From Phyllobacterium sp. 21LDTY02-6 (lineage in GTDB: Bacteria; Pseudomonadota; Alphaproteobacteria; Rhizobiales; Rhizobiaceae), in assembly GCF_023554255.2 (NCBI RefSeq), contig NZ_JAMJWD020000003.1:434001-498000 (forward strand): a DNA stretch of 64,000 nt, in the 5' to 3' direction. Shown in pieces: positions 1 through 64,000 of this stretch. Under the pieces are notes generated by a model. The model was given only the letters and a program-made list of their open reading frames with translations. It was not told the origin of the DNA and made no database searches. The translations under genes were made by a program, and so were the position numbers. Each line of letters opens with the position of its first letter. Within the stretch, counting starts at the first letter, position 1.

Positions 1-1
1 T

Positions 2-211
2 CCGCATCTCGGCGTTGAGAATGATGGCGGCCACGCATTCTATCTTGGCTCGGAACTCACCAAAGCCGAAACAGCCTGGAAGCTGGGCAAGCGCTATACG
101 CAAGACGAACCTCTGCAGTGGGGAGCGGCCGCCCCGGAAAAGGAAGCGGACCGGCTGAGGCTGAAAGAGGCAGGACATACATTGAAAGCCAGGAAAGACA
201 CCACGAATTGA
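2..211 (+). CDS. C-terminal end of a DUF6513/dihydropteroate synthase-like protein (partial)
   Basis: An open frame enters from the left edge and stops at 209-211, giving about 69 residues. The visible part includes the stretch LGVENDGGHAFYLG, then a block that ends in a lysine/arginine-rich tail. I recognise this as the end of the dihydropteroate synthase-related protein (DUF6513) that accompanies H4MPT genes in methylotrophs. Its biochemical role is not established; a part in pterin cofactor synthesis is the usual inference. The stop overlaps the TTG start of the next gene, so the two are translationally coupled. The family call rests on a short fragment and on context. Confidence 0.6.
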   Translation, partial: PHLGVENDGGHAFYLGSELTKAETAWKLGKRYTQDEPLQWGAAAPEKEADRLRLKEAGHTLKARKDTTN

Positions 212-816
212 GCTATATCAGCGAGACCATCGTGACGACTGTCAACCGAGCGGGCGACGTGCATATTGCGCCGCTCGGGATAATCCAGGAGGGCAACGGC
301 TGGGTCATCGCGCCGTTTCGCCCCTCGCGGACGCTCGACAATCTCGCCGAGACCGGCGTCGCTGTGGTGAACTATACCGATGATGTCCTGGTCTTCGCCG
401 GCTGCCTGACGGGCCGGAAGGATTGGCCGACTGTTCCTGTCGATGATTGCCCCGTTCCGCGTCTTCGCTCCGCGCTGAGCCACGCCGTGCTGCAGGTTGT
501 CTCCGTCGATGATGACGGCATGCGTCCGCGGCACTTCTGCAAGGTGGTGCGCGAGGAAACCCATGCTCCCTTTCGTGGGCTCAACCGCGCCAAGGCGGCG
601 GTGCTGGAGCTTGCCATTCTGGCAAGCCGTCTCCACATGCTGCCGCCGGAGAAGATCGAATCCGAGATCGCTTATCTCACGATAGCAATAGAGAAGACCG
701 CGGGTCCGGACGAGTTGAAGGCATGGACATGGCTGATGCAGCGCGTGAAGGACTATCAGGATCAGCGCGATTCAAAGAGCCAGGCGGTGAATCATGATGC
801 CGATGGCGGCAGTTGA
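208..816 (+). CDS. DUF447 family flavoprotein-like protein of the H4MPT cluster
   Basis: A 202-residue protein that resembles the DUF447 family, a split-barrel FMN-binding fold found next to H4MPT/methanofuran genes in methylotrophs and archaea. The N-terminal half (residues 1-110) has the pattern of that fold: an I/V-rich strand with TVNRAGDVHIAPLG near the start, then FRPSRTLDNL. The reaction is unknown. I chose TTG at 208 because the homologous region begins there, AGGAAAG lies about 10 nt upstream, and it overlaps the preceding TGA (TTGA). An ATG at 118 would run deep into the upstream gene. The 3' end overlaps the convergent MfnF-like gene by 25 bp. Confidence 0.75.
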   Translation: MSYISETIVTTVNRAGDVHIAPLGIIQEGNGWVIAPFRPSRTLDNLAETGVAVVNYTDDVLVFAGCLTGRKDWPTVPVDDCPVPRLRSALSHAVLQVVSVDDDGMRPRHFCKVVREETHAPFRGLNRAKAAVLELAILASRLHMLPPEKIESEIAYLTIAIEKTAGPDELKAWTWLMQRVKDYQDQRDSKSQAVNHDADGGS

Positions 817-1871
817 TCCGTAAGCCGTGAGACGGCCAGCAATGCTGCTGCGGCTGCCGGCGCGGCCTTGCTGGCATCGTCGCGGGCTTCGGTCGTCGTC
901 GGTATCAAGCTGCCGAAATCGACATAGGGCCGGTCCATCCGCTTCGCGAGCGCCCGGATCTGCGGCCTTCCGATGCCGGCGCCGACGATTGGCGCAGCGG
1001 CATTGGCGGAAATGGCCCTTGCCACGCGAAACGCGCCATCATGGATCAGCCGCAACTGGTACTCGCTGAACCAGCGCGCGATATCGACCCATTCCTTCTC
1101 TTCCAGGGCATCGCTGTCGAGGCCGACCATCCGCGCAATACGCTGGATGGAACCTGCCATCGTCTTGGGCCGCCTGTCGGCTGACGGATAGAGATCGTCC
1201 GCTTCGTCCAACGTGCCAAGCACGCGCCCGAGATCGGCGGTATTGGCGAAGTACTCGTTCATCAGCGGCGTCATATGGCCTCGCACCGGAACAAGCTTGG
1301 CGATGCCGATCAGCGCCGAGCGCGCAAAACCCGTATAGACGAGCTCGCCCGACAGGAGCCGCTCCGCATCGGAATAGCCGTCATTCAGCAATTTGCCCTC
1401 GCTGAAGGCGAGAATATCGGTCGTCGTGGACCCCATGTCGACGAACAGGCCCGTCCCCGCCAGCCTGGCGGCAAGCGACGCCGTTGCATGCCAATTTGCC
1501 GATGCGATGTCCTCTCCAAGGGAGCGGGCTGTTTCAAGGTCGCATATTCCGGCCCGGCCGGCATAGATCAATGTGTCTGAGCCAAACTCCTCGGCGATGA
1601 AATCCAGCAAATGCGCGATGCCTTCGTCGCGTGATACAAAAGTATCGGACAGTTCTCCCGTCATCGTGAAGATATGCGGGCCCTCATGGGCCAGCGATGC
1701 GAGGTCGCGCACCGCCTCCCGCACCTGGTCCAGGCCGAGCCACAGCGGTGTCTTGATGATCCGCGCGGAAGTGATCTGCCCGGCCTCGCACCGCGCCATC
1801 TTGAGATGGGCGCCGCCCAGGTCCCAACCGGTGATGGAGGGCTTCCCTTCAGTGGAAAATCGGCGTTTCAT
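792..1871 (-). CDS. MfnF-like H4MPT-linked C1 transfer pathway protein (hydantoinase/oxoprolinase-like ASKHA fold)
   Basis: A 359-residue protein of the 'probable H4MPT-linked C1 transfer pathway protein' family (COG1548-like). The archaeal member MfnF joins an aminomethylfuran diphosphate to gamma-glutamyltyramine in methanofuran synthesis. Visible signatures are the N-terminal phosphate loop GWDLGGAHLK (residues 15-24), the second phosphate motif VDMGSTTTDI (about 144-153) and a C-terminal GAGIGRPQIR block. The start is ATG at 1871, with AAGGA about 11 nt upstream; an in-frame ATG at 1898 would place that site inside the gene. In this organism the likely role is making methylofuran, the carrier used by the Fhc complex. 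The family is clear; the exact substrate is inference. Confidence 0.8.
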   Translation of the reverse strand: MKRRFSTEGKPSITGWDLGGAHLKMARCEAGQITSARIIKTPLWLGLDQVREAVRDLASLAHEGPHIFTMTGELSDTFVSRDEGIAHLLDFIAEEFGSDTLIYAGRAGICDLETARSLGEDIASANWHATASLAARLAGTGLFVDMGSTTTDILAFSEGKLLNDGYSDAERLLSGELVYTGFARSALIGIAKLVPVRGHMTPLMNEYFANTADLGRVLGTLDEADDLYPSADRRPKTMAGSIQRIARMVGLDSDALEEKEWVDIARWFSEYQLRLIHDGAFRVARAISANAAAPIVGAGIGRPQIRALAKRMDRPYVDFGSLIPTTTEARDDASKAAPAAAAALLAVSRLTDQLPPSAS

Positions 1872-1900
1872 GGGCACTTCGTTCCTTGGATTCGGCATTC

Positions 1901-2614
1901 GTGCATATCATTCCGGTACTGGACATTAAAGACGGGCTTGTCGTGGCGGCGCTGAGGGGCGATCGCGACAATTATCGGCCGATCGCCACGCCTCTGAGCC
2001 GTAGCGCCGATCCCATGGACGTGGCGCGGGGGCTGCGGCAGCTTTATCCCTTTCCCGCCTACTACGTGGCCGATCTCGATGCGATCCAGCATGGTCGGCA
2101 AAACTGGACGATCGATCTGCTCGAGCCCCTTCTGGAGATGGTGGATGTGTTCATCGATGCCGGCTTCGCACGATCGTCCGAATTCGAAGCGGCGCTGGCG
2201 GCGGACCGTCTCTGGCCCGTACTCGGCTCCGAATCCCAGGAAAATGCCTCTGTGCTGGAACAATTGCACCGGGAGCCGCGTCTCGTATTGTCGCTGGATT
2301 TTCGCGGCGACGAATTTCTTGGCCCGCCCGCGATTCTGGACGATGCGGAGCGGTGGCCGGCACGGGTGATCGTCATGACCCTTGGCCGCATCGGAGCCGG
2401 CGGCGGTCCCGATTTCGATCGCCTGGATACGGTGAAGCAACGCGCCGGAAGCCGAAAAATCATTGCGGCGGGCGGCATTCGCGGCCCGGCCGATCTGGAA
2501 CGGCTGGAGGCGATGGGCATCGATGCCGCACTGGTTTCGACGTCCCTTCACAATGGTTCGCTGTCCGCCGAAATCATCCGCTCGTTCATGTCAGGTAATG
2601 TAAGCATGGGCTAA
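1901..2614 (+). CDS. HisA/HisF-like TIM-barrel protein of the H4MPT cluster
   Basis: A 237-residue single-domain protein with the HisA/HisF phosphate-binding (beta/alpha)8 layout. It begins HIIPVLDIKDGLVVAALRG, carries VADLDAI in the third strand region, and near the end has IIAAGGIRGPADLERL and a final ALVSTSLHNG phosphate loop. True HisA proteins need a paired catalytic Asp. The first Asp (IPVLDIKDG) is present, but the rest is diverged, so this is probably not the histidine enzyme. HisA-like proteins recur in bacterial H4MPT clusters with unproven function. GTG at 1901 is preferred over a TTG at 1886. The gene is divergent from the MfnF-like gene with only 29 bp between starts. Confidence 0.75.
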   Translation: MHIIPVLDIKDGLVVAALRGDRDNYRPIATPLSRSADPMDVARGLRQLYPFPAYYVADLDAIQHGRQNWTIDLLEPLLEMVDVFIDAGFARSSEFEAALAADRLWPVLGSESQENASVLEQLHREPRLVLSLDFRGDEFLGPPAILDDAERWPARVIVMTLGRIGAGGGPDFDRLDTVKQRAGSRKIIAAGGIRGPADLERLEAMGIDAALVSTSLHNGSLSAEIIRSFMSGNVSMG

Positions 2615-2644
2615 CCAAGGATGGCGATGAAGCCTTCCTTGGTT
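2613..2644 (+). terminator. Hairpin terminator between the HisA-like gene and fae
   Basis: AACCAAGGA (2613-2621) pairs perfectly with TCCTTGGTT (2636-2644). After one mismatch, an inner GGC/GCC extends the stem over a 6-nt loop. A modest T-rich run (TGTTTC) follows. It overlaps the HisA-like stop codon and lies between convergent genes, so it may serve both directions. Confidence 0.6.
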
Positions 2645-2732
2645 TGTTTCATATGCCCAGACGTTTTGCCAACCGGCGCAACAGTCCATCCGATGTCACA
2701 GAGGGTTCGCTCTGTGCGGGGTTGTTTCTTGT

Positions 2733-3239
2733 CTAAGCGCTGAATGGATGCTTGACGGCGTCTCTCTGGGCGGTTGCCTCCGCGGCGGTCGGCTTGCCCG
2801 ACACGGCGCGTTCGATAGCTTCCTTCGTCGCCCGGTAGTTGAAGTCCTGTATCTTGGCGTCGTCGTCTGCTTCCCAGTGGATGAAGACGCCGACGCAGAT
2901 GAAGACGTCATCTGCTTCATCGGCCGGAATGGTTCCGTCCGCGACGCTGTCCTGCACGGCCTTGGCGACGGCATGCTGTGCCGGGCCGAACATTTGTACC
3001 GCCTGCTTGGCCCCCTTGATGGTGACCTTGTTGAACAGGATGGTATTGGGTTTGCAGGCCAGATTAGGCGCGATGACTGCAAGCAGGGAGGTGAAACCGT
3101 CCTTGTTGTTCGTCAACGCATTGCAGAAAGCAGTCTCAACCGCGCTGCCGCGCGGTCCGATGAGAAGATCGATATGCGCAACTTCATTTCCGTCGCCGAC
3201 AAGCGACTCGCCAACCATGACCTTGTTGATTTTACCCAC
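2733..3239 (-). CDS. fae: Formaldehyde-activating enzyme
   Basis: A 168-residue Fae. It catalyses condensation of formaldehyde with H4MPT to methylene-H4MPT, the entry step of the cytoplasmic formaldehyde-oxidation pathway. The conserved N-terminal block with the catalytic histidine is present ([14 protein letters not shown], His22), as are the nucleotide-free pterin-binding region with [11 protein letters not shown] and the C-terminal [12 protein letters not shown]. Length matches the family. The start is GTG at 3239, with GGGAGG at 3249-3254 nine bases upstream. The gene has its own 151-bp upstream region (3240-3390) after the stop of the CitG-like gene, which suggests separate and stronger expression than the cofactor genes. 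Confidence 0.97.
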
Positions 3240-3390
3240 AGCTAAATACCTCCCTAACCGTTTCCAAGTGTTTGTCCAAAGACGCCGTACCTCGAGACAC
3301 GACGCTCGATGGACAGCTATCCTTGTTCACAGCACCCTCGGTTCAATGGGTCGGTTGGCCAGATAGCAGCGGACAATCCGCTGGCGAAAT

Positions 3391-4254
3391 TCAAGCACTT
3401 ACATCGTCATTATGCAAGAGCTTGATGAGCTTCGATGCAAAAAGGCTGGCGACGGTAAGGTCTGCCGAAGTTCCGGGATTGAAGCCCTGCCCCTTCAGCC
3501 TCGTATCGAAGGCGAGCAGCAGTTTTTCCCGCTCACGCCCGTCGCCGATTTGCAGGATTCGCGCCTGGATTTCGCGGGCCTCGAGCATGATGCTTTCAGC
3601 CGCGGCGATGCCATGCTTGCGGATGACGTGGCTGTCGGGGAAGCTCGAGAGAAAATGCAGGTAGACGAAGACGGCCGGCCACATGGCATCTTCGCCGTTC
3701 AGGACGGCGTCGGCATGAGCCGCCAGACCGCCCTCGAAAATATCGGCGAAGCCATTGGCATATTGCCGGGCGATCATGTCGCGATCGGCAGCAGAACGCA
3801 TCGCTTCGAGAAGCGGCACGACAGGTGGTTCCGCCACGTCATGTTCGGATGCAGTGCCGAGGCCGCCAGGCTTGGCCAGCACGATGGCGGCGAAGACGTC
3901 GCGGGCATCGTTGTCGTCGAGTTTGTCGAGCGTCCGCATCAGGCCCTGGCGCAGGTCGCGTCCTTCGAGCGCTGCGGCTCTGGCCAGCGGCACGCAAAGC
4001 AGGACGATGCCGAGATTGGTGTTCGTACCCACCTTCTGCCGGGTAGCATCCACCGCCGACAATATGCCTTTTCCGGTGGGCTGCGCGGCGTCGCTGACAG
4101 CGCCGGCCGATATTTGCGCACTGTCGAAGAACTGCGCGGCGCTCATCCCGTGCCCATCGGCGAAGCGGTGGACATTGCCGGGTTTCAGCGCTTCGATTTC
4201 GTCATGGCAGGCGTCGATATAGGCGCGGCGGATCTGTTCCCGCGTCGGTGTCAC
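3391..4254 (-). CDS. CitG/triphosphoribosyl-dephospho-CoA synthase-like protein of the H4MPT cluster
   Basis: A 287-residue all-helical protein of the CitG (triphosphoribosyl-dephospho-CoA synthase) family. The N-terminal motif EALKPGNVHRF (about residues 21-31) corresponds to the family KPG-N/L-V signature, and GGLGTASEHDV follows mid-protein. No citrate lyase genes are nearby, so the classic role is unlikely. CitG-like proteins are regular members of H4MPT gene clusters, and a ribosyl/phosphoribosyl transfer step in cofactor synthesis is a reasonable inference. The start is GTG at 4254, overlapping the stop of the RimK-type ligase gene by 4 nt (GTGA), so it is translated from the same mRNA as the genes up to mptG. 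Confidence 0.8.
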   Translation of the reverse strand: MTPTREQIRRAYIDACHDEIEALKPGNVHRFADGHGMSAAQFFDSAQISAGAVSDAAQPTGKGILSAVDATRQKVGTNTNLGIVLLCVPLARAAALEGRDLRQGLMRTLDKLDDNDARDVFAAIVLAKPGGLGTASEHDVAEPPVVPLLEAMRSAADRDMIARQYANGFADIFEGGLAAHADAVLNGEDAMWPAVFVYLHFLSSFPDSHVIRKHGIAAAESIMLEAREIQARILQIGDGREREKLLLAFDTRLKGQGFNPGTSADLTVASLFASKLIKLLHNDDVSA

Positions 4255-5165
4255 GCCGCGGGCCTCTCGTGGAGCTCGCGCTCGATCTGGCCGACCAGCG
4301 CCGCGGCAATGCAATCGGCGATGCGGACCGGCGCCACCGATTGCAGGCCGGTCCAGGCCGGCATGCTGTTCACTTCGAGGATCAGCAGCCGGTCGTCCGC
4401 TGCGGGGATGATGTCGATGCCGGCGAAATCGGTACCTATCGCAGCCGATGCCGCAAGTCCGAGCCGTTCCAGTTCGTCCCTGATAGTCCCGGTCACCGGT
4501 TGGGGCTTGGCGCCCTTGGCGATATTGGTGATCCAGCCCTCCGCATGGCGGGTCATCATGCCGAGGACCTCTCCTGCACAGGTGAAGACCCTGTAGTCGC
4601 TATAGGACGGACCGGCCCGGGCGACGAAGCGCTGGAGATAATAGACATTGTCGACCTCGTCCGGCGCCGGCAAATCCGCCACGCTGCGGATCAATCGCAG
4701 GCCGCGCCCTTGCGAGCCGAACAGCGGCTTGAGCACGAGGGGGCCATTGACCGCTTCCCGCTCCACCACGGCCGCGGCGTTGGCCAGGCTTTCGACGGCG
4801 AAAGTCTCGGGTGTCGGCAGGCCCGCCTGCGCCAGGAGAAACGTCGTGGTGGATTTATCGACGCAGCGCTCGATCGCCTTGGCCGAATTCCAGACCGGCA
4901 CGCCGAGATGACCGAGTGCGTGGAGAATGCCGAGCCGCCGGGTGATCGCCTCGAAACTGCCGGAAGAAACCGAGCGCACGATGACTGCGGCCGGAAGAGC
5001 GCCATTGAAGCGCGGAATGGCGATTCCCGAAGGATGGCGGGTATCGAAGCCGATATCGGCGATGGGCATCGTCTCGGAACTGTAGCCGAGGGAGCGTAGC
5101 GAAGCGCGCAACTGCCTCACCTGCTTGTCCGGTCGATCCGATAGTATCAGTATGGTTCCGGTCAT
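4251..5165 (-). CDS. RimK-type ATP-grasp ligase (probable cofactor glutamyl ligase)
   Basis: A 304-residue RimK-like ATP-grasp enzyme. The adenine/phosphate-binding segment VLKPLFGSQGRGL is at about residues 134-146, and the metal-binding end LILEVNSMPAW at about 265-275. Such ligases add glutamate to cofactors (for example MptN/CofF in archaea). Methylofuran of Methylorubrum extorquens carries many alpha- and gamma-linked glutamates, so a glutamate ligase for methylofuran or H4MPT is likely here (inference). ATG at 5165 is a plausible start; an upstream in-frame TTG at 5174 overlaps the mch stop as TTGA and could be the coupled start instead. It lies between mch and the CitG-like gene in one transcription unit. 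Confidence 0.82.
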   Translation of the reverse strand: MTGTILILSDRPDKQVRQLRASLRSLGYSSETMPIADIGFDTRHPSGIAIPRFNGALPAAVIVRSVSSGSFEAITRRLGILHALGHLGVPVWNSAKAIERCVDKSTTTFLLAQAGLPTPETFAVESLANAAAVVEREAVNGPLVLKPLFGSQGRGLRLIRSVADLPAPDEVDNVYYLQRFVARAGPSYSDYRVFTCAGEVLGMMTRHAEGWITNIAKGAKPQPVTGTIRDELERLGLAASAAIGTDFAGIDIIPAADDRLLILEVNSMPAWTGLQSVAPVRIADCIAAALVGQIERELHERPAA

Positions 5166-5170
5166 TCCAC

Positions 5171-6124
5171 TCAACCCAGGGATTGTTCGAGCATGGCTTC
5201 GTTGATTTCGCCGTTGCGGAATGTATCGCCGGTTTCGATCGCCGTTACAATCACTTCGGCGGGGCTGAACAGGTGTGGGTCGATGGCATAGAAGTCTCCC
5301 TTGAACTCTTCGAATATCTTCGCGAAGGGCTGCCCATAGTCCCGCGACGTCCTGCTTGGCAGGTTCTCGGCGAGCGCGCGTGCGTCGTCGGAACTGCCAC
5401 GGACGAAGAGTTGTACCGAACCGCCATAGATGATGGCGTCATTGGTTCGCCCCATGGCCCGCAGGAAATCCGGATGTGGGGCGGGTATGGGTGCGCGGCC
5501 GACGCCATCGACGATATTCTCGAGCGGAAACTTGAGATCATGCGCCTTGTGCAGGGCGACTTCGAGCACGCGGCCGATGATCTGCACGGCGCCGGTGAGG
5601 CTTTGCGTCGGCGCGTAGATGAAGGTCAGCGCATCGGGAGCGAGGTCGGTTGCCTTCGCAACCTTTTCCACCACGGCGCGGGGAGGAGGGGAGGAGGTCT
5701 CGAGCACCACGACGGAGGAGGTCGCGTCCGGCTCGCGGTAGGCGATCTCGTCGAACAGAGGTTCCACTCTCGCCAGCGCGCGCACCGGGCCTGATCCCAT
5801 GGCGAAATATTTCTCGTGCGAGAGGTTCCAGCCAGCATATTGACTGGCGAGACAGGCAAGGACCGGCTGCGACGAACATATGGTTACCCCATAGGGCCAT
5901 TTTCCGCTTCCGAGCGTGGTGGTCGCCGTTCCGAGCCCGCCCATGCAGATTTCGATCAGCCGCAACCCGGCTTCGATGCCGCCCGGCGCCTTCGCGCCCG
6001 CGTCGATCAGATGCTCGCCCAATTCGCCGCGGCTATGCGAAATGCCCAGCCGGTCGGCATCCCGGATCATCGCGCGAGCGAGATCCTCGGCACTTTTGTT
6101 GAGATAGGCGTGACCATCTCTCAT
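5171..6124 (-). CDS. mch: Methenyltetrahydromethanopterin cyclohydrolase
   Basis: A 317-residue Mch, the cytoplasmic enzyme that hydrolyses methenyl-H4MPT to formyl-H4MPT between MtdB and the Fhc complex. Family features include the N-terminal glycine-rich region GAKAPGGIEAGLRLIEICMGGLG, the block NLSHEKYFAMGSGPVRALAR, and IVDGVGRAPIPAPHPDFLRAMGRTNDAI late in the protein (each cited in part). The length is typical. ATG at 6124 overlaps the stop of the upstream ATP-grasp gene (ATGA). The open frame continues far upstream of this codon, but that part matches the neighbouring gene's antisense/shadow reading and not Mch. Confidence 0.95.
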   Translation of the reverse strand: MRDGHAYLNKSAEDLARAMIRDADRLGISHSRGELGEHLIDAGAKAPGGIEAGLRLIEICMGGLGTATTTLGSGKWPYGVTICSSQPVLACLASQYAGWNLSHEKYFAMGSGPVRALARVEPLFDEIAYREPDATSSVVVLETSSPPPRAVVEKVAKATDLAPDALTFIYAPTQSLTGAVQIIGRVLEVALHKAHDLKFPLENIVDGVGRAPIPAPHPDFLRAMGRTNDAIIYGGSVQLFVRGSSDDARALAENLPSRTSRDYGQPFAKIFEEFKGDFYAIDPHLFSPAEVIVTAIETGDTFRNGEINEAMLEQSLG

Positions 6125-7242
6125 GGGAAATCCCTTCTCCAATTGGCCGCAATCTGATCGACCCGTTCCTTGACGGCTTTCATCGCGGCCCTGGCGGAGC
6201 CAGCCGTGGCGAAGACGGTGCATACCGGATCGCCGGCCTTGAGTGCCGTGCCGGCTATCTGGTGATCTGCCGTAAGATCGGGCCAGTCGATGTGCGGAAA
6301 CGCACCGATATCGGCATTCGTGTAGGCGATCGCCGCAGCAGCGGAACCGCGATAGCTGGGTCTGGCCACCGCATGTCCCATCGACGCCCTGAGATGTTCG
6401 ACGATCAGGGGGGCCTCCGGCGTGTCGAATATGTCGAGCGTCGCGCCCGGCCGGGGATTGATTTCGATGAGGTGCTGCGTTGCGCCATGGGTGATGAAAT
6501 CGGCGCTGCACAGGCCGACCAGCCCGGTGCGCCGTGTCAGCGCGGACAGCCAGGCCTTGATCTGGTCGGCATTGTCCCGGCGGTAGTGCCGCAGCCGCAC
6601 CGCTCCGCCATAGCGATAGGGGCTTGAGCGGGATGGTGACACCCATTGCCTGCTGAAGCCGAGGGTGATGGCCGTTTCGCCATTGGCGAGAAACAGCGCG
6701 GACAGGTTGGTTCCGCGCACGAAGCGTTGATAGTAGCGGCCCATATCCAGCGCGTGCGTGCTGGCCCGCTGCACATGGGACCCGCCGGCGGCACCGGCCG
6801 ATTTGAGCACCCATTGGTCCGGATCGTCCGGTCGGTCGAACCTTATGTCCGGATGCGGAATACGAAGCTCGGCACAGATATCCGCCAGCTTGGCCGGGTC
6901 TTTGACGAGGCGCACCGTCTCGGCACTGTTGCCCGCGAGGCGGAAAGCGCGCGAGATGGCCTCGATCATATCCGGATCGCGCTCGAAGCCTGAACCGAGA
7001 ATGACGAGCGGCTTGTCGGCGCCGGCGAGAGCCTTCAGGCTTTCGATCAACTGCGTCCCGTCGATGCCCGTTGCAAGGCTGCCGGAGAGTTTTACCGCCC
7101 GGTCGGCCAGCGCAAGCGTATCGGCATCGTTGAACAGATCGGCCACCAGCGGTCGCAGCCCCGCGCGTCGCGCTGCCGCAGCGAGCGAACGTCCGGAAAT
7201 CGCGGCGATTAAGACCGCATTACTTGGCGAGATCGCGAGCAA
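6121..7242 (-). CDS. ATP-grasp domain protein of the H4MPT/methylofuran cluster
   Basis: A 373-residue protein with an N-terminal Rossmann-like part (about 1-110), then an ATP-grasp fold: QWVLKSAGAAGGSHVQ in the ATP-binding subdomain, RYYQRFVRGTNLSALF, and the metal-binding LIEINPRPGATLDIF. It is similar to ATP-grasp proteins beside mch/mtdB in methylotrophs and distantly to archaeal MfnD (tyramine-glutamate ligase), so amino-acid ligation during methylofuran synthesis is likely. The substrate is inferred. The only canonical-type start is TTG at 7242, which overlaps mtdB by 23 nt and lacks a clear ribosome site, suggesting expression by translational coupling. Confidence 0.78.
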   Translation of the reverse strand: MLAISPSNAVLIAAISGRSLAAAARRAGLRPLVADLFNDADTLALADRAVKLSGSLATGIDGTQLIESLKALAGADKPLVILGSGFERDPDMIEAISRAFRLAGNSAETVRLVKDPAKLADICAELRIPHPDIRFDRPDDPDQWVLKSAGAAGGSHVQRASTHALDMGRYYQRFVRGTNLSALFLANGETAITLGFSRQWVSPSRSSPYRYGGAVRLRHYRRDNADQIKAWLSALTRRTGLVGLCSADFITHGATQHLIEINPRPGATLDIFDTPEAPLIVEHLRASMGHAVARPSYRGSAAAAIAYTNADIGAFPHIDWPDLTADHQIAGTALKAGDPVCTVFATAGSARAAMKAVKERVDQIAANWRRDFP

Positions 7243-8116
7243 GGGTGAATGCGTCCCGAAAATCGAAGATGACTGGTTTCGTCGCTTGGATCATCTGTTG
7301 GAAGAGGCCGGCCTGGGTCTTGTATTTGACATTGCCGATCGAAAGCGGACCAAGGGCGACGGCGCGTGTCGCATCGATGGGGTCGCCATTGGCGTTGACC
7401 TTGACCCCCTCGATGCCGGCGGGCGGAACGGCATTCACATCGGCTGCGACGAGAAGCTTGCCGGCCTCGCCGAGTTGAGCCGCGGAAATCACCTGAACGC
7501 CTGCCTTGGCCGCAGCCAGCACCACTTGCGCCTGCGCCAGCACCTTCTGCTTGTTCTCCTCGGTGGAGCCGTCCGCCGTTTCGACCGTCACGTTGAAGCG
7601 CTGCTTTATCGTCGCCGCGATGGAATTTACCCTCTCGACGCCGTCATGGCCGACAAGGGTGACATTGGCGCCGTGTTCCGCCGTGATCACCGCCGTGCAA
7701 TAGCCGACCACGCCGGTAGCGCCGAAGATCGCGATATTGGTATCGCGTAGATCCCTGCCATGGTGCTTGGCCAGGGCCTTTTCGACCTTCGCGACCATGG
7801 CTGCAGCCGTTGTGAACGATCCTGCCGGGTCTGCGAAGACCGAAATTTCGAAGGGCGGCACCATTGCGCTCCGGGCGGCCTCCACCATGTCCAGGGCAAG
7901 AAGCGCATCCTTGCCGGCAATGAATATGCCGGTGGCGACGCCGGCATCGGGCGGGCGCGAGAAGATGGCGTCCTGGACCAGATTGCCGACATCCGAAAGT
8001 TCAACGCCGGTATAGGGTATGGTCGCGTCATAGCCCGCGTCGAGCGCCATGTTCACATCGAAGGGGCTCATCTGCCGGAGGGGTGTCAGCATGTGCAGGA
8101 TTGTTTTGCGGCTCAA
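7220..8116 (-). CDS. mtdB: NAD(P)-dependent methylene-H4MPT dehydrogenase
   Basis: A 298-residue MtdB/MtdA-family dehydrogenase that oxidises methylene-H4MPT to methenyl-H4MPT. Near the N terminus it has LHMLTPLRQMSPFDVNMALDAGYD (cited in part), the substrate region DAIFSRPP, and a Rossmann nucleotide motif IAIFGATGVVGYC in the middle. In this cluster, next to mch and fae, it is most likely MtdB and not folate-linked MtdA. TTG at 8116 is well supported: AGGAG lies 9 nt upstream and the codon overlaps the mptG stop (TTGA). Confidence 0.93.
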   Translation of the reverse strand: MSRKTILHMLTPLRQMSPFDVNMALDAGYDATIPYTGVELSDVGNLVQDAIFSRPPDAGVATGIFIAGKDALLALDMVEAARSAMVPPFEISVFADPAGSFTTAAAMVAKVEKALAKHHGRDLRDTNIAIFGATGVVGYCTAVITAEHGANVTLVGHDGVERVNSIAATIKQRFNVTVETADGSTEENKQKVLAQAQVVLAAAKAGVQVISAAQLGEAGKLLVAADVNAVPPAGIEGVKVNANGDPIDATRAVALGPLSIGNVKYKTQAGLFQQMIQATKPVIFDFRDAFTLARDLAK

Positions 8117-9132
8117 GATATCTGCTCCTGTCGAATGAAGATGTTTTCGGTCGGTACTTCGCAATTGTCCGATGCAGCCGGGCGCAGGATGTGCGCTCCG
8201 CTGTTCTTGCCGGCGACGATCTCAATGTTTACGCCAGCCGTCGCCTCACGGCAGGCATTGACGATCCGTTCCGCCTCGCTTTCGGACGCGGCAAAGGCGA
8301 AGCCCGTTGGCCCCCACGAGCTTTGACCGACGCCGACCGCCCCGGCCTGGCTCAGCCTGCCCATGGCCGCCTCCACCTGCCTGCTCGTAAAAACGCCGCC
8401 CTGGGCCGGGGCGAAATAATTGCCGATCTCTGTCTGAATGGCGTGGATGGCATGCCCGAAGAGGGTTATGTCGCGTTCGACCACGCCGGGCATGACACCC
8501 ATCAGCACATGGCGGCTGATCGAAGCAGCGGCGGCGGCCGGAAAAGGCGGCAATGTCTTGAACGCCTCGATTTCATCCTCGCCGTGGATTCCTTGCGTAG
8601 TGGCATCGGATACCAGGATCGCCCGCCAATCCTCGGGGAAAGGTAGCCTGGCGACGATCGTCGGCGCTGCCCTCGCGGGGCTCTTGCCGGCATCGATGAT
8701 CAGCCCGCCGCTTCGGAAGGCGGCGATGCCGATGCCCGAGCGCATGCCGCGACCGAGCAGACCCGCATCGTTGACGGGATCGAGCGGAAGATTGTGCAGG
8801 ACGCGAATGCCGGCAGCAACCGCAAGCGCAAGCTGCGTGCCCGAGCCCAGGCCGACATGCTGGGGAATGGTGCGTTGGACGATGATCCTGTGCCGGGCAT
8901 TCAGGCCGAGATGATGACGGACAGCCGATAGATGCCGGGAAATTCGATCGCTCTCGTCACCTTCGACCTGATCGCTCGAGCCCAGCGAAATTTTCAGCTG
9001 GGTAGAGATGCCGGTGATCGGCAGGCCGATACTGCCAAACCGCTCGCGGCCGGGCTCGGGGGCGCTGCCCGGTATGTCGAGGAAGCCGAGGTGAAGACGG
9101 GCCGGGACTTCGATCGTGACGGATTCCGACAT
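8113..9132 (-). CDS. mptG: Beta-ribofuranosylaminobenzene 5'-phosphate synthase
   Basis: A 339-residue GHMP-kinase-fold protein. This enzyme condenses 4-hydroxybenzoate or 4-aminobenzoate with PRPP, the first committed step of methanopterin synthesis. Visible features are VPARLHLGFLDIPG at the N terminus, the GHMP glycine/serine loop HVGLGSGTQLALAVAAG, GRGMRSGIGIAAFRSGG, and the C-terminal GVGQSSWGPTGFAF motif. ATG at 9132 is chosen because the homologous block begins right after it. It is the first gene of the minus-strand operon mptG-mtdB-ATP-grasp-mch-RimK-citG, and its promoter must lie in the 98-bp gap shared with the divergent pcd-fhc genes. Confidence 0.93.
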   Translation of the reverse strand: MSESVTIEVPARLHLGFLDIPGSAPEPGRERFGSIGLPITGISTQLKISLGSSDQVEGDESDRISRHLSAVRHHLGLNARHRIIVQRTIPQHVGLGSGTQLALAVAAGIRVLHNLPLDPVNDAGLLGRGMRSGIGIAAFRSGGLIIDAGKSPARAAPTIVARLPFPEDWRAILVSDATTQGIHGEDEIEAFKTLPPFPAAAAASISRHVLMGVMPGVVERDITLFGHAIHAIQTEIGNYFAPAQGGVFTSRQVEAAMGRLSQAGAVGVGQSSWGPTGFAFAASESEAERIVNACREATAGVNIEIVAGKNSGAHILRPAASDNCEVPTENIFIRQEQIS

Positions 9133-9230
9133 TTGCAAATTACACAATCTCAAAAATCGGGCCCTGCACTATGATATCGTCTTTCAATCCCGGCGCAAGC
9201 CGTTGAATGAAAGCGTGGAGGATTGTCGCA
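9133..9230. promoter_or_regulatory. Divergent intergenic promoter region, mptG operon / pcd-fhc operon
   Basis: The 98-bp AT-richer gap is the only room for promoters of both H4MPT operons. A TATGAT (9170-9175) could be a -10 element for the plus strand, but I see no good -35 partner. GGAGGA at 9217-9222 is the ribosome site for the pcd gene. Confidence 0.45.
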
Positions 9231-9629
9231 ATGGATCAGGAAACGAAGTCGAACAAAGGCAGGGAGCGCGTCTATTCCGACGACGAGATAATCGCCAGGC
9301 TGGAGAAGGAACTGTCCCATTGGCGCTATGAGAACGGCTGGATAAGGCGAAAATACAAGACCCATGGCTGGAAATCGACATTGATGGTCATCAACACGGT
9401 CGGGCATCTGGCGGAGGCGGCCTGGCATCATCCCGACATCAAGGCGTCCTATGCCTGGGTGGAGGTGCTTTTGATGAACCATGCGGCCAAGGGCATCACC
9501 GACAAGGATTTCGAGCTGGCGGCAAAGATCGAGAGCGTCGTGCAATGGCAGCCGGGCCGCGAGCAGGGCTCACTGGAGGGAACGCCGGCGACGGATCAGC
9601 GCTTCGCCTATCTCAAATATGATGACTGA
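9231..9629 (+). CDS. pcd: Pterin-4a-carbinolamine dehydratase-like protein
   Basis: A 132-residue protein with the PCD fold signature: an N-terminal helix, then a long W-rich strand (HWRYENGWIRRKY), VGHLAEAAWHHPDIKASYAWVEVLLMNHA (cited in part), and KGITDKDFELAAKIE at the end. The paired HHPD histidines and the later His match PCD active sites. The family dehydrates 4a-hydroxytetrahydrobiopterin; PCD-like genes sit in bacterial H4MPT clusters, where a role in pterin metabolism is assumed. ATG at 9231 has GGAGGA 8 nt upstream. It is the first gene of the plus-strand operon with fhcBADC. Confidence 0.87.
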   Translation: MDQETKSNKGRERVYSDDEIIARLEKELSHWRYENGWIRRKYKTHGWKSTLMVINTVGHLAEAAWHHPDIKASYAWVEVLLMNHAAKGITDKDFELAAKIESVVQWQPGREQGSLEGTPATDQRFAYLKYDD

Positions 9630-9710
9630 CCGCAAATTTTGCGTTCTCGCAGGGTTCACAACGCAGAAAAATTAGATAAGCTCAGGATCGGCACCAGAAA
9701 GTTGCGGAAT

Positions 9711-10802
9711 ATGTCGGTTGCATGGATTGGCAGCCAGCCGGTACCTTTGGCGGATGCAGTTCGGACCGCTGCGAAGCTTCTGGCGTCCAGCCGGTGCCCC
9801 GTTTTCTCCCTTGATGCGGATGTGCATGGTACGCGCAGCGCGATCGCGCTGGCGGCTGTGCTGGGCGCTGCCTATGACCATCGTTCCGGTGATGCGGTGG
9901 CGCGCGAGGTCGCGCTGTTCACCGACCATGGCGGCATGTTCACGACGCCCGGCGAGGTGCGGCGGCGCTCAAGCCTGATCGTTCTGGTCGGAGATATCGC
10001 CCCCGCCCATGCCGAACTGTTCAAGGGTTGGGGGGGCTCTTCGCCCGACCTCGGCGACAAGGCGCCCCGGCGCTGGTTCCAGGTGTCGGCAAGCGACCGG
10101 CCGACGCGGCGTGGCAAGGCGGTGGTGAAGGCGGTCCCCCTGAAGGGCGAGGGATTGTCGTTGAACGCCACTCTTGCCGTACTGCGCGCCGAGTTGCAGG
10201 ACCGCATGGTTGCGGCACCTTTGCAGAACGTGGAGCGGTTGAAGAAGGCCATGGCCTCGGCGCAATTCCCCGTGTTCGTATTCAGCGGCGGTTCGCTCGA
10301 CCAGGCCGGCCTCGTCATGCTGCAAGACCTGATCGTCGATTTCAACAGTCGGCATCGTCTCAGCAGCCTGTTCCTGCCGGACGACGACGATGCCTGGGGA
10401 ACGGTGCTGACGTCACTATGGATGACAGGATTTCCACCCCGCACAGGTTTCATCAATAGCCTCCCAAGCTATGACCCGGTCCGGTGGGACGTCCAGCGCA
10501 TGATACGTGAGCGAGAGGCTGACGTTCATGTCTGGATGTCCGCGCGTGGCGGCGAAGATCCCCCCAAAAGGGGGAGCGCGGCCGTGATCGCCCTGGACAA
10601 GACGGAAAGGCCTGCCCGAGGCGCCGCGGTGACCATTGCCGTCGGCGAGGCGGGACTGGACCATGATGGCGTGCGCTATTCCAGCAGGGTGGGAACATTC
10701 ACCGCGGTACGGGCGGCGGAACCGTCGCCGCTGCCGAGTGTCTCGGCCGTCCTGCGGCAGCTGGCCGAGGCGATGCCCGGCAAGGGAACCCTTATATGCT
10801 GA
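9711..10802 (+). CDS. fhcB: Formyltransferase/hydrolase complex subunit B
   Basis: A 363-residue subunit related to the molybdopterin subunit FwdB/FmdB of archaeal formylmethanofuran dehydrogenase, but in bacteria lacking the redox centre. It begins AWIGSQPVPLADAVRTAAKL and carries TDHGGMFTTPGEVRRRSSLIVLVGD (cited in part), a region that in FwdB holds metal-centre ligands. The polypeptide fits the Fhc scaffold role. ATG at 9711 follows an 81-bp gap after pcd; the ribosome site is weak. The 3' end overlaps fhcA by 7 nt, and the gene order B-A-D-C matches known bacterial fhc operons. Confidence 0.88.
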   Translation: MSVAWIGSQPVPLADAVRTAAKLLASSRCPVFSLDADVHGTRSAIALAAVLGAAYDHRSGDAVAREVALFTDHGGMFTTPGEVRRRSSLIVLVGDIAPAHAELFKGWGGSSPDLGDKAPRRWFQVSASDRPTRRGKAVVKAVPLKGEGLSLNATLAVLRAELQDRMVAAPLQNVERLKKAMASAQFPVFVFSGGSLDQAGLVMLQDLIVDFNSRHRLSSLFLPDDDDAWGTVLTSLWMTGFPPRTGFINSLPSYDPVRWDVQRMIREREADVHVWMSARGGEDPPKRGSAAVIALDKTERPARGAAVTIAVGEAGLDHDGVRYSSRVGTFTAVRAAEPSPLPSVSAVLRQLAEAMPGKGTLIC

Positions 10803-12430
10803 CAAGACTGACAGGTGGCGAGGTCGTCGATCCGGTCAATGGCGCGACCGGCATACGCGACATCTGGATCAGGGATGGCGTGATCGTGGACCCGCGCGAA
10901 GGTGAAGCGGCGGACCAGACGCACGACGTCTCCGGCTGCATCATCATGGCGGGCGCCATCGATATCCATTCGCATATTGGCGGCGGCAATGTGAATACCG
11001 CCCGTCTGCTTCTGCCGGAGCACCACAAGGCGCATCTGCCGAGGCCGGCCGCGACACCGCTGTCGAACGCCGGCTGGTCCACCTTTCAAACCGGCTGTCT
11101 CTACGCCCAGATGGGGTTCACGACCGTGGTGGAGCCGGCAATGGCGCCCTACACGGCGTTGCACACCCACCTCGAACTTGCCGACATCCCGATCATCGAC
11201 CGGGCGACGCTCGCCATCCTCGGCAATGATGATTTCACGCTCTCGCTTCTGCGTGACGGCAAGTCGGAAGCCATGATCGACGATTATGTCGCCTGGGTGG
11301 TCGGCTCGACCCGGGCGCTCGGCGTCAAGGTGATCAATGCGGGCGCCGCTGCGGCTTTCAAGGAGAACGTCCGCGCCTTTTCCTTTGACGATGAGGTGCC
11401 GGAATACGGGCTGAGCTCGCGCAAGATCGTCAAGTCGATGCAGCATTCGGTCACGCGGCTCGGTATTCCGCATCCATTGCATGTTCACGCCAACAATCTC
11501 GGCCTCGCCGGCAGTGCCGATACCGCCGATGTGACCATCGCGGCAACGGAAGGTGTGCCGATGCACCTGGCGCATCTGCAATTCTACGGCTATGGCACGC
11601 AGGGCAAGCGGGCATTTTCATCGGAGGCGGCGCGGCTCGCCGAATCGGTCAATTCCAACCCCAATGTCACCATCGATGTGGGGCAGGTGATGTTCGGCCA
11701 GACCGTGACGATCTCGTCGGATGTCATGCGCCAGTTCTCGGCCATAGACAAAGCCAGCCCGAAAAAATCGGTGATCATCGATGGTGATGGCAATGGCGGC
11801 GGTGGCATCGTGCCGTACAGTTACAAACGCAACTATTACGGCACGCTGCAATGGGCGGTCGGCCTGGAACTATTCCTGCTGATTGCCAATCCCTGGCAGG
11901 TGTTTTTCACGACCGACCATCCGAACGGCGCGCCGTTCACCGCCTATCCCGAGATATTCGAGCTGCTGATGAGCAGCGAGGCCCGCGATGCGAGAGCGGT
12001 TGAACTGAATGTCGCTGCCCTTGAAATGACGACGCTTGCATCCATCCGGCGCGAATACAGTCTTGAAGAGATCGCCATCATGACACGCGCGTCCCCGGCC
12101 AAGCTGCTCGGTCTGAAGGATCGCGGCCATCTCGGCGCCGGAGCCATTGCCGACATAGCGGTCTACCGCCGGGGCAAGGATATCGCAAAAATGTTCCGCG
12201 AGGCGGCACTTGTGTTCAAGAATGGCCAGCTTGTCGTGAAGAACGGCAAGGTTTCGGCCTATCGCTGGGGAAAAACGCTCCGTTTGAACCCGCCGCCGGA
12301 CCGCGCCATGGTCAAGCGGATGAAAGCCTATCACGAGGACCGCTACGGCCTGCCGCTTGAATGGTTCACTTTCCCGGATTCGGCGATCGATCGCGACGAG
12401 CCGTTCATGGAGGTCCCATGGAACAGCTGA
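10796..12430 (+). CDS. fhcA: Formyltransferase/hydrolase complex subunit A (formylmethylofuran hydrolase)
   Basis: A 544-residue amidohydrolase-superfamily protein, homolog of FwdA/FmdA. It hydrolyses formyl-methylofuran to formate inside the Fhc complex. The binuclear metal motif IDIHSHIGGG is at about residues 56-65. Later come HPLHVHANNLG, the MHLAHLQFYGYG histidine, and FFTTDHPNG with the catalytic Asp region. The C-terminal small beta domain ends with a family-typical ERY-like region (DRYGLPLEWF). Length fits. It overlaps fhcB upstream (7 nt) and fhcD downstream (13 nt), so the complex is made from one coupled message. Confidence 0.96.
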   Translation: MLTRLTGGEVVDPVNGATGIRDIWIRDGVIVDPREGEAADQTHDVSGCIIMAGAIDIHSHIGGGNVNTARLLLPEHHKAHLPRPAATPLSNAGWSTFQTGCLYAQMGFTTVVEPAMAPYTALHTHLELADIPIIDRATLAILGNDDFTLSLLRDGKSEAMIDDYVAWVVGSTRALGVKVINAGAAAAFKENVRAFSFDDEVPEYGLSSRKIVKSMQHSVTRLGIPHPLHVHANNLGLAGSADTADVTIAATEGVPMHLAHLQFYGYGTQGKRAFSSEAARLAESVNSNPNVTIDVGQVMFGQTVTISSDVMRQFSAIDKASPKKSVIIDGDGNGGGGIVPYSYKRNYYGTLQWAVGLELFLLIANPWQVFFTTDHPNGAPFTAYPEIFELLMSSEARDARAVELNVAALEMTTLASIRREYSLEEIAIMTRASPAKLLGLKDRGHLGAGAIADIAVYRRGKDIAKMFREAALVFKNGQLVVKNGKVSAYRWGKTLRLNPPPDRAMVKRMKAYHEDRYGLPLEWFTFPDSAIDRDEPFMEVPWNS

Positions 12431-13323
12431 TGCGGAACGGCGTCGCCATCGACGATACTTTTGCCGAAGCTTTCGGCATGCGGGCAACGGCGATCATCAT
12501 CACGGCGCCGACGCTGAAATGGGCGCGGCAGGCGGCGATCACGATGACCGGCTATGCCACATCCGTCATCGGCTGCGGCTGCGAGGCCGCCATCGACGTC
12601 GATATTCCCGCATCCCGCACCCCGGATGGACGCCCGGGCTGCCGGGTGATGATCTTCGCCATGGGCACGGACGAATTGCAGAAACAGCTGAAGAGCAGGC
12701 TCGGCCAATGCGTCCTCACATCGCCCGGCAGCGCATGTTTTGCCGGGCTGGAGGCGCCGGCGCGCCTCGATCTGGGCAATTCACTGCGCTATTTCGGCGA
12801 TGGCTGGCAGATCTCGAAGAAACTGGCCGGCAGGCACTATTGGCGCGTGCCGGTCATGGATGGCGAATTCCTGTGCGAGGCGACGACCGGCCTGACCAAG
12901 GGAGCGGTCGGCGGCGGCAATCTTCTTCTGCTTGCGGCGGACAATACGAAAGCCCTGCGAGCCGCCGAACGTGCCGTTGCGGCGATCGGCAAGGTGCCCG
13001 GCGCCATCATGCCCTTTCCGGGCGGTATCGTCCGGTCGGGCTCGAAGGTCGGCGGCAAATATAAGGGCATGATGGCATCCACCAATGATGCCTTCGCACC
13101 GACCTTGCGCGGCGTGGTCAAATCCGCGCTGACGCCGGAGATCAATGCGGTGCTCGAGATCGTCATCGACGGCGAGACCAGCGACGCTGTAGCCGCCGCG
13201 ATGCGGGCCGGGTTGAAAGCCGTCATCGATCTTGGACCGCAGAAAGGCGCGCTGCGCATAAGCGCCGGCAATTATGGCGGCAAGCTCGGCAAGTTCCACT
13301 ATCATCTGAAGGAACTGCTTTGA
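12418..13323 (+). CDS. fhcD: Formyltransferase/hydrolase complex subunit D (formyl-MFR:H4MPT formyltransferase)
   Basis: A 301-residue Ftr-type formyltransferase that moves the formyl group from formyl-H4MPT to methylofuran. Recognisable blocks are GVAIDDTFAEAFGMRATAII at the N terminus (20 residues cited), GRPGCRVMIFAMG, QCVLTSPGSACFAG and CEATTGLTKGAVGGGNLLL (cited in part), and the C-terminal ISAGNYGGKLGKFHYHLKEL. Length matches archaeal Ftr and Fhc D subunits. ATG at 12418 lies inside the end of fhcA. The stop overlaps the fhcC start (TGATG). Confidence 0.96.
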   Translation: MEQLMRNGVAIDDTFAEAFGMRATAIIITAPTLKWARQAAITMTGYATSVIGCGCEAAIDVDIPASRTPDGRPGCRVMIFAMGTDELQKQLKSRLGQCVLTSPGSACFAGLEAPARLDLGNSLRYFGDGWQISKKLAGRHYWRVPVMDGEFLCEATTGLTKGAVGGGNLLLLAADNTKALRAAERAVAAIGKVPGAIMPFPGGIVRSGSKVGGKYKGMMASTNDAFAPTLRGVVKSALTPEINAVLEIVIDGETSDAVAAAMRAGLKAVIDLGPQKGALRISAGNYGGKLGKFHYHLKELL

Positions 13324-14141
13324 TGAAAGCCTTGACCTTCACCCTGATCAACCCGCCGGAAGAGCGCCTCGACCTGTCGATACTGACGCCGAGCACGCTC
13401 GCAGAACTGACCAGGAACGAGATCGCCAAACTCCGCATCGGGACCAGCCGCAGGCCCGCATCGGTCGGAGACCTGTTCAAGATCACCGGCAGCGATCCTG
13501 CCAACATCATCTTCGAGGGCGGTCATTCCCGTTTTGACGGGGTCGCGTCCGGCATGACCGGCGGATCCATCCGGCTGGTGGGCGATGCCGGAAACCAGAT
13601 TGCCCGGGCAATGACCGGCGGCTCGCTCTATATCGACGGAAGCGTCGGCAGACATGCGGGTTCCGGCATGACCGGCGGGCGTGTGGAGATAAGGGGCAAT
13701 GCCGGCGATAATGTCGGCGGGCCGCTTGCCGGGGAAATCACCGGCATGGATGGCGGCGTCCTCATCATTCGCGGCAAAGCCGGCGACTATGCAGGAGATC
13801 GCCTGCGCCGCGGCACGATCGCCCTGTGCAAGGGCTGCGGCGATTATCCCGGCTATCGCATGATTGCCGGGACCATCGTCATCCTGGGCCGGTCAGGAAT
13901 CATGCCGGGCTATCTGATGAAGCGCGGTACGTTGCTTTTCGACCGGCAGCCGGAGCACCTCTCGCCGACATTCCTGCCATGCGGCGAGCCCGACAGCCCG
14001 TTTGCCGGCCTCCTGGACCGCTATCTCATCAGCGAGAAGATCACCGATCGCGCCTTGCTGGGCGCGAGACCAGGCAAGTTTGCCGGCGACAATGCGGTGT
14101 CCGGCAAGGGCGAAATACTGTACCGGAAGAAAGGCCGCTGA
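13323..14141 (+). CDS. fhcC: Formyltransferase/hydrolase complex subunit C
   Basis: A 272-residue FwdC/FmdC-like protein with a right-handed beta-helix of glycine-rich repeats of the kind found in the glutamate synthase C-terminal domain: successive units MTGGSIRLVGDAG, MTGGSLYIDGSVG, MTGGRVEIRGNAG and MDGGVLIIRGKAG, residues about 80-160. It is the structural subunit that binds FhcB. It starts on the fhcD stop (TGATG). Its stop codon is adjacent to the stop of a small convergent gene, and I see no strong terminator between them. Confidence 0.93.
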   Translation: MKALTFTLINPPEERLDLSILTPSTLAELTRNEIAKLRIGTSRRPASVGDLFKITGSDPANIIFEGGHSRFDGVASGMTGGSIRLVGDAGNQIARAMTGGSLYIDGSVGRHAGSGMTGGRVEIRGNAGDNVGGPLAGEITGMDGGVLIIRGKAGDYAGDRLRRGTIALCKGCGDYPGYRMIAGTIVILGRSGIMPGYLMKRGTLLFDRQPEHLSPTFLPCGEPDSPFAGLLDRYLISEKITDRALLGARPGKFAGDNAVSGKGEILYRKKGR

Positions 14142-14381
14142 TCACAGGATCGGTGGGACTTCCCCCGACTGGAACAGGATCATCGGCGCGCCATAATCGC
14201 CCGGATGCCGGCACGCACTGCGTGCCCAGGCGACAACGCCAAGGTGAAGCGGCGCCAGTTCTCTTGCCGCTTCGAGGGCGAGCGCTTCCGTTTCGAATTT
14301 CATCGCATCCATGTCCGGCACGAGTTCCCCTGAATCAGACCGGGAGAACGCAACGACGACTATGCGGCGGGCAGGGTCCAT
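14142..14381 (-). CDS. Small hypothetical protein
   Basis: A 79-residue protein with no domain I recognise. It has a hydrophobic strand at the N terminus (RIVVVAFSRS), an Ala/Glu-rich helix in the middle (TEALALEAARELAPLH) and a final strand GAPMILFQSGEVPPIL. The composition is of a small soluble alpha/beta protein. ATG at 14381 is chosen over longer frames because AGAGGA sits 9 nt upstream and the upstream part is cysteine/arginine-rich and unlike a protein. It converges on fhcC with adjoining stops. Its promoter would lie in the 14382-14717 gap. Real-gene status is probable, function unknown. Confidence 0.55.
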   Translation of the reverse strand: MDPARRIVVVAFSRSDSGELVPDMDAMKFETEALALEAARELAPLHLGVVAWARSACRHPGDYGAPMILFQSGEVPPIL

Positions 14382-14551
14382 CCGAGCATCCTCTTCGAAT
14401 GCGCGCTCTGCTTGCAGCGCGCAACTCCAGATGCCCTCGTTCAATAACACCCCAATAGAAGCGGCTTGGCAACATCGAACTTCAGGAATTGCCGTGCCGC
14501 GGCTGCTAGTCGGACCGCCAGATAGGGCGCTCCTGCGAGCGCGCAACATCG

Positions 14552-14570
14552 ATTCCACAATATGGATCGA
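14552..14570. promoter_or_regulatory. Putative operator, TCCA-N5-TGGATCGA type (site 1)
   Basis: ATTCCA-CAATA-TGGATCGA. Four of six left-arm bases match the perfect site at 58555-58571, and the right arm is identical. It lies about 150 bp upstream of the SDR gene. Confidence 0.5.
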
Positions 14571-14678
14571 CAGGCTCAGAGTGCTTCCGCCAAATGTCCA
14601 GAAATATCGCGATTCTACGGCCATGCAGCTTGACGACCTGCTCATCCTCTAGTCCACTGGAACTCATATGAATTGCAT

Positions 14679-14697
14679 GGTCCATTATATGGATCGA
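14679..14697. promoter_or_regulatory. Putative operator, TCCA-N5-TGGATCGA type (site 2)
   Basis: GGTCCA-TTATA-TGGATCGA. Five of six left-arm bases match, and the right arm is identical to the 58.55 kb site. It lies about 20 bp upstream of the SDR start, overlapping where a promoter or leader would be, so binding would probably repress. Confidence 0.6.
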
Positions 14698-14717
14698 ATG
14701 AGCTTCGGGAGGTGCTT

Positions 14718-15470
14718 ATGGATCGGGATTCGGTGATCATTGTAACTGGCGGGGCTTCCGGCATAGGCAGGGCGGTGGTGGAGGCCGTTCTCGGCCGCGG
14801 CGCGCGGGTCGTCATCGTGGATCGTGACGAGGCGGCACTCGAACGATGCAGGGCCGAACTCGGTGCAGGCCCCGCGTTAATGACCGCCTGCATCGACATC
14901 GCCGACGAGGAAGCGGTGGTGGAAAGCGTGGCGCGATGGGAGACGTTCGGGCGCATAAGCGGGCTGGTCAACTCGGCAGGCATCGCGCGCGACGTGCCGG
15001 CATTCGAAACGGACCTTGCGACATTCCGCAAGATCGTGGACGTCAATCTCGTCGGCAGCTTTCTTCTCTGCCGTGAAGCGGGCAAGGCGATGCGGCACCA
15101 TGGCGGCGGCTCGATCGTCAACATCGCCTCCGTATCGGGTATCAAGGGGAATCGCGGCCGCGTGGCCTATGGCGCCTCGAAGGGCGGTGTCCTGACCATG
15201 ACCAAGGTCCTTGCCGTCGAGTGGGCAGCTCACGGCATAAGGGTCAATGCGATCGCCCCCGGTCCCATCGAAACGCCGCTGGTGCAGGTGGTGCATACGC
15301 CGGAGGTGAGGGAGGCCTGGATGAACACCGTGCCGCAACGACGCTATGGCATGCCGGAGGACATAGCCGGCGCTGCGATGTTTCTTCTCGATGGCAGCCA
15401 GTCCGGCTTCATCACAGGCCAGACGTTGAGTGTCGATGGCGGCTTTACCATTGCCGGCCTGCTGGCCTGA
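14718..15470 (+). CDS. SDR family NAD(P)-dependent oxidoreductase
   Basis: A 250-residue classical short-chain dehydrogenase/reductase. The cofactor motif TGGASGIG is at about residues 10-17, followed by an Asp (VIVDRDEA) that favours NAD(H). NSAGIA is the structural NAG-type motif, INIAS-type Ser is in IVNIASVSG, and YGASKGG holds the catalytic Tyr and Lys. It ends with the usual TGQTLSVDGGF. The substrate is unknown; a sugar or hydroxy acid is plausible. ATG at 14718 has GGGAGG upstream. It is convergent with the MaoC-like gene. Two putative IclR operators upstream link it to the 57.7-62.5 kb region and not to its nearest neighbours. Confidence 0.9.
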   Translation: MDRDSVIIVTGGASGIGRAVVEAVLGRGARVVIVDRDEAALERCRAELGAGPALMTACIDIADEEAVVESVARWETFGRISGLVNSAGIARDVPAFETDLATFRKIVDVNLVGSFLLCREAGKAMRHHGGGSIVNIASVSGIKGNRGRVAYGASKGGVLTMTKVLAVEWAAHGIRVNAIAPGPIETPLVQVVHTPEVREAWMNTVPQRRYGMPEDIAGAAMFLLDGSQSGFITGQTLSVDGGFTIAGLLA

Positions 15471-15473
15471 CCC

Positions 15474-15929
15474 TTAGCCAGCGAGTGGCTTGCGCTCGAC
15501 GATCAGGATGTGATCCGCGGCCAGGACGACTTCGCCGCGCTGGTTCAGGACCTCGCAACGCTCGACGACCCGCCCGGCCTGGGGCCGTTTCGGATCGTCC
15601 TCCTTGGCGCTGATCGTCACCCTGGTCTTGATCGTGTCGCCTATATGCACCGGCCGGACAAATCGCAGGCGGTCGTAGCCATAGGAAAATGCAACGGGAT
15701 TGATCAGCGAAGCGGTGAGGCCGACACCTATGGCGAAGATCATCGTCCCATGGGCGATACGCTGTCCGCCGGGCAAGGTCCTGGCGAACTCGGCATCCAT
15801 ATGGTGCGGGAAGAAATCGCCGGTATGGCCGGCATGAACGACAAAATCCGTCTCCGTAATGGTGCGTCCCGTCGTCAGGCGAACATCGCCCAGCCGATAA
15901 TCTTCGAAATAGATGGTCTCTTCTGCCAT
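15474..15929 (-). CDS. MaoC-like hotdog-fold dehydratase
   Basis: A 151-residue single hotdog domain of the MaoC/(R)-specific enoyl hydratase type. The hydratase motif is present: the region [22 protein letters not shown] (cited in part) contains the Asp and His of the active site, followed by [12 protein letters not shown]. These enzymes hydrate or dehydrate acyl-CoA thioesters. It lies 2 nt downstream of the Gfo/Idh gene and is probably the last gene of the minus-strand operon that starts with the 21.58 kb binding protein. A MaoC protein in a sugar-type operon points to a CoA-linked step, which is inference. Confidence 0.85.
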
Positions 15930-15931
15930 TT

Positions 15932-17008
15932 TCAATCCTGAGGTTTGGCGGCAAGCGGCGTCGCCGGCGCTGCGGATGACTGGTATGCCGCTTCGACGAG
16001 CGCCATCGTATGCCAGGCATCCTCGACGGAACTGACGAGCGCGGCATCCTCGCCGGCCGCAAAGCGCTGCAGGTTGGCCATGCGGCTCATGAAGGCATCG
16101 GGAAACCAGGATCCATGCAGGGGCACATCGATCCAGTCGGATCCGCCTTTCGGGAATATCTGCAATATGTCGGGCTCGCCGCGCGGGTAGTCGAGATTGA
16201 CGCCAAGTTTCAGGTAGGCGGCGCCCTCCGTACCGCAGATGCGGAACTCGCATGCCTGGAACTTGCGGCCGAAACGATGGTCGTGATTAATCGAGAGCGA
16301 GCAGCGCCGCGCCGTACCGTAGTCGAGAATGGCGCTCGTGCGGGTCTGCGCCACGTCGTGCGAGGGATGGCCGATGGACTTGGCATGAATGCCGGCCGGA
16401 TCGCCGAGAAGTTCGCGAACGAGGTCGAGATAATGGATCGAGTGCATGGCGATCTCGATGCGGGGCAGGCCTTTCAGGAACGGCCAGAGGGTCCACGGCG
16501 TGTCGAGCGCGATCCAGGCGTCGAAATCGACGACCTCGCCCAGATAGCCCTTGCGAACCGCATCCTTCAAGGCGAGCGACATCGGCGCGAAGCGCAGCTG
16601 GAAGTTGATCGCGGCCGCGATGCGCTTCCGTCGGCACAGCTTAAGGATCTCGGTTGCCTGGGCGAGGTCGCTGCCCATCGGCTTCTGTATGAGGGCGAAG
16701 GCCCTGTCGGGCAGTGCCGCGAGGACCTTTGCATGCTGGCCCGGCGGCGTTGCAAGATCAAAGACAGCGTTCGTTACCGCGGCTGCCTCCTCGAGCGAGC
16801 CATAGGCGGCTACGCCCCAGGCATCCGCCAGCGCCCGCGCCTTGCCGATGTCGGGATCATAGATGCCGGCAACCGGCATCGCGCCATTCCGGTATGCGGG
16901 AAGATGCGCGTCATTGACGATGCTGCCCGCGCCGAAGATGACGATCGGACGCGGTGCCGATGGCCGGGGCCAGAACTGCTGCAGATCGCGTGGGTCGAGG
17001 TCAATCAT
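15932..17008 (-). CDS. Gfo/Idh/MocA family oxidoreductase
   Basis: A 358-residue NAD(P)-dependent sugar/polyol oxidoreductase. The Rossmann motif [19 protein letters not shown] (19 residues) is at about 22-40, a consensus LIQKPMG (EKP-like, here QKP) follows, and the C-terminal alpha/beta domain contains [15 protein letters not shown] with the catalytic His region. The Glu of the usual EKP motif is replaced by Gln, which is seen in some members. It overlaps the upstream mutarotase gene by 8 nt. Its substrate is probably the sugar or derivative brought in by the ABC transporter next to it. Confidence 0.87.
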
Positions 17009-17330
17009 GATGGAACACCTCTTCCATCATCGCCCACCATTCGCCGCTCCCGCGCGTCGGAAGCGGTTCCTGGCACGGCATGCAGACCGCCCACCATTCC
17101 TTGTTGCGCGGATCGGCCGCCATCCTTGCCATGTCGGCGGCAAAATCGGTGCCGTGATATTCCCATGTGCCGAAAAGAAGGTTCTCCGGCTCCTTCAGGA
17201 AAATCGTGTAGTTGCGGATGTTGCAGCTGCTTATGAGGGCGAGGATCTCGGGCCAGACCGCCGCGTGCAGCTGCTTGTATTCCGCTATCTTGTCCGGCTT
17301 CAGGCCGATGACCATGCCCATCCGCTGCAT
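17001..17330 (-). CDS. L-rhamnose mutarotase-like protein
   Basis: A 109-residue dimeric ferredoxin-like barrel protein of the RhaM/YiiL family, which interconverts anomers of L-rhamnose or related 6-deoxy sugars. It begins MGMVIGLKPDKIAEYKQLHA, with the catalytic His at residue 22 and Tyr at 18, and has the family IRNYTIFL and LFGTWEY segments and a WW pair near the end. It lies between the ABC ATPase gene (3-nt gap) and the Gfo/Idh gene (8-nt overlap). Its presence suggests the imported substrate is a reducing sugar such as a deoxyhexose, although no rhamnose isomerase or kinase is nearby. Confidence 0.88.
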   Translation of the reverse strand: MQRMGMVIGLKPDKIAEYKQLHAAVWPEILALISSCNIRNYTIFLKEPENLLFGTWEYHGTDFAADMARMAADPRNKEWWAVCMPCQEPLPTRGSGEWWAMMEEVFHHD

Positions 17331-17333
17331 CGC

Positions 17334-18440
17334 CTAGGCCCCCTTCTGCGCCAGCGTCAGGCCGGTCTCGGCGTCGAAGAGATGGGCCTGCGACAGGTCG
17401 AAGCTGAGCTTCACCGCTTCGCCGGGATGCAGCGGCCGTGGGTTCAACATGCGCGAGACCCACTCCCTGTTATTGAAATTGACGAAGAGCAGCGTCTCAT
17501 TGCCAAGCGGCTCGGTTATGACGACAGGCAGTTCCATCTCGTGGACATCCTCGGCCGCGCCGGCATGAAGCCCGTGCCCGGTCGGGTAGACATCGTCCGG
17601 GCGGATGCCGAAGCAGACGCGCTGTCCATTGCGAAGCCTGTCCCGGAACTGCGCGGGGACCGGCAACGTCTGGCCGCTGCCGAAGACGAGCTTCCCATGA
17701 TCGACGAGCGCGTCGTCGAGGTTCATGGGCGGCGAACCGATGAAGCCGGCGACGAATTTCGTACGCGGGTTCTGGAACACTTCGTCGGGCGTGCCGACCT
17801 GTTCGATATGGCCGTCGCGCATGATGACGATGCGGTCGGACAGGGTCATGGCCTCGACCTGATCATGCGTCACATAGATCATGGTCGACTTGACCTTGGC
17901 GTGGAGCTTCTTGATCTCCGTGCGTACCTGCGAGCGCAGCTTGGCGTCGAGATTCGACAGTGGCTCGTCGAACAGGAAGACATCGGGATTTCGAACGATG
18001 GCGCGGCCCATGGCGACGCGCTGGCGCTGCCCGCCCGAGAGCTGCGAAGGGCGCCGATCCAGATAGGGCGTGAGGTCGAGAACCGTGGCGGCTTCGGCGA
18101 CCCTCGTCTTGATTTCGTCCTTCGGAACACCGGCGATCTTCAGGGAAAAGCCCATGTTCTCGCCGACGGTCATGTGCGGGTAGAGCGCATAGGACTGGAA
18201 CACCATCGAGATGTTGCGCGAGCGCGGCGGCAGGTCGTTCACCGTCTTGCCGCCGATTTCTATCGTGCCGTCGCTGATATCCTCAAGCCCGGCGATCATC
18301 CGCAATGTCGTGGATTTGCCGCAGCCCGACGGGCCGACGAGGGCGATGAATTCGCGGTCCTTCACTTCGAGGTCGATGCCGTGCACGACCTCCTGCACGC
18401 CGTAACGCTTGATCAATTTCCTGAGTGTGACGGTAGCCAT
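17334..18440 (-). CDS. Sugar ABC transporter ATP-binding protein (UgpC/MalK type)
   Basis: A 368-residue carbohydrate importer ATPase. Motifs are complete: Walker A GPSGCGKST (about 36-44), Q-loop MVFQSYALYPH, signature LSGGQRQR, Walker B VFLFDEPLSNLD, and H-loop VYVTHDQ. A C-terminal TOBE domain (about 240-368) follows. It energises the two permeases encoded just upstream (3-nt gaps). It is a useful comparison for the 42.9 kb ATPase, which lacks the Walker B segment found here. Confidence 0.95.
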   Translation of the reverse strand: MATVTLRKLIKRYGVQEVVHGIDLEVKDREFIALVGPSGCGKSTTLRMIAGLEDISDGTIEIGGKTVNDLPPRSRNISMVFQSYALYPHMTVGENMGFSLKIAGVPKDEIKTRVAEAATVLDLTPYLDRRPSQLSGGQRQRVAMGRAIVRNPDVFLFDEPLSNLDAKLRSQVRTEIKKLHAKVKSTMIYVTHDQVEAMTLSDRIVIMRDGHIEQVGTPDEVFQNPRTKFVAGFIGSPPMNLDDALVDHGKLVFGSGQTLPVPAQFRDRLRNGQRVCFGIRPDDVYPTGHGLHAGAAEDVHEMELPVVITEPLGNETLLFVNFNNREWVSRMLNPRPLHPGEAVKLSFDLSQAHLFDAETGLTLAQKGA

Positions 18441-18443
18441 GGA

Positions 18444-19310
18444 TCAACCTTTGACCGCGCCGAAGGTAAGCCCGCCGACGAGATGTTTCTGAATGATGAA
18501 TGTGAGGGTGAGGGCCGGAATGATCATGACCACGGCGAGGGCGCACATGCCGCGCCAGTCGATGGTGAATTCCGCCGTATAGTCGAGCAGCCCGACCGGC
18601 AATGTCTTGGAATTGACCGATCTCGTGATCTGCGATGCCAGCGCATATTCGTTCCAGGAGGTAAGAAACGCGAAGATGCCCGCCGAGGCTATGCCGGGGC
18701 CGGCCAATGGAAACTCCACCTGCCAGAATGCCTGCCAGCGCGTGCATCCATCGATCTGCGCCGCCTCGGCCAGATCCTTCGGGACCTGCCGGAAGAAGCC
18801 ATCGATGAGCCAGATCGTGAACGGGACATTGAGCGCGACATAGGTCAGGATCATCGCGAAATGCGTGTCGATTATGCCGGTCCGCGCAAAGAGCATGAAC
18901 AGCGGCAATGAAAGCGCGATGCCAGGCACGGCGCGCGTCAGCATGAAGGCAAGGAATATCGCCGATTTCGCCTTGAACCGGAAGCGGGCGAAGGCGTAGC
19001 CGCCCGAAATGCCGATAGCGAGAGCGATGATCGTCGAGGTGATCGAGATGATCAGCGAGTTGCGGAAGTAGCTCCAGACGGGAATCCCGCCGCCACCGAC
19101 ACCGGAGAACATTGCGCGGTAGGCATCGAGCGAAAGGTCCTGCGGGATCCAGATCGCCGGCTTCGCCATGATCTCGACCGTTGGACGAAGCGAGCTGAGC
19201 ACGATCCAGAATCCCGGCAAGCAGATGATCAGCATGGCGATGAACAGCCCGACGAAATGAGCCAGGCCGAGCAGGCGCTTCTTGGCGCGGTGAAGCTGAT
19301 TATTGTCCAT
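18444..19310 (-). CDS. Carbohydrate ABC transporter permease (MalG type)
   Basis: A 288-residue inner-membrane permease with six predicted transmembrane segments and the EAA loop EAAQIDGCTRWQAFWQVEFP (20 residues), which docks to the ATPase. The N-terminal segment GLFIAMLIICLPGFWIVLSSL and the C-terminal GGLTFGAVKG are typical of the MalG/second-permease class. It overlaps nothing but is packed 1-3 nt from both neighbours in the operon of binding protein, two permeases, ATPase, mutarotase, Gfo/Idh and MaoC. Confidence 0.93.
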   Translation of the reverse strand: MDNNQLHRAKKRLLGLAHFVGLFIAMLIICLPGFWIVLSSLRPTVEIMAKPAIWIPQDLSLDAYRAMFSGVGGGGIPVWSYFRNSLIISITSTIIALAIGISGGYAFARFRFKAKSAIFLAFMLTRAVPGIALSLPLFMLFARTGIIDTHFAMILTYVALNVPFTIWLIDGFFRQVPKDLAEAAQIDGCTRWQAFWQVEFPLAGPGIASAGIFAFLTSWNEYALASQITRSVNSKTLPVGLLDYTAEFTIDWRGMCALAVVMIIPALTLTFIIQKHLVGGLTFGAVKG

Positions 19311-19311
19311 T

Positions 19312-20208
19312 TTACCACTCCGCTCCTATTTGCTGGCGCGCGGCGGCGAGCTTTCTGAAGAAATAGACCGTGAACAGGATGGACAGGAGGATGGCGACAT
19401 AGGCCATGGCATTGGCCATTCCCATCCGCGCATCGCCATAGGCGGTGCGGCCGATGAGCGTCCACAGCAGTTCGGTGCGTTTCGCCGGCCCGCCATCGGT
19501 CATGATCTTGACGATGTCATAGGCGCGGGCGACGTCCAGCGAGCGGATCGTCATCGCGATGAGGGCGAAAGGCGTGATATAGGGCCAGATCACATAGCGA
19601 AATGTCTGCCACGGCGTGCATCCATCCACATTGGCGGCCTCGATCGGGTCCTTTGGCATGGCCATCAAGCCCGCGAGGATCAATATGGCGAAGACGGATG
19701 TGGACGACCAGATTTCCGCGATGATGATCGACACCATGGCGAGGTTGACGTCGATGAGCCACGGAATTGCCCGATCGGTCAGCCCCAGCGATTGCAGGGC
19801 ATTGTTGACGAAGCCGACATTGTCATTGAACAGGAACTTGAACTGGAACCCCACGAGTACCGGCGAGAACATCATCGGGAACATCATCATGGTGCGCAGT
19901 ATCCGCTGTCCGCGCGTCGCCTTTTCGACCAGCATCGCCAGGCCGAGCCCGAGGAACATCTCGGCGTTCAACGCAATCGTCAGGAGCAGCACGGTCCGCC
20001 CGAACGCGATCCAGAACTCCCAGTTGGAGAGGACGGCGACATAGTTGCGAAAGCCGATGAATACCCAGAGGGAGTCCGGCTTGGTCAGGCGAAAGGGGGT
20101 AAAGCTTGAATAGAGGGAGAAGACGAGCGGCACGATGATGACAGCGGCCAGAACGATGAAGGCCGGTAACAGCAGCAGCGCCGGCGTCGAGAGCTTAACG
20201 GACTTCAT
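19312..20208 (-). CDS. Carbohydrate ABC transporter permease (MalF type)
   Basis: A 298-residue inner-membrane permease of the first-permease (MalF/UgpA) class. Hydrophobic segments begin at ALLLLPAFIVLAAVIIVPLV, and the EAA loop EAANVDGCTPWQTFRYVIWP (20 residues) is near residue 200. It is preceded by a 57-bp gap holding a strong hairpin after the binding-protein gene, which may reduce read-through so that the permease is made in lower amounts than the binding protein. Confidence 0.93.
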   Translation of the reverse strand: MKSVKLSTPALLLLPAFIVLAAVIIVPLVFSLYSSFTPFRLTKPDSLWVFIGFRNYVAVLSNWEFWIAFGRTVLLLTIALNAEMFLGLGLAMLVEKATRGQRILRTMMMFPMMFSPVLVGFQFKFLFNDNVGFVNNALQSLGLTDRAIPWLIDVNLAMVSIIIAEIWSSTSVFAILILAGLMAMPKDPIEAANVDGCTPWQTFRYVIWPYITPFALIAMTIRSLDVARAYDIVKIMTDGGPAKRTELLWTLIGRTAYGDARMGMANAMAYVAILLSILFTVYFFRKLAAARQQIGAEW

Positions 20209-20230
20209 GAATTGCCCTGATCATAATGAA

Positions 20231-20259
20231 GGATGCACCGGCGCGGCGCCGGTGCATCC
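20231..20259 (-). terminator. Intercistronic hairpin between sugar-binding protein and permease genes
   Basis: A perfect 12-bp stem, GGATGCACCGGC (20231-20242) with GCCGGTGCATCC (20248-20259), closes a 5-nt loop. On the minus strand it is followed by TTCATTATGA, a weak U-rich tract. It probably acts as a partial terminator or mRNA 3'-end stabiliser. Confidence 0.65.
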
Positions 20260-20265
20260 GAAAGC

Positions 20266-21582
20266 TTAAAGTTTACCGGCATCCTCGAGGATTTCCGTAG
20301 CCTTGGTCGCTGCGGCGTCGAGCGCTTCCTTGGACGTCTTGTCGCCAAGGATCGCAGCCTGGAGTTCGGGGTAGACGGCATTCGAAATCTCGATCCACTC
20401 GGCGAGCGGCGGTACCGGAAATGCGTTCTTCGAAGCTTCCTGGAAGGCGTTCAGGACTTCCGTCTTGTAGGCGTCGCCCTTGGCAGCCTCGATATTATAC
20501 TCCCAGACCGCGGTGCGGCTCGGGAGCGGCCCGGCTGCGGATTCCAGCTTCTGACTGTCCTCGTTGGTCAGCCACCAGACGAGAGAAGCCGCGGCTTCCT
20601 TGTTGGCGCAGGATTCGGTGACGGAGAAGCCATGGAAGCCGGACCAGCCGGTGCGCTTGCCCGATGAACCGGCAGGCTGCACCTTGACGCCGACATTGCC
20701 GGCGATCTTGGAGGATTTCGGGTCGTTGAAGAATGTCGCCCAGCCCGGCCAGTCCAGATTGAGCGCCACCGATCCCGATGCGAAGCCCTGGCCGAGGTCG
20801 TCCCAGAGATAGTTGGTGGTGCCGGCCGGAACCACCTTGTCCTTGTAGAGCTTCACGAACCAGTCGAGCGCACGCACGCCGGCTTCCGAATTGAACGAAG
20901 GCTTGCCTTCGCCATCGATATATTCACCGCCCTCGGCGACCAGCATTTCGTAGAAGCGGCCATTGATGGCCTCTTCCTTGCCCGCAAACTGCGTGCCGTA
21001 GAAATTCGGCGGCGCCGCGAAGAATTCGGCTTGGTCGGTGACCTGCGCCCATGTGTCCGGCGGCGTCAGGTCGTAACCGTATTTTGCCTTGAACGCCGTC
21101 TTCTTCTCCTCGTCCTGATAGAGGCTCTTCTGGTAATAGAGCGCGGACACGTCGAACTGGGCGCGCGGCAACATGACGAGCTTGCCGTCGAGGGTCGAAG
21201 CCTTGATGAGATTGGGCACGAAAGCTGCCAGTTCCTCGGCGGGAACGAGCGGGGTCAGGTCCGTATAGATGTCAGGATATTGCGGCGCGAACGAAGAGTG
21301 GTTGGAGCCGACGCACCAGGAAATGCTCCCCGTGGCGATATCGGACTTGATCTCCTTGTCGAGCTCGAAATGGTTCTTCTTCGACAGGATGTTGACCTTG
21401 GCGCCGGTCAGCTTCTCCCATTCCCCGATCCGCTCATAAAGCTTCTCATATTGCTGGCCGCCGATCAGCTTGGCGTCGATCGTGACGCCGTCAAACTTGC
21501 CCGGCAGTTCAGCGGCATTGCCGGCCTGTGCCAGGGTAAGTGCGATAACACCGGCGCAAACGCCGCAGAGCAGTTTTTTCAT
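20266..21582 (-). CDS. Sugar ABC transporter extracellular solute-binding protein
   Basis: A 438-residue periplasmic binding protein (family 1). The signal peptide MKKLLCGVCAGVIALTLAQA (20 residues) ends at a probable AxA site (GNAA) near residue 24. The mature part shows the family pattern of SBP_bac_1, with WEKLTGAKVNIL early and WPGWATFFND and WWLTNEDSQKL later. ATG at 21582 has GGGAGG 9 nt upstream. It is the first gene of the minus-strand operon; the upstream gap 21583-21736 holds TATATA-centred dyads that the adjacent IclR regulator may bind. Confidence 0.94.
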   Translation of the reverse strand: MKKLLCGVCAGVIALTLAQAGNAAELPGKFDGVTIDAKLIGGQQYEKLYERIGEWEKLTGAKVNILSKKNHFELDKEIKSDIATGSISWCVGSNHSSFAPQYPDIYTDLTPLVPAEELAAFVPNLIKASTLDGKLVMLPRAQFDVSALYYQKSLYQDEEKKTAFKAKYGYDLTPPDTWAQVTDQAEFFAAPPNFYGTQFAGKEEAINGRFYEMLVAEGGEYIDGEGKPSFNSEAGVRALDWFVKLYKDKVVPAGTTNYLWDDLGQGFASGSVALNLDWPGWATFFNDPKSSKIAGNVGVKVQPAGSSGKRTGWSGFHGFSVTESCANKEAAASLVWWLTNEDSQKLESAAGPLPSRTAVWEYNIEAAKGDAYKTEVLNAFQEASKNAFPVPPLAEWIEISNAVYPELQAAILGDKTSKEALDAAATKATEILEDAGKL

Positions 21583-21623
21583 TGGAACCTCCCAGTTCGT
21601 CGGCGCCCAGGTCGCCCGTGACT

Positions 21624-21654
21624 CTCATATATAAGAAATCCATTTATATACAAA
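21624..21654. promoter_or_regulatory. Two TATATA-centred dyads upstream of the binding-protein gene (IclR operator candidates)
   Basis: CTCATATATAAG (21624-21635) and TTTATATACAAA (21643-21654) are near-palindromes 19 bp apart, roughly two helical turns. A similar TTCGTATATGAA lies at 21706-21717. They sit between the divergent binding-protein and IclR genes. Confidence 0.5.
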
Positions 21655-21705
21655 CATTCCTTTCCGGTGATTGTCAATCTCAAGTAAGGCTTCGTAAAAT
21701 GAATT

Positions 21706-21717
21706 TTCGTATATGAA
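21706..21717. promoter_or_regulatory. TATATA-centred dyad just upstream of the IclR gene
   Basis: TTCGTATATGAA is a near-perfect 12-bp dyad. An in-frame ATG at 21713 lies within it, which is one reason to prefer the ATG at 21737 as the IclR start. It is a likely autoregulatory site. Confidence 0.5.
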
Positions 21718-21736
21718 GAGGGAAAGGGGAGCCGTG

Positions 21737-22525
21737 ATGGAAGAGGAAGACGAGCGATATCGGGCACCAGCCCTCGACAAGGGTCTGGACATTCTGGAGC
21801 TTCTTGCCGGCATCGACGGCAGCCTTACGCAAACCGAAATTGCCAAGGCCTTGCAGCGCACGCCCAACGAATTCTACCGGATGCTGGATCGGCTCGTGCG
21901 GCGCGGCTACGTGACCCGCACCGACGGTGACCGCTACGCGCTTACGCTGAAACTTTTCGGCCTTGCGCAATTGCATGCGCCGGTGCGCCGGCTTGTCGCC
22001 TATGCCATGCCGCTGATGCGCGAATTCGCTCAACGATCGAGGCAGGCGAACCAGCTGGCCGTCTTCGATCGCGGTTCGGTGGTGGTCGTGGCGCAGCAGG
22101 AAGCTCCGGATTACTGGGGCATTTCCATCCGCGTCGGGTCGCATGTCGGGCTGTTCAACACCGGGTCGGGACATGTGCTGCTCGCCTTCTCCACGCCGGA
22201 AGAGCGACGGCTGATGATCGCTGAAAACCGCCGCGGAGAGGAAGACAAGCCGTTGCCGGCAGAGCTACTGGCGCGCTTCGGGCAGATACGCGAGCGCGGC
22301 TATGAAATGATGCCGAGCATGCAGACTGCCGGCGTGCATAACCTTTCCGCGCCTGTGCTTGCCTCCGACGGCCGCGTCATCGCGGCGCTGACCTGCCCCT
22401 ATATCAGCCTGTTGGCGCCGGATGCGCCGGACATAGACCGGACGATCGCCATGCTGCTCGAGACCACCGGTCAATTGTCAAGCCTGGCCGGCTTCGGCAT
22501 CGGATCGCCTAAGGGAGTCGCTTGA
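21737..22525 (+). CDS. IclR family transcriptional regulator
   Basis: A 262-residue IclR regulator. An N-terminal winged helix-turn-helix (about 8-70) contains LDKGLDILELLAG, TQTEIAKALQRTPNEFYRMLDRL (cited in part) and the wing RRGYVTRTDGDRYALT. A C-terminal effector domain includes VGLFNTGSGHVLLAF and the late HNLSAPVL segment typical of the family. ATG at 21737 has GGGGAG upstream. The gene is divergent from the sugar ABC operon and convergent with the export-signal-less binding protein, overlapping it by 17 bp. It probably controls both sides through the TATATA dyads; the effector is unknown. Confidence 0.9.
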   Translation: MEEEDERYRAPALDKGLDILELLAGIDGSLTQTEIAKALQRTPNEFYRMLDRLVRRGYVTRTDGDRYALTLKLFGLAQLHAPVRRLVAYAMPLMREFAQRSRQANQLAVFDRGSVVVVAQQEAPDYWGISIRVGSHVGLFNTGSGHVLLAFSTPEERRLMIAENRRGEEDKPLPAELLARFGQIRERGYEMMPSMQTAGVHNLSAPVLASDGRVIAALTCPYISLLAPDAPDIDRTIAMLLETTGQLSSLAGFGIGSPKGVA

Positions 22526-23651
22526 GGCTGGCCCGATACTCGCTGTTCAGCGTCTCGATCACCTGGCGGGGATCGCCGCCGTCGATGAGTGCCGCATTGA
22601 TCAGTTCCGACGCCTTCTGCTGGAAATCCATATAGCCATCATGGCGCGGACGCAGCCAGGCCGCCTCCAATGTCCGCCGTGTCGAAAGATAGAAGTCGGA
22701 TGTCGTGGCATTGGCGGCAGCGCTTTCCCAGCCGCTGGCATGTCCGGGCTGGCCGCCCGCTGCGTGATAGAGGTTGGCCTGGACTTCCGCCCCCGCGACC
22801 CAGAATGCGAAATCCTCGGCCTCGCGCCGATGTTTCGTGAAGGCCGAAACGGCGATGCCGGTGCCGCCAAGCGCAGAACCAACGGGGCCGGACTTGCCCG
22901 CGGCCGGAATATCGGCGAAGCGGACGATGTTGGCGCGGTAGCCGGCCATGGCAAAATTCACATAGCCATAGATGAGCGGTGCACAGGCCTCTTTCTGCCC
23001 GGCGGCAAGCCGTTCGAGCGCGCCGATCGGATCGAGCCGGAAATTCTCCGGATCGACGAGGGCCGCAAGTTCGCGCATCAATTCCAGCACCTGCACGCCT
23101 TGTTCGGGCGCAATGATCTCCTCCTGCCCATCATTATTGCACGGCGTGCCGAGATTGGCGGCCAAAGTGAAGAAGCTCATCAACCCGTGCGGCGGACGCA
23201 GCGGCCAGACGATCGCTCCCCGCCTGGCCAGCTCGACGATATCCTGCCATTGCGTCGGAGCAGCGGCAAGGAGATCGGGCCGCCATGCCTGCACCTGCGC
23301 CGCGGCATCGATCGGCAGCGCCCATTGGCGTCCGCGCCAATTGTAACTGATGAAGGATTTGCCGACGCTGGCCCGCGCCAGCTGCTGCAGCTCGCTCTCC
23401 CGGCCCGGCACATCGAGCGGATGGAGACAGGCCTCCTCCGTAATCTGCCCGACATGGGGATGGTCGATGACGATCAGATCATAGGCTTTCGCCAGTTCTT
23501 CGACCGGATAGCTCTCGAAATCCTGCAATGAACGTTTCGACCAGCTGATCTCGACGCCCGTGCGTTCGATCCAGGCGCTCGCGGCCGCGATCATTGGATC
23601 GTAGCCGCGCGGATGGCTCCAGGTCATGCCCTTCAATTTTACTGGGCTCAT
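22509..23651 (-). CDS. Solute-binding-protein-fold protein without a signal peptide
   Basis: A 380-residue protein with the fold of an ABC extracellular binding protein: WIERTGVEISWSKRSLQDFE near the N terminus, LIVIDHPHVGQ, WALPIDAAAQVQAWRPDLL (19 residues), and GGTGIAVSAFTKHRREAEDF late. It begins MSPVKLKGMTWSHPRGYDPM with no hydrophobic signal, and no Sec, Tat or lipobox sequence is in reach, so it is predicted to be cytoplasmic. Its start overlaps the CoA-transferase stop (ATGA), so the two are coupled. It has no dedicated permease. A cytoplasmic ligand- or substrate-binding role with the CoA-transferase is inference. Confidence 0.8.
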   Translation of the reverse strand: MSPVKLKGMTWSHPRGYDPMIAAASAWIERTGVEISWSKRSLQDFESYPVEELAKAYDLIVIDHPHVGQITEEACLHPLDVPGRESELQQLARASVGKSFISYNWRGRQWALPIDAAAQVQAWRPDLLAAAPTQWQDIVELARRGAIVWPLRPPHGLMSFFTLAANLGTPCNNDGQEEIIAPEQGVQVLELMRELAALVDPENFRLDPIGALERLAAGQKEACAPLIYGYVNFAMAGYRANIVRFADIPAAGKSGPVGSALGGTGIAVSAFTKHRREAEDFAFWVAGAEVQANLYHAAGGQPGHASGWESAAANATTSDFYLSTRRTLEAAWLRPRHDGYMDFQQKASELINAALIDGGDPRQVIETLNSEYRASLKRLP

Positions 23652-24808
23652 AGGGAAAACTCCTCGCGTATTGCGCGGCTGTGCTCGCCGACCCTCGGCG
23701 CCGCCGTCGATGTGCGGGCGCGCTGACCATCCACGCGGATGGGCGATCGCGTCGTCAGGATGGAAACGCCGTCTTCGCGCGTTACGGTCTGAAGCAGGTC
23801 CAATACCTTGAAGCCTTCGCTGGAGATCAACTGTTCCCAGTTCAGCACCGAGGCGCACCAGATATCCGCCGGTTCGAGAACCTGCAGCCATTCATCGGTG
23901 GTCCGCGTCGCAAGCTTTTCGGCAATGATCCGCTTGATCTCGTCGCGGGACGTGAACCAGGAGGATTTATCATCCGCGAAGGGCGTGAGCTCGTCGATTT
24001 CCAACAGCGCGGCGAGCCGCGAGATCGGCGTCATGGCGATGGCGATGAACCCGTCCCGCGTCGGATATACGCCGTAAGGCGCAGACAGGTAAGCGTGAGC
24101 GCTGCGGAAATTCGATCGCTTCGGCAGGCGCCTTCCATCATTGAGATGGGTGGTGAGCACTTCGAACTGGAAGTCGACCAGTGCCTCCAGCAGACTTGTT
24201 TCGACATGGCTGCCCTTGCCGCTGATGCCCTTCCGCACCAGAGCCGCGAGTATGCCCTGCACCGTGGCTGCACCTGCCAGCATGTCGGCCACGGCGAGAC
24301 CGAAGGGAACCGGCCCCTGACCGTCGTCGCCATTCAGCCACATCAGTCCCGAGCGGGCCTGCGCGAGCAGGTCCTGGCCCGGCCGCATGACCCACGGCCC
24401 TTCTTCGCCATAGCCGCTGATGCTGGCATAGACGATTGACGGGTTGATCTCCCTGACCTGTTCGTAGCCGAGGCCGAGCCTCTGGATCACTCCCGGCCGG
24501 AAATTCTGTATCACCACATCCGCCTTCCCGATCAGCGTCTTGAGCGCGGCCATGTCGGCCTCGTTCTTCATGTCAAGGGCGATACTTTCCTTGCCGCGAT
24601 TGATCGCGTGGAAAATCGTGGAATCGCCGCCGATCTCCGTGTCGCTGAGGTAGAGCCCCCGCGAAAGGTCGCCGCCATCCGGTCGCTCCACCTTGATGAT
24701 GCGGGCGCCGAGATCCAGCAGCCGCAGCGCGGCATAGGGGCCAGACAGAAACTGGCTCATGTCAAGCACGAGCAAGCCCTCGAGCGGAAGTGATGAAGTA
24801 TCGTCCAT
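23648..24808 (-). CDS. CaiB/BaiF family (type III) CoA-transferase
   Basis: A 386-residue type III CoA-transferase. Family marks are GLLVLDMSQFLSGPYAALRL (20 residues) with its fold start, ARIIKVERPDGGD, SIALDMKNEAD, VVIQNFRPGVIQRLGLGYE and GQDLLAQARSGLMWLNG, with the catalytic Asp expected in the GPWVMRPGQDLL stretch. It transfers CoA between carboxylic acids; the acid is unknown. ATG at 24808 has AGAGGAA 7 nt upstream. The promoter region upstream has a TTCATATATGGG element like those at the 21.7 kb IclR gene. Confidence 0.93.
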   Translation of the reverse strand: MDDTSSLPLEGLLVLDMSQFLSGPYAALRLLDLGARIIKVERPDGGDLSRGLYLSDTEIGGDSTIFHAINRGKESIALDMKNEADMAALKTLIGKADVVIQNFRPGVIQRLGLGYEQVREINPSIVYASISGYGEEGPWVMRPGQDLLAQARSGLMWLNGDDGQGPVPFGLAVADMLAGAATVQGILAALVRKGISGKGSHVETSLLEALVDFQFEVLTTHLNDGRRLPKRSNFRSAHAYLSAPYGVYPTRDGFIAIAMTPISRLAALLEIDELTPFADDKSSWFTSRDEIKRIIAEKLATRTTDEWLQVLEPADIWCASVLNWEQLISSEGFKVLDLLQTVTREDGVSILTTRSPIRVDGQRARTSTAAPRVGEHSRAIREEFSL

Positions 24809-24866
24809 GCGTTCCTCTATTGGTTTCTTCGGCCAACAGGCCATTTGTTCTTATTTAAAAAGATAT

Positions 24867-24878
24867 TTCATATATGGG
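24867..24878. promoter_or_regulatory. TATATA-type element upstream of the CoA-transferase gene
   Basis: TTCATATATGGG resembles TTCGTATATGAA at 21706-21717 and lies 60 bp upstream of the CoA-transferase start, in an AT-rich stretch. It suggests control by the same IclR protein. Confidence 0.4.
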
Positions 24879-25024
24879 TGATCTGCGCAAGCCTGTTGCT
24901 GCCGGCAGGTACATTGTCGGCATAGGGGCTCTTTTGAGGATCGCCGATCTATGGTTTCTGTGGTTTACAGCCTGATCGGCGCAGTCGCGGACGAGACGGT
25001 GGGCCGTGAGGCGGGGAGACGAAA

Positions 25025-25921
25025 TTGACGTTGAAGAATAATGGCTATGTATTCGCGTTGCTGGCTCTGGTCATCTTCTCGATCCAGGACGCGATATCGA
25101 AGTATCTTGGCACGTCATATCCACCGATCTTCATAGCGACCATCCGATTCTGGGCCTTCGGCGTTTTCGCCATCATCATCGCCGTCAGCAAGAGCGGGTC
25201 GCTGGCGCAGGCCATGCGCACCAAACATCCCTATCTGCAACTGTTGCGCGGCGCCGTCCTTGCGATCCAGGTGGCAGCCGTCATCACCTCCTTCGCGCTT
25301 GTCGGCCTCGCCAGGACGCAGGCGCTGCTGGCAGCAACGCCCTTGCTGGTGGCGCTGCTGTCGGTGCCGCTCCTTGGCGAGCGCGTGGGATGGCGCCGAA
25401 TGCTGTCGATCTGCATCGGCTTTGCCGGCGTCATCCTGCTCCTCAGCCCCTCGGGCGGATCGTTCGAGATCACGCTCATCGTGCCGATCGTCTGCGTATT
25501 CCTCTACGGCTTCTACATCATCGCCACGCGAAGGGTGAGCCGCGACGATTCCGCCCTGACGAGCTTCTTCTATACGGGCGTCGCCGGCGCGGCAGCCATA
25601 AGCCTGGTCGGCCCGTTCTACTGGACCACCATGCCATGGGTGGACTGGGCATGGACGATCTCGATATGTATCACCGGCGCCCTCAGTCACTATCTGCTCA
25701 TAAAAGCCTATGATCTTCTCGACGCCGTGGCGGTGCAGCCGCTGACCTATCTTCAGATCGTCTTTGCCGCGATCATCGGCGTGACCGTGTTCGGGGAGAC
25801 CCTGAGCTACAATACGATCCTCGGATCGATCATCGTTACGCTGGCGGGGATATTCACGGTCTGGCGCGAAGCCATGGTGGCGCGGCAGAGGGCTCGCTCG
25901 CGCAAGGACACGCCAGCATGA
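25025..25921 (+). CDS. EamA/DMT family transporter
   Basis: A 298-residue inner-membrane protein with ten predicted helices in two EamA repeats (about 5-140 and 150-285). Marks are FSIQDAISKYL in helix 1, LVGLARTQALLAATPLLVAL in the first repeat and the conserved VQPLTYLQIVFAAIIGVTVFGE (cited in part) in the second. Members export or import metabolites such as amino acids or purines; the substrate cannot be told. TTG at 25025 is the start, with GGGGAG about 8 nt upstream. It is divergent from the CoA-transferase gene and may be part of the same regulon. Confidence 0.88.
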   Translation: MTLKNNGYVFALLALVIFSIQDAISKYLGTSYPPIFIATIRFWAFGVFAIIIAVSKSGSLAQAMRTKHPYLQLLRGAVLAIQVAAVITSFALVGLARTQALLAATPLLVALLSVPLLGERVGWRRMLSICIGFAGVILLLSPSGGSFEITLIVPIVCVFLYGFYIIATRRVSRDDSALTSFFYTGVAGAAAISLVGPFYWTTMPWVDWAWTISICITGALSHYLLIKAYDLLDAVAVQPLTYLQIVFAAIIGVTVFGETLSYNTILGSIIVTLAGIFTVWREAMVARQRARSRKDTPA

Positions 25922-25934
25922 CGTTGAATATGGC

Positions 25935-26072
25935 TTAGAAGCTGGCGATCAGCCGCCCAAGATACATGGCGGCAGCCGCGAGAACGATGAACGCGATCAT
26001 ATATGGCCACAACCGCGTCAGGTAGGGACCGTAGTCGGGCTTGTCGTCCTCGCCGTTTGGAACACCCAACAT
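25935..26072 (-). CDS. Small single-pass membrane protein
   Basis: A 45-residue hypothetical protein: a short polar N terminus (NGEDDKPDYGPYL) and one hydrophobic helix, PYMIAFIVLAAAAMYLGRLI (20 residues), at about 24-43. ATG at 26072 has GAGG 8 nt upstream. It converges with the transporter gene 14 bp away. Coding potential is plausible from composition, and no function can be assigned. Confidence 0.5.
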   Translation of the reverse strand: MLGVPNGEDDKPDYGPYLTRLWPYMIAFIVLAAAAMYLGRLIASF

Positions 26073-26223
26073 CTGTGCCTCGGTGCTTTGGCAGATCGTG
26101 AAGCTGCGACGATGCAATTACGACGGCGAAGTTACGCCGATTCCCGATGAAGTCAAACCGCTGCCAGTTCGCGCCCGATCGGCATCTGCAGCGTCGGTAC
26201 CGAGGCCGAACGGCGATGAAGAA

Positions 26224-26244
26224 ACCCGCGCTCATGGCGCGGGT
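26224..26244 (-). terminator. Rho-independent terminator after the DUF899 gene
   Basis: ACCCGCGC (26224-26231) and GCGCGGGT (26237-26244) form a perfect 8-bp GC-rich stem around a 5-nt loop. On the minus strand it is followed by TTTCTTC. It lies 30 bp beyond the DUF899 stop codon and is the best terminator in the window. Confidence 0.8.
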
Positions 26245-26273
26245 CGATCAGCGGCTTGGGGTAGCTTGAGGGT

Positions 26274-27053
26274 TCATCCGGTCGATTTTTCGCGGAACGC
26301 GGCCTCTCCGGCATCGGAAATCTCGACCCATTTCTTGTCGGGCTCGCCACCGGCCTCATAGCTGTCGTGCCAGTTCCACCATTTGTAGGCCGGCGTTTGC
26401 GGATAGCCCTGCGGGGAATCCTCCCATACTTCCTGGCGTCCGAGCGGCGTGATGTCGAGATAGTTCCAGGTGCCGCCCATCTGCTCGTCGCCGCGATTGT
26501 TGATGAAATAGGTACGGAAGATCCTTTCGCCGTCACGGTAGAACACATTGGTGCCGTGCCACTCGTCGACACCGAAATCGGCGTCGAAATCGTCGGTGAT
26601 GGTAACCCAGGGAATGTTCGCCCAGCCCATCTTCGCCTTCAGCCGCGTGATATCGGCCTGCGGCGCGCGCGAGGCGAAAACAAGCGTCGTGTCGCGCGCA
26701 TTGAGATGCGCGACATGGGCAACCTGATCCGCCACCATTGAGCAGCCGCGGCAGGCATGGTCGGGCCAGCCGAATACGCCGGGTTCGTGGAAGGCCCGGT
26801 AGACGATCAGCTGGCGCCGGCCCTCGAACAGGTCGAGCAGGCTGGCGCGCCCGTTCGGGCCATCGAATTCGTAGGTCTTTTCCACTGCCAGCCATGGCAT
26901 GCGCCGGCGCTCGGCGGCCAGTGCGTCCCGGGCTCTCGAATGGGCTTTTTCCTTTACCAGCATTTGCTGCCAGGCTGCCTCCCATTCCTGCGGCGAAACC
27001 ACTGGCGGCTTCTGCATGGCGGGGCTCTCCGTCTGGCTTGTCGACTGGGTCAT
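26274..27053 (-). CDS. DUF899 family thioredoxin-fold protein
   Basis: A 259-residue protein of the DUF899 family, a thioredoxin-like fold. Typical blocks are VSPQEWEAAWQQMLVKEKAH (20 residues), the block around LLDLFEGRRQLIVYR, the Cys pair ACRGCSMVADQVAHVAHLNA (20 residues), and the C-terminal DEWHGTNVFYRDGERIFRTY (20 residues). The CxxC-like arrangement (C-R-G-C) is suggestive of redox activity, but the reaction is not known. ATG at 27053 has AGGAGG about 7 nt upstream. It is a single-gene unit ending in a good terminator. Confidence 0.88.
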   Translation of the reverse strand: MTQSTSQTESPAMQKPPVVSPQEWEAAWQQMLVKEKAHSRARDALAAERRRMPWLAVEKTYEFDGPNGRASLLDLFEGRRQLIVYRAFHEPGVFGWPDHACRGCSMVADQVAHVAHLNARDTTLVFASRAPQADITRLKAKMGWANIPWVTITDDFDADFGVDEWHGTNVFYRDGERIFRTYFINNRGDEQMGGTWNYLDITPLGRQEVWEDSPQGYPQTPAYKWWNWHDSYEAGGEPDKKWVEISDAGEAAFREKSTG

Positions 27054-27250
27054 GACATGGACCTCCTTTGGTATCTCCACTCGAAACCGAGCGCAGTTCC
27101 CCAAAGCCATGGGCACTGCTGCTCTCGAATGAGTTTGGCATCAGATCCAGCATCGGGGTGAGTAACAACTGTGTCGTTATTCGCCCGGTGCCACCCGCGC
27201 CATGCAATCCGTCCAGACACGGCAGCTTCCGGGAGCGCCAGAAGCTGCGG

Positions 27251-27811
27251 CTAGAATAATGATTGCTGGGCCGGTTCTGGCGGCGTCAGGCGAACACCCT
27301 CCAGTTCGAGCATCCGCTGCTTGGCGGTTGCGCCGCCCGGAGCGGAAAACCCGCCAAGCTTGCCGCCTGCCGCCAATACGCGGTGGCATGGTATGATCAG
27401 CGCAACCGGGTTGCGGGCCATGGCCTGGCCGACATCGCGCGCCGCTTCCGGTCCGGCTCCCAGCTCCCTCGCCAGCGCACCATAGGTCGTGGTCCGGCCC
27501 CAACCGACCTGCCGGGCCGCAGCGTAGATCCGCCTGAAGAAATCGTCCTGCTCATCGAGATCGAGCGTAGCGCCGGAGAAATCGACCGGCTGGCCGTCGA
27601 AATAGCGTCGAACCGCCTGCACGACATGGGTTATCTCGGCTGTTGCCGCAGCGCGCGACGCGCCTTCCACCCGTCTGAGCAGGAGCCTTTCCGTCGCCTC
27701 GGCGCTTTTGGTGGGCAACTGAAACCGCGTGATCCCGCGTGCGTTCCAGGCGATGCCGCAATGACCGCCGGAGGTTTCGAAGATCAGGTAATGCTGTGAC
27801 AGCCGCTCCAT
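27251..27811 (-). CDS. Methylated-DNA--[protein]-cysteine S-methyltransferase
   Basis: A 186-residue O6-alkylguanine DNA alkyltransferase. It accepts the alkyl group from O6-methylguanine onto its own cysteine. The active site IPCHRVLAAGGKLGGF has Cys142, and the helix-turn-helix region TTTYGALARELGAGPEAARDVGQAMARNP (cited in part) precedes it. Length is normal for Ogt-type enzymes with no Ada domain. It is a stand-alone gene with 197 bp of upstream gap; no Ada-type operator is apparent. Confidence 0.95.
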   Translation of the reverse strand: MERLSQHYLIFETSGGHCGIAWNARGITRFQLPTKSAEATERLLLRRVEGASRAAATAEITHVVQAVRRYFDGQPVDFSGATLDLDEQDDFFRRIYAAARQVGWGRTTTYGALARELGAGPEAARDVGQAMARNPVALIIPCHRVLAAGGKLGGFSAPGGATAKQRMLELEGVRLTPPEPAQQSLF

Positions 27812-27927
27812 GACGCAACCTCATATCCTTTGCCGGGAGCATCGCGGTCACAGTGGATATTTGCAATCCGTTTCTTGCCCGGATCGAACTCTGCTGACGC
27901 GCCGCCTCGGCAACGTCGTGCATATTA

Positions 27928-29811
27928 TCACTCGGCGGCGATAATGGGCGTAAATTCGGCATCTTCGAAGGTGGGCAGCTTCTGCAGCTCGCCCCTGCCG
28001 TCCTTGATCTCCAGCACATGCGTATAGAAGGGACGGCCGCTGTTCGACAGTGGCGGTTCCTTCTCGTGCATGACGCTGATGACGATGGCGCCGCGGCAAT
28101 GCCTGTGGATCGATTCGTGGAACTCGATCTTGGAGAGGGGATCGAGCGCGCCCGTTGCCTCATCGAGGAACAGCACGCCCGGCTTGTGCAGCAATATGCG
28201 CGCCAGAACGAGCTTTTGCTTCTGCCCGCCGGAAAGCAGCTGGTCCCAGCTCGATCCATGGCGCTCCTCCTGCCCCATGAACTCGATGAGGTCGCCGAGC
28301 CCCGCATTGTGGAGGGCGGCAGCAACGAGCCGATCCTCATAAGCTTCTTCATGGGCTGGAAGACAGACGAGCTGCTTGAGCGAAACCGGCTGCAATTTCA
28401 CGTCCTGCGCCGCGTAGATGGGATTGCTGTTCTCCGGCAGGGCGAATTTGCCTCGCCCATAGGGCCAGAGACCGTTCATGGCTTTCAGCAGGCAGGTCTT
28501 GCCGCTGCCGGATTCTCCCTTGAGATAGACCCAGTCTCCGGCGCGTATGCGCAGATGATCGATCTTCAGGAAGGGTATGTCGGCATTGTCGGCGTGCCGA
28601 AGCTCGACATCGCGCAGTGACAGGCCGAAGAGCTCATGCTGCTGCGAATACTGGAAATCATTTCCGGCCTCGGCACTTTCGTCCGGCCGAACCACCTCCT
28701 CGATCGCTTGCGCCAGACCGATGACCCGTTGCGCGTTCGCCTTGAGATTGGCGATCGCCGGCATGACCTGGATGAACCAGGAACATTCATTGATCATCGA
28801 GCCGACCAGCTCCGCGCCCGTGATGTAGGATTTCAGGCTCACGGCATTGCTCATATAGGGCAGCAGGCCCGGCATGTAGGCAACGATCCTGTTGGAGAGG
28901 AAGCCGTAGACCGCGGTAAAGGACATGTAGCCGGCATCGTAGCGGTTGAAGCGGGCCCAGCTATCGTCCACCTCGCTGTAGAGCTTGCCATTGATCGACT
29001 TCTGCACCGATTCCCCGGCCGATGCCGCCACCTGGAAGCTGCGTCGCAGGAAGGTCGTCAGCTCACTGCGGTAGCTGCCTTCGCTCTTCTGCATTTCCAG
29101 GGTGAGCTTTTCCAGGACGCGGCCAATGCGCATCGCCGCCCATGTACTGGCGGGCACATAGATGGCAATCGCCAGGAATGCGAGCGCGGCGCTGCCATAG
29201 GAGCCCAGAAACTCGAGGCCGGTAACCTCGGACGACATCTCGACCAGTTTCTGCCCGACGAACAGGATGGACATCACGACGCCGAGAATGCCCATGGCGA
29301 GGCCGATCGCGCCGCCGGTCATCGCCTTGATCGATTCATGGACGCGCTGGTCGATATTGTCGGGCGTCACGCCGCCTTGCTGCAGATGATAATGCGTATG
29401 GCCGCTGTCGAGCAGGGCACTATTGAAACAATCGTTCAGCCAGCCGCGCCATTTGCGATGCAGCGTCGTCGAGATGAGGTGCCGCAGCCCGACGAACCCG
29501 ACCTCCTTCATGATCGCAAGAAGAACGAGCAATCCGGCATTCATCAGGATCGCCCGGCCGGGGTCCGGAACGAAGGGTTCCCGGATGGCGACGATGGAAT
29601 TGAGCAATTCGCCCGCCGCTACGGCAATCCACACGCTGGCCTTGCTTGCAGCGGCCGTCAGGAGCGCGATAGCGCCTGTCAGCAACCACGCTTCAGCCCA
29701 CCGGTCTGACGTCCAGTAGGCGCGAAGCAGGCCCCAGAAGCTGCGCATCGGCGCTACGGCGCTCGATCTCGGCCCTGGTCCCAGTGTTGGATTTTCCTTT
29801 GCAGAAGTCAC
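27928..29811 (-). CDS. BacA/SbmA-like ABC transporter, membrane and ATPase fused
   Basis: A protein of about 627 residues: an N-terminal transmembrane domain (about 20-330) of the SbmA/BacA-like and ABCD-type family, then an ATPase domain with Walker A KGESGSGKTCLLKAMNG, signature LLSGGQKQKLVLARILL and Walker B PGVLFLDEATGALDP. Relatives (BclA, Rv1819c, YddA) take up or export peptides, bleomycin or B12-like molecules. The reading frame runs to a GTG at 29847, but a palindrome and promoter-like elements lie just upstream of that, so GTG at 29811 (TTGGGG upstream) or ATG at 29748 is more likely. It is divergent from cytochrome b561. Confidence 0.88.
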   Translation of the reverse strand: MTSAKENPTLGPGPRSSAVAPMRSFWGLLRAYWTSDRWAEAWLLTGAIALLTAAASKASVWIAVAAGELLNSIVAIREPFVPDPGRAILMNAGLLVLLAIMKEVGFVGLRHLISTTLHRKWRGWLNDCFNSALLDSGHTHYHLQQGGVTPDNIDQRVHESIKAMTGGAIGLAMGILGVVMSILFVGQKLVEMSSEVTGLEFLGSYGSAALAFLAIAIYVPASTWAAMRIGRVLEKLTLEMQKSEGSYRSELTTFLRRSFQVAASAGESVQKSINGKLYSEVDDSWARFNRYDAGYMSFTAVYGFLSNRIVAYMPGLLPYMSNAVSLKSYITGAELVGSMINECSWFIQVMPAIANLKANAQRVIGLAQAIEEVVRPDESAEAGNDFQYSQQHELFGLSLRDVELRHADNADIPFLKIDHLRIRAGDWVYLKGESGSGKTCLLKAMNGLWPYGRGKFALPENSNPIYAAQDVKLQPVSLKQLVCLPAHEEAYEDRLVAAALHNAGLGDLIEFMGQEERHGSSWDQLLSGGQKQKLVLARILLHKPGVLFLDEATGALDPLSKIEFHESIHRHCRGAIVISVMHEKEPPLSNSGRPFYTHVLEIKDGRGELQKLPTFEDAEFTPIIAAE

Positions 29812-29853
29812 GAATGCCCCAATCTGATCACCCCATAGTAGTAACACAATGTT

Positions 29854-29872
29854 ACGTATTGCAACAATACGT
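29854..29872. promoter_or_regulatory. Perfect dyad upstream of the BacA-like gene
   Basis: ACGTATTG-CAA-CAATACGT is an 8-bp perfect inverted repeat. On the minus strand TTGCAA and, 18 bp on, TACTAT resemble -35 and -10 elements, with the first inside the dyad. This is a likely repressor site. Confidence 0.5.
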
Positions 29873-29897
29873 GGTAAAAATTTGATTAAGAATGTGT

Positions 29898-29924
29898 CTG
29901 ACGTGTCACTTTAAGTGCCGTCAG
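29898..29924. repeat. Interrupted inverted repeat in the BacA-like / cytochrome b561 gap
   Basis: CTGACG (29898-29903) pairs with CGTCAG (29919-29924), and inside it CACTT pairs with AAGTG around a single T. It could be an operator or a leader hairpin for cytochrome b561. Confidence 0.4.
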
Positions 29925-30054
29925 GCGCCCGGAAGCGGTGTTTGTCGCCGTTGTCGCGGTTTTCCTTCGCAATTGCGGATCGTTGGACTAATCTGGTCCT
30001 GGGCCGGCACGGCAAGAGGAGGGAAAGACGGAAAACCAGCGCTACATTCCGGCA

Positions 30055-30543
30055 TTGCGCGTCCTGCACTGGCTGATCGCGGCGCTTGTCCTTGCGATCT
30101 GGCCGCTTGGAATGCTGCTCAAATATTTCCGTGAGGACGTGAAGCTCGACTTCTATCTCCTGCACGAATCCTTCGGTTTTCTGGTGCTTTGGCTCATGTT
30201 GATCCGTGTCGGCGCCCGGCTTTACGCCCCCTCGCATCCGCCGCGTGCCGGCGACTGGACCGGGGTGCTTGCCCGCAGCGTGCATTTCCTGCTCTACGTG
30301 ATGCTGATTATCATGCCGATCAGCGGATTCCTCGCCACCAATGCCCATGGCTTTCCGCTGCGTTGGTTCGCCGTCGTGCCGGTCTGGAGCCCCATCGGCA
30401 AATCACCGGACATCGCGCCTTATTTCAGCGCGTTGCATGTCATTGCCGCCTGGCTGATATTGTTGCTGGTCTGCCTGCATATTCTCGGGGCACTCTTCCA
30501 TCATATCATTCGCAAGGACGATACAATTCAAAGGATTCTCTGA
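30055..30543 (+). CDS. Cytochrome b561 family protein
   Basis: A four-helix b-type cytochrome of the bacterial b561 family, about 162 residues from TTG 30055. The haem ligand histidines are visible in VLHW near the N terminus, in LLHESFG and in HVIAAWLILLLVCLHILGAL (20 residues). Members pass electrons between quinol and superoxide or other acceptors in the membrane. The start is uncertain: the coding pattern (ENQRYIPALRVLHW) clearly extends upstream, and AGGAGGG stands 5 nt before an ACG at 30028, with no ATG, GTG or TTG between the upstream stop and 30055. The RibD-like gene starts 4 nt after the stop. Confidence 0.88.
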   Translation: MRVLHWLIAALVLAIWPLGMLLKYFREDVKLDFYLLHESFGFLVLWLMLIRVGARLYAPSHPPRAGDWTGVLARSVHFLLYVMLIIMPISGFLATNAHGFPLRWFAVVPVWSPIGKSPDIAPYFSALHVIAAWLILLLVCLHILGALFHHIIRKDDTIQRIL

Positions 30544-30546
30544 CGG

Positions 30547-31311
30547 ATGCAGCGCGTCGAAATGCCGGACGAGGTTTGGGTGGACCTGCTCGCCCGAAGG
30601 AATGGCCACAATTCGGACGGAAACGGGGGAAATGGCCCCAATCACAGGCTTTATGGACCGCTGGTACGAAGGGAACGCCCGTTCGTGTTGGCGCAGGTGG
30701 GTCAATCGCTGGACGGCCGCGTCGCGACGCCGGCGGGCGATGCGCGGGATGTATCCGGCAGCGGCGGCATAGCCCATCTGCATCGCTGCCGCGCCCTCAT
30801 GGATGCCGTCATCGTCGGCGTCGGCACCATTGTGTCCGATGATCCGAGCCTGTCGGTCCGCGCCGTCACGGGCCCAAGTCCAGTCCGCGTCGTGATCGAT
30901 TGCAACGGGCGCATGCCAATGGGCGCCAAGTTCCTGAGCGATGGTGGCGAGAGGATCATTGTCATCCAGGCCGACGACGTCGATGTGCGGCCCGCCAATG
31001 CCGAGATCATACGGTTGCCGCGCACGGAACGCGGGCTTGACGTTGCCGATATCCTGCAGGCGTTGCGGCAGAGGGAACTGCGGTCGGTGCTGGTGGAGGG
31101 CGGCGCGAGGACGGTCGGCCGGTTTCTCGATGCCGACGCCGTCGATCGGCTCCATGTCGCCATATCGCCGATGATCATCGGCTCGGGCCCGACAGGCATA
31201 CTGCTGCCGCCCGTTCACAGGCTGACGGATGCGCGCAGGCCGAAGGTCGATGTCTACGACATGGGGACCGATATTCTCTTCGATTGCGATTTTCGCGCCA
31301 ATGGCGGATGA
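30547..31311 (+). CDS. RibD C-terminal-domain (dihydrofolate-reductase-fold) protein
   Basis: A 254-residue protein with the RibD_C/DHFR fold. It has RPFVLAQVGQSLDGRVATPA (20 residues), HLHRCRALMDAVIVGVGTIVSDDPSLSVR (cited in part), VRVVIDCNGRMP and SVLVEGGARTVGRFL, matching the NADPH-dependent pyrimidine/pterin reductase family. It lacks the deaminase domain of true RibD, so it probably reduces a pteridine or pyrimidine-like ring. It follows cytochrome b561 directly and faces the methyltransferase-glycosyltransferase-PTPS operon; together these suggest work on a modified pterin, which is inference. Confidence 0.85.
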   Translation: MQRVEMPDEVWVDLLARRNGHNSDGNGGNGPNHRLYGPLVRRERPFVLAQVGQSLDGRVATPAGDARDVSGSGGIAHLHRCRALMDAVIVGVGTIVSDDPSLSVRAVTGPSPVRVVIDCNGRMPMGAKFLSDGGERIIVIQADDVDVRPANAEIIRLPRTERGLDVADILQALRQRELRSVLVEGGARTVGRFLDADAVDRLHVAISPMIIGSGPTGILLPPVHRLTDARRPKVDVYDMGTDILFDCDFRANGG

Positions 31312-31319
31312 CGGCTGGA

Positions 31320-32096
31320 TCAGCCGGGAATTGCAAGCAGGTCCGTATGCCCGACGCGGCATGACGATCGCGCCGCCTCCGCCATCCGATGGGCATGCCA
31401 GCCGGCAATGTCGCGGGGTTCGATCATCTCCATCTCGCCCGCCGCCCGCACCAGCCCGTCGATGAAGGCGCGCTGAACTGCTTGCTGCGACGGGGAAACC
31501 ATGTGCCAGTCACTCTTTGCGCACTCCGAGCGGTAGCCCCTATCGGCCAGGGCTTGCTCCAGGATCGAAACGGCATCGGGCCCGGCCGCCGGCCCAAAAC
31601 CCTTATCCGTCCTTTGGTGGCGGTTGAAAGCCTCGATCACCGCATGGTCGAGCGGATGTTGCGGGTGAAACTCCACCGCACCGTCATAGTTCAGTGCCGC
31701 ATAAAGCCCGGCGCCTGCCGTGCTGATCGCTTGTACCAGCGTCACCATAAAAGCTTCCGAACAGAGATCGAAAAGCGCCGAGGCCGTGACCAGCGTCGCA
31801 CCTTCCAGCGGAAGCGATCCGACGTCTGCGATATCGGCCACGCGATAGGCGAGCCCGTCGCCATGGCGCTGGCGTGCTTCATCGAGAAGCGCCACGTCCA
31901 TGTCGATCAGGCACCATCGTGCAGGCTCCGCCAGATGCGGTGCGAGCACCCGATAGGTCGAGCCCGTGCCGCAACCGATATCGACGATGGACCCCGCGGA
32001 GCCGAGCCTCGCCGCCTGGCGCAGGAGTTCGCCATTGCGTGCTGCGCTGTCGAGCGGCTCCCGCAGGTCAAGCCAGGCGCTGTCGAAGCCGCTCAT
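31320..32096 (-). CDS. Class I SAM-dependent methyltransferase
   Basis: A 258-residue Rossmann-fold methyltransferase. Motif I is SIVDIGCGTGSTYRVL at about residues 36-51, with an acidic residue closing strand 2 (LIDMDVALLDEAR) and motif IV-like VTASALFDL. The C-terminal half is unlike known specialised subfamilies I can name. It is translationally coupled to the glycosyltransferase gene (ATGA overlap) and is the last gene of the operon ADH-PTPS-GT-MT. It probably methylates the product built by this operon. Confidence 0.88.
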   Translation of the reverse strand: MSGFDSAWLDLREPLDSAARNGELLRQAARLGSAGSIVDIGCGTGSTYRVLAPHLAEPARWCLIDMDVALLDEARQRHGDGLAYRVADIADVGSLPLEGATLVTASALFDLCSEAFMVTLVQAISTAGAGLYAALNYDGAVEFHPQHPLDHAVIEAFNRHQRTDKGFGPAAGPDAVSILEQALADRGYRSECAKSDWHMVSPSQQAVQRAFIDGLVRAAGEMEMIEPRDIAGWHAHRMAEAARSSCRVGHTDLLAIPG

Positions 32097-33133
32097 GCCT
32101 TGCTTTCGGCCGCCGCGGAAATCAGGGCGGCGCTTTCCGCCCAGCTCGGCAGGTTCGCGCCATGCCGGCGGGAAGCCGCGGCCATCGATGCGTGAACGGC
32201 CCGATCTTCCAGGAGCCGCCGCAGGGCGAGCGAGAAGCCGCCACTATCATCCGGTGCGACCAGAAAACCTGCATCTTCCGGCACCACCTCCGCTATTGCG
32301 CCGGCCCGGCAGGCGACGATCGGCACGCCATGGGCCATGGCTTCGGCAAAGACCATGCCATAGCCCTCATAGCGGCTGGCAAGAGCGAATATATCGCAGA
32401 ACTCGAATTCCCGGCGCGTGTCCTCCACTGCGCCGACGAGCGTGATGCGGCTGGCAAGCGAAAGCTCCGATATCTGCCGCTGCAATGCCTGCGCGCAGGC
32501 CGGGTCCATGCTGCGGCTGCCGATGATACGGCATGTCCAGCCAAGGTCCGTCAGCTTTGCCAGGGCATCCACCAGCACGTCATGGCCCTTGCGCGGGATG
32601 ATCGAACCGATGCTCAGGATCATGGGGCTGTATGGGTTCGGCTTCGACGGCGGCCCCGGGTCCGTTCCCGGCAGTGCAAGAACGATCCTGGCGGGCTCCA
32701 CATCATAGACAGTTTCGAGCTGCCGCGAAGTGGTTGCAGATGTAACTATTATCGAACGGGCGGCGGCGAGCGCCTGCCACTCCGACCTTTCGAAGTCGTC
32801 CCGTACGTCCTCGGGAAGGCCGCCTTCCATGGCCAAAGGGTGGTGGACGAGAGCGATAAGGTCGAGTTTTTCCGCCAATTTGGCGGCGGCATGACCAAAA
32901 GTGCCGAATGCGAGGCCATCGACGATCACGGTCGAACGCGGCGGCAAGGAAGCGAGCTGCGCCAGCGCGTCGCCCATTACCGCTTTTTCGGGATAGGGAA
33001 AGCCGTCGCCGAGCGCTACGGGCGTCACCTCCCAGCCGAGCGTCCCCAGCTCGCGGACGATGCGCCGGTCATAACCATAGCCGCCCGTGCGGGTGTCGAG
33101 GTCGCCGGGATAGGCGAAATAGAGCCGCCGCAT
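32093..33133 (-). CDS. GT4 family glycosyltransferase
   Basis: A 346-residue GT-B glycosyltransferase. The C-terminal nucleotide-sugar domain has ILSIGSIIPRKGHDVLVDAL, RITLVGAV and the GT4 E-x7-E motif FALASRYEGYGMVFAEAMAHG (cited in part). The N-terminal half begins RLYFAYPGDLDTRTGGYGYD with the glycine-rich acceptor loop. Cytoplasmic, likely a retaining transferase. It sits between a pterin-synthase-like gene and a methyltransferase gene, an arrangement known for pterin glycosyltransferases in cyanobacteria but here with a different enzyme set. Confidence 0.9.
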   Translation of the reverse strand: MRRLYFAYPGDLDTRTGGYGYDRRIVRELGTLGWEVTPVALGDGFPYPEKAVMGDALAQLASLPPRSTVIVDGLAFGTFGHAAAKLAEKLDLIALVHHPLAMEGGLPEDVRDDFERSEWQALAAARSIIVTSATTSRQLETVYDVEPARIVLALPGTDPGPPSKPNPYSPMILSIGSIIPRKGHDVLVDALAKLTDLGWTCRIIGSRSMDPACAQALQRQISELSLASRITLVGAVEDTRREFEFCDIFALASRYEGYGMVFAEAMAHGVPIVACRAGAIAEVVPEDAGFLVAPDDSGGFSLALRRLLEDRAVHASMAAASRRHGANLPSWAESAALISAAAESKA

Positions 33134-33531
33134 CAGAGATCGGCCTCGTACCAGCCGCGGGCCATGTGAGATTCGTTCAAGAGCACGCGGATGCGGCAGA
33201 TACGGTGGCTTCCCTCACCGAGCTCGCCCGATTTCACGGCCTGTGCCAATCCGTCGAAAATGTGCTTCGAGATCACCTCGGTGGTGGTGATCTTTCCAGA
33301 GAGCTCGGCGGCTTCGTCGAGGTTGCGATAGTTCAGCGGTTCGAGGACCTTGCGCAGTACCTGTGTCGCGAGCCCGATATCGACAGCCAGGCCGTTCTCG
33401 TCGAGTTCCCGCGTATAAAAGGCCGCGTCAACGACGAAAGTAGCGCCGTGCAGGGCCTGCGCCGGGCCGAATACCGGTCTCGGCAGGCTGTGGGCGATCA
33501 TGATGTGGTCTCGTACTTCAATGGCGAACAT
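33133..33531 (-). CDS. Divergent 6-pyruvoyl-tetrahydropterin synthase/QueD-like protein
   Basis: A 132-residue member of the PTPS/QueD fold. The C-terminal half is conserved: LNYRNLDE, TTTEVISKHIFDGLAQAVK (19 residues) and VLLNESHMARGWYEADL with its Glu. The N-terminal zinc site is degenerate: His14 and His28 are present (IAHSL, LHGAT), but the second His of the usual HGH triad is Ala30 and the catalytic Cys before HGH is missing. So it is unlikely to carry out the standard reaction. It overlaps the glycosyltransferase start by 1 nt and follows the ADH gene after 9 bp. Confidence 0.8.
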   Translation of the reverse strand: MFAIEVRDHIMIAHSLPRPVFGPAQALHGATFVVDAAFYTRELDENGLAVDIGLATQVLRKVLEPLNYRNLDEAAELSGKITTTEVISKHIFDGLAQAVKSGELGEGSHRICRIRVLLNESHMARGWYEADL

Positions 33532-33540
33532 GGGCTACCT

Positions 33541-34515
33541 TCAATAGACTATTCGATGGCAAAGCGTGGCGGGCGAAGCGATGATCTCGGCATAGGCTTC
33601 CGCCAATGCACCGAAGCGCGTCTCGCCTGAAATCAACAGGTCGAGCCTCGCATCCTTCAGCAGCTCAAGGGCTTTCGCCATGCGCCGCGCCGGCGTCCAC
33701 CGCCTGGATCGGCTGGAGAGGATGGTGCCGACCTGCGAGCTGACGATCGAGAGCCGGCGGGCGTGGAACGCACCGCCGAGCTTGAGGTTCACCGCCCTGT
33801 CGCCGTACCAGCTGGCTTCGACGACGCGTGCCTCGACGCCGGCGCATGCAAGAGCCTCGGACAATGCCGCCTCCGAAGCGGAGCAGTTGATCAGCAGGTC
33901 GCATTCCCGCGGCAGATCGGGCGGCATGGCAAAGCCGATGCCGAGTTGCGCGGATATCTCGCGGCGCTGCGGATTGATGTCGACCAGCGTCACCTCAGCG
34001 CCGGGAACCCGCGAGGCTATATGGGCGGTCAGCAGGCCGACCACGCCGGCACCGAACACCGCGACGCGATCTCCCGGCAATAGTCCCGCGTCCCAGACGA
34101 TGTTCAGCGCGGTTTCCATATTGGCCGCGAGTATGGCCCGGCCGGGCGGAACGCCGTCCGGAATCTCATGCACGTCCGCCTCCCGAACGATGAATTCGGA
34201 CTGGTGCGGGTGAAGGCAGAATATGGTGCGGCCGAGCAGCCTTTCCGGCCCGGCCTCGACCGTGCCGACGACGCAATAGCCATATTTGACCGGAAAGGAA
34301 AATTCGCCCGCCTGGTAGGGGCATTTCATCGCCGTGAACTGGTCCTCGGGAACGCCGCCGCTCAATACCAGCGATTCGGTACCGCGGCTGATGCCGCCAT
34401 AGCGGGCGCGGATCAGCACTTCGCCATCTGCAGGGGCGGCGATTTCCTCGGCAACGAGGGCGCATTTGCCCTGTCCTTCGATCCATAAAGCGCGGGCAGG
34501 TGGTTCGTCCGTCAT
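33541..34515 (-). CDS. Zinc-type alcohol dehydrogenase-like (MDR) oxidoreductase
   Basis: A 324-residue medium-chain dehydrogenase. The N-terminal GroES-like part has GGISRGTESLVLSGGVP and KYGYCVVGTVEAG, and the NAD(P) domain has VAVFGAGVVGLLTAHIA with an acidic residue after strand 2 (TLVDINPQR). The structural-zinc cysteine cluster of typical ADHs is missing. ATG at 34515 is chosen as the start; an upstream frame to 34620 reads into the divergent promoter region. It is the first gene of the operon ADH-PTPS-GT-MT. Its substrate is presumably an alcohol or ketone in the side chain of the product. Confidence 0.87.
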   Translation of the reverse strand: MTDEPPARALWIEGQGKCALVAEEIAAPADGEVLIRARYGGISRGTESLVLSGGVPEDQFTAMKCPYQAGEFSFPVKYGYCVVGTVEAGPERLLGRTIFCLHPHQSEFIVREADVHEIPDGVPPGRAILAANMETALNIVWDAGLLPGDRVAVFGAGVVGLLTAHIASRVPGAEVTLVDINPQRREISAQLGIGFAMPPDLPRECDLLINCSASEAALSEALACAGVEARVVEASWYGDRAVNLKLGGAFHARRLSIVSSQVGTILSSRSRRWTPARRMAKALELLKDARLDLLISGETRFGALAEAYAEIIASPATLCHRIVY

Positions 34516-34665
34516 CCGATTCAGTCCGCCGGTCTCGTCACTGACGGGCAGGTTAAGGTTTTTGCCGGCCTTGAGAAGGGCATCTTTGCGCAGGTGACCA
34601 CTTTTTATTGAATCGCACAAGTTCAGGTGCGTTTGCTACAATCAGCCACTATCGGGAGGGCTGCG
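34516..34665. promoter_or_regulatory. Divergent promoter region, ADH-PTPS-GT-MT operon / CDP-alcohol transferase operon
   Basis: The 150-bp gap serves both operons of the RibD/PTPS block, so the two directions are probably co-regulated. GGGAGGG at 34651-34657 is the ribosome site for the plus-strand gene. I see no clear operator. Confidence 0.4.
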
Positions 34666-35472
34666 ATGACGATATGGCCGGACACGGAGCAACTGGCGAA
34701 GCACGGACCTGCGAAAAAGAGCGGATCCGTGGCGCTGAACGCTTTTCGCCCCTGGGTCTGGCAACATGAGCGGTTTCTGGTGCTGGCCGGCACATGGCTC
34801 GGCGTTGCAGCGGCCGCGCTTTGGCTGCATGACCGGCTGGCTCTGCCCTGGTATTACGCGCCGCTCTGCATGTCGCTTGCCGCATTGCTCGCATGGCTTG
34901 TCTGGCTCGGCTCGGCAACGCTCCCGCACAAGGGTTTCGGGGCCGCCAATACCGTCACTACGCTGCGTGCCGGCATGGTCTGCCTGCTGGCGGGGCTGTG
35001 CGTTGCCGAAAGCACTTCATTCGACAGCGGCTTGCTATGGAGCCTGGCGGCTCTGATATTGCTCATCCTTGGTCTTGATGGCGTCGACGGTTATTTCGCC
35101 CGGCAGCGCGCTACCGTGTCGCCCTTCGGCGCGCGCTACGACATGGAGGTCGATGCGGCGCTCATCCTTGTCCTGTCGCTGGTCGCGCTGGTCCTCGGCA
35201 AGGCCGGCGCGTGGGTGCTGCTGATCGGCCTGATGCGCTATGTCTTCCTGCTGGCGCAGTGGCTTTCTCCACGGTTGCGGGCGGAGCTTGCGCCTTCGAT
35301 GCGCCGCAAGGTTATCTGCGTCCTGCAGGTTGCTTCGCTCGGGTTGATGGTCACGCCTGTCCTGGTGCCGCCGGCATCAGGGTGGCTTGCGGCGGCCTGC
35401 CTCGGCGCACTGGTCTATTCATTCGGCATCGATGTGTTCCATCTGCTGCGCGCCGGCAGAACTGTCGTTTGA
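34666..35472 (+). CDS. CDP-alcohol phosphatidyltransferase family protein
   Basis: A 268-residue inner-membrane enzyme. The active-site motif D-x2-DG-x2-AR-x8-G-x3-D-x3-D is complete in LDGVDGYFARQRATVSPFG followed by ARYDMEVD. Six predicted helices surround it. Such enzymes transfer a phosphoalcohol group from a CDP-linked donor (diacylglycerol or an alcohol) to an alcohol acceptor. ATG at 34666 has GGGAGGG upstream. It overlaps the next gene (TGATG). Its company suggests a lipid-linked product. Confidence 0.9.
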   Translation: MTIWPDTEQLAKHGPAKKSGSVALNAFRPWVWQHERFLVLAGTWLGVAAAALWLHDRLALPWYYAPLCMSLAALLAWLVWLGSATLPHKGFGAANTVTTLRAGMVCLLAGLCVAESTSFDSGLLWSLAALILLILGLDGVDGYFARQRATVSPFGARYDMEVDAALILVLSLVALVLGKAGAWVLLIGLMRYVFLLAQWLSPRLRAELAPSMRRKVICVLQVASLGLMVTPVLVPPASGWLAAACLGALVYSFGIDVFHLLRAGRTVV

Positions 35473-37085
35473 TGGTGGACAGTCGCTGGCTGCGCGCCGG
35501 ACTGGCGCTGCTCATCTGCATCGTGATCGCGAACCTGCCGCTGCGGCTGGATCAATTCACGCTTCCTGCCTTCGCGGCAGTGCCGGCTGAAATCATCCTC
35601 GTCATCCTGGCGGCGACACTGGTTCGAGGCCGTTACGAGTGCGCGGGCCGGATCGTGCTGACTGCCGTTTTTGCCCTCGTTCTTTTGCTGAAGCTCGCCG
35701 ATATAGGCGTATTTTCAGCGATATCGCGTCCATTCAACCCCTATCTCGACGGAAAACTGCTCCTCGATGGATGGCGGCTGCTGAGCGCGACGGTCGGGAT
35801 CATCAAGGCCTTGCTGCTGGTTGCGACTGCCTTGCTCGGCTTTGTCGGCGTGTGCTGGCTGCTCTACTGGTCGCTGAGCGGCCTCTTTGCCATCAGCCGC
35901 CGTCGTCTTGTCGTCCCGGCGGCTGCAATTCTGGCGCTGGGCCTCACATTCGGTGGTACCGTCGCGCTGCGGCCGAACATGCTGTACGCCCTCAAGAGCC
36001 GCGTCGATCTGGTCCACCAATCCATCGCCGACATGGCGATCTTCGACAGGACGATCGGCGCCGATCCGCTCGCCGATATTGCCGATAGCGATCTTCTCGG
36101 GGCGCTTCGGGGTCGCGACGTGGTGCTCATCTTCGTCGAATCCTATGGCGAGGTCGCCATACGCGATCCCCGCTATGCCGCACGGATTGCCGGCCGGCTG
36201 TCTGCCATTGAAGGAGAGTTGGCGCAGGCGGGACTTGGTTCGCGCAGCGGATGGCTCGTTTCGCCCACGGTCGGCGGTCTTAGCTGGCTCGCCCATGGCA
36301 CGCTGCTTTCCGGTCTCTGGCTCGACAGCCAGCAGCGCTACGACCGTATGATCGGCGGCGGCAGGGCGAGCCTCAATTCGCTGTTCCGCCAGGCTGGCTG
36401 GCGCAGCGTCGCCGTCATGCCCGCGATCACGATGGATTGGCCCGAATCCCGTTATTTCGGCTACGATATGGTCTATGCGGCGAAGAACCTCGGCTATCGG
36501 GGCAAGCCGTTCAACTGGGTGACCATGCCCGATCAATATACGCTCTCGGCGTTCGAGAAGCGGGAGCGCGGCCCCGGGCACCGGCCAGTCATGGCCGAGA
36601 TCGCCCTGATATCCAGCCATGCGCCGTGGACGCCTGTCCCGACATTGCTCGATTGGTCCCGGATCGGCGATGGCTCGGAATTCGACGAACAGGCCGTCGC
36701 GGGCGACCCGCCAGAATTGGTGTGGCGCGACAATGATCGGGTTCGGGCTCACTATATCGCGACGATAGACTATGCCTTGCAGACCGTCGGATCCTATATG
36801 GCGCGGCATGGCCGCAATACGGTCTTCGTCATTCTCGGCGACCATCAGCCCGCCCCGATCATCACCGGAGACACGGCATCGCGCGCGGTGCCTATCCATA
36901 TCGTCGCCGATGATGCGATGTTGCTGGATCGCCTTGATGGCAAGCATTGGTCGCGGGGCATGCGGCCGGCCGGCGGCTCGGCAAGGCCGCGAATGGACGA
37001 ATTCCGCGAAAGCTTCGTTCGAACTTTCAGCGCGCATGGCTGTTGCCAGCGGCAAGAGGCAGGCGCTAAACCGTCTGTGCCGTAG
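35472..37085 (+). CDS. Membrane-anchored sulfatase/LTA-synthase-fold protein
   Basis: A 537-residue protein: five predicted N-terminal helices (about 8-160), then a periplasmic alkaline-phosphatase-superfamily domain (about 200-520). DVVLIFVESYGEV marks the first metal site, and SPTVGGLSWLAHGTLLSG has the Ser/Thr nucleophile zone. FVILGDHQPAPIITG is the second metal site, as in LtaS or phosphoethanolamine transferases. The natural reaction is phosphoglycerol, phosphoethanolamine or sulfate transfer or hydrolysis at the cell surface. It is coupled to the CDP-alcohol transferase (TGATG). Subfamily assignment is uncertain. Confidence 0.85.
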   Translation: MVDSRWLRAGLALLICIVIANLPLRLDQFTLPAFAAVPAEIILVILAATLVRGRYECAGRIVLTAVFALVLLLKLADIGVFSAISRPFNPYLDGKLLLDGWRLLSATVGIIKALLLVATALLGFVGVCWLLYWSLSGLFAISRRRLVVPAAAILALGLTFGGTVALRPNMLYALKSRVDLVHQSIADMAIFDRTIGADPLADIADSDLLGALRGRDVVLIFVESYGEVAIRDPRYAARIAGRLSAIEGELAQAGLGSRSGWLVSPTVGGLSWLAHGTLLSGLWLDSQQRYDRMIGGGRASLNSLFRQAGWRSVAVMPAITMDWPESRYFGYDMVYAAKNLGYRGKPFNWVTMPDQYTLSAFEKRERGPGHRPVMAEIALISSHAPWTPVPTLLDWSRIGDGSEFDEQAVAGDPPELVWRDNDRVRAHYIATIDYALQTVGSYMARHGRNTVFVILGDHQPAPIITGDTASRAVPIHIVADDAMLLDRLDGKHWSRGMRPAGGSARPRMDEFRESFVRTFSAHGCCQRQEAGAKPSVP

Positions 37086-37128
37086 ATCGGCGCATTCGAG
37101 GGCAATTTCCGGACAGGCTGGCTGCATC

Positions 37129-38052
37129 ATGATGGGTACCAAACCGCAGATATTGTGCGTGGGCGCGCTGACGCTCGATACGATATTCCGGCTGGATGCG
37201 CTGCCGCCGGGCCCGGGAAAATACATCCCCTCGGAAGCCGTCGAAATCGCTGCGGGCATGGCCTCGAGCGCGGCGGCAAGCATTGCGCGGCTCGGCGGCA
37301 AGGTCGCGCTCTGGGCGTCGGCGGGGAAGGATGCGGTGGGCGACCGTCTCGTCGCCGAGCTTGAAGGCGAGGGGGTGGATTGTCGCCATGTGCGGCGCGT
37401 GGAAGACGCCCGCAGCGCATTCTCTTCGATCTTCGTCGATGCGGCCGGCGAGCGCATGATCGTGCCGTTCTACGACAAGCGCCTGTTGTCGATGCCTGAG
37501 GCGACGCCGCCTGTAGATAACACGTTCGACGTCGTGATGACGGATGTGCGGTGGCCGCTGGCGGCAGTAGCCGCTTTGAAGGCGGCAAGGGCAGCGAACG
37601 TGAAATCTGTTCTCGATGCCGACACCGCGCCGCTTGAAGTGCTCGAAACCCTGTTGCCGCTCGCTACTCACATCGTTGCTTCGGAACCGGCTGCGCAAGT
37701 GGTTACCGGTGAAACCAATATTGTCCACGCCACCACGGCGCTTGCGGCCCGATATGGCCGCGCCGGTACTTTCGTCGCGGTCACCGGCGGCACGGAGGGC
37801 TGCTGCTGGTGGGACGAGGCGCGAAATGGCGTCGTCCATATGCCGGCATTCGACGTGGCGAGCGTCGATACGCTGGCGGCGGGCGATGTTTTCCACGGGG
37901 CATTCGCCTGGGGCCTCGCACAGAACCAGCCGATCGACCAGATCATCCGCTTCGCCAGCGCCGCGGCCGCCATCAAATGCACGCGGTTCGGCGGGCGTGC
38001 CGGTGCTCCCACAGTCGCCGAAGTGGAGGCATTCCTGTCCGCTCGGCGATGA
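37129..38052 (+). CDS. PfkB-family sugar kinase
   Basis: A 307-residue ribokinase-fold kinase. It begins KPQILCVGALTLDTIFRLDA, has the substrate-closing glycine motif AAGMASSAAASIARLGGKV, and the C-terminal PfkB signature DTLAAGDVFHGAFAWGLA with the catalytic Asp of GDVFHGAF. The sugar is not identifiable; neighbours point to a keto sugar acid or similar. ATG at 37129 directly precedes a second ATG at 37132. It is 43 bp downstream of the sulfatase-like gene and may be co-transcribed with it or with the DapA-type gene 78 bp on. Confidence 0.9.
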   Translation: MMGTKPQILCVGALTLDTIFRLDALPPGPGKYIPSEAVEIAAGMASSAAASIARLGGKVALWASAGKDAVGDRLVAELEGEGVDCRHVRRVEDARSAFSSIFVDAAGERMIVPFYDKRLLSMPEATPPVDNTFDVVMTDVRWPLAAVAALKAARAANVKSVLDADTAPLEVLETLLPLATHIVASEPAAQVVTGETNIVHATTALAARYGRAGTFVAVTGGTEGCCWWDEARNGVVHMPAFDVASVDTLAAGDVFHGAFAWGLAQNQPIDQIIRFASAAAAIKCTRFGGRAGAPTVAEVEAFLSARR

Positions 38053-38085
38053 GACCTATCGGTGGTTGCAACAGGTTGACATTCA

Positions 38086-38103
38086 ACTAACATGTCAGTT
38101 AGT
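38086..38103. promoter_or_regulatory. Putative GntR operator
   Basis: ACTAAC-ATGTCA-GTTAGT is a perfect 6-bp inverted repeat placed directly downstream of a consensus -35-like TTGACA (38076-38081). It lies 28 bp upstream of the aldolase start. The GntR gene two kilobases on is the obvious candidate to bind it. Confidence 0.6.
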
Positions 38104-38130
38104 GTTCACCTATGGACATGGGAGGACAAA

Positions 38131-39021
38131 GTGTCTGACGTCAATCGGTTTGGGCTATCCGCCGCGCTTGCAACGCCATTTGACAGCGCGATGCGCATTG
38201 ATACGGGCAAGGCGCTCGAACATGCCGATTTCTGCCTGGACAATGGCTGCGGCAGTGTCACGCTGTTTGGAACCACGGGTGAGGGGTCCTCGATCAGCAA
38301 AGAGGAGCGTGGCCTGCTCCTGAGGGCGTTTATCGACGGCGGCATCGAGCCACGGCAGATCGTTATCGGCGTCATGGCCAATTCCTATGTCGATGCCGCC
38401 GAACAGACGCGTCAGGCGCTCGATGCAGGGTGCCGTAGCGTACTCCTGGCCCCGCCATCCTACTTCAAGAACCTGAGCGACGACGGGCTTTTCGAATGGT
38501 TTTCAGCGGTGTTCACCCATGTCGGCGCCGGCTGCCGCGATATCATCCTCTATAATATTCCCTCGGTCACGGCGGTGGAAATCTCCGTCGCGCTAGTCAG
38601 CAGATTGCGCGAGGCATTCCCGGCCGCAGTCGCCGGCGTCAAGGATTCGTCCGGCAACTGGCCCTACACCGAGACGCTGCTTGCGGCGCACCGGGATATA
38701 GCGATATTGATCGGCGACGAGCGCTCCTTGTCGGCGGGTGTGCGCCTCGGCGGGCAGGGGGCGATATCCGGCCTTGCGAATATCTATCCGGATCGCCTGT
38801 CGGTGATGGCGGCGGAGGGGCGGGACGACCAGTCCGTCGTGGATGCCGTGAACGAGATCGTCAAGTTTCCGGTGATCCCGGCAGTGAAGGCATTGATCGC
38901 GCACCAGACCGGCGATGATGGCTGGCGGCGGGCGCGGGCGCCATTGCAATCGATCCCGGTATCGGATGCAAATCGGCTGCGCGGCATTTTCGACCGCTTG
39001 TTCCGGGCTTCGGCAGCCTAG
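38131..39021 (+). CDS. DapA/dihydrodipicolinate synthase family lyase or synthase
   Basis: A 296-residue class I aldolase of the DHDPS/NAL superfamily. The pyruvate-binding GTTGEGSSIS, the active-site Tyr in IILYNIPSVT and the Schiff-base Lys in AGVKDSSGNW are present. It makes or cleaves a C-C bond with pyruvate; given the sugar kinase and ABC importer it is more likely a catabolic keto-acid lyase than lysine-biosynthetic DapA. GTG at 38131 has GGGAGG 7-8 nt upstream; an upstream ATG at 38092 lies inside the putative operator and has no ribosome site. Confidence 0.9.
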   Translation: MSDVNRFGLSAALATPFDSAMRIDTGKALEHADFCLDNGCGSVTLFGTTGEGSSISKEERGLLLRAFIDGGIEPRQIVIGVMANSYVDAAEQTRQALDAGCRSVLLAPPSYFKNLSDDGLFEWFSAVFTHVGAGCRDIILYNIPSVTAVEISVALVSRLREAFPAAVAGVKDSSGNWPYTETLLAAHRDIAILIGDERSLSAGVRLGGQGAISGLANIYPDRLSVMAAEGRDDQSVVDAVNEIVKFPVIPAVKALIAHQTGDDGWRRARAPLQSIPVSDANRLRGIFDRLFRASAA

Positions 39022-39055
39022 TGGAATAGCCGGCGATCGGCGGAGGGAGGAACGC

Positions 39056-39715
39056 ATGGACGACGGCAACGAGCCGGTAAGATTGCGGGAAAAGGCCTAT
39101 GCCAGCTTCACCGAACATCTGCTTGCTCGCGATATAAATCCGGGCCAGTTCGTCTCGCAGCGCCAGCTGGTGGCGATGACCGGCATGCCGCTTGGCGCTA
39201 TCCGCGAACTGGTGCCCCGCCTCGAGGCCGAAGGGCTGGTGAAGACCATTCCGCAGCGTGGCATCCAGATTGCCCATATCGACCTCAATCTCATCCGCGA
39301 GGCGTTTCAGTTCCGCCTCTTCATGGAAAAGGAGGCGGTCGCGCTATTCTGCCAGTCGGCGCCGGACGAGCTTCTCGCCAGGCTGCGCAAGGAGCACCAG
39401 GATACGCTGGACGAAGCGCTGCAAGCGGCTGAAACGCCGGAGCTCGAATTGCGGGCACAGGCGATCGACTGGAACCTGCATGAAACGATCATCGATTCGC
39501 TTGGCAACGAGATCATCGCCCGGGCCTATCGGATCAATGCTATCAAGATGCGCCTGATCAACCAGGAGCGATTCCGCATTACCGGCCGGGTTGTTCCGGT
39601 CATGCGGGAGCATCTGGCCGTATTGACGGCGATAGAGAGCCGCGACCCGCAGACAGCCATGGATGCAATTGCCGTTCACATCAACAATGCGCGCAATCTG
39701 GCTTTGAAAATCTAA
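39056..39715 (+). CDS. GntR family transcriptional regulator (FCD domain)
   Basis: A 219-residue FadR-type regulator. The N-terminal winged helix (about 8-75) has QRQLVAMTGMPLGAIRELVPRLEAEGLV (cited in part) and the wing TIPQRGIQIAHID. The C-terminal FCD helical domain carries the metal-binding Asp/His residues (LRAQAIDWNLHETI, and a late REHLAVLTAI with HINNARN). ATG at 39056 follows a strong GGAGGGAGG. It lies between the aldolase and ABC genes and probably binds the dyad at 38086-38103. Confidence 0.9.
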   Translation: MDDGNEPVRLREKAYASFTEHLLARDINPGQFVSQRQLVAMTGMPLGAIRELVPRLEAEGLVKTIPQRGIQIAHIDLNLIREAFQFRLFMEKEAVALFCQSAPDELLARLRKEHQDTLDEALQAAETPELELRAQAIDWNLHETIIDSLGNEIIARAYRINAIKMRLINQERFRITGRVVPVMREHLAVLTAIESRDPQTAMDAIAVHINNARNLALKI

Positions 39716-39770
39716 AACATCCCGCGCGGGAATGGGAGTTGCCGCCCGGGAGATAACAATGGAGGAAACC

Positions 39771-41102
39771 ATGCACACCAAATTCATGCGGCCGACGCGC
39801 CGCCAGTTTCTCGCCGGCACGGCGGCCCTGGGCGCGGCAGGAATAACCGGCCTGAAGCCGGCTTTGGCCAATGTCGACTGGAAGAAATATGCCGGCACGA
39901 CGATCGAGGTGAACCTCATCAAGAGCCCGCGCGGTGATATTCTCCAGAAATATCAGAGCGAATTCGAGGAATTGACAGGCATCAAGGTCAATGCGGAGCA
40001 GACGCCGGAACAGCAGCAGCGCCAGAAGGCGGTGATCGAGCTGACTTCGGGCCAACCGAGCTTCGATGTCGTCCACATCAGCTATCACGTGCAGAAGCGC
40101 CAGTTCGAGAAGGGCAAGTGGCTCGCCGACCTGTCGGGCTTCCTGAAAGATCCGAGCTTGACCGATCCTTCGCTGACCGAGAGCGATTTCGCCGAAGCCG
40201 GTCTTGCCTTCGCCAAGGACAAGGATGGCCGTTTCGGTGGCCTGCCATTCTCGGTCGATTACTGGATCGTCTACTGGAACAAGGACCTGTTTGCCGCCAA
40301 GGGCGTCGAATATCCGAAGACTTTCGACGAGCTGGTCGCGGCGGCCGAAAAGCTGACCGACAAGGACAACGGCATTTATGGTTTCGTGGCGCGCGGCATG
40401 AAGAACGCCAATACGCCGGTTTGGGCAAGCCTCATGCTCGGCTACGGCAAGAGCACGATCGAGGACGGCCAGCTTCTCACCGATACGCCGGAGGCTATCG
40501 AAGCCGCCAAGATGTATCAGCGCCTCATGACCAATTCGGCGCCTCCCGGCGTCACCGGCTTCAACTGGGCCGAATGTCAGTCGAGCTTCCTGCAAGGCAA
40601 GGTTGCGATGTGGCTGGACGGCATCGGTTTTGCACCGCCGCTCGAAAATCCGCAGAAGTCGCGCGTCGTCGGCAAGGTTGGCTACGGATTGATGCCGAAA
40701 GGCCCGAACGCCCAGGCTGCTCCAACCTTTGGCGATGGTATCGGCGTCACTGAAGCATCCAAGAACAAGGAGGCCGCCTATCTCTACTGCCAGTGGGCGA
40801 TCTCGAAGGAAATGGGTGCGCGGCTTCTCCAGACGGGCTCAGGCGTGCCGTTCCGCAATTCCATCCTGAACGATGCCGAGGTCCGCAAGGGCGTGACCAT
40901 GCCGTCCGAATGGGTCGACGTTCTGTCGGAATCGGCAAAGGTCAGCAAATTGTGCCTGCCGGTCATCGTCCCCGTTACCGAATTCCGTGACATCATGGGC
41001 GTCGGTCTGACCAATATGCTCGGCGGCGCCGATCCGGCTGCGGAATTGAAGCGCGCCACCGAGGAATTCCGCCCGATACTCGCCCGCAGTGAGGGCCAAT
41101 GA
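39771..41102 (+). CDS. ABC transporter extracellular solute-binding protein (Tat-exported)
   Basis: A 443-residue family 1 binding protein. A Tat signal is visible in PTRRQFLAGTAALGAAGI (18 residues), ending after ANVD-type cleavage near residue 33. The mature part has FEELTGIKVNAEQTPEQQQR (20 residues), ADLSGFLKD and YSVDYWIVYWNKD-like signature LPFSVDYWIVYWNKDLFA. GGAGG lies 3-7 nt before ATG 39771, so this codon is better than the ATG at 39762. It starts a four-gene importer (binding protein, two permeases, ATPase), overlapping the first permease by 4 nt. Confidence 0.93.
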   Translation: MHTKFMRPTRRQFLAGTAALGAAGITGLKPALANVDWKKYAGTTIEVNLIKSPRGDILQKYQSEFEELTGIKVNAEQTPEQQQRQKAVIELTSGQPSFDVVHISYHVQKRQFEKGKWLADLSGFLKDPSLTDPSLTESDFAEAGLAFAKDKDGRFGGLPFSVDYWIVYWNKDLFAAKGVEYPKTFDELVAAAEKLTDKDNGIYGFVARGMKNANTPVWASLMLGYGKSTIEDGQLLTDTPEAIEAAKMYQRLMTNSAPPGVTGFNWAECQSSFLQGKVAMWLDGIGFAPPLENPQKSRVVGKVGYGLMPKGPNAQAAPTFGDGIGVTEASKNKEAAYLYCQWAISKEMGARLLQTGSGVPFRNSILNDAEVRKGVTMPSEWVDVLSESAKVSKLCLPVIVPVTEFRDIMGVGLTNMLGGADPAAELKRATEEFRPILARSEGQ

Positions 41103-42025
41103 CATCAGCCGCCCCAACCATGAGCGCATCGAGGCGTACAAAACCGCCGGTAAAGCGCAGAAGCCGCTTGAAGCCGAGCTACTGGCCCTTCGTTATTCCA
41201 GCTCTCGTCATCGTTGGGGCGGTGATCGTGTTTCCCTGGGCATTCACGCTGTGGATGAGCGTGAATGAATGGCAGGTGGGCAGCGGCCAGCGTTTCGTCG
41301 GCCTTGCCAATTTCTCGCGCCTGGCCTCGGACGCTCGCTTCTGGGAATCGATGGTCCATACGGTCATCTATACCGTCCTGTCCGTCATCGCGCCGCTGGT
41401 CCTCGGCACCCTGGCAGCGCTGGTCTTCGATACGAAGCTTCCGATGCGCGGATTGCTGCGGGGCATCTTCGTCATGCCGATGATGGCGACGCCGGTCGCG
41501 GTCGCGCTGGTCTGGACGATGATGTACCATCCGCAACTGGGCGTCCTGAACTATCTCCTGTCCTTCCTCGGAATCGGGCCGCAGGAATGGATATTCAACC
41601 AGAATACGGTCATCCCTTCGCTGGTGCTCGTCGAGACCTGGCAATGGACGCCGCTCATCATGCTCATCGTCCTCGGCGGACTGGCATCCATGCCGCGCGA
41701 TCCCTTCGAAAGCGCGGAGATCGACGGCGCCAGCAATTGGCAGAAGTTCCGCTACATCACGCTGCCGATGATCCTGCCATTCATGATGGTGGCGGTGATC
41801 ATCCGGTCGATAGATGCGCTGAAGAGCTTCGACATCATTTTCGCGATGACGCAGGGCGGGCCGGGCACGGCATCCGAGACGATCAACATCTATCTCTATA
41901 ATGTCGCCTTCGCCTATTACGACATTGGTTACGCCTCGGCGATCGCCGTCGTGTTCTTCATCGTCATCATTTCCATGTCGCTCGCCCTTCTGGCATTGCG
42001 GCAACGGACCAAATGGAACAGCTGA
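41099..42025 (+). CDS. ABC transporter permease (MalF type)
   Basis: A 308-residue inner-membrane permease. A basic N-terminal tail (about 1-28) is followed by PFVIPALVIVGAVIVFPWAF as helix 1; six helices are predicted, and the EAA-type loop is SAEIDGASNWQKFRYITLP. It starts within the binding-protein stop (ATGA). It pairs with the next permease. Confidence 0.93.
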   Translation: MTSAAPTMSASRRTKPPVKRRSRLKPSYWPFVIPALVIVGAVIVFPWAFTLWMSVNEWQVGSGQRFVGLANFSRLASDARFWESMVHTVIYTVLSVIAPLVLGTLAALVFDTKLPMRGLLRGIFVMPMMATPVAVALVWTMMYHPQLGVLNYLLSFLGIGPQEWIFNQNTVIPSLVLVETWQWTPLIMLIVLGGLASMPRDPFESAEIDGASNWQKFRYITLPMILPFMMVAVIIRSIDALKSFDIIFAMTQGGPGTASETINIYLYNVAFAYYDIGYASAIAVVFFIVIISMSLALLALRQRTKWNS

Positions 42026-42036
42026 GGAGCAGGACA

Positions 42037-42867
42037 ATGGCGCGTCGCCGCATCAAACCGCTGAAGATCCTCGGCACCGCTTTCCTCGTTTTCGTCATCG
42101 TGTCGCCGGCGATCTTCTTCTTCCTGTGGATGCTCTCGCTGTCGCTGAAATACGAGATCGACAACGGAGCCTATCCTCCGATCCTCATTCCGGAACAATT
42201 CGCCTGGTCTAACTACACCGAGATCTTCGCGGCGAATGATTTCCTGCTCTATTTCTGGAACAGCCTCATCGTCACCGGCGCGGCCACGGTGCTCGCCCTG
42301 CTTGTCGGCGTCCCGGCGGGCTATGGCATCGCGCGCCTGCGCGCCGACAAATCGGCGATCGTCATCATGATTGCCCGCATGACCCCGGGCCTGTCCTATC
42401 TCATTCCCTTGTTCCTGCTCTTTCAGGGGCTCGGCCTGCTTGGCACGCTGTGGCCGCAGATCATCATTCATCTCGTCGTGACCGTGCCGATCGTCATCTG
42501 GATCATGATCGGCTATTTCGAAACCACGCCGATCGAGCTCGAAGAGGCGGCGATGATCGATGGCGCCACATCCTGGCAGGTCTTCCGCATGGTGGCGCTG
42601 CCCATAGCCAAGCCCGGCATCGTGGTTTCGCTCATCCTTGCGGTCATCTTCTCCTGGAACAATTTCGTGTTCGGCATCGTGCTCGCCGGGCGTGAGACAC
42701 GCACGCTGCCGGTCGCCGTCTATAACATGCTGTCATTCGAGCAGGTCAGCTGGGGCCCCCTGGCTGCCGCCGCGCTGATCGTGACCCTGCCGGTCCTGCT
42801 CCTCACAATATTCGCACAGCGGCAGATCATCGCCGGCCTGACCGCGGGCGCCGTCAAGGGCGGCTGA
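42037..42867 (+). CDS. ABC transporter permease (MalG type)
   Basis: A 276-residue inner-membrane permease with six predicted helices; the EAA loop is EEAAMIDGATSWQVFRMVAL (20 residues) and the end is GLTAGAVKGG. ATG at 42037 has AGGAG upstream and follows the first permease stop by 11 bp. It should dock with the ATPase encoded next, which appears defective. Confidence 0.93.
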   Translation: MARRRIKPLKILGTAFLVFVIVSPAIFFFLWMLSLSLKYEIDNGAYPPILIPEQFAWSNYTEIFAANDFLLYFWNSLIVTGAATVLALLVGVPAGYGIARLRADKSAIVIMIARMTPGLSYLIPLFLLFQGLGLLGTLWPQIIIHLVVTVPIVIWIMIGYFETTPIELEEAAMIDGATSWQVFRMVALPIAKPGIVVSLILAVIFSWNNFVFGIVLAGRETRTLPVAVYNMLSFEQVSWGPLAAAALIVTLPVLLLTIFAQRQIIAGLTAGAVKGG

Positions 42868-42887
42868 TCAGACATAAAGGAAAGCCG

Positions 42888-43892
<1,005 letters not shown>

Positions 43893-43901
43893 GCCACGGC
43901 C

Positions 43902-45278
43902 TCAGTCGAATATCTTGCCGGGGTTCATTATTCCGCGCGGGTCGAGAAGGGTCTTGACCGATCGCATCAGCGAGAATTTCACCGGATCGGCATAGGCGCC
44001 GAGCTCGGTCTTTTTCTCGCTGCCGATGCCATGTTCGGCCGAGAAGGAACCGCCAACCGCGCGCAGATCGCCATAAAGCGCCGCCTTGGCCGCATCCTTG
44101 TCGGCAGGGCTGGAGACGCCGGCGATGCCGACATGGAGATTTCCATCCCCGAGATGGCCGAACACGAAGCCTGACAGTCCGATCCGCGCGAGGCGCTGGT
44201 AGAAGCCGTCCAGCCAGGCATCGAGAGCATCGAGCGGCACCGAGACATCGAACCACAGGCTGGTGGGGTGGATGCGGTTAACGACATTGCTGTCTTCGCG
44301 TATGTTCCATATCTCGGACCGTTCCTTGCCATTGCGGGCGATGAGCGCGTCGATGACGGCGGCGCTTTCGAGCGGTGCGGTCAGTGCGGCTTCTAGCTGC
44401 TCCTGCGCCCGCGACGCGTCATTGGCATCGTTCTCGACGATCAGGTAGGCCGGTGCCGGCGCGAACTGCGCGAGCGACGGCGGACCGAGCGTTTGCGCTG
44501 CGAGGCCGAAATAGTCCTCTACCATGAATTCGCAGCGCAGGAGGCCAAGCTCGCGATTGACGTTGAGCTCGTGGAACAGGCCGACCGCGGCGGTGACGCT
44601 GCTGCAGGCGACGAGCGCGGTGGCCGTGTGGCGTTCGCGGGGGACGAGCTTGATCACCGCCCTTGTCACCATGCCGAGCGTGCCTTCGGAGCCGATGAAC
44701 AATTGCTTCAGATCGTAGCCTTCGTTGGACTTGGCGACCTTGGCCATGTCGCGCATGATGCGCCCGTCGGGGAGGACGGCTTCCAGCCCCAATATGCGCT
44801 GGCGCATCGTGCCGTGGCGGAATGCGTCCATGCCGCCGGCATTGGTCGCGATCATGCCGCCGATGGTGGCGCTTCCCCGCGATGCAAGATCGATGCCCGG
44901 CGAAAGTCCGTGCTGCGCGGCTGCATCCTGCAACGCCTGCAGCGTTACCCCCGCCTGCACCACCGCAATGCCGGCCTCCGCGGATATTTCCTCGATCTGG
45001 GCCAGCAACGACAGCGAAAGGATGATTTGGCCGGGGCGCGAGACACCGCCGCCGACAAGGCCGGTCCGCCCGCCATGCGGGACGATAGCTATGGCGCTTT
45101 CGTTGCAGAGCGCGGCAATCCGCGAAACCTGGTCCACCGTGGCCGGGCTGACCAGCACCGCCGCATCGAGATTGCGCGGATCGGCACCGCCGTCGAGCAG
45201 GCCTATGGCATCGCCGGTCTTCAGATTGCGGTCGCCGACGATGGCGCGCAGCCTGTCCAGAATGTGTTCGTCGATCAT
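43902..45278 (-). CDS. FAD-binding oxidase (D-lactate/D-2-hydroxyacid dehydrogenase type)
   Basis: A 458-residue flavoprotein of the FAD-linked oxidase C-terminal family (GlcD/D2HGDH/DLD). The FAD-binding part has IAIVPHGGRTGLVGGGV and SRGSATIGGMIATNAGG (17 residues); the C-terminal part has the substrate/metal block FGHLGDGNLHVGI and AEHGIGSEKKTELG. It oxidises a D-2-hydroxy acid. ATG at 45278 overlaps the stop of the upstream permease gene (ATGA), so it is the last gene of the polyamine-type ABC operon. A much longer antisense-like frame upstream is discounted. Confidence 0.9.
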   Translation of the reverse strand: MIDEHILDRLRAIVGDRNLKTGDAIGLLDGGADPRNLDAAVLVSPATVDQVSRIAALCNESAIAIVPHGGRTGLVGGGVSRPGQIILSLSLLAQIEEISAEAGIAVVQAGVTLQALQDAAAQHGLSPGIDLASRGSATIGGMIATNAGGMDAFRHGTMRQRILGLEAVLPDGRIMRDMAKVAKSNEGYDLKQLFIGSEGTLGMVTRAVIKLVPRERHTATALVACSSVTAAVGLFHELNVNRELGLLRCEFMVEDYFGLAAQTLGPPSLAQFAPAPAYLIVENDANDASRAQEQLEAALTAPLESAAVIDALIARNGKERSEIWNIREDSNVVNRIHPTSLWFDVSVPLDALDAWLDGFYQRLARIGLSGFVFGHLGDGNLHVGIAGVSSPADKDAAKAALYGDLRAVGGSFSAEHGIGSEKKTELGAYADPVKFSLMRSVKTLLDPRGIMNPGKIFD

Positions 45279-46087
45279 TGCGGGTCCGAATCCGTACGGC
45301 GCTCGAGATAGATGCGCGCGGCGAGGATGATGGCGGTCACGACGATAAGCACGACGGAGATCGCCGCGATGGCCGGGTCGATATTGTCGCGCAGGCCCAT
45401 CCACATCAGCCGCGGCAGGGTGATGGCGTTGACGCTGGTTATGAACAGGGTCACGCCGATCTCCTCCCACGAAAGGACGAAGGACAGCAGCGCCGCGGTC
45501 AGGATGCCGAACTTGATGTTGGGGATGATGATGCGGACGGCGCGGGTGGCAAGGTTTGCACCGAGGCCGCGCGCGGCAAGGTCGATACGCCTGTCGACCT
45601 GATAGAGCGCGACGAGGATGAGCACGACCGCGAAGGGCGTGGTCATCACCGCATGGGCGAGGGCGACACCGAGCCAGGTGTCGTAGCCGACCCAGCTGTT
45701 GAAGCTCGAAAGTGCGGTCATCAGGAAATAGAGCGTCATTGCCGAGACGACGGGCGGCACCACGAGCGGCAGCAGGACGAAACCGATCAGGATCGCGGAG
45801 AACCTCGGCTGCAGCATCCAGATGCCGAGGCCGAACAGGGTGGCGAGCGCGGTTGCTATCAGGCTCGACACTATGCCGATCCTCAGGCTGAGGAGGATGC
45901 TCTGCCCCCAGGCGGGATTGTCGAGCAGGGCCTGGTAGTGGCGCAGCGACAATGTCCCGCTGGGCATGGAGAGGAAGCGGGCAGGGGTGAACGATACGGG
46001 TATCACCGCCAGCAGCGGCATGAGCAGGAACAGCGCCACTGCCGTCGCGAGGAGGAGGATGATGGGGCCGGGTCGCGTCGATACCAT
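45275..46087 (-). CDS. ABC transporter permease (PotC type)
   Basis: A 270-residue inner-membrane permease of the spermidine/putrescine and related importer class. It has helix 1 at IILLLATAVALFLLMPLLAV (20 residues) and the EAA-like loop IDLAARGLGANLATRAVRII (20 residues). It starts 2 nt after the stop of the PotB-type permease. The pair, the binding protein and the PotA-type ATPase form a complete importer. Confidence 0.92.
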   Translation of the reverse strand: MVSTRPGPIILLLATAVALFLLMPLLAVIPVSFTPARFLSMPSGTLSLRHYQALLDNPAWGQSILLSLRIGIVSSLIATALATLFGLGIWMLQPRFSAILIGFVLLPLVVPPVVSAMTLYFLMTALSSFNSWVGYDTWLGVALAHAVMTTPFAVVLILVALYQVDRRIDLAARGLGANLATRAVRIIIPNIKFGILTAALLSFVLSWEEIGVTLFITSVNAITLPRLMWMGLRDNIDPAIAAISVVLIVVTAIILAARIYLERRTDSDPQ

Positions 46088-46089
46088 GA

Positions 46090-46917
46090 TCAGCCCACCA
46101 GATGCGCAGGTTTGATGAAGCGCCGCAACAAGGCGAGCAGGATGCCGATGACGAGGACGAGCGCAACGCTGATCGCGGCGCCCAGTCCCCAGTCCGGGCT
46201 CTGGAATATGCGCAGATAGACGAGTTCGGCGACCATGACGCTGCGTCCACCGCCGAGGATGGCGGGCGTGACGAAGAAGCCGAGCGCAAAGACGAAGACG
46301 ATCAGGGCGGCGCCGATGATCCCGCCCGAGGTGAGGGGCACGAAGATCGTCCAGAATGTCCGGGTCCGCGACGAACCCATGCCGCGCGCCGCCAGAAGAA
46401 TGCGTTCATCGACATTGCGCATGGCGGAGGCGATGGGGAAGACGGCGAAAGGTATGAGGAAATGCGTCATGCCGATGATGACGCCGAGTTCGTTGCGGGC
46501 GAGAGCCAGCGGCTCGCTGATGATGCCCGCCGATTGCAGCCAGCTGTTGATCAGGCCGCGGTTGGACAGCATGGCGAGCCAGCCGAAAGCCCGCGTCAGC
46601 ACCGAAATCCAGAAGGGGACGAGGATGCAGAATTCGGCGAGCATGCGTTGCACCCGGCTGCCGCGAACCCAGACATAGGCGATGGCATAGGCGGCGGCCA
46701 GCGACAGCACCGTCACCGCCAGGCAGATGCGCAGCGTGCGGATGAAGACGGAATGCACCAGCGGGTCGGTCAGCAGCGCCTTGTATTGCCCGATGCCCGG
46801 CTCGGGAAGGGTGAAGCTCCAGCGCACGACCCCGAGGAACGGCACGACATAGGCCAGCCCGAGAAAGAGCAGCAATGGCGCAAGCAGAAGGAGCTTCCTG
46901 AGGAGAGCCGGGTTCAC
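46090..46917 (-). CDS. ABC transporter permease (PotB type)
   Basis: A 275-residue inner-membrane permease with helix 1 at LLLLAPLLLFLGLAYVVPFL (20 residues), RAFGWLAMLSNRGLINSWL (19 residues) and the EAA-like loop LLAARGMGSSRTRTFWTIFV (20 residues). The gene is preceded on its strand by a 75-bp gap containing a strong GC-rich hairpin after the binding-protein gene. Confidence 0.92.
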   Translation of the reverse strand: MNPALLRKLLLLAPLLLFLGLAYVVPFLGVVRWSFTLPEPGIGQYKALLTDPLVHSVFIRTLRICLAVTVLSLAAAYAIAYVWVRGSRVQRMLAEFCILVPFWISVLTRAFGWLAMLSNRGLINSWLQSAGIISEPLALARNELGVIIGMTHFLIPFAVFPIASAMRNVDERILLAARGMGSSRTRTFWTIFVPLTSGGIIGAALIVFVFALGFFVTPAILGGGRSVMVAELVYLRIFQSPDWGLGAAISVALVLVIGILLALLRRFIKPAHLVG

Positions 46918-46953
46918 ATGCGTTCCTTGTCATTCATGGATGGACGGATGGAC

Positions 46954-46985
46954 GGCCGGCGCGGGCAATGGCCGCCGCGCCGGCC
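46954..46985 (-). repeat. Intercistronic GC-rich hairpin between binding protein and permease genes
   Basis: GGCCGGCGCG (46954-46963) and CGCGCCGGCC (46976-46985) form a perfect 10-bp stem around a 12-nt loop that can also fold. No T-tract follows on the minus strand. It probably stabilises the binding-protein mRNA 3' end. Confidence 0.55.
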
Positions 46986-46992
46986 CTCATGC

Positions 46993-48108
46993 TCAGGACG
47001 AGATGATCTTCGTATATTCGTCGAAAGCCTTGCCGTAGTTTTCGGCATACCATTCCATGTCCAGCGGAACCTGTTTCGACATATTGGCCGGATCGACGCA
47101 ATTGATGCGCTTCTTGTCCTCGGGGATCAGTGCATCGGTGGCAGGATTTGCCGGGCCCTGGCCGAGAAGATTGAACATTTCGAGCTGGCGCTCCGGCGTC
47201 TGCGCGCTGGCGATGAATTTCATCGCATTGTCCTTGCCGCCCGGATTGTTCTTCATCACCGCCAATGCGCCGGGCGAGATGAGGCCCTGGTCCCAGATGA
47301 ACTTGATCGTTCCGCCGGAATCCTGCTCGATCAGCTGCGCCCTCGTCGACCAGATGAGTGCCATGGAGGCTTCACCGTCGATCAGGACCGACTGGCTCTC
47401 CGCGCCGCCGCCCCAATAGGCAACGACATTTTCCTTGAACGAGGCGATCTTGTCATGCGCGCGCTTCAGGTCCAGCGGATAGAGCTTCTCCGGTGCCACG
47501 CCATCGCCCATCAGCGCCGCTTCCCACATGGCGGCGCCCCATTTGTACATCGAACGCTTGCCGGGAAATTTCTTCACGTCGAAGAAGTCGGCCATGCCGG
47601 TCGGCACCTGGTCGCCGAATTTCGATGAATCATAGGCGATGATATAGGAGAAGAAGTAGGTGGATGCCGCCGTGTCCCAGCCGAAGCCCGGCCGCATCTT
47701 GTTCTTGTCGACGATGCCGTAGTCGATCGGCTCCAGCATTCCCTGCTTGCCGAGCGAGATCCCGGAGAACGGGTCGATGTCGAGGAGATCCCAGCTCGGC
47801 TTGCCGCTCTTGAACTGCGCCGTGATCGCGCCTTCGGTCGGACCGGAGCCATCCATCTTCACAGCGACGCCAGACTCCTTGGTGAAGGGCTGGCCGTAGG
47901 CCTTGTCATAGGCGGTCATGGCATCGCCGCCCCAATTGACCAGCACCAGTTCCTTCGCCTGGGCGTATGAGCCGGTGGCGCGGAGCAAAGCGGGTCCGCC
48001 GGCGAGCAGCATCGCCGCGATCTGGGTAAAGCGGCGCCGGCTGATCTCGCCCTTGTCCACCTTGCTGGCCAGTATTTCCAGGCAGTCTTTCTGAAAGGCA
48101 TTGTCCAT
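46993..48108 (-). CDS. Polyamine/carboxylate-type ABC solute-binding protein (Tat-exported)
   Basis: A 371-residue PotD-like binding protein. The N terminus has a Tat motif SRRRFTQIAA (about 24-33), then AMLLAGGPALLRATGSYAQA (20 residues) ending in AQA. The mature part begins ELVLVNWGGDAMTAYDKAYG (20 residues), typical of the polyamine/2-aminoethylphosphonate/Fe-type class, and has QSVLIDGEASMALIWSTRAQ (20 residues). It is the second gene after the ATPase in the operon ATPase-binding protein-PotB-PotC-FAD oxidase. The ligand is not known. Confidence 0.92.
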   Translation of the reverse strand: MDNAFQKDCLEILASKVDKGEISRRRFTQIAAMLLAGGPALLRATGSYAQAKELVLVNWGGDAMTAYDKAYGQPFTKESGVAVKMDGSGPTEGAITAQFKSGKPSWDLLDIDPFSGISLGKQGMLEPIDYGIVDKNKMRPGFGWDTAASTYFFSYIIAYDSSKFGDQVPTGMADFFDVKKFPGKRSMYKWGAAMWEAALMGDGVAPEKLYPLDLKRAHDKIASFKENVVAYWGGGAESQSVLIDGEASMALIWSTRAQLIEQDSGGTIKFIWDQGLISPGALAVMKNNPGGKDNAMKFIASAQTPERQLEMFNLLGQGPANPATDALIPEDKKRINCVDPANMSKQVPLDMEWYAENYGKAFDEYTKIISS

Positions 48109-48153
48109 GTTTTTTCCCTCTGGATCGTTATGTTCGTTTCAGATTCCGTCTGC

Positions 48154-49257
48154 CTAACTCCCATCGGGCAGCAAGAAACCTTGCTCTGCGGGCCAGGATA
48201 CCCACACGTCCTTCGAAGTGATATTGCCGGCATTCACCGTGGGCATCGATACGGCGAGACCGACGCCGCCATTGGTGCGCAGATGATATTTCGTCGAGCC
48301 GCCGAGATAGGTCTCGGCTTCGATCGTGCAGGCAACGGAATTCTCGCCATCGGCACCGCTTCTTGACGAGATGCGCATATGTTCGGGCCGCACCGCGGCG
48401 ACGCCGCCGCTTTTCGGCGCGGTTCCATTGGCGGTCAGGACGATCGTCCGTTGTTCGAACCGTCCCTCGGCCCGGTCGCCGTTCAGGCTGAAATCTTCGA
48501 GCGGCAGCAGATTGATCTCGCCGAGGAACTCCGCCACGAACCGGCTTGCCGGCCTTTCATAGACATGCTGGGGACGGCCGATCTGTAGAAGCTCGCCATG
48601 ATTGAAGATCGCCACGCGCGAGGAGAGCGCCAGCGCTTCCGATTGATCGTGGGTGACGAAGACGAATGTCGTGCCGGTCTCCTGGTGGAGGCGTCTCACT
48701 TCCTCCTGCATCATTTCCCGCAGGTTCTTGTCGAGCGCCGAAAAAGGTTCGTCCAGCAACAGGACGGATGGCTCGAAAGCCAGTGCCCGGGCAAGCGCGA
48801 CGCGCTGCTGCTGCCCGCCGGACAGGCGCGACGGCAATTTCTTTTCATGGCCCGAAAGCCCGACCCGCTCCACCATTTCGCCGACGCGCCGCTTGATCTC
48901 GGCCGACGGGCGGCGTCGGACCTTCAGGGGAAAGGCGATGTTCTGCTCGACGGTCAGGTGCGGAAACAGCGCATAGCCCTGGAACACCATGCCATAGGAC
49001 CGCTCTTCCGCCGGAACATCGGTGATGTCCTTGCCGTTCATCATGAGACGGCCGGTGGTCGGGGCAAGAAACCCGGCGAGGATCATCAGGAAGGTCGTTT
49101 TGCCGGAACCGGAGGGCCCGAGAAGCGTGAGGAATTCGCCGCGTCCGATATCGAGCGTCAGATCCTTCAGCGCGTGGAAGGCACCGAATGTCTTGCCGAT
49201 GGATACAGCCTTGATCTCGGCGGCGTTTGCGTCGCTGAGGTGCATGCTTTGAGGCAT
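48154..49257 (-). CDS. ABC transporter ATP-binding protein (PotA type)
   Basis: A 367-residue ATPase with Walker A GPSGSGKTT, Q-loop MVFQGYALFPH, signature LSGGQQQRVALARAL, Walker B VLLLDEPFSALD and H-loop VFVTHDQ. A C-terminal TOBE domain follows. ATG at 49257 has AGAGGA about 7 nt upstream. It is the first gene of its operon; the 119-bp gap upstream holds a GTGAA-N5-TTCAC dyad that the LysR regulator may recognise. Confidence 0.93.
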   Translation of the reverse strand: MPQSMHLSDANAAEIKAVSIGKTFGAFHALKDLTLDIGRGEFLTLLGPSGSGKTTFLMILAGFLAPTTGRLMMNGKDITDVPAEERSYGMVFQGYALFPHLTVEQNIAFPLKVRRRPSAEIKRRVGEMVERVGLSGHEKKLPSRLSGGQQQRVALARALAFEPSVLLLDEPFSALDKNLREMMQEEVRRLHQETGTTFVFVTHDQSEALALSSRVAIFNHGELLQIGRPQHVYERPASRFVAEFLGEINLLPLEDFSLNGDRAEGRFEQRTIVLTANGTAPKSGGVAAVRPEHMRISSRSGADGENSVACTIEAETYLGGSTKYHLRTNGGVGLAVSMPTVNAGNITSKDVWVSWPAEQGFLLPDGS

Positions 49258-49337
49258 CCTTGTCCTCTTCCCCTTCGTTTGGAGGAAGCGTAGGCACAAT
49301 CGCCCTTGACGACAATTGAATAATATTGCCGCGACAC

Positions 49338-49352
49338 GTGAATGATTTTCAC
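49338..49352. promoter_or_regulatory. Putative LysR-type dyad upstream of the ABC operon
   Basis: GTGAA-TGATT-TTCAC is a perfect 5-bp inverted repeat in the promoter region of the polyamine-type ABC operon. A related GTGAA-TGGAA-TTTGCAC lies at 50287-50303 in front of the M20 hydrolase gene. Confidence 0.45.
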
Positions 49353-49376
49353 CTCAAGAGGCGTCCAGCCGGTCGC

Positions 49377-50267
49377 TCAACCACCACGCGTTTGGGATAG
49401 GCGCGAGCGCAACCAGTCCGAGAAGGCGGATTGGGCCGGATGTTTCAGGCGCTCATAGTCGGTGACGAGAAAATAGGACTTCGGGGACTTGATGGCTAGG
49501 TCGAACGGCTTGATCAATTGACCGCCCTGCATGGCTTTCCGGCAGGTCAGTTCATCGCCCATGGCGATGCCCTGCGCGGTGATCGCCGCCGAGAATACGA
49601 GGTTCATGTCGGAAAACACGATGCCGCGCTCGGAATCGGGATTGTCGACATTGGCGAGTGCCAGCCAGCGCGTCCAGTCCTCGAAATCGTCGAGGTGAAG
49701 CAGCGTCGCGCGCAGCAGGTCCTTCGGCTCCGCCAGTCCGCCGAGCTTGTTCAGCAGCACGGGGCTGCACAGCGGCGTGAACTCCACGTCGCATAGCTGC
49801 TCGACCGAGCGGTTGGGCCAGTTACCGTCGCCGAAGGCTATGAACAGATCGACATTGCTGTCGCTCACATCGTCCAGTTTGCGCGGCGTGACGATGCGCA
49901 GGGCGATATCGGGATATTTCTCCTGGAATTCGGCAATATGGGTGCAAAGCCACAAGGAGGCGAACCCGGCCGTGCAACTGACGGTCAGGGGGCCGCTGGT
50001 GCCGGTCGTGCTCTGGCGCCCGCCGGCATCGTCCAGCACGATCAGCGCCTTGCGCACGTCATTGGCATATTTGCGGCCGCGCGGCGTCAGCACGACGCCC
50101 TTGCCGTCCCGTTGCAGCAGCTGGAAGCCGAGATCGCGTTCCAGCAGGCGCAACTGGTGGCTGACTGCGCTCCGCGTCAGGTGAAGCTCTTCCGCGGCGC
50201 GCCAGACGCTGCCATGCCTCGAGAAGCTCTCCAGCGCCCGAAGCGCCTGCGTGGATGGGATGCGCAT
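49377..50267 (-). CDS. LysR family transcriptional regulator
   Basis: A 296-residue LTTR close to the GcvA type. The helix-turn-helix is SVWRAAEELHLTRSAVSHQL (20 residues), about 20-39, followed by LLERDLGFQLLQRDGKGVVL (20 residues). The ligand domain starts GPLTVSCTAGFASLWL. It lies between the ABC operon, which has the same orientation, and the divergent M20/hydrolase operon, and probably activates one or both. Confidence 0.92.
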   Translation of the reverse strand: MRIPSTQALRALESFSRHGSVWRAAEELHLTRSAVSHQLRLLERDLGFQLLQRDGKGVVLTPRGRKYANDVRKALIVLDDAGGRQSTTGTSGPLTVSCTAGFASLWLCTHIAEFQEKYPDIALRIVTPRKLDDVSDSNVDLFIAFGDGNWPNRSVEQLCDVEFTPLCSPVLLNKLGGLAEPKDLLRATLLHLDDFEDWTRWLALANVDNPDSERGIVFSDMNLVFSAAITAQGIAMGDELTCRKAMQGGQLIKPFDLAIKSPKSYFLVTDYERLKHPAQSAFSDWLRSRLSQTRGG

Positions 50268-50286
50268 CTATGCCTTTGGCTGAAAG

Positions 50287-50303
50287 GTGAATGGAATTTG
50301 CAC
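50287..50303. promoter_or_regulatory. Putative LysR-type site in the LysR/M20 divergent gap
   Basis: GTGAA-TGGAA-TTTGCAC at 50287-50303 resembles the dyad at 49338-49352 in its GTGAATG left arm and TT..CAC right arm. It lies about 20 bp from the LysR start. Confidence 0.35.
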
Positions 50304-50373
50304 GTTTTGCGAAAACATATCACTTTTTGCCGCCCGTGCCAGATGGTTATCTGCGCCAAAGGGGAGGCGCATC

Positions 50374-51975
50374 GTGGCGACAGCGGCAGCGGAAACGGCA
50401 ATCAGCCACATCGATCACCATCGCGGCGATCTTTCGCAATGGACGCGGACCATATTCGAATATGGCGAGACGGCCTGGCGCGAATACCAGTCTGCCGATT
50501 GGTATGTGCAGCTTCTGCGCGGCGAAGGTTTCGACGTCGAGGTCGGCTCCGGCGGCATGCCGACGGCGTTTTGCGCCCATTGGACCAACAAGGCCGGCAC
50601 GAACGCCACATCGCCGATCATCGGCATGTATGCCGAATATGATGCAGTGCCCGGCAATTGCCAGAACGCATCGACCCGCCAGGAGCCGCGGCCGGGCCTC
50701 AATGTCCACGCCGGCGGACATACCGACCCGCATTCGGCGCTCGGCATTTCCAGCCTTGGCGGCCTGCTTGCCACCAAGGCCGCGATGGAGCGACACGGCA
50801 TGGCGGGAACGCTGCGCTTCACCGGGGAACCCGCAGAGAAGGTGCGCGGCTCGAAGCCCATCCATGCTGCCAAGGGCTATTATGACGGGCTGGCGGGCAT
50901 GATTTCGTTCCATCCGTTCTACATGCTGCCCATGTGCAATACCGTCCGCTGGGATACGCATTGCGGCGCGGCCTATTCGATGATCTACCGGTTCGTCTGC
51001 GACCAGCCCGAACTATGGGGCCGCAGCGACGGCGCACCCATTCCGCAGTCGCATTCGGCGATCCGCGCCCCGGGCGCCAATGATGCGCTGATGATGATGT
51101 ATATGACATCGAAGTCGCTGCGGGATTCGATGCTTCCCCATCAGGGCGGCTGGTCGATCAGCGAGGCCATCCTGACGGCCGGCCAGGCGACGGCGGACAA
51201 TCTGCCGGCGGGGCTGGCTGAAATCCAGTACATGATCCGCGTGCCGACGATCGCTATGGCGGAACAGGTGGCGGCGGCGCTGGACCGTAACGCCGAACAT
51301 GCGGCGGCGCTCAGCGGCTGCCGCATGGAACGGCACTGGGTCTGCAAGTCGAGGCCCGGCCTTGCCAACCACGCCATGGCCGAGATCACATGGGAGGCGT
51401 TGAGTTCCGTCGGTGCGCCGCGCTGGGACGAGCGCGCCAAGGCGCTTGCCCGCGAGATCCAGGCGAATGTCGGGCTGGAAGCGATGGATGAGCCTTTCCT
51501 GGAGGAATGCGAGAGGCTGATCGAGCCACAGGTGGCGGAAGCGATCCTGCGGCAGGACCTGCCGCCCTCGCAGAAGAATTCCACGTCGGACGATTATACG
51601 GACATGAGCTGGCATGCGCCGACGGCGCGTTTCTATGTTGCGCGCCCGGCATTGAAGGCGCCCAAGGGCTTCGTCTATCCGGGCTGGGTGATGAATGCGC
51701 TGGGCGGCATGCCCGAGACCATCGACCCCATGGTGAATGTGGCGGCGAGGACAGTGGCGCTTGCGGCGCTGCGCCTGCTCGAGGATGGTTCGGCGCGCGA
51801 CAGGGCCATGGATGAATTCATCCGGCGCACGGGCGGCGGCATCGGCGGCAGCGAATGGATCGCGCCGCTTTGCGATTACAGGCCGCCGATCGAGTTCCGC
51901 TGGCCGGAATATGTTTCCACGCAACGAGGCCGCGAATGGTGCATCCCGAACGAACATGAGGAGCAACGCCGATGA
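50374..51975 (+). CDS. M20 family amidohydrolase (AbgB-like)
   Basis: A 533-residue metal-dependent amidohydrolase related to AbgB (aminobenzoyl-glutamate utilisation). Metal-site segments are IIGMYAEYDAVPG, AGGHTDPHSALGISSLGGL (19 residues) and GEPAEKVRGSKPIH; a late STSDDYTDMSWHAPTARFY (19 residues) has the final His. The usual Glu-Glu pair reads E-K here, as in some AbgB-type proteins. It removes an acyl or amino acid group by hydrolysis. GTG at 50374 has GGGGAGG 6-7 nt upstream. It overlaps the next gene by 4 nt (ATGA). Confidence 0.88.
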   Translation: MATAAAETAISHIDHHRGDLSQWTRTIFEYGETAWREYQSADWYVQLLRGEGFDVEVGSGGMPTAFCAHWTNKAGTNATSPIIGMYAEYDAVPGNCQNASTRQEPRPGLNVHAGGHTDPHSALGISSLGGLLATKAAMERHGMAGTLRFTGEPAEKVRGSKPIHAAKGYYDGLAGMISFHPFYMLPMCNTVRWDTHCGAAYSMIYRFVCDQPELWGRSDGAPIPQSHSAIRAPGANDALMMMYMTSKSLRDSMLPHQGGWSISEAILTAGQATADNLPAGLAEIQYMIRVPTIAMAEQVAAALDRNAEHAAALSGCRMERHWVCKSRPGLANHAMAEITWEALSSVGAPRWDERAKALAREIQANVGLEAMDEPFLEECERLIEPQVAEAILRQDLPPSQKNSTSDDYTDMSWHAPTARFYVARPALKAPKGFVYPGWVMNALGGMPETIDPMVNVAARTVALAALRLLEDGSARDRAMDEFIRRTGGGIGGSEWIAPLCDYRPPIEFRWPEYVSTQRGREWCIPNEHEEQRR

Positions 51976-52904
51976 CACGCCATGAACAGGGTTTTTCCGA
52001 CGAATTCACGCTGAAACGCCGCAATCCCAATGGCGGCACGGCGCCATTGAAGCAGTGGGGGTTTCGCAACGAGACCGACCCGCTCACCGACGTGCTGCTC
52101 GGTTCGCCGGCCTTCCTGCGGCACATGGCGACGAGTTCGCTCTCCCGCAAGCATCTGCGCGAGGCCCCGTGCAATATCCAGGTCGCGCAGGCGCAGCACA
52201 AGGAACTCGTCTCGGCCTATGAACATTTCGGCGTGCGCATCCACTGGCACGAACCGGAACCGGAACTGCCGATGCAGGTCTATTCGCGCGATTCCAGTGT
52301 CATGACGCCCTATGGCGCGATCATAACGGCCATGGCCAATTGGTGGCGCCGGGGCGAGAACTACGCCGCGATCCGCACCTATGAAAGGCTGGGTATCCCG
52401 ATCTACGACATGGTGACCGCCGGAACCTTCGAAGGCGGCGATTTCAACGTGATCGAGGAAGGTTGCGTCCTCATCGGCTGCGGCGGCGCGCGAACGCAGG
52501 AAGAGGGCGCAAGACAGGTCGAATCCTGGTTCCGCAAGGAAGGCTGGGAGACAAAACTCGCCTTTATCGACGAATATTACGTGCATATCGACCTGATGGT
52601 GGTGCCGATCGCCCCGAAATTGACGGCGGTCTGCCTTGCCTGCACCGAGCCCGGCATCGTCGATTGGCTCAAGGCCAAGGGACATGAGATCATCGACGTT
52701 CCCTTCCAGGACACGATGAATCTCGGCTGCAATTTCATGTCGCTCGGCAATGCGAAAGTCATCGCGCCGACCTCCAGCAAGTCGCTGATCGAGCAATTGC
52801 GCGCCAGAGGCTTCGAAGTCGCTGCGGTGGACATGAGCGAGATCTCCAAGACCGGCGGCGGCATCCACTGCATGGCGCAGGCGCTCATCCGTTCGGCCGC
52901 CTGA
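51972..52904 (+). CDS. Arginine deiminase/amidinotransferase-fold hydrolase (DDAH-like)
   Basis: A 310-residue protein of the guanidino-group modifying family (dimethylarginine dimethylaminohydrolase, arginine deiminase, amidinotransferase). The substrate-binding GTFEGGDFNVI, catalytic His in YYVHIDLMVVPI and nucleophile Cys300 in GGGIHCMAQAL are intact. It attacks a guanidine carbon, releasing an amine or ammonia or transferring an amidino group. Coupled to the M20 hydrolase (ATGA). The substrate is inferred to be a guanidino or N-acyl compound brought in by the adjacent importer. Confidence 0.87.
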   Translation: MTRHEQGFSDEFTLKRRNPNGGTAPLKQWGFRNETDPLTDVLLGSPAFLRHMATSSLSRKHLREAPCNIQVAQAQHKELVSAYEHFGVRIHWHEPEPELPMQVYSRDSSVMTPYGAIITAMANWWRRGENYAAIRTYERLGIPIYDMVTAGTFEGGDFNVIEEGCVLIGCGGARTQEEGARQVESWFRKEGWETKLAFIDEYYVHIDLMVVPIAPKLTAVCLACTEPGIVDWLKAKGHEIIDVPFQDTMNLGCNFMSLGNAKVIAPTSSKSLIEQLRARGFEVAAVDMSEISKTGGGIHCMAQALIRSAA

Positions 52905-52913
52905 AAACAACTG

Positions 52914-52952
52914 GGTGGAACGCTGTTCCACTATTCGGAACAGCGTTCCACC
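52914..52952. repeat. Long perfect inverted repeat made of two TGGAAC-N3-GTTCCA dyads
   Basis: Left arm 52914-52929 and right arm 52937-52952 pair perfectly over 16 bp around a 7-nt loop. Each arm is itself near-palindromic, GGAAC-GCT-GTTCC and GGAAC-AGC-GTTCC, with centres 22 bp apart. It could be a terminator for the hydrolase operon or a tandem operator for the antiporter gene. No T-tract follows. Confidence 0.6.
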
Positions 52953-53085
52953 TGCGCTGCCGGGCGCATTGCCGATGCTCCCCAACGCTTCTTTCGGCTT
53001 GCATTTACGCCGGGCTGTTCCTATCGAACATAGAGCGCCACCTTCGGTCGGCGCCTTGGGGACATAAGAACATTCCAGAGGTCGC

Positions 53086-54807
53086 GTGCACAACGAAGTC
53101 GCATTGATATCGACCGTAGCCGTGAGCTTCGTCGCGGCTGCAATCTTCGGCTTTATCGCCGATCGGTTGAGGCTGCCGCCGCTTGTCGGCTATCTCGTCG
53201 CGGGCATCGCCATGGGCCCCTTCACACCCGGCTTCATCGCCGACACCAATCTGGCCGGCCAATTGGCCGAAATGGGCGTCATATTGTTGATGTTCGGCGT
53301 CGGGCTTCACTTTTCGACGTCCGAACTTCTTGCCGTCCGCCGCATTGCCGTGCCCGGCGCGATCGTGCAGATCCTGCTTGCGACGCTCGCCGGCGTCGCT
53401 CTTTGCTCGTTCTGGGGCTGGGGGCTCGGCGCCGGCATCGTCTTCGGTCTCAGCCTCTCCGTCGCCAGCACCGTCGTGCTCCTGAAGGCGCTCGAAGAGC
53501 GAAACCTCGTCAACTCCGCCAATGGCCGTGTCGCGGTCGGCTGGCTGATCGTCGAGGATCTTGCCATGGTGCTCGCGCTCGTGCTGCTGCCGACGCTCGC
53601 CGATAGCCTCGGCACGTCCGGCGCCGCAGCCGCCCATGGCAGCGGCAGCATCGCGATGACGATCGGCCTGACGCTGCTCAAGGTGGCGGTTTTCGCCTTC
53701 ATAGCGATCTATATCGGGCCGAGAATAGTGCCATGGCTCCTGACGCTGATCGCGCGGACGGGCTCACGCGAACTGTTCACGCTCTCCGTCCTCGCCATCG
53801 CGCTCGGTATCGCCTATGGCTCGGCGGAACTGTTCGGCGTGTCCTTCGCCCTCGGCGCGTTCTTCGCCGGCGTGATCATGAGCGAGTCCAATCTCAGCCA
53901 CAGGGCGGCAGCCGACTCCCTGCCGCTGCAGAACGCCTTTTCCGTGCTGTTCTTCATCTCCGTCGGCATGTTGTTCGATCCGTCCGTTCTGGTGCGCGAG
54001 CCCGTCGCAGTCGCGGCGACGCTGTTCCTCATCATCGTCGGCAAATCGATCATCGCCAGCGCGATCGTGCTGATCCTGCGCTATCCGATCGCCATGAGCC
54101 TGACCGTTGCCGCCGGCCTCGCCCAGGTCGGCGAATTCTCGTTCATCCTTGCCGGGCTCGGCGTTTCGCTGGGATTGCTGCCGAAGGAAGGGCAGGATCT
54201 CATCCTGGCTGGCGCCATATTGTCGATCACGCTGAATGCTTTCGTCTTCAGCGGCGCAGAATGGGGACACAAGCTGGTCGGCCGCCTGTGGCCCGCCTTC
54301 TCCGAACGCCACGGCAAGCAGAAACACGAGACCCTGTCACGCGAGCTCGCGAAGATCCGCGCTGCCGGCGAAGAACGTGACCGCAAGCATGAGCAGAAGC
54401 TGAAGCAGCTCATCGACACGTTCCCGCTGTTCTCGCAGATGGACAGGAACTCGCGCGACGAGCTTTTCCTGCTGTTCCGGCCGAAAACCGCCACGCCCGG
54501 CGAGAAGGTCATTCGCGTCGGCGACCGGGGCGACGGCATGTATTTCGTCGTCGCCGGTTCGGTGGAAGTGCGGCTGGAGGATGCCGCGGTGCAGCTGGAG
54601 CCCGGCGCCTTCTTCGGCGAGATGGCGCTTCTGAGCGGCGGCAGGCGCACGGCCGATGTCGTTGCGATCGATTTCTGCCAGTTCCTCGTGCTCGACCGGC
54701 GTGATTTCAACCTGTTCGCGTCGCGTTATCCGGGCTTGCGTACCGCCGTCACCGCCATGGCGCGGGAGAGAAGCGAAATGAACGTCTCAAGGCACAATGG
54801 CGACTAG
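53086..54807 (+). CDS. Cation:proton antiporter with C-terminal cyclic-nucleotide-binding domain (CPA2/KefB-like)
   Basis: A 573-residue protein: twelve to thirteen predicted helices (about 1-390), with RLPPLVGYLVAGIAMGPFTP (20 residues) and LPLQNAFSVLFFISVGMLFD (20 residues), then a cytoplasmic linker (about 395-440) and a CRP-like domain (about 445-560) with PGAFFGEMALLSGGRRTADV (20 residues). It lacks the usual TrkA-N domain, having a cNMP-type sensor in its place. It exchanges K+ or Na+ for H+. GTG at 53086 has AGAGG upstream. Confidence 0.9.
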   Translation: MHNEVALISTVAVSFVAAAIFGFIADRLRLPPLVGYLVAGIAMGPFTPGFIADTNLAGQLAEMGVILLMFGVGLHFSTSELLAVRRIAVPGAIVQILLATLAGVALCSFWGWGLGAGIVFGLSLSVASTVVLLKALEERNLVNSANGRVAVGWLIVEDLAMVLALVLLPTLADSLGTSGAAAAHGSGSIAMTIGLTLLKVAVFAFIAIYIGPRIVPWLLTLIARTGSRELFTLSVLAIALGIAYGSAELFGVSFALGAFFAGVIMSESNLSHRAAADSLPLQNAFSVLFFISVGMLFDPSVLVREPVAVAATLFLIIVGKSIIASAIVLILRYPIAMSLTVAAGLAQVGEFSFILAGLGVSLGLLPKEGQDLILAGAILSITLNAFVFSGAEWGHKLVGRLWPAFSERHGKQKHETLSRELAKIRAAGEERDRKHEQKLKQLIDTFPLFSQMDRNSRDELFLLFRPKTATPGEKVIRVGDRGDGMYFVVAGSVEVRLEDAAVQLEPGAFFGEMALLSGGRRTADVVAIDFCQFLVLDRRDFNLFASRYPGLRTAVTAMARERSEMNVSRHNGD

Positions 54808-54813
54808 ACGAAT

Positions 54814-56019
54814 TCAGCGTTGGCCGAGCCATGCACGGATGCCATGGGCGGCGGCACGTCCCGTCGCGAGACACGCGGTGAGGAGATAGCCGCCGGTCGG
54901 CGCTTCCCAATCCAGCATTTCGCCCGCCGCGAATATGCCCGGCAATGATTTGAGCATGTAGTTCCCATTGATGGCCGACCAGCGGATGCCGCCTGCCGAG
55001 GAGATGGCCTCTTCTATCGGGCGCGGGCGGGAAAGCGTCAGCGGCAGCTGCTTTATCGATCTCGCCTGGCCTGCCGCATCGGCGAGGTCGTCCGGTCCGG
55101 CCAACTCCTTGAGCAGGGATACCTTGACGCTGTCGAGCCGCGCTGCCTTGCGCAGGCGATTGGAGAAACTCGCCTTGCCGCGGGCGCGGTCCAGATCCTG
55201 CGCCAGCCTGGAATGATCCCGGCCCGGCGCAAGGTCCAGCACCAGCCGCGCCGTCCCTTCGCGGAGCAGCTTATCGCGCAGCGCCGCTGCATGGGCGTAG
55301 ATGAGGCTGCCTTCGACCCCGTGCTGGGTGATGACGAATTCGCCCTGTATCGTGCCGGCATCCGAGCTGGCGATGACGGATTTGACGGGCATGCCGGCAA
55401 AGCGCTCGCGGAAATAATCGCTCCAGGCGACGTCGAAACCGCAATTTGCGGGCAGAAGCCCGGCTATTTCCACACCATGCTGCGCGAGGATATGGGTCCA
55501 GCTTCCATCGGAGCCGAGGCGCGGCCAGCTGGCGCCACCGAGCGCCAGGAGCACGGCATCGGCTTGCGTCGATATTTGCCCCGTCGGCGTTTCGAAGACG
55601 AGCGCGCCGTCCTTCAGCCCGACCCAGCGATGGCGTTTCACGATCTTGATCCCGGCAGCGTCCAGCCGTGCAAGCCAGGCGCGCAACAGGGGCGAGGCTT
55701 TCATCGCCACGGGGAATACCCGCTGCGACGATCCGACGAAAGTCTCGGTGCCGAGCCCCGCCGCCCAGTCGCGGATCTGCGCCGGCGTGAAATCGTCGAG
55801 CGCCGGGCGCAACCGGTCGCCCGCCGCGCCGAAACGACGGCGAAAACTGTCATAATCCTCGGCGTGGGTGAGGTTCAGCCCCGATTTGCCGGCCAGCAGA
55901 AATTTGCGGCCAACCGTCGGCATGGCGTCATAGACCGTCACGCCGTGTCCGCTGCTGGCAAGCGTCTCGGCTGCCATCAGGCCGGCCGGTCCGCCGCCGA
56001 TAATTGCTATTTCCGCCAT
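54814..56019 (-). CDS. HI0933-like NAD(P)/FAD-dependent flavoprotein
   Basis: A 401-residue flavoprotein of the HI0933/BaiN family (TIGR03862-like). The N-terminal FAD motif is AIIGGGPAGLMAAETLASSG (20 residues), the family KFLLAGKSGLNLTHAE follows, and the C-terminal GGIRWSAINGNYMLKSLPGIFAAGEMLDWEAPTGGYLL is present (cited in part as GIFAAGEMLDWEAPTGGY). The physiological reaction is unknown. It converges with the antiporter gene with a 6-bp gap. Confidence 0.9.
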   Translation of the reverse strand: MAEIAIIGGGPAGLMAAETLASSGHGVTVYDAMPTVGRKFLLAGKSGLNLTHAEDYDSFRRRFGAAGDRLRPALDDFTPAQIRDWAAGLGTETFVGSSQRVFPVAMKASPLLRAWLARLDAAGIKIVKRHRWVGLKDGALVFETPTGQISTQADAVLLALGGASWPRLGSDGSWTHILAQHGVEIAGLLPANCGFDVAWSDYFRERFAGMPVKSVIASSDAGTIQGEFVITQHGVEGSLIYAHAAALRDKLLREGTARLVLDLAPGRDHSRLAQDLDRARGKASFSNRLRKAARLDSVKVSLLKELAGPDDLADAAGQARSIKQLPLTLSRPRPIEEAISSAGGIRWSAINGNYMLKSLPGIFAAGEMLDWEAPTGGYLLTACLATGRAAAHGIRAWLGQR

Positions 56020-56062
56020 GTCGATTGCATTGTCCCGTGATCCGCCCGCCTGATATCGGCTT

Positions 56063-57676
56063 TCAGCGGCCCGCGTCCAGTTGATTCCTGCGGATCAGTT
56101 CTTCGCGGATCAGCTTTTTGGCGATCTTGCCATAGGCCGATTTCGGCATGTCGGGCCAGAAGACGTAACGCTTCGGCAGTTTGTAGCGAGCCATCTTGCC
56201 GTCCAGCCAGTTGGACAGCACGCTTTCGTCAAGCTCGGCGCTGGCGCGCGGAACGCAGACCGCGAGGCCGACTTCGCCCCAGACCGGGTCTGGAATGCCT
56301 ATGACGGCGACCTCGGTGACATCTGGATGGCTGAGTATCTTTTCCTCGATCTCGCGCGGATAGACGTTGGAGCCGCCGGAAATATACATGTCGGACGCCC
56401 GACCGGTGATGTAGAGGTAGCCTTCCTCGTCCATGTGGCCGAGATCGCCGGTGCGGAACCAGCCATCGCGAAACGCTTTCTCGTTGGCTTCGGGATTGTC
56501 GTAATAGCCGGCGAAAACGGCGGGCCCGATCACGCATATCTCGCCCGTCGCGCCGGGTTCGAGCTCCCGTCCGGTATCGTCCTGGATCGAGATCATCATT
56601 CCGGTCCTGGCATAGCCGCAGGTGCCCGGCCGGACTTCCGGCCCGTCGCCGAGATGGTGATCGCTCGGCGGAAGCACGGTGATGTTGCCGGTAACCTCGC
56701 CGAGGCCGAAATACTGGACGATGACGGGGCCGAGGGTGCGCAGGGCCTGGATCTGGTCGGTCCGATACATCGGCGCGCCTGCATAGATGACGTAGCGCAG
56801 CGAGGCATGATCATGCCGGCCTGCCGAGGGATGCTCGGTCATGAGCTTCAGGATCGTCGGCACCGTGAACATGTTGGTCACGCGCCATTTTTCGACCAGG
56901 CGCCAGACTTCCTCCGCATCGAATTTTTCGGTCGGAAGCAGGATCGTCTTTGCCGCGCGGGCGACCTGGGTAAGCTGGTGAATGCCGGCGCCGTGCGAAA
57001 GCGGCGCGACGACGAGGGACGCATCATCATGTGTCGTGCCGGGCATGAGATCGCAGAGATGATTGGTGATCACGAATGCCATCTGGCCATGGGTGAGAAT
57101 GGCGGCCTTGGGCCGGCCCGTCGTGCCGGAGGTAAAGAAGAACCAGCAGGGATCATGATGATCGACCGCCGCGAGCGCAGCCGCCTGGCCGGAAAATTCC
57201 TCGACGATGGCATCATAGTCTTCGCCGAAGCTGGCGCTGCCGATGGTTATGACGAACGGAGCCGTATCGGCGGCTTCGACACAGGCTTTCGCATGGTCCG
57301 GAAAGGCGGAGCCGCAGATAATCCCCTTTGCCCCGCTGGCCTTCGCCAGATAGGCGACTTCTTGCGGGGTCTGGCGGTAGTTCGCCGGCACCCACACGGC
57401 GCCGATGCGGAAGCAGGCGAACATGGATTCGAACATCTGGTTGCAGTTCTGCGACTGGATCAGGATCCGGTCGCCCTTTTGCACCTGGAACCGGGTTTGC
57501 AGCGCGTGCGCCATGGCATTGACGCGCCGGCCTATCTCGGCCCAGCTCCATGTTTTTTCGCCCCAGACGAAGCCGATCCGGTCGGGAAAACGACGTGCCG
57601 CCTGGTCGAGGAACCCGGCGAGGTTCATCACCCTGGTCGTTGCAGGCTTCACGGCAAGTCCGCTCGTTGCCATCAT
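56063..57676 (-). CDS. Acyl-CoA synthetase (AMP-forming) family protein
   Basis: A 537-residue ANL-superfamily ligase that activates a carboxylic acid as acyl-AMP and then acyl-CoA. The P-loop CWFFFTSGTTGRPKAAILTH (20 residues), YFGLGEVTGN, GWFRTGDLGHMDEEGYLYIT (20 residues), GRASDMYISGGSNVYPREIE (20 residues) and the C-terminal catalytic Lys in SAYGKIAKK are present. Two adjacent ATGs (57676, 57673) start it, overlapping the IclR stop (ATGA), so the ligase and regulator share one message. The acid is unknown; the TRAP transporter nearby suggests a small carboxylate or aromatic acid. Confidence 0.93.
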   Translation of the reverse strand: MMATSGLAVKPATTRVMNLAGFLDQAARRFPDRIGFVWGEKTWSWAEIGRRVNAMAHALQTRFQVQKGDRILIQSQNCNQMFESMFACFRIGAVWVPANYRQTPQEVAYLAKASGAKGIICGSAFPDHAKACVEAADTAPFVITIGSASFGEDYDAIVEEFSGQAAALAAVDHHDPCWFFFTSGTTGRPKAAILTHGQMAFVITNHLCDLMPGTTHDDASLVVAPLSHGAGIHQLTQVARAAKTILLPTEKFDAEEVWRLVEKWRVTNMFTVPTILKLMTEHPSAGRHDHASLRYVIYAGAPMYRTDQIQALRTLGPVIVQYFGLGEVTGNITVLPPSDHHLGDGPEVRPGTCGYARTGMMISIQDDTGRELEPGATGEICVIGPAVFAGYYDNPEANEKAFRDGWFRTGDLGHMDEEGYLYITGRASDMYISGGSNVYPREIEEKILSHPDVTEVAVIGIPDPVWGEVGLAVCVPRASAELDESVLSNWLDGKMARYKLPKRYVFWPDMPKSAYGKIAKKLIREELIRRNQLDAGR

Positions 57677-58542
57677 GCTTCTCCCGCTTCAAGTCGCCTG
57701 TGCATTTTCAGGGTACTGCCGCCAAGCCGCTTCAGGCGGCCATTGACCGGCTGCAATTGCGCCAGCCGCGTCTCGATCTTGCGTGCCTCGGTGCGCATCA
57801 GCGCCGCGAGCTCCAGCTGCCTTTGCGGCTGCATGCGGCTGTCGATGGCCGCGATGCTCAAGGCTCCTGCGGGGCTGCCGTCGGGATAGCGGATCGCATA
57901 GCCGATGGCCCAGGAATTGGCCAGGATGCGGCCGGGATTGAGCGCAAAGCCGGTCTGGCGCGTCGTCTTCACGTCTTCCCACATCTGCGCCGGATGAAGA
58001 TTGGGGTATTCGGCAAGCAGAGTCGGCTCATTGGTGCGGATGATCTCGTCCACGGCCTCGTCAGGAAGCGCCGAGAGAATGGCCAGCGAACCGGCGCCGA
58101 CACCGAGCGGGTGTCTGTAGCCTGCCTGCAGCGCATGCGTACGGATCTCGTAGGTTCCCTCCTCGCGATGCAGGCAGACGGAATATGAATCGCGCTGGAT
58201 CGACAGGAAGCTCGTATCCTGCGTCTTTGCCGAGAGGATCGCCAGGCTGTCGCGCGCAAGCTGCAACAGCCCGTAGCGGCGCGAGGCGAGCGTGCCCAGC
58301 ACATAGGCTTCCTCGCCCAGCTGGTAGCGCCGCGTCAGGCTGTCCTGTTCGACGAGGCCGGAGCGGATGAGTGCCAGAAGCAGACGGCGGGTGGTCGGCT
58401 TGTTCAAGCCGCTCTGCTCGACGATTTCGCTGAGGGCCGCGCCCGAATCGCCGAAATAGCTGACGAGGCTGAGCAGCGTCAGCGCCCTGTCGACGCTCTG
58501 CGCCCCATTGAGGTTCTTCGTCTTGGTCAACCGCTGTTCCAT
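57673..58542 (-). CDS. IclR family transcriptional regulator
   Basis: A 289-residue IclR protein with helix-turn-helix ALSEIVEQSGLNKPTTRRLL (20 residues; about 38-57), wing RSGLVEQDSLTRRYQLGEEA (20 residues) and an effector domain with AGYRHPLGVGAGSLAILSAL (20 residues). ATG at 58542 is the natural start; the frame extends on to 58662 but crosses the operator. A perfect GATCCA-N5-TGGATC lies 13 bp upstream, a strong candidate autoregulatory site. It heads the operon IclR-acyl-CoA ligase and is divergent from the TRAP genes. Confidence 0.92.
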   Translation of the reverse strand: MEQRLTKTKNLNGAQSVDRALTLLSLVSYFGDSGAALSEIVEQSGLNKPTTRRLLLALIRSGLVEQDSLTRRYQLGEEAYVLGTLASRRYGLLQLARDSLAILSAKTQDTSFLSIQRDSYSVCLHREEGTYEIRTHALQAGYRHPLGVGAGSLAILSALPDEAVDEIIRTNEPTLLAEYPNLHPAQMWEDVKTTRQTGFALNPGRILANSWAIGYAIRYPDGSPAGALSIAAIDSRMQPQRQLELAALMRTEARKIETRLAQLQPVNGRLKRLGGSTLKMHRRLEAGEA

Positions 58543-58554
58543 GTTCGCCCATAT

Positions 58555-58573
58555 GATCCATAATGTGGATCGA
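58555..58573. promoter_or_regulatory. Perfect IclR-type operator, GATCCA-N5-TGGATC
   Basis: GATCCA-TAATG-TGGATCGA: perfect 6-bp arms spaced by 5. It lies 13 bp upstream of the IclR start codon and has close relatives at 14552 and 14679. Confidence 0.7.
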
Positions 58574-58660
58574 GTTTTCGAACTATACAACAATGCTATA
58601 AAAAAGATTGCAAGACCGTACGGTTTGTCTATGATTTTCACAAGATTGAGGAGGGCATCC

Positions 58661-58679
58661 ATTCTACATTATGGATCGT
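58661..58679. promoter_or_regulatory. Weaker operator copy near the TRAP promoter
   Basis: ATTCTA-CATTA-TGGATCGT keeps the right arm and spacing of the 58555 site but only three of six left-arm bases. It lies about 64 bp upstream of the TRAP binding-protein gene. Confidence 0.4.
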
Positions 58680-58742
58680 GTGCAGGACAGGGAGGTCCTG
58701 CCGACGCTCCGGGGATGGATGCGAATAAGGGAGGATACAGCC

Positions 58743-59759
58743 GTGACCAATATTTCTCGCCGCCAGATGCTGCTTGTAGCCGGCGGCACAGTTCTTGCCA
58801 GCCCGTTCATCATGCGCCGCCCGGCCAATGCGGCCGAGTTTTCCTATAAATACGCCAACAACCTGCCGGTGACGCACCCGATGAACATCCGGGCGCAGGA
58901 AGCGGCGGACAAGATCAAGGAAGAGAGCGGCGGCAGGTTCGAACTGGCGATATTCCCGTCGAGCCAGCTCGGCTCCGATACGGATACGCTCAGCCAGCTT
59001 CGCTCCGGCGCGGTCGAGTTCTTCACCCTGTCCGGCCTCATCCTGTCGACGCTCGTGCCGGCCGCTTCGATCAATGGCATCGGCTTCGCGTTCCCCGACA
59101 GCGCTACCGTCTGGAAGGCCATGGATGGCGATCTCGGCGCCCATGTGCGCGGGCAGATCACCAAATCCAATCTCGTCGTGATGGACAAGATCTGGGACAA
59201 TGGCTTCCGCCACATCACGTCGAGCTCCAAGCCGATCGTCACGCCGGAGGACCTGAAGAACTTCAAGATCCGCGTGCCGGTGAGCCCGCTCTGGACCTCG
59301 ATGTTCACGGCTTTCCAGGCTGCGCCCGCCAGCATCAACTTCAACGAGGTATACTCCTCGCTGCAGACGAAAATCGTCGATGGCCAGGAGAATCCGCTGG
59401 CGATCGTCTCCACGGCGAAGCTCTACGAAGTACAGAAATATTGCTCGCTCACGGGCCACATGTGGGATGGCTTCTGGTTCCTCGGCAACCGGCGCGCCTG
59501 GGAGGCCCTGCCGGACGATCTCAAGGAGATCGTTGCGAAGAACATCAATGCCGCCGGCATGGCCGAGCGCGAAGACGTGGCCAAGCTGACCGAGACGCTG
59601 CAGGCCGACCTCAAGGCGAAGAACCTCGAATTCAACACGCCGGACCCGGCTCCGTTCCGCGAGGCGCTGCGCAGCGCCGGCTTCTACGCCGAGTGGAAGG
59701 GCAAATACGGCGACGAGGCCTGGGGCCTGTTGGAAAAAGTCGTCGGCCAGTTGTCGTAG
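58743..59759 (+). CDS. TRAP transporter substrate-binding protein DctP
   Basis: A 338-residue DctP-family periplasmic binding protein. The signal is Tat-like: NISRRQMLLVAGGTVLASP (19 residues), with ANAAE near residue 30. The mature part has YKYANNLPVTHPMNIRAQEA (20 residues), GADTDTLSQL-like LGSDTDTLSQLRSGAVEFFT (20 residues), IRVPVSPLWTSMFTAFQAAP (20 residues) and VDGQENPLAIV, the last being the carboxylate-binding Arg/Asn zone of the family. GTG at 58743 has GGGAGG upstream. It feeds the fused QM permease next to it. Confidence 0.93.
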   Translation: MTNISRRQMLLVAGGTVLASPFIMRRPANAAEFSYKYANNLPVTHPMNIRAQEAADKIKEESGGRFELAIFPSSQLGSDTDTLSQLRSGAVEFFTLSGLILSTLVPAASINGIGFAFPDSATVWKAMDGDLGAHVRGQITKSNLVVMDKIWDNGFRHITSSSKPIVTPEDLKNFKIRVPVSPLWTSMFTAFQAAPASINFNEVYSSLQTKIVDGQENPLAIVSTAKLYEVQKYCSLTGHMWDGFWFLGNRRAWEALPDDLKEIVAKNINAAGMAEREDVAKLTETLQADLKAKNLEFNTPDPAPFREALRSAGFYAEWKGKYGDEAWGLLEKVVGQLS

Positions 59760-59771
59760 GGGCCGACGAGA

Positions 59772-61673
59772 GTGGCGCGCCTGCACATCACCGAAGGGGC
59801 CGTGACGGCGGACGAGGAAAGCGTGCTTTCCCCGCCGGGCCGCAACGATCGCTCCTTGCTGTCCAGGTGCGACCGCCTGTTCGGGCAGCTTGTCGAATAT
59901 CCGGTCGCCTTCCTCGTTCTTGCCGAGATCGTCATCCTTTTCGCCGGCATTTTTGCGCGCTACGTGCTGCACCAGCCGATCGTCTGGTCGGATGAACTCG
60001 CTTCGATCCTGTTTCTCTGGCTGGCCATGCTCGGTGCCGTCGTTGCCTTCAGGCGGGGCGAACATATGCGCATGACCGCGCTCGTCGGGATGATGACGCC
60101 GCAAAGGCGGGCGTTTTTCGACGCGTTGGCGGTGGCCGGATCGCTGGCCTTCCTCCTGTTCATCATGTATCCGGCCTATGACTACGCCCATGAGGAAATG
60201 TACATAACGACGCCGGCGCTGGAGATCCCCAATGCCTGGCGCGCCGCGGCGCTGCCGGTGGGCGCGGCGCTGATGATCCTGTCGTCGCTGTTCAAGCTCT
60301 TCCAGCTTTCGAGCCTGCGCAATGCGCTTGGCGCCATTGCCATCATCGGCGTCGTCGCCGCCATCCTGTGGGTTCTCGGCCCGTCGCTGAAGCCGCTCGG
60401 CAATGTCAATCTTCTCATCTTCTTCGTCGGTGTCGTGGCTATGCTGGTCCTGAGTGGCGTGCCCATCGCCTTCTCGTTCGGCCTTGCCACCTTCGCCTAC
60501 CTGTCGCTGACGACGAATGTGCCGATGCTGGTCGTGATCGGGCGGATGGACGAGGGCATGTCGCATCTCATCCTGCTCGCCGTGCCGCTGTTCGTCTTTC
60601 TCGGCGTGCTGATCGAAATGACGGGAATGGCCCGCGCCATGGTGCAGTTCCTCGCCAGCCTGCTCGGCCATGTCCGGGGCGGCCTGTCCTATGTGCTCAT
60701 CGGCGCCATGTATCTCGTTTCCGGCATATCCGGTGCGAAGGCGGCCGACATGGCAGCGGTCGCGCCGGTCCTTTTTCCCGAGATGAAGGAGCGCGGGGCG
60801 AAGCCGGGCGAACTGGTGGCGCTTCTCTCGGCCACCGGCGCGCAGACGGAGACCGTGCCGCCGAGCCTCGTTCTCATCACCATCGGTTCCGTGACCGGCG
60901 TATCGATCGCGGCCCTGTTCACCGGCGGACTGCTTCCGGGCGTCGTGCTCGCCGTCATGCTGTGCTTCGTCGTGTGGCGGCGCTATCGCAACGAGGACCT
61001 GTCGCATGTGAAAAAGGCGAGCGGTGGCCAGATCGGCAAGGCGTTCCTGATCGCGCTGCCGGCCCTGGCGCTGCCCTTCATCATCCGCGCCGCGGTCGTC
61101 GAGGGCGTGGCTACCGCGACGGAAGTCTCGACCATCGGCATCGTCTATGCGGTGATCGCCGGCCTGCTCATCTACCGGCAGTTCGACTGGCGGCGCATAA
61201 AGCCGATGCTCGTCGATACGGCATCTCTGTCCGGCGCAATCCTGCTGATCATCGGTGCAGCGACGGCGATGGCATGGGCGCTGACCCAGTCCGGCTTCTC
61301 GCGCGACCTCGCCGCCTACATGGCCGCGCTTCCGGGCGGGCCGCTGGCGTTTCTCGCCGTGTCGATCGTCGCCTTCATCATCCTTGGAAGCGTCCTCGAG
61401 GGAATCCCGGCGATCGTACTGTTCGGGCCGCTGCTGTTCCCCATCGCCCGCCAGGTCGGCGTCCACGAGGTCCATTATGCCATGGTGGTCATCCTGGCGA
61501 TGGGCATCGGCCTTTTCGCGCCGCCATTCGGCGTCGGCTACTATGCCGCCTGCGCCATCGGCCGCGTCAATCCGGACGAAGGCATGCGCCCGATCTGGGG
61601 TTACCTGGTAGCCCTGATCATCGGCACCATCCTCGTCGCGGCCATTCCCTGGATTTCGATCGGGTTCCTCTGA
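59772..61673 (+). CDS. TRAP transporter fused DctQ-DctM permease
   Basis: A 633-residue inner-membrane protein that joins the small DctQ (about 40-180, four helices, with WSDELASILFLWLAMLGAVV, 20 residues) to the large DctM (about 200-633, twelve helices). DctM marks include GVPIAFSFGLATFAYLSL (18 residues) and GIGLFAPPFGVGYYAACAIG (20 residues). It carries out Na+- or H+-coupled uptake of a carboxylate delivered by DctP. GTG at 59772 is 12 bp after the DctP stop; the stop overlaps the SDR start (TGATG). Confidence 0.94.
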   Translation: MARLHITEGAVTADEESVLSPPGRNDRSLLSRCDRLFGQLVEYPVAFLVLAEIVILFAGIFARYVLHQPIVWSDELASILFLWLAMLGAVVAFRRGEHMRMTALVGMMTPQRRAFFDALAVAGSLAFLLFIMYPAYDYAHEEMYITTPALEIPNAWRAAALPVGAALMILSSLFKLFQLSSLRNALGAIAIIGVVAAILWVLGPSLKPLGNVNLLIFFVGVVAMLVLSGVPIAFSFGLATFAYLSLTTNVPMLVVIGRMDEGMSHLILLAVPLFVFLGVLIEMTGMARAMVQFLASLLGHVRGGLSYVLIGAMYLVSGISGAKAADMAAVAPVLFPEMKERGAKPGELVALLSATGAQTETVPPSLVLITIGSVTGVSIAALFTGGLLPGVVLAVMLCFVVWRRYRNEDLSHVKKASGGQIGKAFLIALPALALPFIIRAAVVEGVATATEVSTIGIVYAVIAGLLIYRQFDWRRIKPMLVDTASLSGAILLIIGAATAMAWALTQSGFSRDLAAYMAALPGGPLAFLAVSIVAFIILGSVLEGIPAIVLFGPLLFPIARQVGVHEVHYAMVVILAMGIGLFAPPFGVGYYAACAIGRVNPDEGMRPIWGYLVALIIGTILVAAIPWISIGFL

Positions 61674-62476
61674 TGACCGGCAGGCTGAACAACAAGGTTG
61701 CGCTCGTCTTCGGTGCCGGGTCGTCCGGTCCGGGCTGGAGCAATGGCAAGGCGGCCGCCGTCGCCTATGCCCGCGCCGGCGCCAAGGTGGCCTGTATCGA
61801 CATTCAAGCGCAGGCGGCCGAAGAAACGGCATCGATCATCCATGGCGAGAATGGCCGCGCGAGCGCCTTTTCCGCCGATGTGACCGACAGCGCGTCCATC
61901 GCCCGGACTGTGGAAGCGGCGCTCGCGGAATTCGGTCAGATCGACATTCTCCACAATAATGTCGGCGTGGCGACTGCCGGAGGACCGGAGGAACTCGACG
62001 AAGACAGGTTTCGATCTTCGCTCGACATCAATGTCGGCTCGATATTCCGCACGGCGAAGGCGGTGCTGCCGCATATGCGCGAGCGCGGCGCAGGCGCCAT
62101 CGTCAACATATCGTCGCTCGCGGCCATCAGGTGGACCGGCTACCCCTATTTCGCCTATTATGCCGCAAAAGGCGCCGTCAACCAGGCGACGGTCGCCCTG
62201 GCGATGCAATATGCGAAATCCGGCATCCGGGCCAATTGCATAATGCCCGGCCTCATCGACACGCCGCTGATCTACAACCAGATCTCGAGCAATTACGCCT
62301 CTGTTGACGAGATGGTTGCCGCGCGCAACAGGATGGTGCCGATGGGCAAGATGGGCAATGCGTTCGACGTCGCCAATGCGGCGGTGTTCCTCGCCTCCGA
62401 CGAGGCTGCTTTCATCACCGGCGTCTGCCTTCCGGTGGATGGAGGGCAGAGCTGTTCGGCGGTCGCCGGTGTCTAG
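61673..62476 (+). CDS. SDR family oxidoreductase
   Basis: A 267-residue classical SDR. The cofactor loop is VFGAGSSGPGWSNG (about 13-26), a TGxxxGxG variant with an insert; CIDIQAQ supplies the Asp for NAD(H). NNVGVA, ISS and YYAAKGA (Tyr, Lys) are the remaining active-site motifs. It ends TGVCLPVDGGQSCSAVAGV. Coupled to the TRAP permease gene (TGATG) and probably acts on the imported substrate. Confidence 0.9.
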   Translation: MTGRLNNKVALVFGAGSSGPGWSNGKAAAVAYARAGAKVACIDIQAQAAEETASIIHGENGRASAFSADVTDSASIARTVEAALAEFGQIDILHNNVGVATAGGPEELDEDRFRSSLDINVGSIFRTAKAVLPHMRERGAGAIVNISSLAAIRWTGYPYFAYYAAKGAVNQATVALAMQYAKSGIRANCIMPGLIDTPLIYNQISSNYASVDEMVAARNRMVPMGKMGNAFDVANAAVFLASDEAAFITGVCLPVDGGQSCSAVAGV

Positions 62477-63371
62477 ACCGGCGGACATCGCGCCCCGCAA
62501 GGCGGACATCGCTCCCCGGCGTCTGCAGCATCCCGGTGCGCGGACGGGCGCGCCATTCGAGAGCCATATGGCGGCCGGGATCAGGCTGGAGTTCGAAATG
62601 GCTCCGGGATCGTCCCTCATCGATGGCCTTGCCTTTCATCTCGAAGAACGCGGGATCGCCGCCGCTGCCATCCAGTTGGAAGGTGGTGCGTTCGAGCCGC
62701 TCCGCTACCTCATGCCGGCCCTTTCAAGCGATGGCGTCCATGCTGCCTGGTACAGCGATCTCCACGCGCCGCATGGCGAGGCGGCGCTGGAGAAGGGTTG
62801 CGTCACCTATGGCACGCGCGACGGGGCGCCGTTCTGCCACTGCCATGCGGTCTGGCAGGAGGGCGAGGAACGTCGTGCCGGCCATATAGTTCCAGATGCA
62901 ACCATCATCTCGCGGCCGGTGAGAGTCACCGCCTATGCGACAGCGGATATCGGCCTGTTGTCGGAGCCGGACGAGGAGACCGGCTTCACCTTGTTTCATC
63001 CGGTCCCGCTTCGGCCCGCGCAAAAAGAAGCCGCGCGGTTCATTTTTGCGCGGGTAAAGCCCAATGAAGACATCATCGAGACACTGGAGGCGGTCTGCCG
63101 TATGCAGGGCATCGCCAGTGCGACCATACGCGGCTCCGTCGGCAGCCTCATCGGGGCGCGCTATGAAGGCGGCGCCAGAGTGGCTGATGTGGCGACGGAA
63201 GTCTTCATCGACGAGGGCGTCGTGACGGCGGATGGTTCCGGCAGCCATGTCGCCATAACCATGGTCGATACGCGCGGCGGCATCACCAGCGGCCGTCTCA
63301 TGCTCGGCGACAATCCGGTCTGCATAACTTTCGAATTATGTCTTGAACTCGATCAGGCCAGCAGGAAATAG
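62469..63371 (+). CDS. Tandem DUF296/PPC-domain protein
   Basis: A 300-residue protein with two DUF296 (PPC) domains, at about 35-150 and 170-290. Both have the small alpha/beta, metal-binding fold: the first contains CHCHAVW, the second GSHVAITMVDTRGGITSGRL (20 residues) and ASATIRGSVGSLIGA. DUF296 proteins can be DNA-binding or of unknown enzymatic function; the His-rich motif suggests a metal site. GTG at 62469 overlaps the SDR stop. A 17-bp near-repeat (GCGGACATCGC[G/T]CCCC, 20 bp apart) at its 5' end gives a doubled N-terminal ADIAPR. Confidence 0.83.
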   Translation: MSRPADIAPRKADIAPRRLQHPGARTGAPFESHMAAGIRLEFEMAPGSSLIDGLAFHLEERGIAAAAIQLEGGAFEPLRYLMPALSSDGVHAAWYSDLHAPHGEAALEKGCVTYGTRDGAPFCHCHAVWQEGEERRAGHIVPDATIISRPVRVTAYATADIGLLSEPDEETGFTLFHPVPLRPAQKEAARFIFARVKPNEDIIETLEAVCRMQGIASATIRGSVGSLIGARYEGGARVADVATEVFIDEGVVTADGSGSHVAITMVDTRGGITSGRLMLGDNPVCITFELCLELDQASRK

Positions 63372-63742
63372 CCGCAGATTGCGGCCGCTGCTACCAGTGC
63401 CACCACCAGCGTCACACGTGCGCCGCGCCAGGCAGGAGCAGCCTGGGGCAGAGGCTCCACGCCGACCAGGTTGACGCGTATCGGCCGTGGTTGCGGGCCC
63501 GTTGCCAAGGGTTCGTCGGTTTCTTCGTCAATCTCGTCCTGCAGCAGGTTCTTCCGGTGCGAAAGACCCGTACCGGCGCGCAGCTCGACCGAGGATGGCC
63601 GCTGCTTCTTCGCCAGTGTCGCGTCCTTGGGCGACCGCACCGCGCCGCCGGCGGCCCTCTCGAATTTGCGCATGGCGTTCTCGTCATTCCAATTGTTCTC
63701 GAGCGCCTGCTGCGAGCCGACATTGTTGATAAGCTGAACCAC
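63353..63742 (-). CDS. Small C-terminally anchored membrane protein, unknown function
   Basis: A 129-residue protein: a polar, charged region (about 1-105) with an acidic patch (LLQDEIDEETDEP), then one hydrophobic helix at the extreme C terminus (VTLVVALVAAAAICGYFLLA, 20 residues), giving a tail-anchored topology. GTG at 63742 has GGAGGA 8 nt upstream; the longer open frame reads into cysteine-rich non-coding sequence. It overlaps the DUF296 gene by 19 bp convergently. I recognise no family. Confidence 0.65.
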   Translation of the reverse strand: MVQLINNVGSQQALENNWNDENAMRKFERAAGGAVRSPKDATLAKKQRPSSVELRAGTGLSHRKNLLQDEIDEETDEPLATGPQPRPIRVNLVGVEPLPQAAPAWRGARVTLVVALVAAAAICGYFLLA

Positions 63743-63943
63743 CGTGTCGTCCTCCGCTGCGGTTGTGCGTGAGCAGCTGCATTTCAACCGATACATGATG
63801 CCGCTATTGCGGCAAAATGGCAAATCTCTATTCCTCGCCGGCCTGAATGTCGCAAATGTCATAAAACTGTTAGGCGCCTGGGGCACGCTGCCGCGGTTCC
63901 CGTTCGTGGAGCGATCCGTTCGAGTCTGACAGGAGAGCGCGCG
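63743..63943. promoter_or_regulatory. Intergenic region before the last partial gene
   Basis: 201 bp between a divergent small membrane-protein gene and the last partial gene, so it should hold both promoters. AGGAG at about 63931-63935 is the ribosome site for the gene at 63944. I see no clear operator or hairpin. Confidence 0.35.
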
Positions 63944-64000
63944 ATGTCCTTTCGCATCGATGTAGATGGCAAGAGCCGTTACAATGCCGATGGCAGCAAG
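63944..64000 (+). CDS. Start of an unidentified gene (partial, 19 codons)
   Basis: An open frame from ATG 63944 runs to the window end; the first residues are MSFRIDVDGKSRYNADGSK. AGGAG lies 8-9 nt upstream, which supports a real start. The fragment is too short to assign a family. Confidence 0.45.
   Translation, partial: MSFRIDVDGKSRYNADGSK

Follow-up and report, generated by a model that had tools for sequence, protein, structure and literature searches.

The gene block at positions 30547–37085 of the window (the whole stretch of 64,000 nucleotides of Phyllobacterium sp. 21LDTY02-6 DNA that was analyzed) is the local version of a conserved bacterial biosynthetic pathway. In our preferred reading, to which we give a probability of about 60%, this pathway leads from GTP to a glycosylated, methylated pteridine-like product that would be lipid-linked in some rhizobia; the pterin-like product suggested by the earlier note remains the best reading. 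About one in eight sampled Alphaproteobacteria (36 of 289) carry the unit, and the open-licence papers searched yielded no description of the cluster or of any product.

Composition and conservation of the cluster

All seven genes that the earlier note had placed between 30547 and 37085 are intact open reading frames, with Pfam assignments that agree. A RibD_C-type reductase (30547–31311; RibD_C, 4e-37) lies on the forward strand. The reverse strand carries core genes for a SAM-dependent methyltransferase (31320–32096; Methyltransf_25, 5e-8), a GT4 glycosyltransferase (32093–33133; Glyco_trans_1_4, 2.7e-30), a PTPS-fold protein of the SCO6650 family (33133–33531; PTPS PF01242, 4.4e-20), and an MDR dehydrogenase (33541–34515; ADH_zinc_N, 1.6e-7). 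Two accessory genes on the forward strand encode a CDP-alcohol phosphotransferase (34666–35472; CDP-OH_P_transf, 1e-14) and a membrane protein with a sulfatase/alkaline-phosphatase-fold domain (35469–37085; Sulfatase, 3.3e-6). The earlier inventory, otherwise sound, overlooked a neighboring accessory gene for a cytochrome b561-type membrane protein (30055–30543, forward strand; Ni_hydr_CYTB, 3e-27), which stops 3 bases upstream of the RibD gene and lies inside the fetched stretch of 65 of the 130 sampled deduplicated loci. The genes had also been said to form four adjoining units, although the same note lists three. Flanking genes on either side were rejected as members: the ABC transporter at 27931–29847 has no match in relative loci L035–L037 and only its ATPase part is weakly matched in L038 and L043, while the PfkB, DHDPS, GntR, and solute-binding genes after 37138 adjoin the block in L035, with no match to the PfkB, DHDPS, or solute-binding genes in relative loci L036–L044.

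We counted members in loci around the PTPS-like gene. One scan supplied 80 of the 134 loci as its top-scoring matches, mostly from Rhizobiaceae, so counts are also given for the other, more diverse loci, taken from strong carriers (40 of 50), relatives (6 of 10), and fetched plasmid regions (8 of 12, from 20 plasmid matches). Four loci duplicated others in their PTPS sequence; they were removed before the 130-locus counts and kept in the conservation counts of 134–135 sequences; some loci stop at contig ends, which lowers the counts. The MDR gene is present in 129 of the 130 loci, the GT4 gene in 126, the methyltransferase gene in 124, and the RibD gene in 100, with no RibD gene near the remaining 30 PTPS-like genes. 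Four plasmid regions stand outside this count, namely L130, with a complete cluster, and three Streptomyces loci (L126, L280, and L281) in which the PTPS-like gene has no other member within 9 kb; with them, the figures become 130, 127, 125, and 101 of 134, respectively. The proposal that these genes make up one biosynthetic block is upheld.

The grouping exceeds what chance would give. The MDR, PTPS, GT4, and methyltransferase genes were grouped on the same strand in all 10 relative loci examined in addition to the window, and GT4 and methyltransferase form a single open reading frame in three loci (L276–L278). A search of 289 Alphaproteobacteria, which scored the best first-pass candidates (7 or 14 per genome) against profile thresholds set by hand, placed the PTPS-like and MDR genes in an identical set of 36 genomes. 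Among the best 80 loci listed, 11 of the 12 commonest families of open reading frames belong to the block or to its fuller form (32–80 loci each); the exception is a broad family resembling transporters (41 loci), and the thirteenth commonest occurs in only 12 loci. The PTPS gene is in all 80 by selection, and open reading frame picking retained it in 59. The unit also occurs in genomes of other classes of the phylum, in Thiodictyon (Gammaproteobacteria), and on some Streptomyces, Microbacterium, and Arthrobacter plasmids. Two genomes of about 1.4 and 1.6 Mb retain only a seven-gene core, consisting of GTP cyclohydrolase II, a creatininase-family protein, RibD, MDR, the PTPS-like protein, GT4, and the methyltransferase. 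Across 36 loci, the distance matrices computed for the PTPS, MDR, GT4, and RibD proteins are correlated (r = 0.67–0.84), which says little without a species-tree control.

The two lipid-type membrane enzymes look accessory because both small genomes keep the core without them. The CDP-alcohol phosphotransferase has a complete DxxDGxxAR(x8)GxxxDxxxD motif, which in the window reads LDGVDGYFARQRATVSPFGARYDMEVD, and each of its named residues is unchanged across all 10 sequences aligned, which come from two phyla. Considered as a possible LtaS/EptA-type phosphotransferase, the sulfatase-fold protein has the metal-type residues E224, H384, D458, and H459, invariant in 9 of 9 aligned sequences; neither single-sequence nor profile searches found a solved relative. 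It is possible, though we doubt it, that Rhizobiaceae simply bring together two unrelated neighbors, one operon holding the core genes for a small molecule and a separate one, for lipid or polymer chemistry, encoding CDP-alcohol transferase, sulfatase-fold, and LPG-synthase-TM proteins. The transferase is found in 80 and the sulfatase-fold protein in 66 of the 130 sampled loci. In favor of such an arrangement, the transferase is in 16 and the sulfatase-fold protein in 4 of 52 diverse loci, and the small-genome cores lack all three genes in the 20 kb fetched. Against it, the CDP-alcohol transferase gene adjoins or sits within the core in Rhizobiaceae, Thiodictyon, Streptomyces, and Microbacterium, and the copies of those taxa align with common invariant residues. 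Of the earlier suggestion that the product may be attached to lipid, what survives is a conjectured linkage in some rhizobia, with the two membrane enzymes as apparent accessories.

Enzyme families and the predicted entry compound

The RibD protein is predicted to be a reductase of 2,5-diamino-6-ribosylamino-4(3H)-pyrimidinone 5'-phosphate (DARoPP). Its family profile finds 6p8c and 2azn as the best solved relatives, and the block protein has the RibD_C domain, no deaminase domain, and conserved substrate-side motifs, as in diaminopyrimidine reductases. A regular expression for the deaminase motif matched none of the 104 locus RibD open reading frames. Taken by itself, the window protein scores 136 bits against the general RibD C-terminal model versus 101 bits against the archaeal reductase model.

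A clustered GTP cyclohydrolase II (RibA) is found in 69 of the 130 sampled loci and is missing near the other 61. All 71 clustered RibA open reading frames keep the zinc Cys motif; at the position of Escherichia coli Tyr105, 69 have Tyr and two have Met, a residue that we take to mark formyl-retaining enzymes. Both Met-type copies belong to Streptomyces loci with an adjoining creatininase gene. Further PF00925 matches occur in 13 of 14 genomes picked for a clustered RibA. Neither a cyclohydrolase II nor a creatininase-family gene was found beside the window block, and the sole PF00925 match of the window genome is a RibBA protein, with the zinc motif missing from its cyclohydrolase domain.

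Creatininase-family proteins occur in 9 of the 130 loci. According to PMC9478397, BrbF of Sinorhizobium, a formamidase of this family, deformylates AFRPP to DARoPP and serves riboflavin synthesis, and complementation failed with more remote homologues of the rhizobial enzyme. A universal entry through a formyl-retaining cyclohydrolase and a formamidase was rejected, given Tyr in 69 of 71 clustered cyclohydrolases. The creatininase is paired with a Tyr-type cyclohydrolase, which should not need it, in 5 of the 7 loci having both, including both small-genome cores.

The PTPS-like protein had been called degenerate; it belongs instead to a conserved family with a solved structure, that of SCO6650 (PDB 3d7j), which the family profile matches at 2.6e-52 over residues 1–131. 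All 135 sequences share H14, H28, A30, E85, and E120. In place of the HGH zinc motif stands HGA, so that the third zinc-ligand His is replaced by A30 while H14 and H28 are retained. According to PMC5041015, the catalytic motifs of PTPS and QueD enzymes are CxxxxxHGH, CxxxHGH, or ExxHGH; the window protein has none of these and reads FGPAQALHGA. P23 and A24 are invariant across the 135 sequences, Q25 is found in 133, and Cys exceeds 30% at a single position of the alignment, where 46 of 135 sequences have it.

The MDR protein appears to be a distant relative of BchC (TIGR01202, 1.2e-12, under the model's cut-off), with an NAD-type Rossmann motif and probably without zinc. Zinc-dependent MDR alcohol dehydrogenases usually have Cys and His-Glu ligands; the window protein has GISRGTE and KYGY where these are expected. 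None of the columns conserved at 95% among 134 MDR sequences is Cys, though at one position 113 of the 134 do have Cys. The MDR fold, like the sulfatase fold, is assigned from sequence.

Proposed pathway and alternatives

We propose five steps. GTP would first be opened to DARoPP, by GTP cyclohydrolase II where this is clustered; for the two Streptomyces copies, the Met-type cyclohydrolase would act with the adjoining creatininase-family protein as candidate formamidase, and the window genome, which has no clustered gene for this step, would have to draw on general metabolism. RibD would then reduce the ribosyl to a ribityl chain. In a third step, the NAD-type, zinc-less MDR protein would oxidize a chain hydroxyl, and the PTPS-fold protein would bind the ring and help pteridine closure or another rearrangement. 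Glycosylation by GT4 and methylation by the methyltransferase would make up the fourth step. Finally, in many Rhizobiaceae and some others, the CDP-alcohol phosphotransferase, LPG-synthase-TM protein, and sulfatase-fold enzyme may couple the product to lipid and process it on the outside, and b561 may keep it reduced. We infer the first two steps from strong family evidence and the next two from conserved clustering with weaker family evidence; the fifth, including lipid attachment, outside processing, and the role of b561, is conjecture.

In favor of the pathway are the core synteny, the identical distribution of the PTPS-like and MDR genes (36 of 289 genomes), the seven-gene small-genome cores, the further PF00925 matches in 13 of 14 genomes with a clustered RibA, the zinc motif and Tyr of RibA, the RibD profile, the formamidase precedent (PMC9478397), and the GT4–methyltransferase single open reading frames. 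It is weakened by the lack of RibD near 30 and of RibA near 61 of 130 PTPS genes, by the preference of the window RibD for the general model, by the missing zinc motif of the window RibBA, by the pairing of creatininases with Tyr-type cyclohydrolases, by the failed complementation with remote formamidase homologues, and by the three Streptomyces plasmid loci with a lone PTPS-like gene. GTP cyclohydrolase I, moreover, was present in 15 of 15 genomes checked, so a second pterin route is not obviously needed.

A product other than a pterin seems unlikely. The early genes indicate DARoPP and then its ribityl form, without fixing the later ring chemistry, and the PTPS-like family lacks the zinc motif; the product might then be a decorated diaminopyrimidine, 8-ribityl-pteridine, or azapteridine, with the PTPS-like protein only binding the ring and the MDR protein acting elsewhere. 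However, the PTPS fold is a pterin-binding fold and E85 and E120 never vary in the 135 sequences, and no lumazine synthase appears among the families of open reading frames found in more than 12 of the best 80 loci listed.

Less likely still is a bolder form of the pathway, a pterin cofactor made without GTP cyclohydrolase I. Here RibD and the NAD-type MDR protein together would replace the Amadori step of that enzyme, the ribosyl C1' being reduced and the ribityl C2' oxidized to a ketone. The ring would close on the zinc-less PTPS-fold protein, giving a dihydroneopterin-phosphate-like compound that would then be glycosylated and methylated and, in rhizobia, membrane-anchored and reduced by b561. 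If so, small-genome bacteria with the seven-gene core would use the compound as an essential or near-essential cofactor.

A QueD or folate role of the PTPS-like protein, in tRNA modification or folate synthesis with incidental clustering, is very improbable in our view. Public annotation does call it 6-carboxytetrahydropterin synthase, and among 11 alphaproteobacterial carriers examined, 6 lack a second PF01242 match. The other 5, including the genome of the window, keep a separate PF01242 protein, which counts against such a role. This role was rejected on the motif, with HGA in place of HGH and the published catalytic motifs absent, and on co-inheritance with the MDR partner, which is in exactly the same genomes. 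Hardly credible at all is the earlier alternative of a link to H4MPT cofactor metabolism, which fails as a general link even though the window contains both FTR (12361–13320) and Mch (about 5180–6103), since two tests found no association of Mch with carriers (4 of 11 versus 18 of 48 non-carriers among 59 relatives, Fisher p = 1.0; 2 of 36 versus 12 of 253 others among 289 Alphaproteobacteria, p = 0.69). The neighborhood comparison across Alphaproteobacteria that had been proposed as a check finds the genes conserved together, independently of H4MPT genes.

Relation to known systems

With the cluster, SCO6650 gains a proposed pathway, partner enzymes that can be named, and a predicted substrate. 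If the preferred pathway yields a glycosylated pteridine cofactor or a redox molecule bound to the membrane, GTP-derived cofactor metabolism would gain a new branch. Bacterial pterin glycosides, among them cyanopterin and biopterin glucoside, are made by way of GTP cyclohydrolase I and a functional PTPS. The block resembles their routes in combining a PTPS-fold protein with glycosyltransferase chemistry, but differs in its clustered cyclohydrolase II and in a PTPS-like protein without the motif.

SCO6650 of Streptomyces coelicolor (3d7j) is of the same family as the block protein and has the FGPAQ..HGA motif in common with it, but is known as a single protein. The protein reportedly lacks zinc, PTPS activity, and an assigned function. 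The stand-alone diaminopyrimidine reductases 6p8c and 2azn are the closest solved counterparts of the block RibD, which differs from them in an N-terminal extension and in its gene setting; 2azn was deposited as a putative uracil reductase and presumably uses the diamino compound as substrate. GTP cyclohydrolase II of the SCO6655 type, said to have been described by Spoonamore in 2006, is matched at the switch position by the two Streptomyces cluster copies with Met, whereas the other 69 of 71 have Tyr and should yield DARoPP directly. BrbF (PMC9478397) is of the same family as the cluster creatininases and forms the predicted entry compound, DARoPP; its role is in riboflavin synthesis, whereas the copies in the 9 of 130 loci are putative formamidases of the cluster.

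Gene layout and conservation of the block

All seven genes that the earlier note had placed at 30547..37085 are intact, and the family of each was matched by Pfam. A b561 gene (30055-30543, + strand), absent from the earlier list, forms a + strand pair with the reductase gene (RibD). The methyltransferase (MT), GT4, PTPS-like and MDR genes lie on the - strand with ends that overlap or almost touch, and the CDP-alcohol transferase and sulfatase-fold genes on the + strand overlap by 4 bases. The window yielded no tRNA and no Rfam hit at or above the gathering score. After the block (37138-43892) come a PfkB kinase, a DHDPS-family gene and an ABC sugar-transport set; among the 10 relatives compared, this set is kept beside the block only in L035. 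Loci L131 and L284 likewise have PfkB-type or ribokinase genes close to the core.

Among 59 relatives, 11 carry the PTPS-like gene, the window's genome counted. MDR, PTPS, GT4 and MT occur together on the same strand in all 10 other carriers, accompanied by b561 (8), RibD (5) and the CDP-alcohol transferase with the sulfatase-fold gene (4). A scan of named genomes confirmed at least 586 candidate stretches. ORF clustering of the best 80 loci recovered MDR (80), GT4 (78), MT (68), sulfatase (63), RibD (59), CDP-alcohol transferase (50), LPG-synthase-TM (45), GTP cyclohydrolase II (RibA; 42), b561 (41), a broad transporter-like family (41) and FkbM methyltransferase (32), with a sharp drop to just 12 for the next family; PTPS was counted 59 times, yet is present in all 80 by selection, the rest having been lost at ORF picking. 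We then counted families by profile in 130 loci, comprising the best 80 and 54 more diverse loci less 4 duplicates. The most frequent families besides PTPS were MDR (129), GT4 (126), MT (124) and RibD (100), followed by CDP-alcohol transferase (80), RibA (69), sulfatase (66), b561 (65), LPG-TM (60), FkbM (48) and creatininase (9). For the 52 diverse loci only, the counts were MDR 51, GT4 50, MT 46, RibD 40, RibA 21, CDP-alcohol transferase 16, b561 16, creatininase 9, FkbM 8, LPG-TM 7 and sulfatase 4. The four core genes (MDR, PTPS, GT4 and MT) share a strand and span at most 6 kb in 112 of 130 loci. Three loci belonging to other classes of the phylum (L276, L277, L278) encode GT4 and MT as a single fused ORF of 645-655 residues, which suggests that the two enzymes act in sequence.

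Four plasmid loci stand outside the 130. One (L130) has the whole cluster except creatininase; in the others (L126, L280, L281) the PTPS-like gene is present and profiles of the other families found none. These three are Streptomyces linear plasmids, with the SCO6650-type gene around 9001, near cupin, MBL-fold, MEKHLA or regulator genes. In a Palleronia plasmid cluster, an inositol-monophosphatase-family gene (L284, 5171-5974) is a candidate phosphatase for the product.

Since the loci were selected by PTPS, co-inheritance was tested in genomes free of that selection. Of 43 matches to the PTPS-like profile in 289 Alphaproteobacteria, 36 were strong (1.6e-39 or better) and 7 were both weak and partial (1.9e-6 or worse). 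The MDR profile at 1e-20 marked 36 genomes. These are exactly the genomes with the strong PTPS-like matches, an agreement with a chance of about 1 in 1e46 under random placement, ignoring kinship and with per-genome scoring limited to the best candidates of a first look. Across 299 genomes of the phylum there were 69 PTPS-like matches, 19 of them strong (4.1e-51 or better) and the others weak (3.7e-11 or worse). Core synteny in the 130 loci and co-inheritance of PTPS and MDR bear out the claim of one biosynthetic block.

The earlier note had offered a link to H4MPT as an alternative, and the window does hold H4MPT-linked C1 genes: an amidohydrolase and FTR within 10796-13320 (FTR 12361-13320) and Mch at about 5180-6103. 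However, Mch showed no association with the block either among relatives (4/11 carriers vs 18/48 non-carriers; Fisher p = 1.0) or in Alphaproteobacteria (2/36 vs 12/253; Fisher p = 0.69). The block is conserved independently of Mch over Alphaproteobacteria, and H4MPT is refuted as a general link.

A probable minimal core and probably accessory lipid genes

Two small genomes (G317, ~1.4 Mb; G219, ~1.6 Mb; G+C 0.28 and 0.26 in the stretches examined) carry seven adjacent genes, namely creatininase, RibA, RibD, MT, GT4, PTPS and MDR (L261, 6037-11971; L262, 8136-14068), with no lipid families within the 20-kb stretches. These sets suggest that the seven genes define the core and that the lipid enzymes are accessory. 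In the CDP-alcohol transferase the catalytic motif is intact, and the protein can be aligned across Proteobacteria, Streptomyces and Microbacterium; judged from sequence, the lipid link looks real where present. The sulfatase-fold protein keeps E224, H384, D458 and H459 in 9/9 sequences, and sequence search gave no solved relative.

Predicted route from GTP

At the entry, the clustered RibA is an extra copy, since at least one more PF00925 match was found in 13 of 14 genomes picked for it. The zinc Cys motif is kept in 71/71 clustered RibA ORFs, and the position of E. coli Tyr105 (via alignment to 2bz0) holds Tyr in 69/71 and Met in 2/71. Both Met-type enzymes belong to Streptomyces plasmid loci that also have a creatininase-family gene. 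Spoonamore 2006 is reported to show that, with Met in this place, SCO6655 stops at the formylated pyrimidine. In Sinorhizobium, a creatininase-family protein strips that formyl group, giving 2,5-diamino-6-ribosylamino-4(3H)-pyrimidinone 5'-phosphate (DARoPP) (PMC9478397). Two entry routes would thus meet at DARoPP. Two observations count against so simple a story: RibA is Tyr-type in 5 of 7 loci with both creatininase and RibA, both small-genome cores included, and two more distant formamidase homologues failed complementation in the Sinorhizobium study (PMC9478397).

The deaminase motif was looked for in the block's RibD and not found. The closest structure to the family profile is 6p8c (deposited as diaminopyrimidine reductase), followed by 2azn. 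We infer a first step in which GTP is opened to DARoPP and a second in which RibD reduces the ribosyl to a ribityl chain, the second with the reservation that the window's RibD alone prefers the general RibD model (136 bits) to the archaeal reductase model (101 bits), both below cut-off.

The MDR protein is without the usual zinc-ligand residues, and its nearest named family, BchC, scores far below cut-off (47.6 vs 291). An acidic residue, D179, stands in 131/134 sequences at the site where NAD-type Rossmann folds carry one. NADPH-linked reduction followed by NAD-linked oxidation would shift the oxidation state along the ribityl chain, and oxidation at C2' would enable the 5-amino group to close a dihydropterin ring; this scheme is conjecture.

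Supply, product and the SCO6650 family

A single PF00925 match was found in the window genome, the C-terminal part of a RibBA (L286; contig C7, about 168750-169211) whose cyclohydrolase domain lacks the zinc Cys motif. This genome also has one creatininase-family gene (on a different contig), a separate PF01242 protein and GTP cyclohydrolase I. In Sinorhizobium, the GTP-opening enzyme is described as yet to be discovered (PMC9478397). This gene set and the Sinorhizobium case indicate that the window's block probably draws its DARoPP from the riboflavin pathway.

The open-licence papers searched gave no description of the pathway. Of the product proposed earlier, the glycosylated, methylated, pteridine-type compound remains favoured, with derivation from GTP, at a probability of about 0.6; the H4MPT alternative fell with the Mch counts.

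Active PTPS subfamilies carry the motifs CxxxxxHGH, CxxxHGH or ExxHGH (PMC5041015). The PTPS-like motif is FGPAQxxHGA, in which A30 occupies the place of the third zinc His. H14, H28, A30, E85 and E120 are invariant in 135/135 sequences, a pattern that argues for a working rather than decayed protein. Its profile matches PDB 3d7j (Streptomyces coelicolor SCO6650) at 2.6e-52, whereas its matches to structures of ordinary PTPS or QueD enzymes reach 4e-5 at best. SCO6650 reportedly has no zinc and no PTPS activity, and retains a pterin-like binding site. A widely conserved pathway around this known orphan protein is real.
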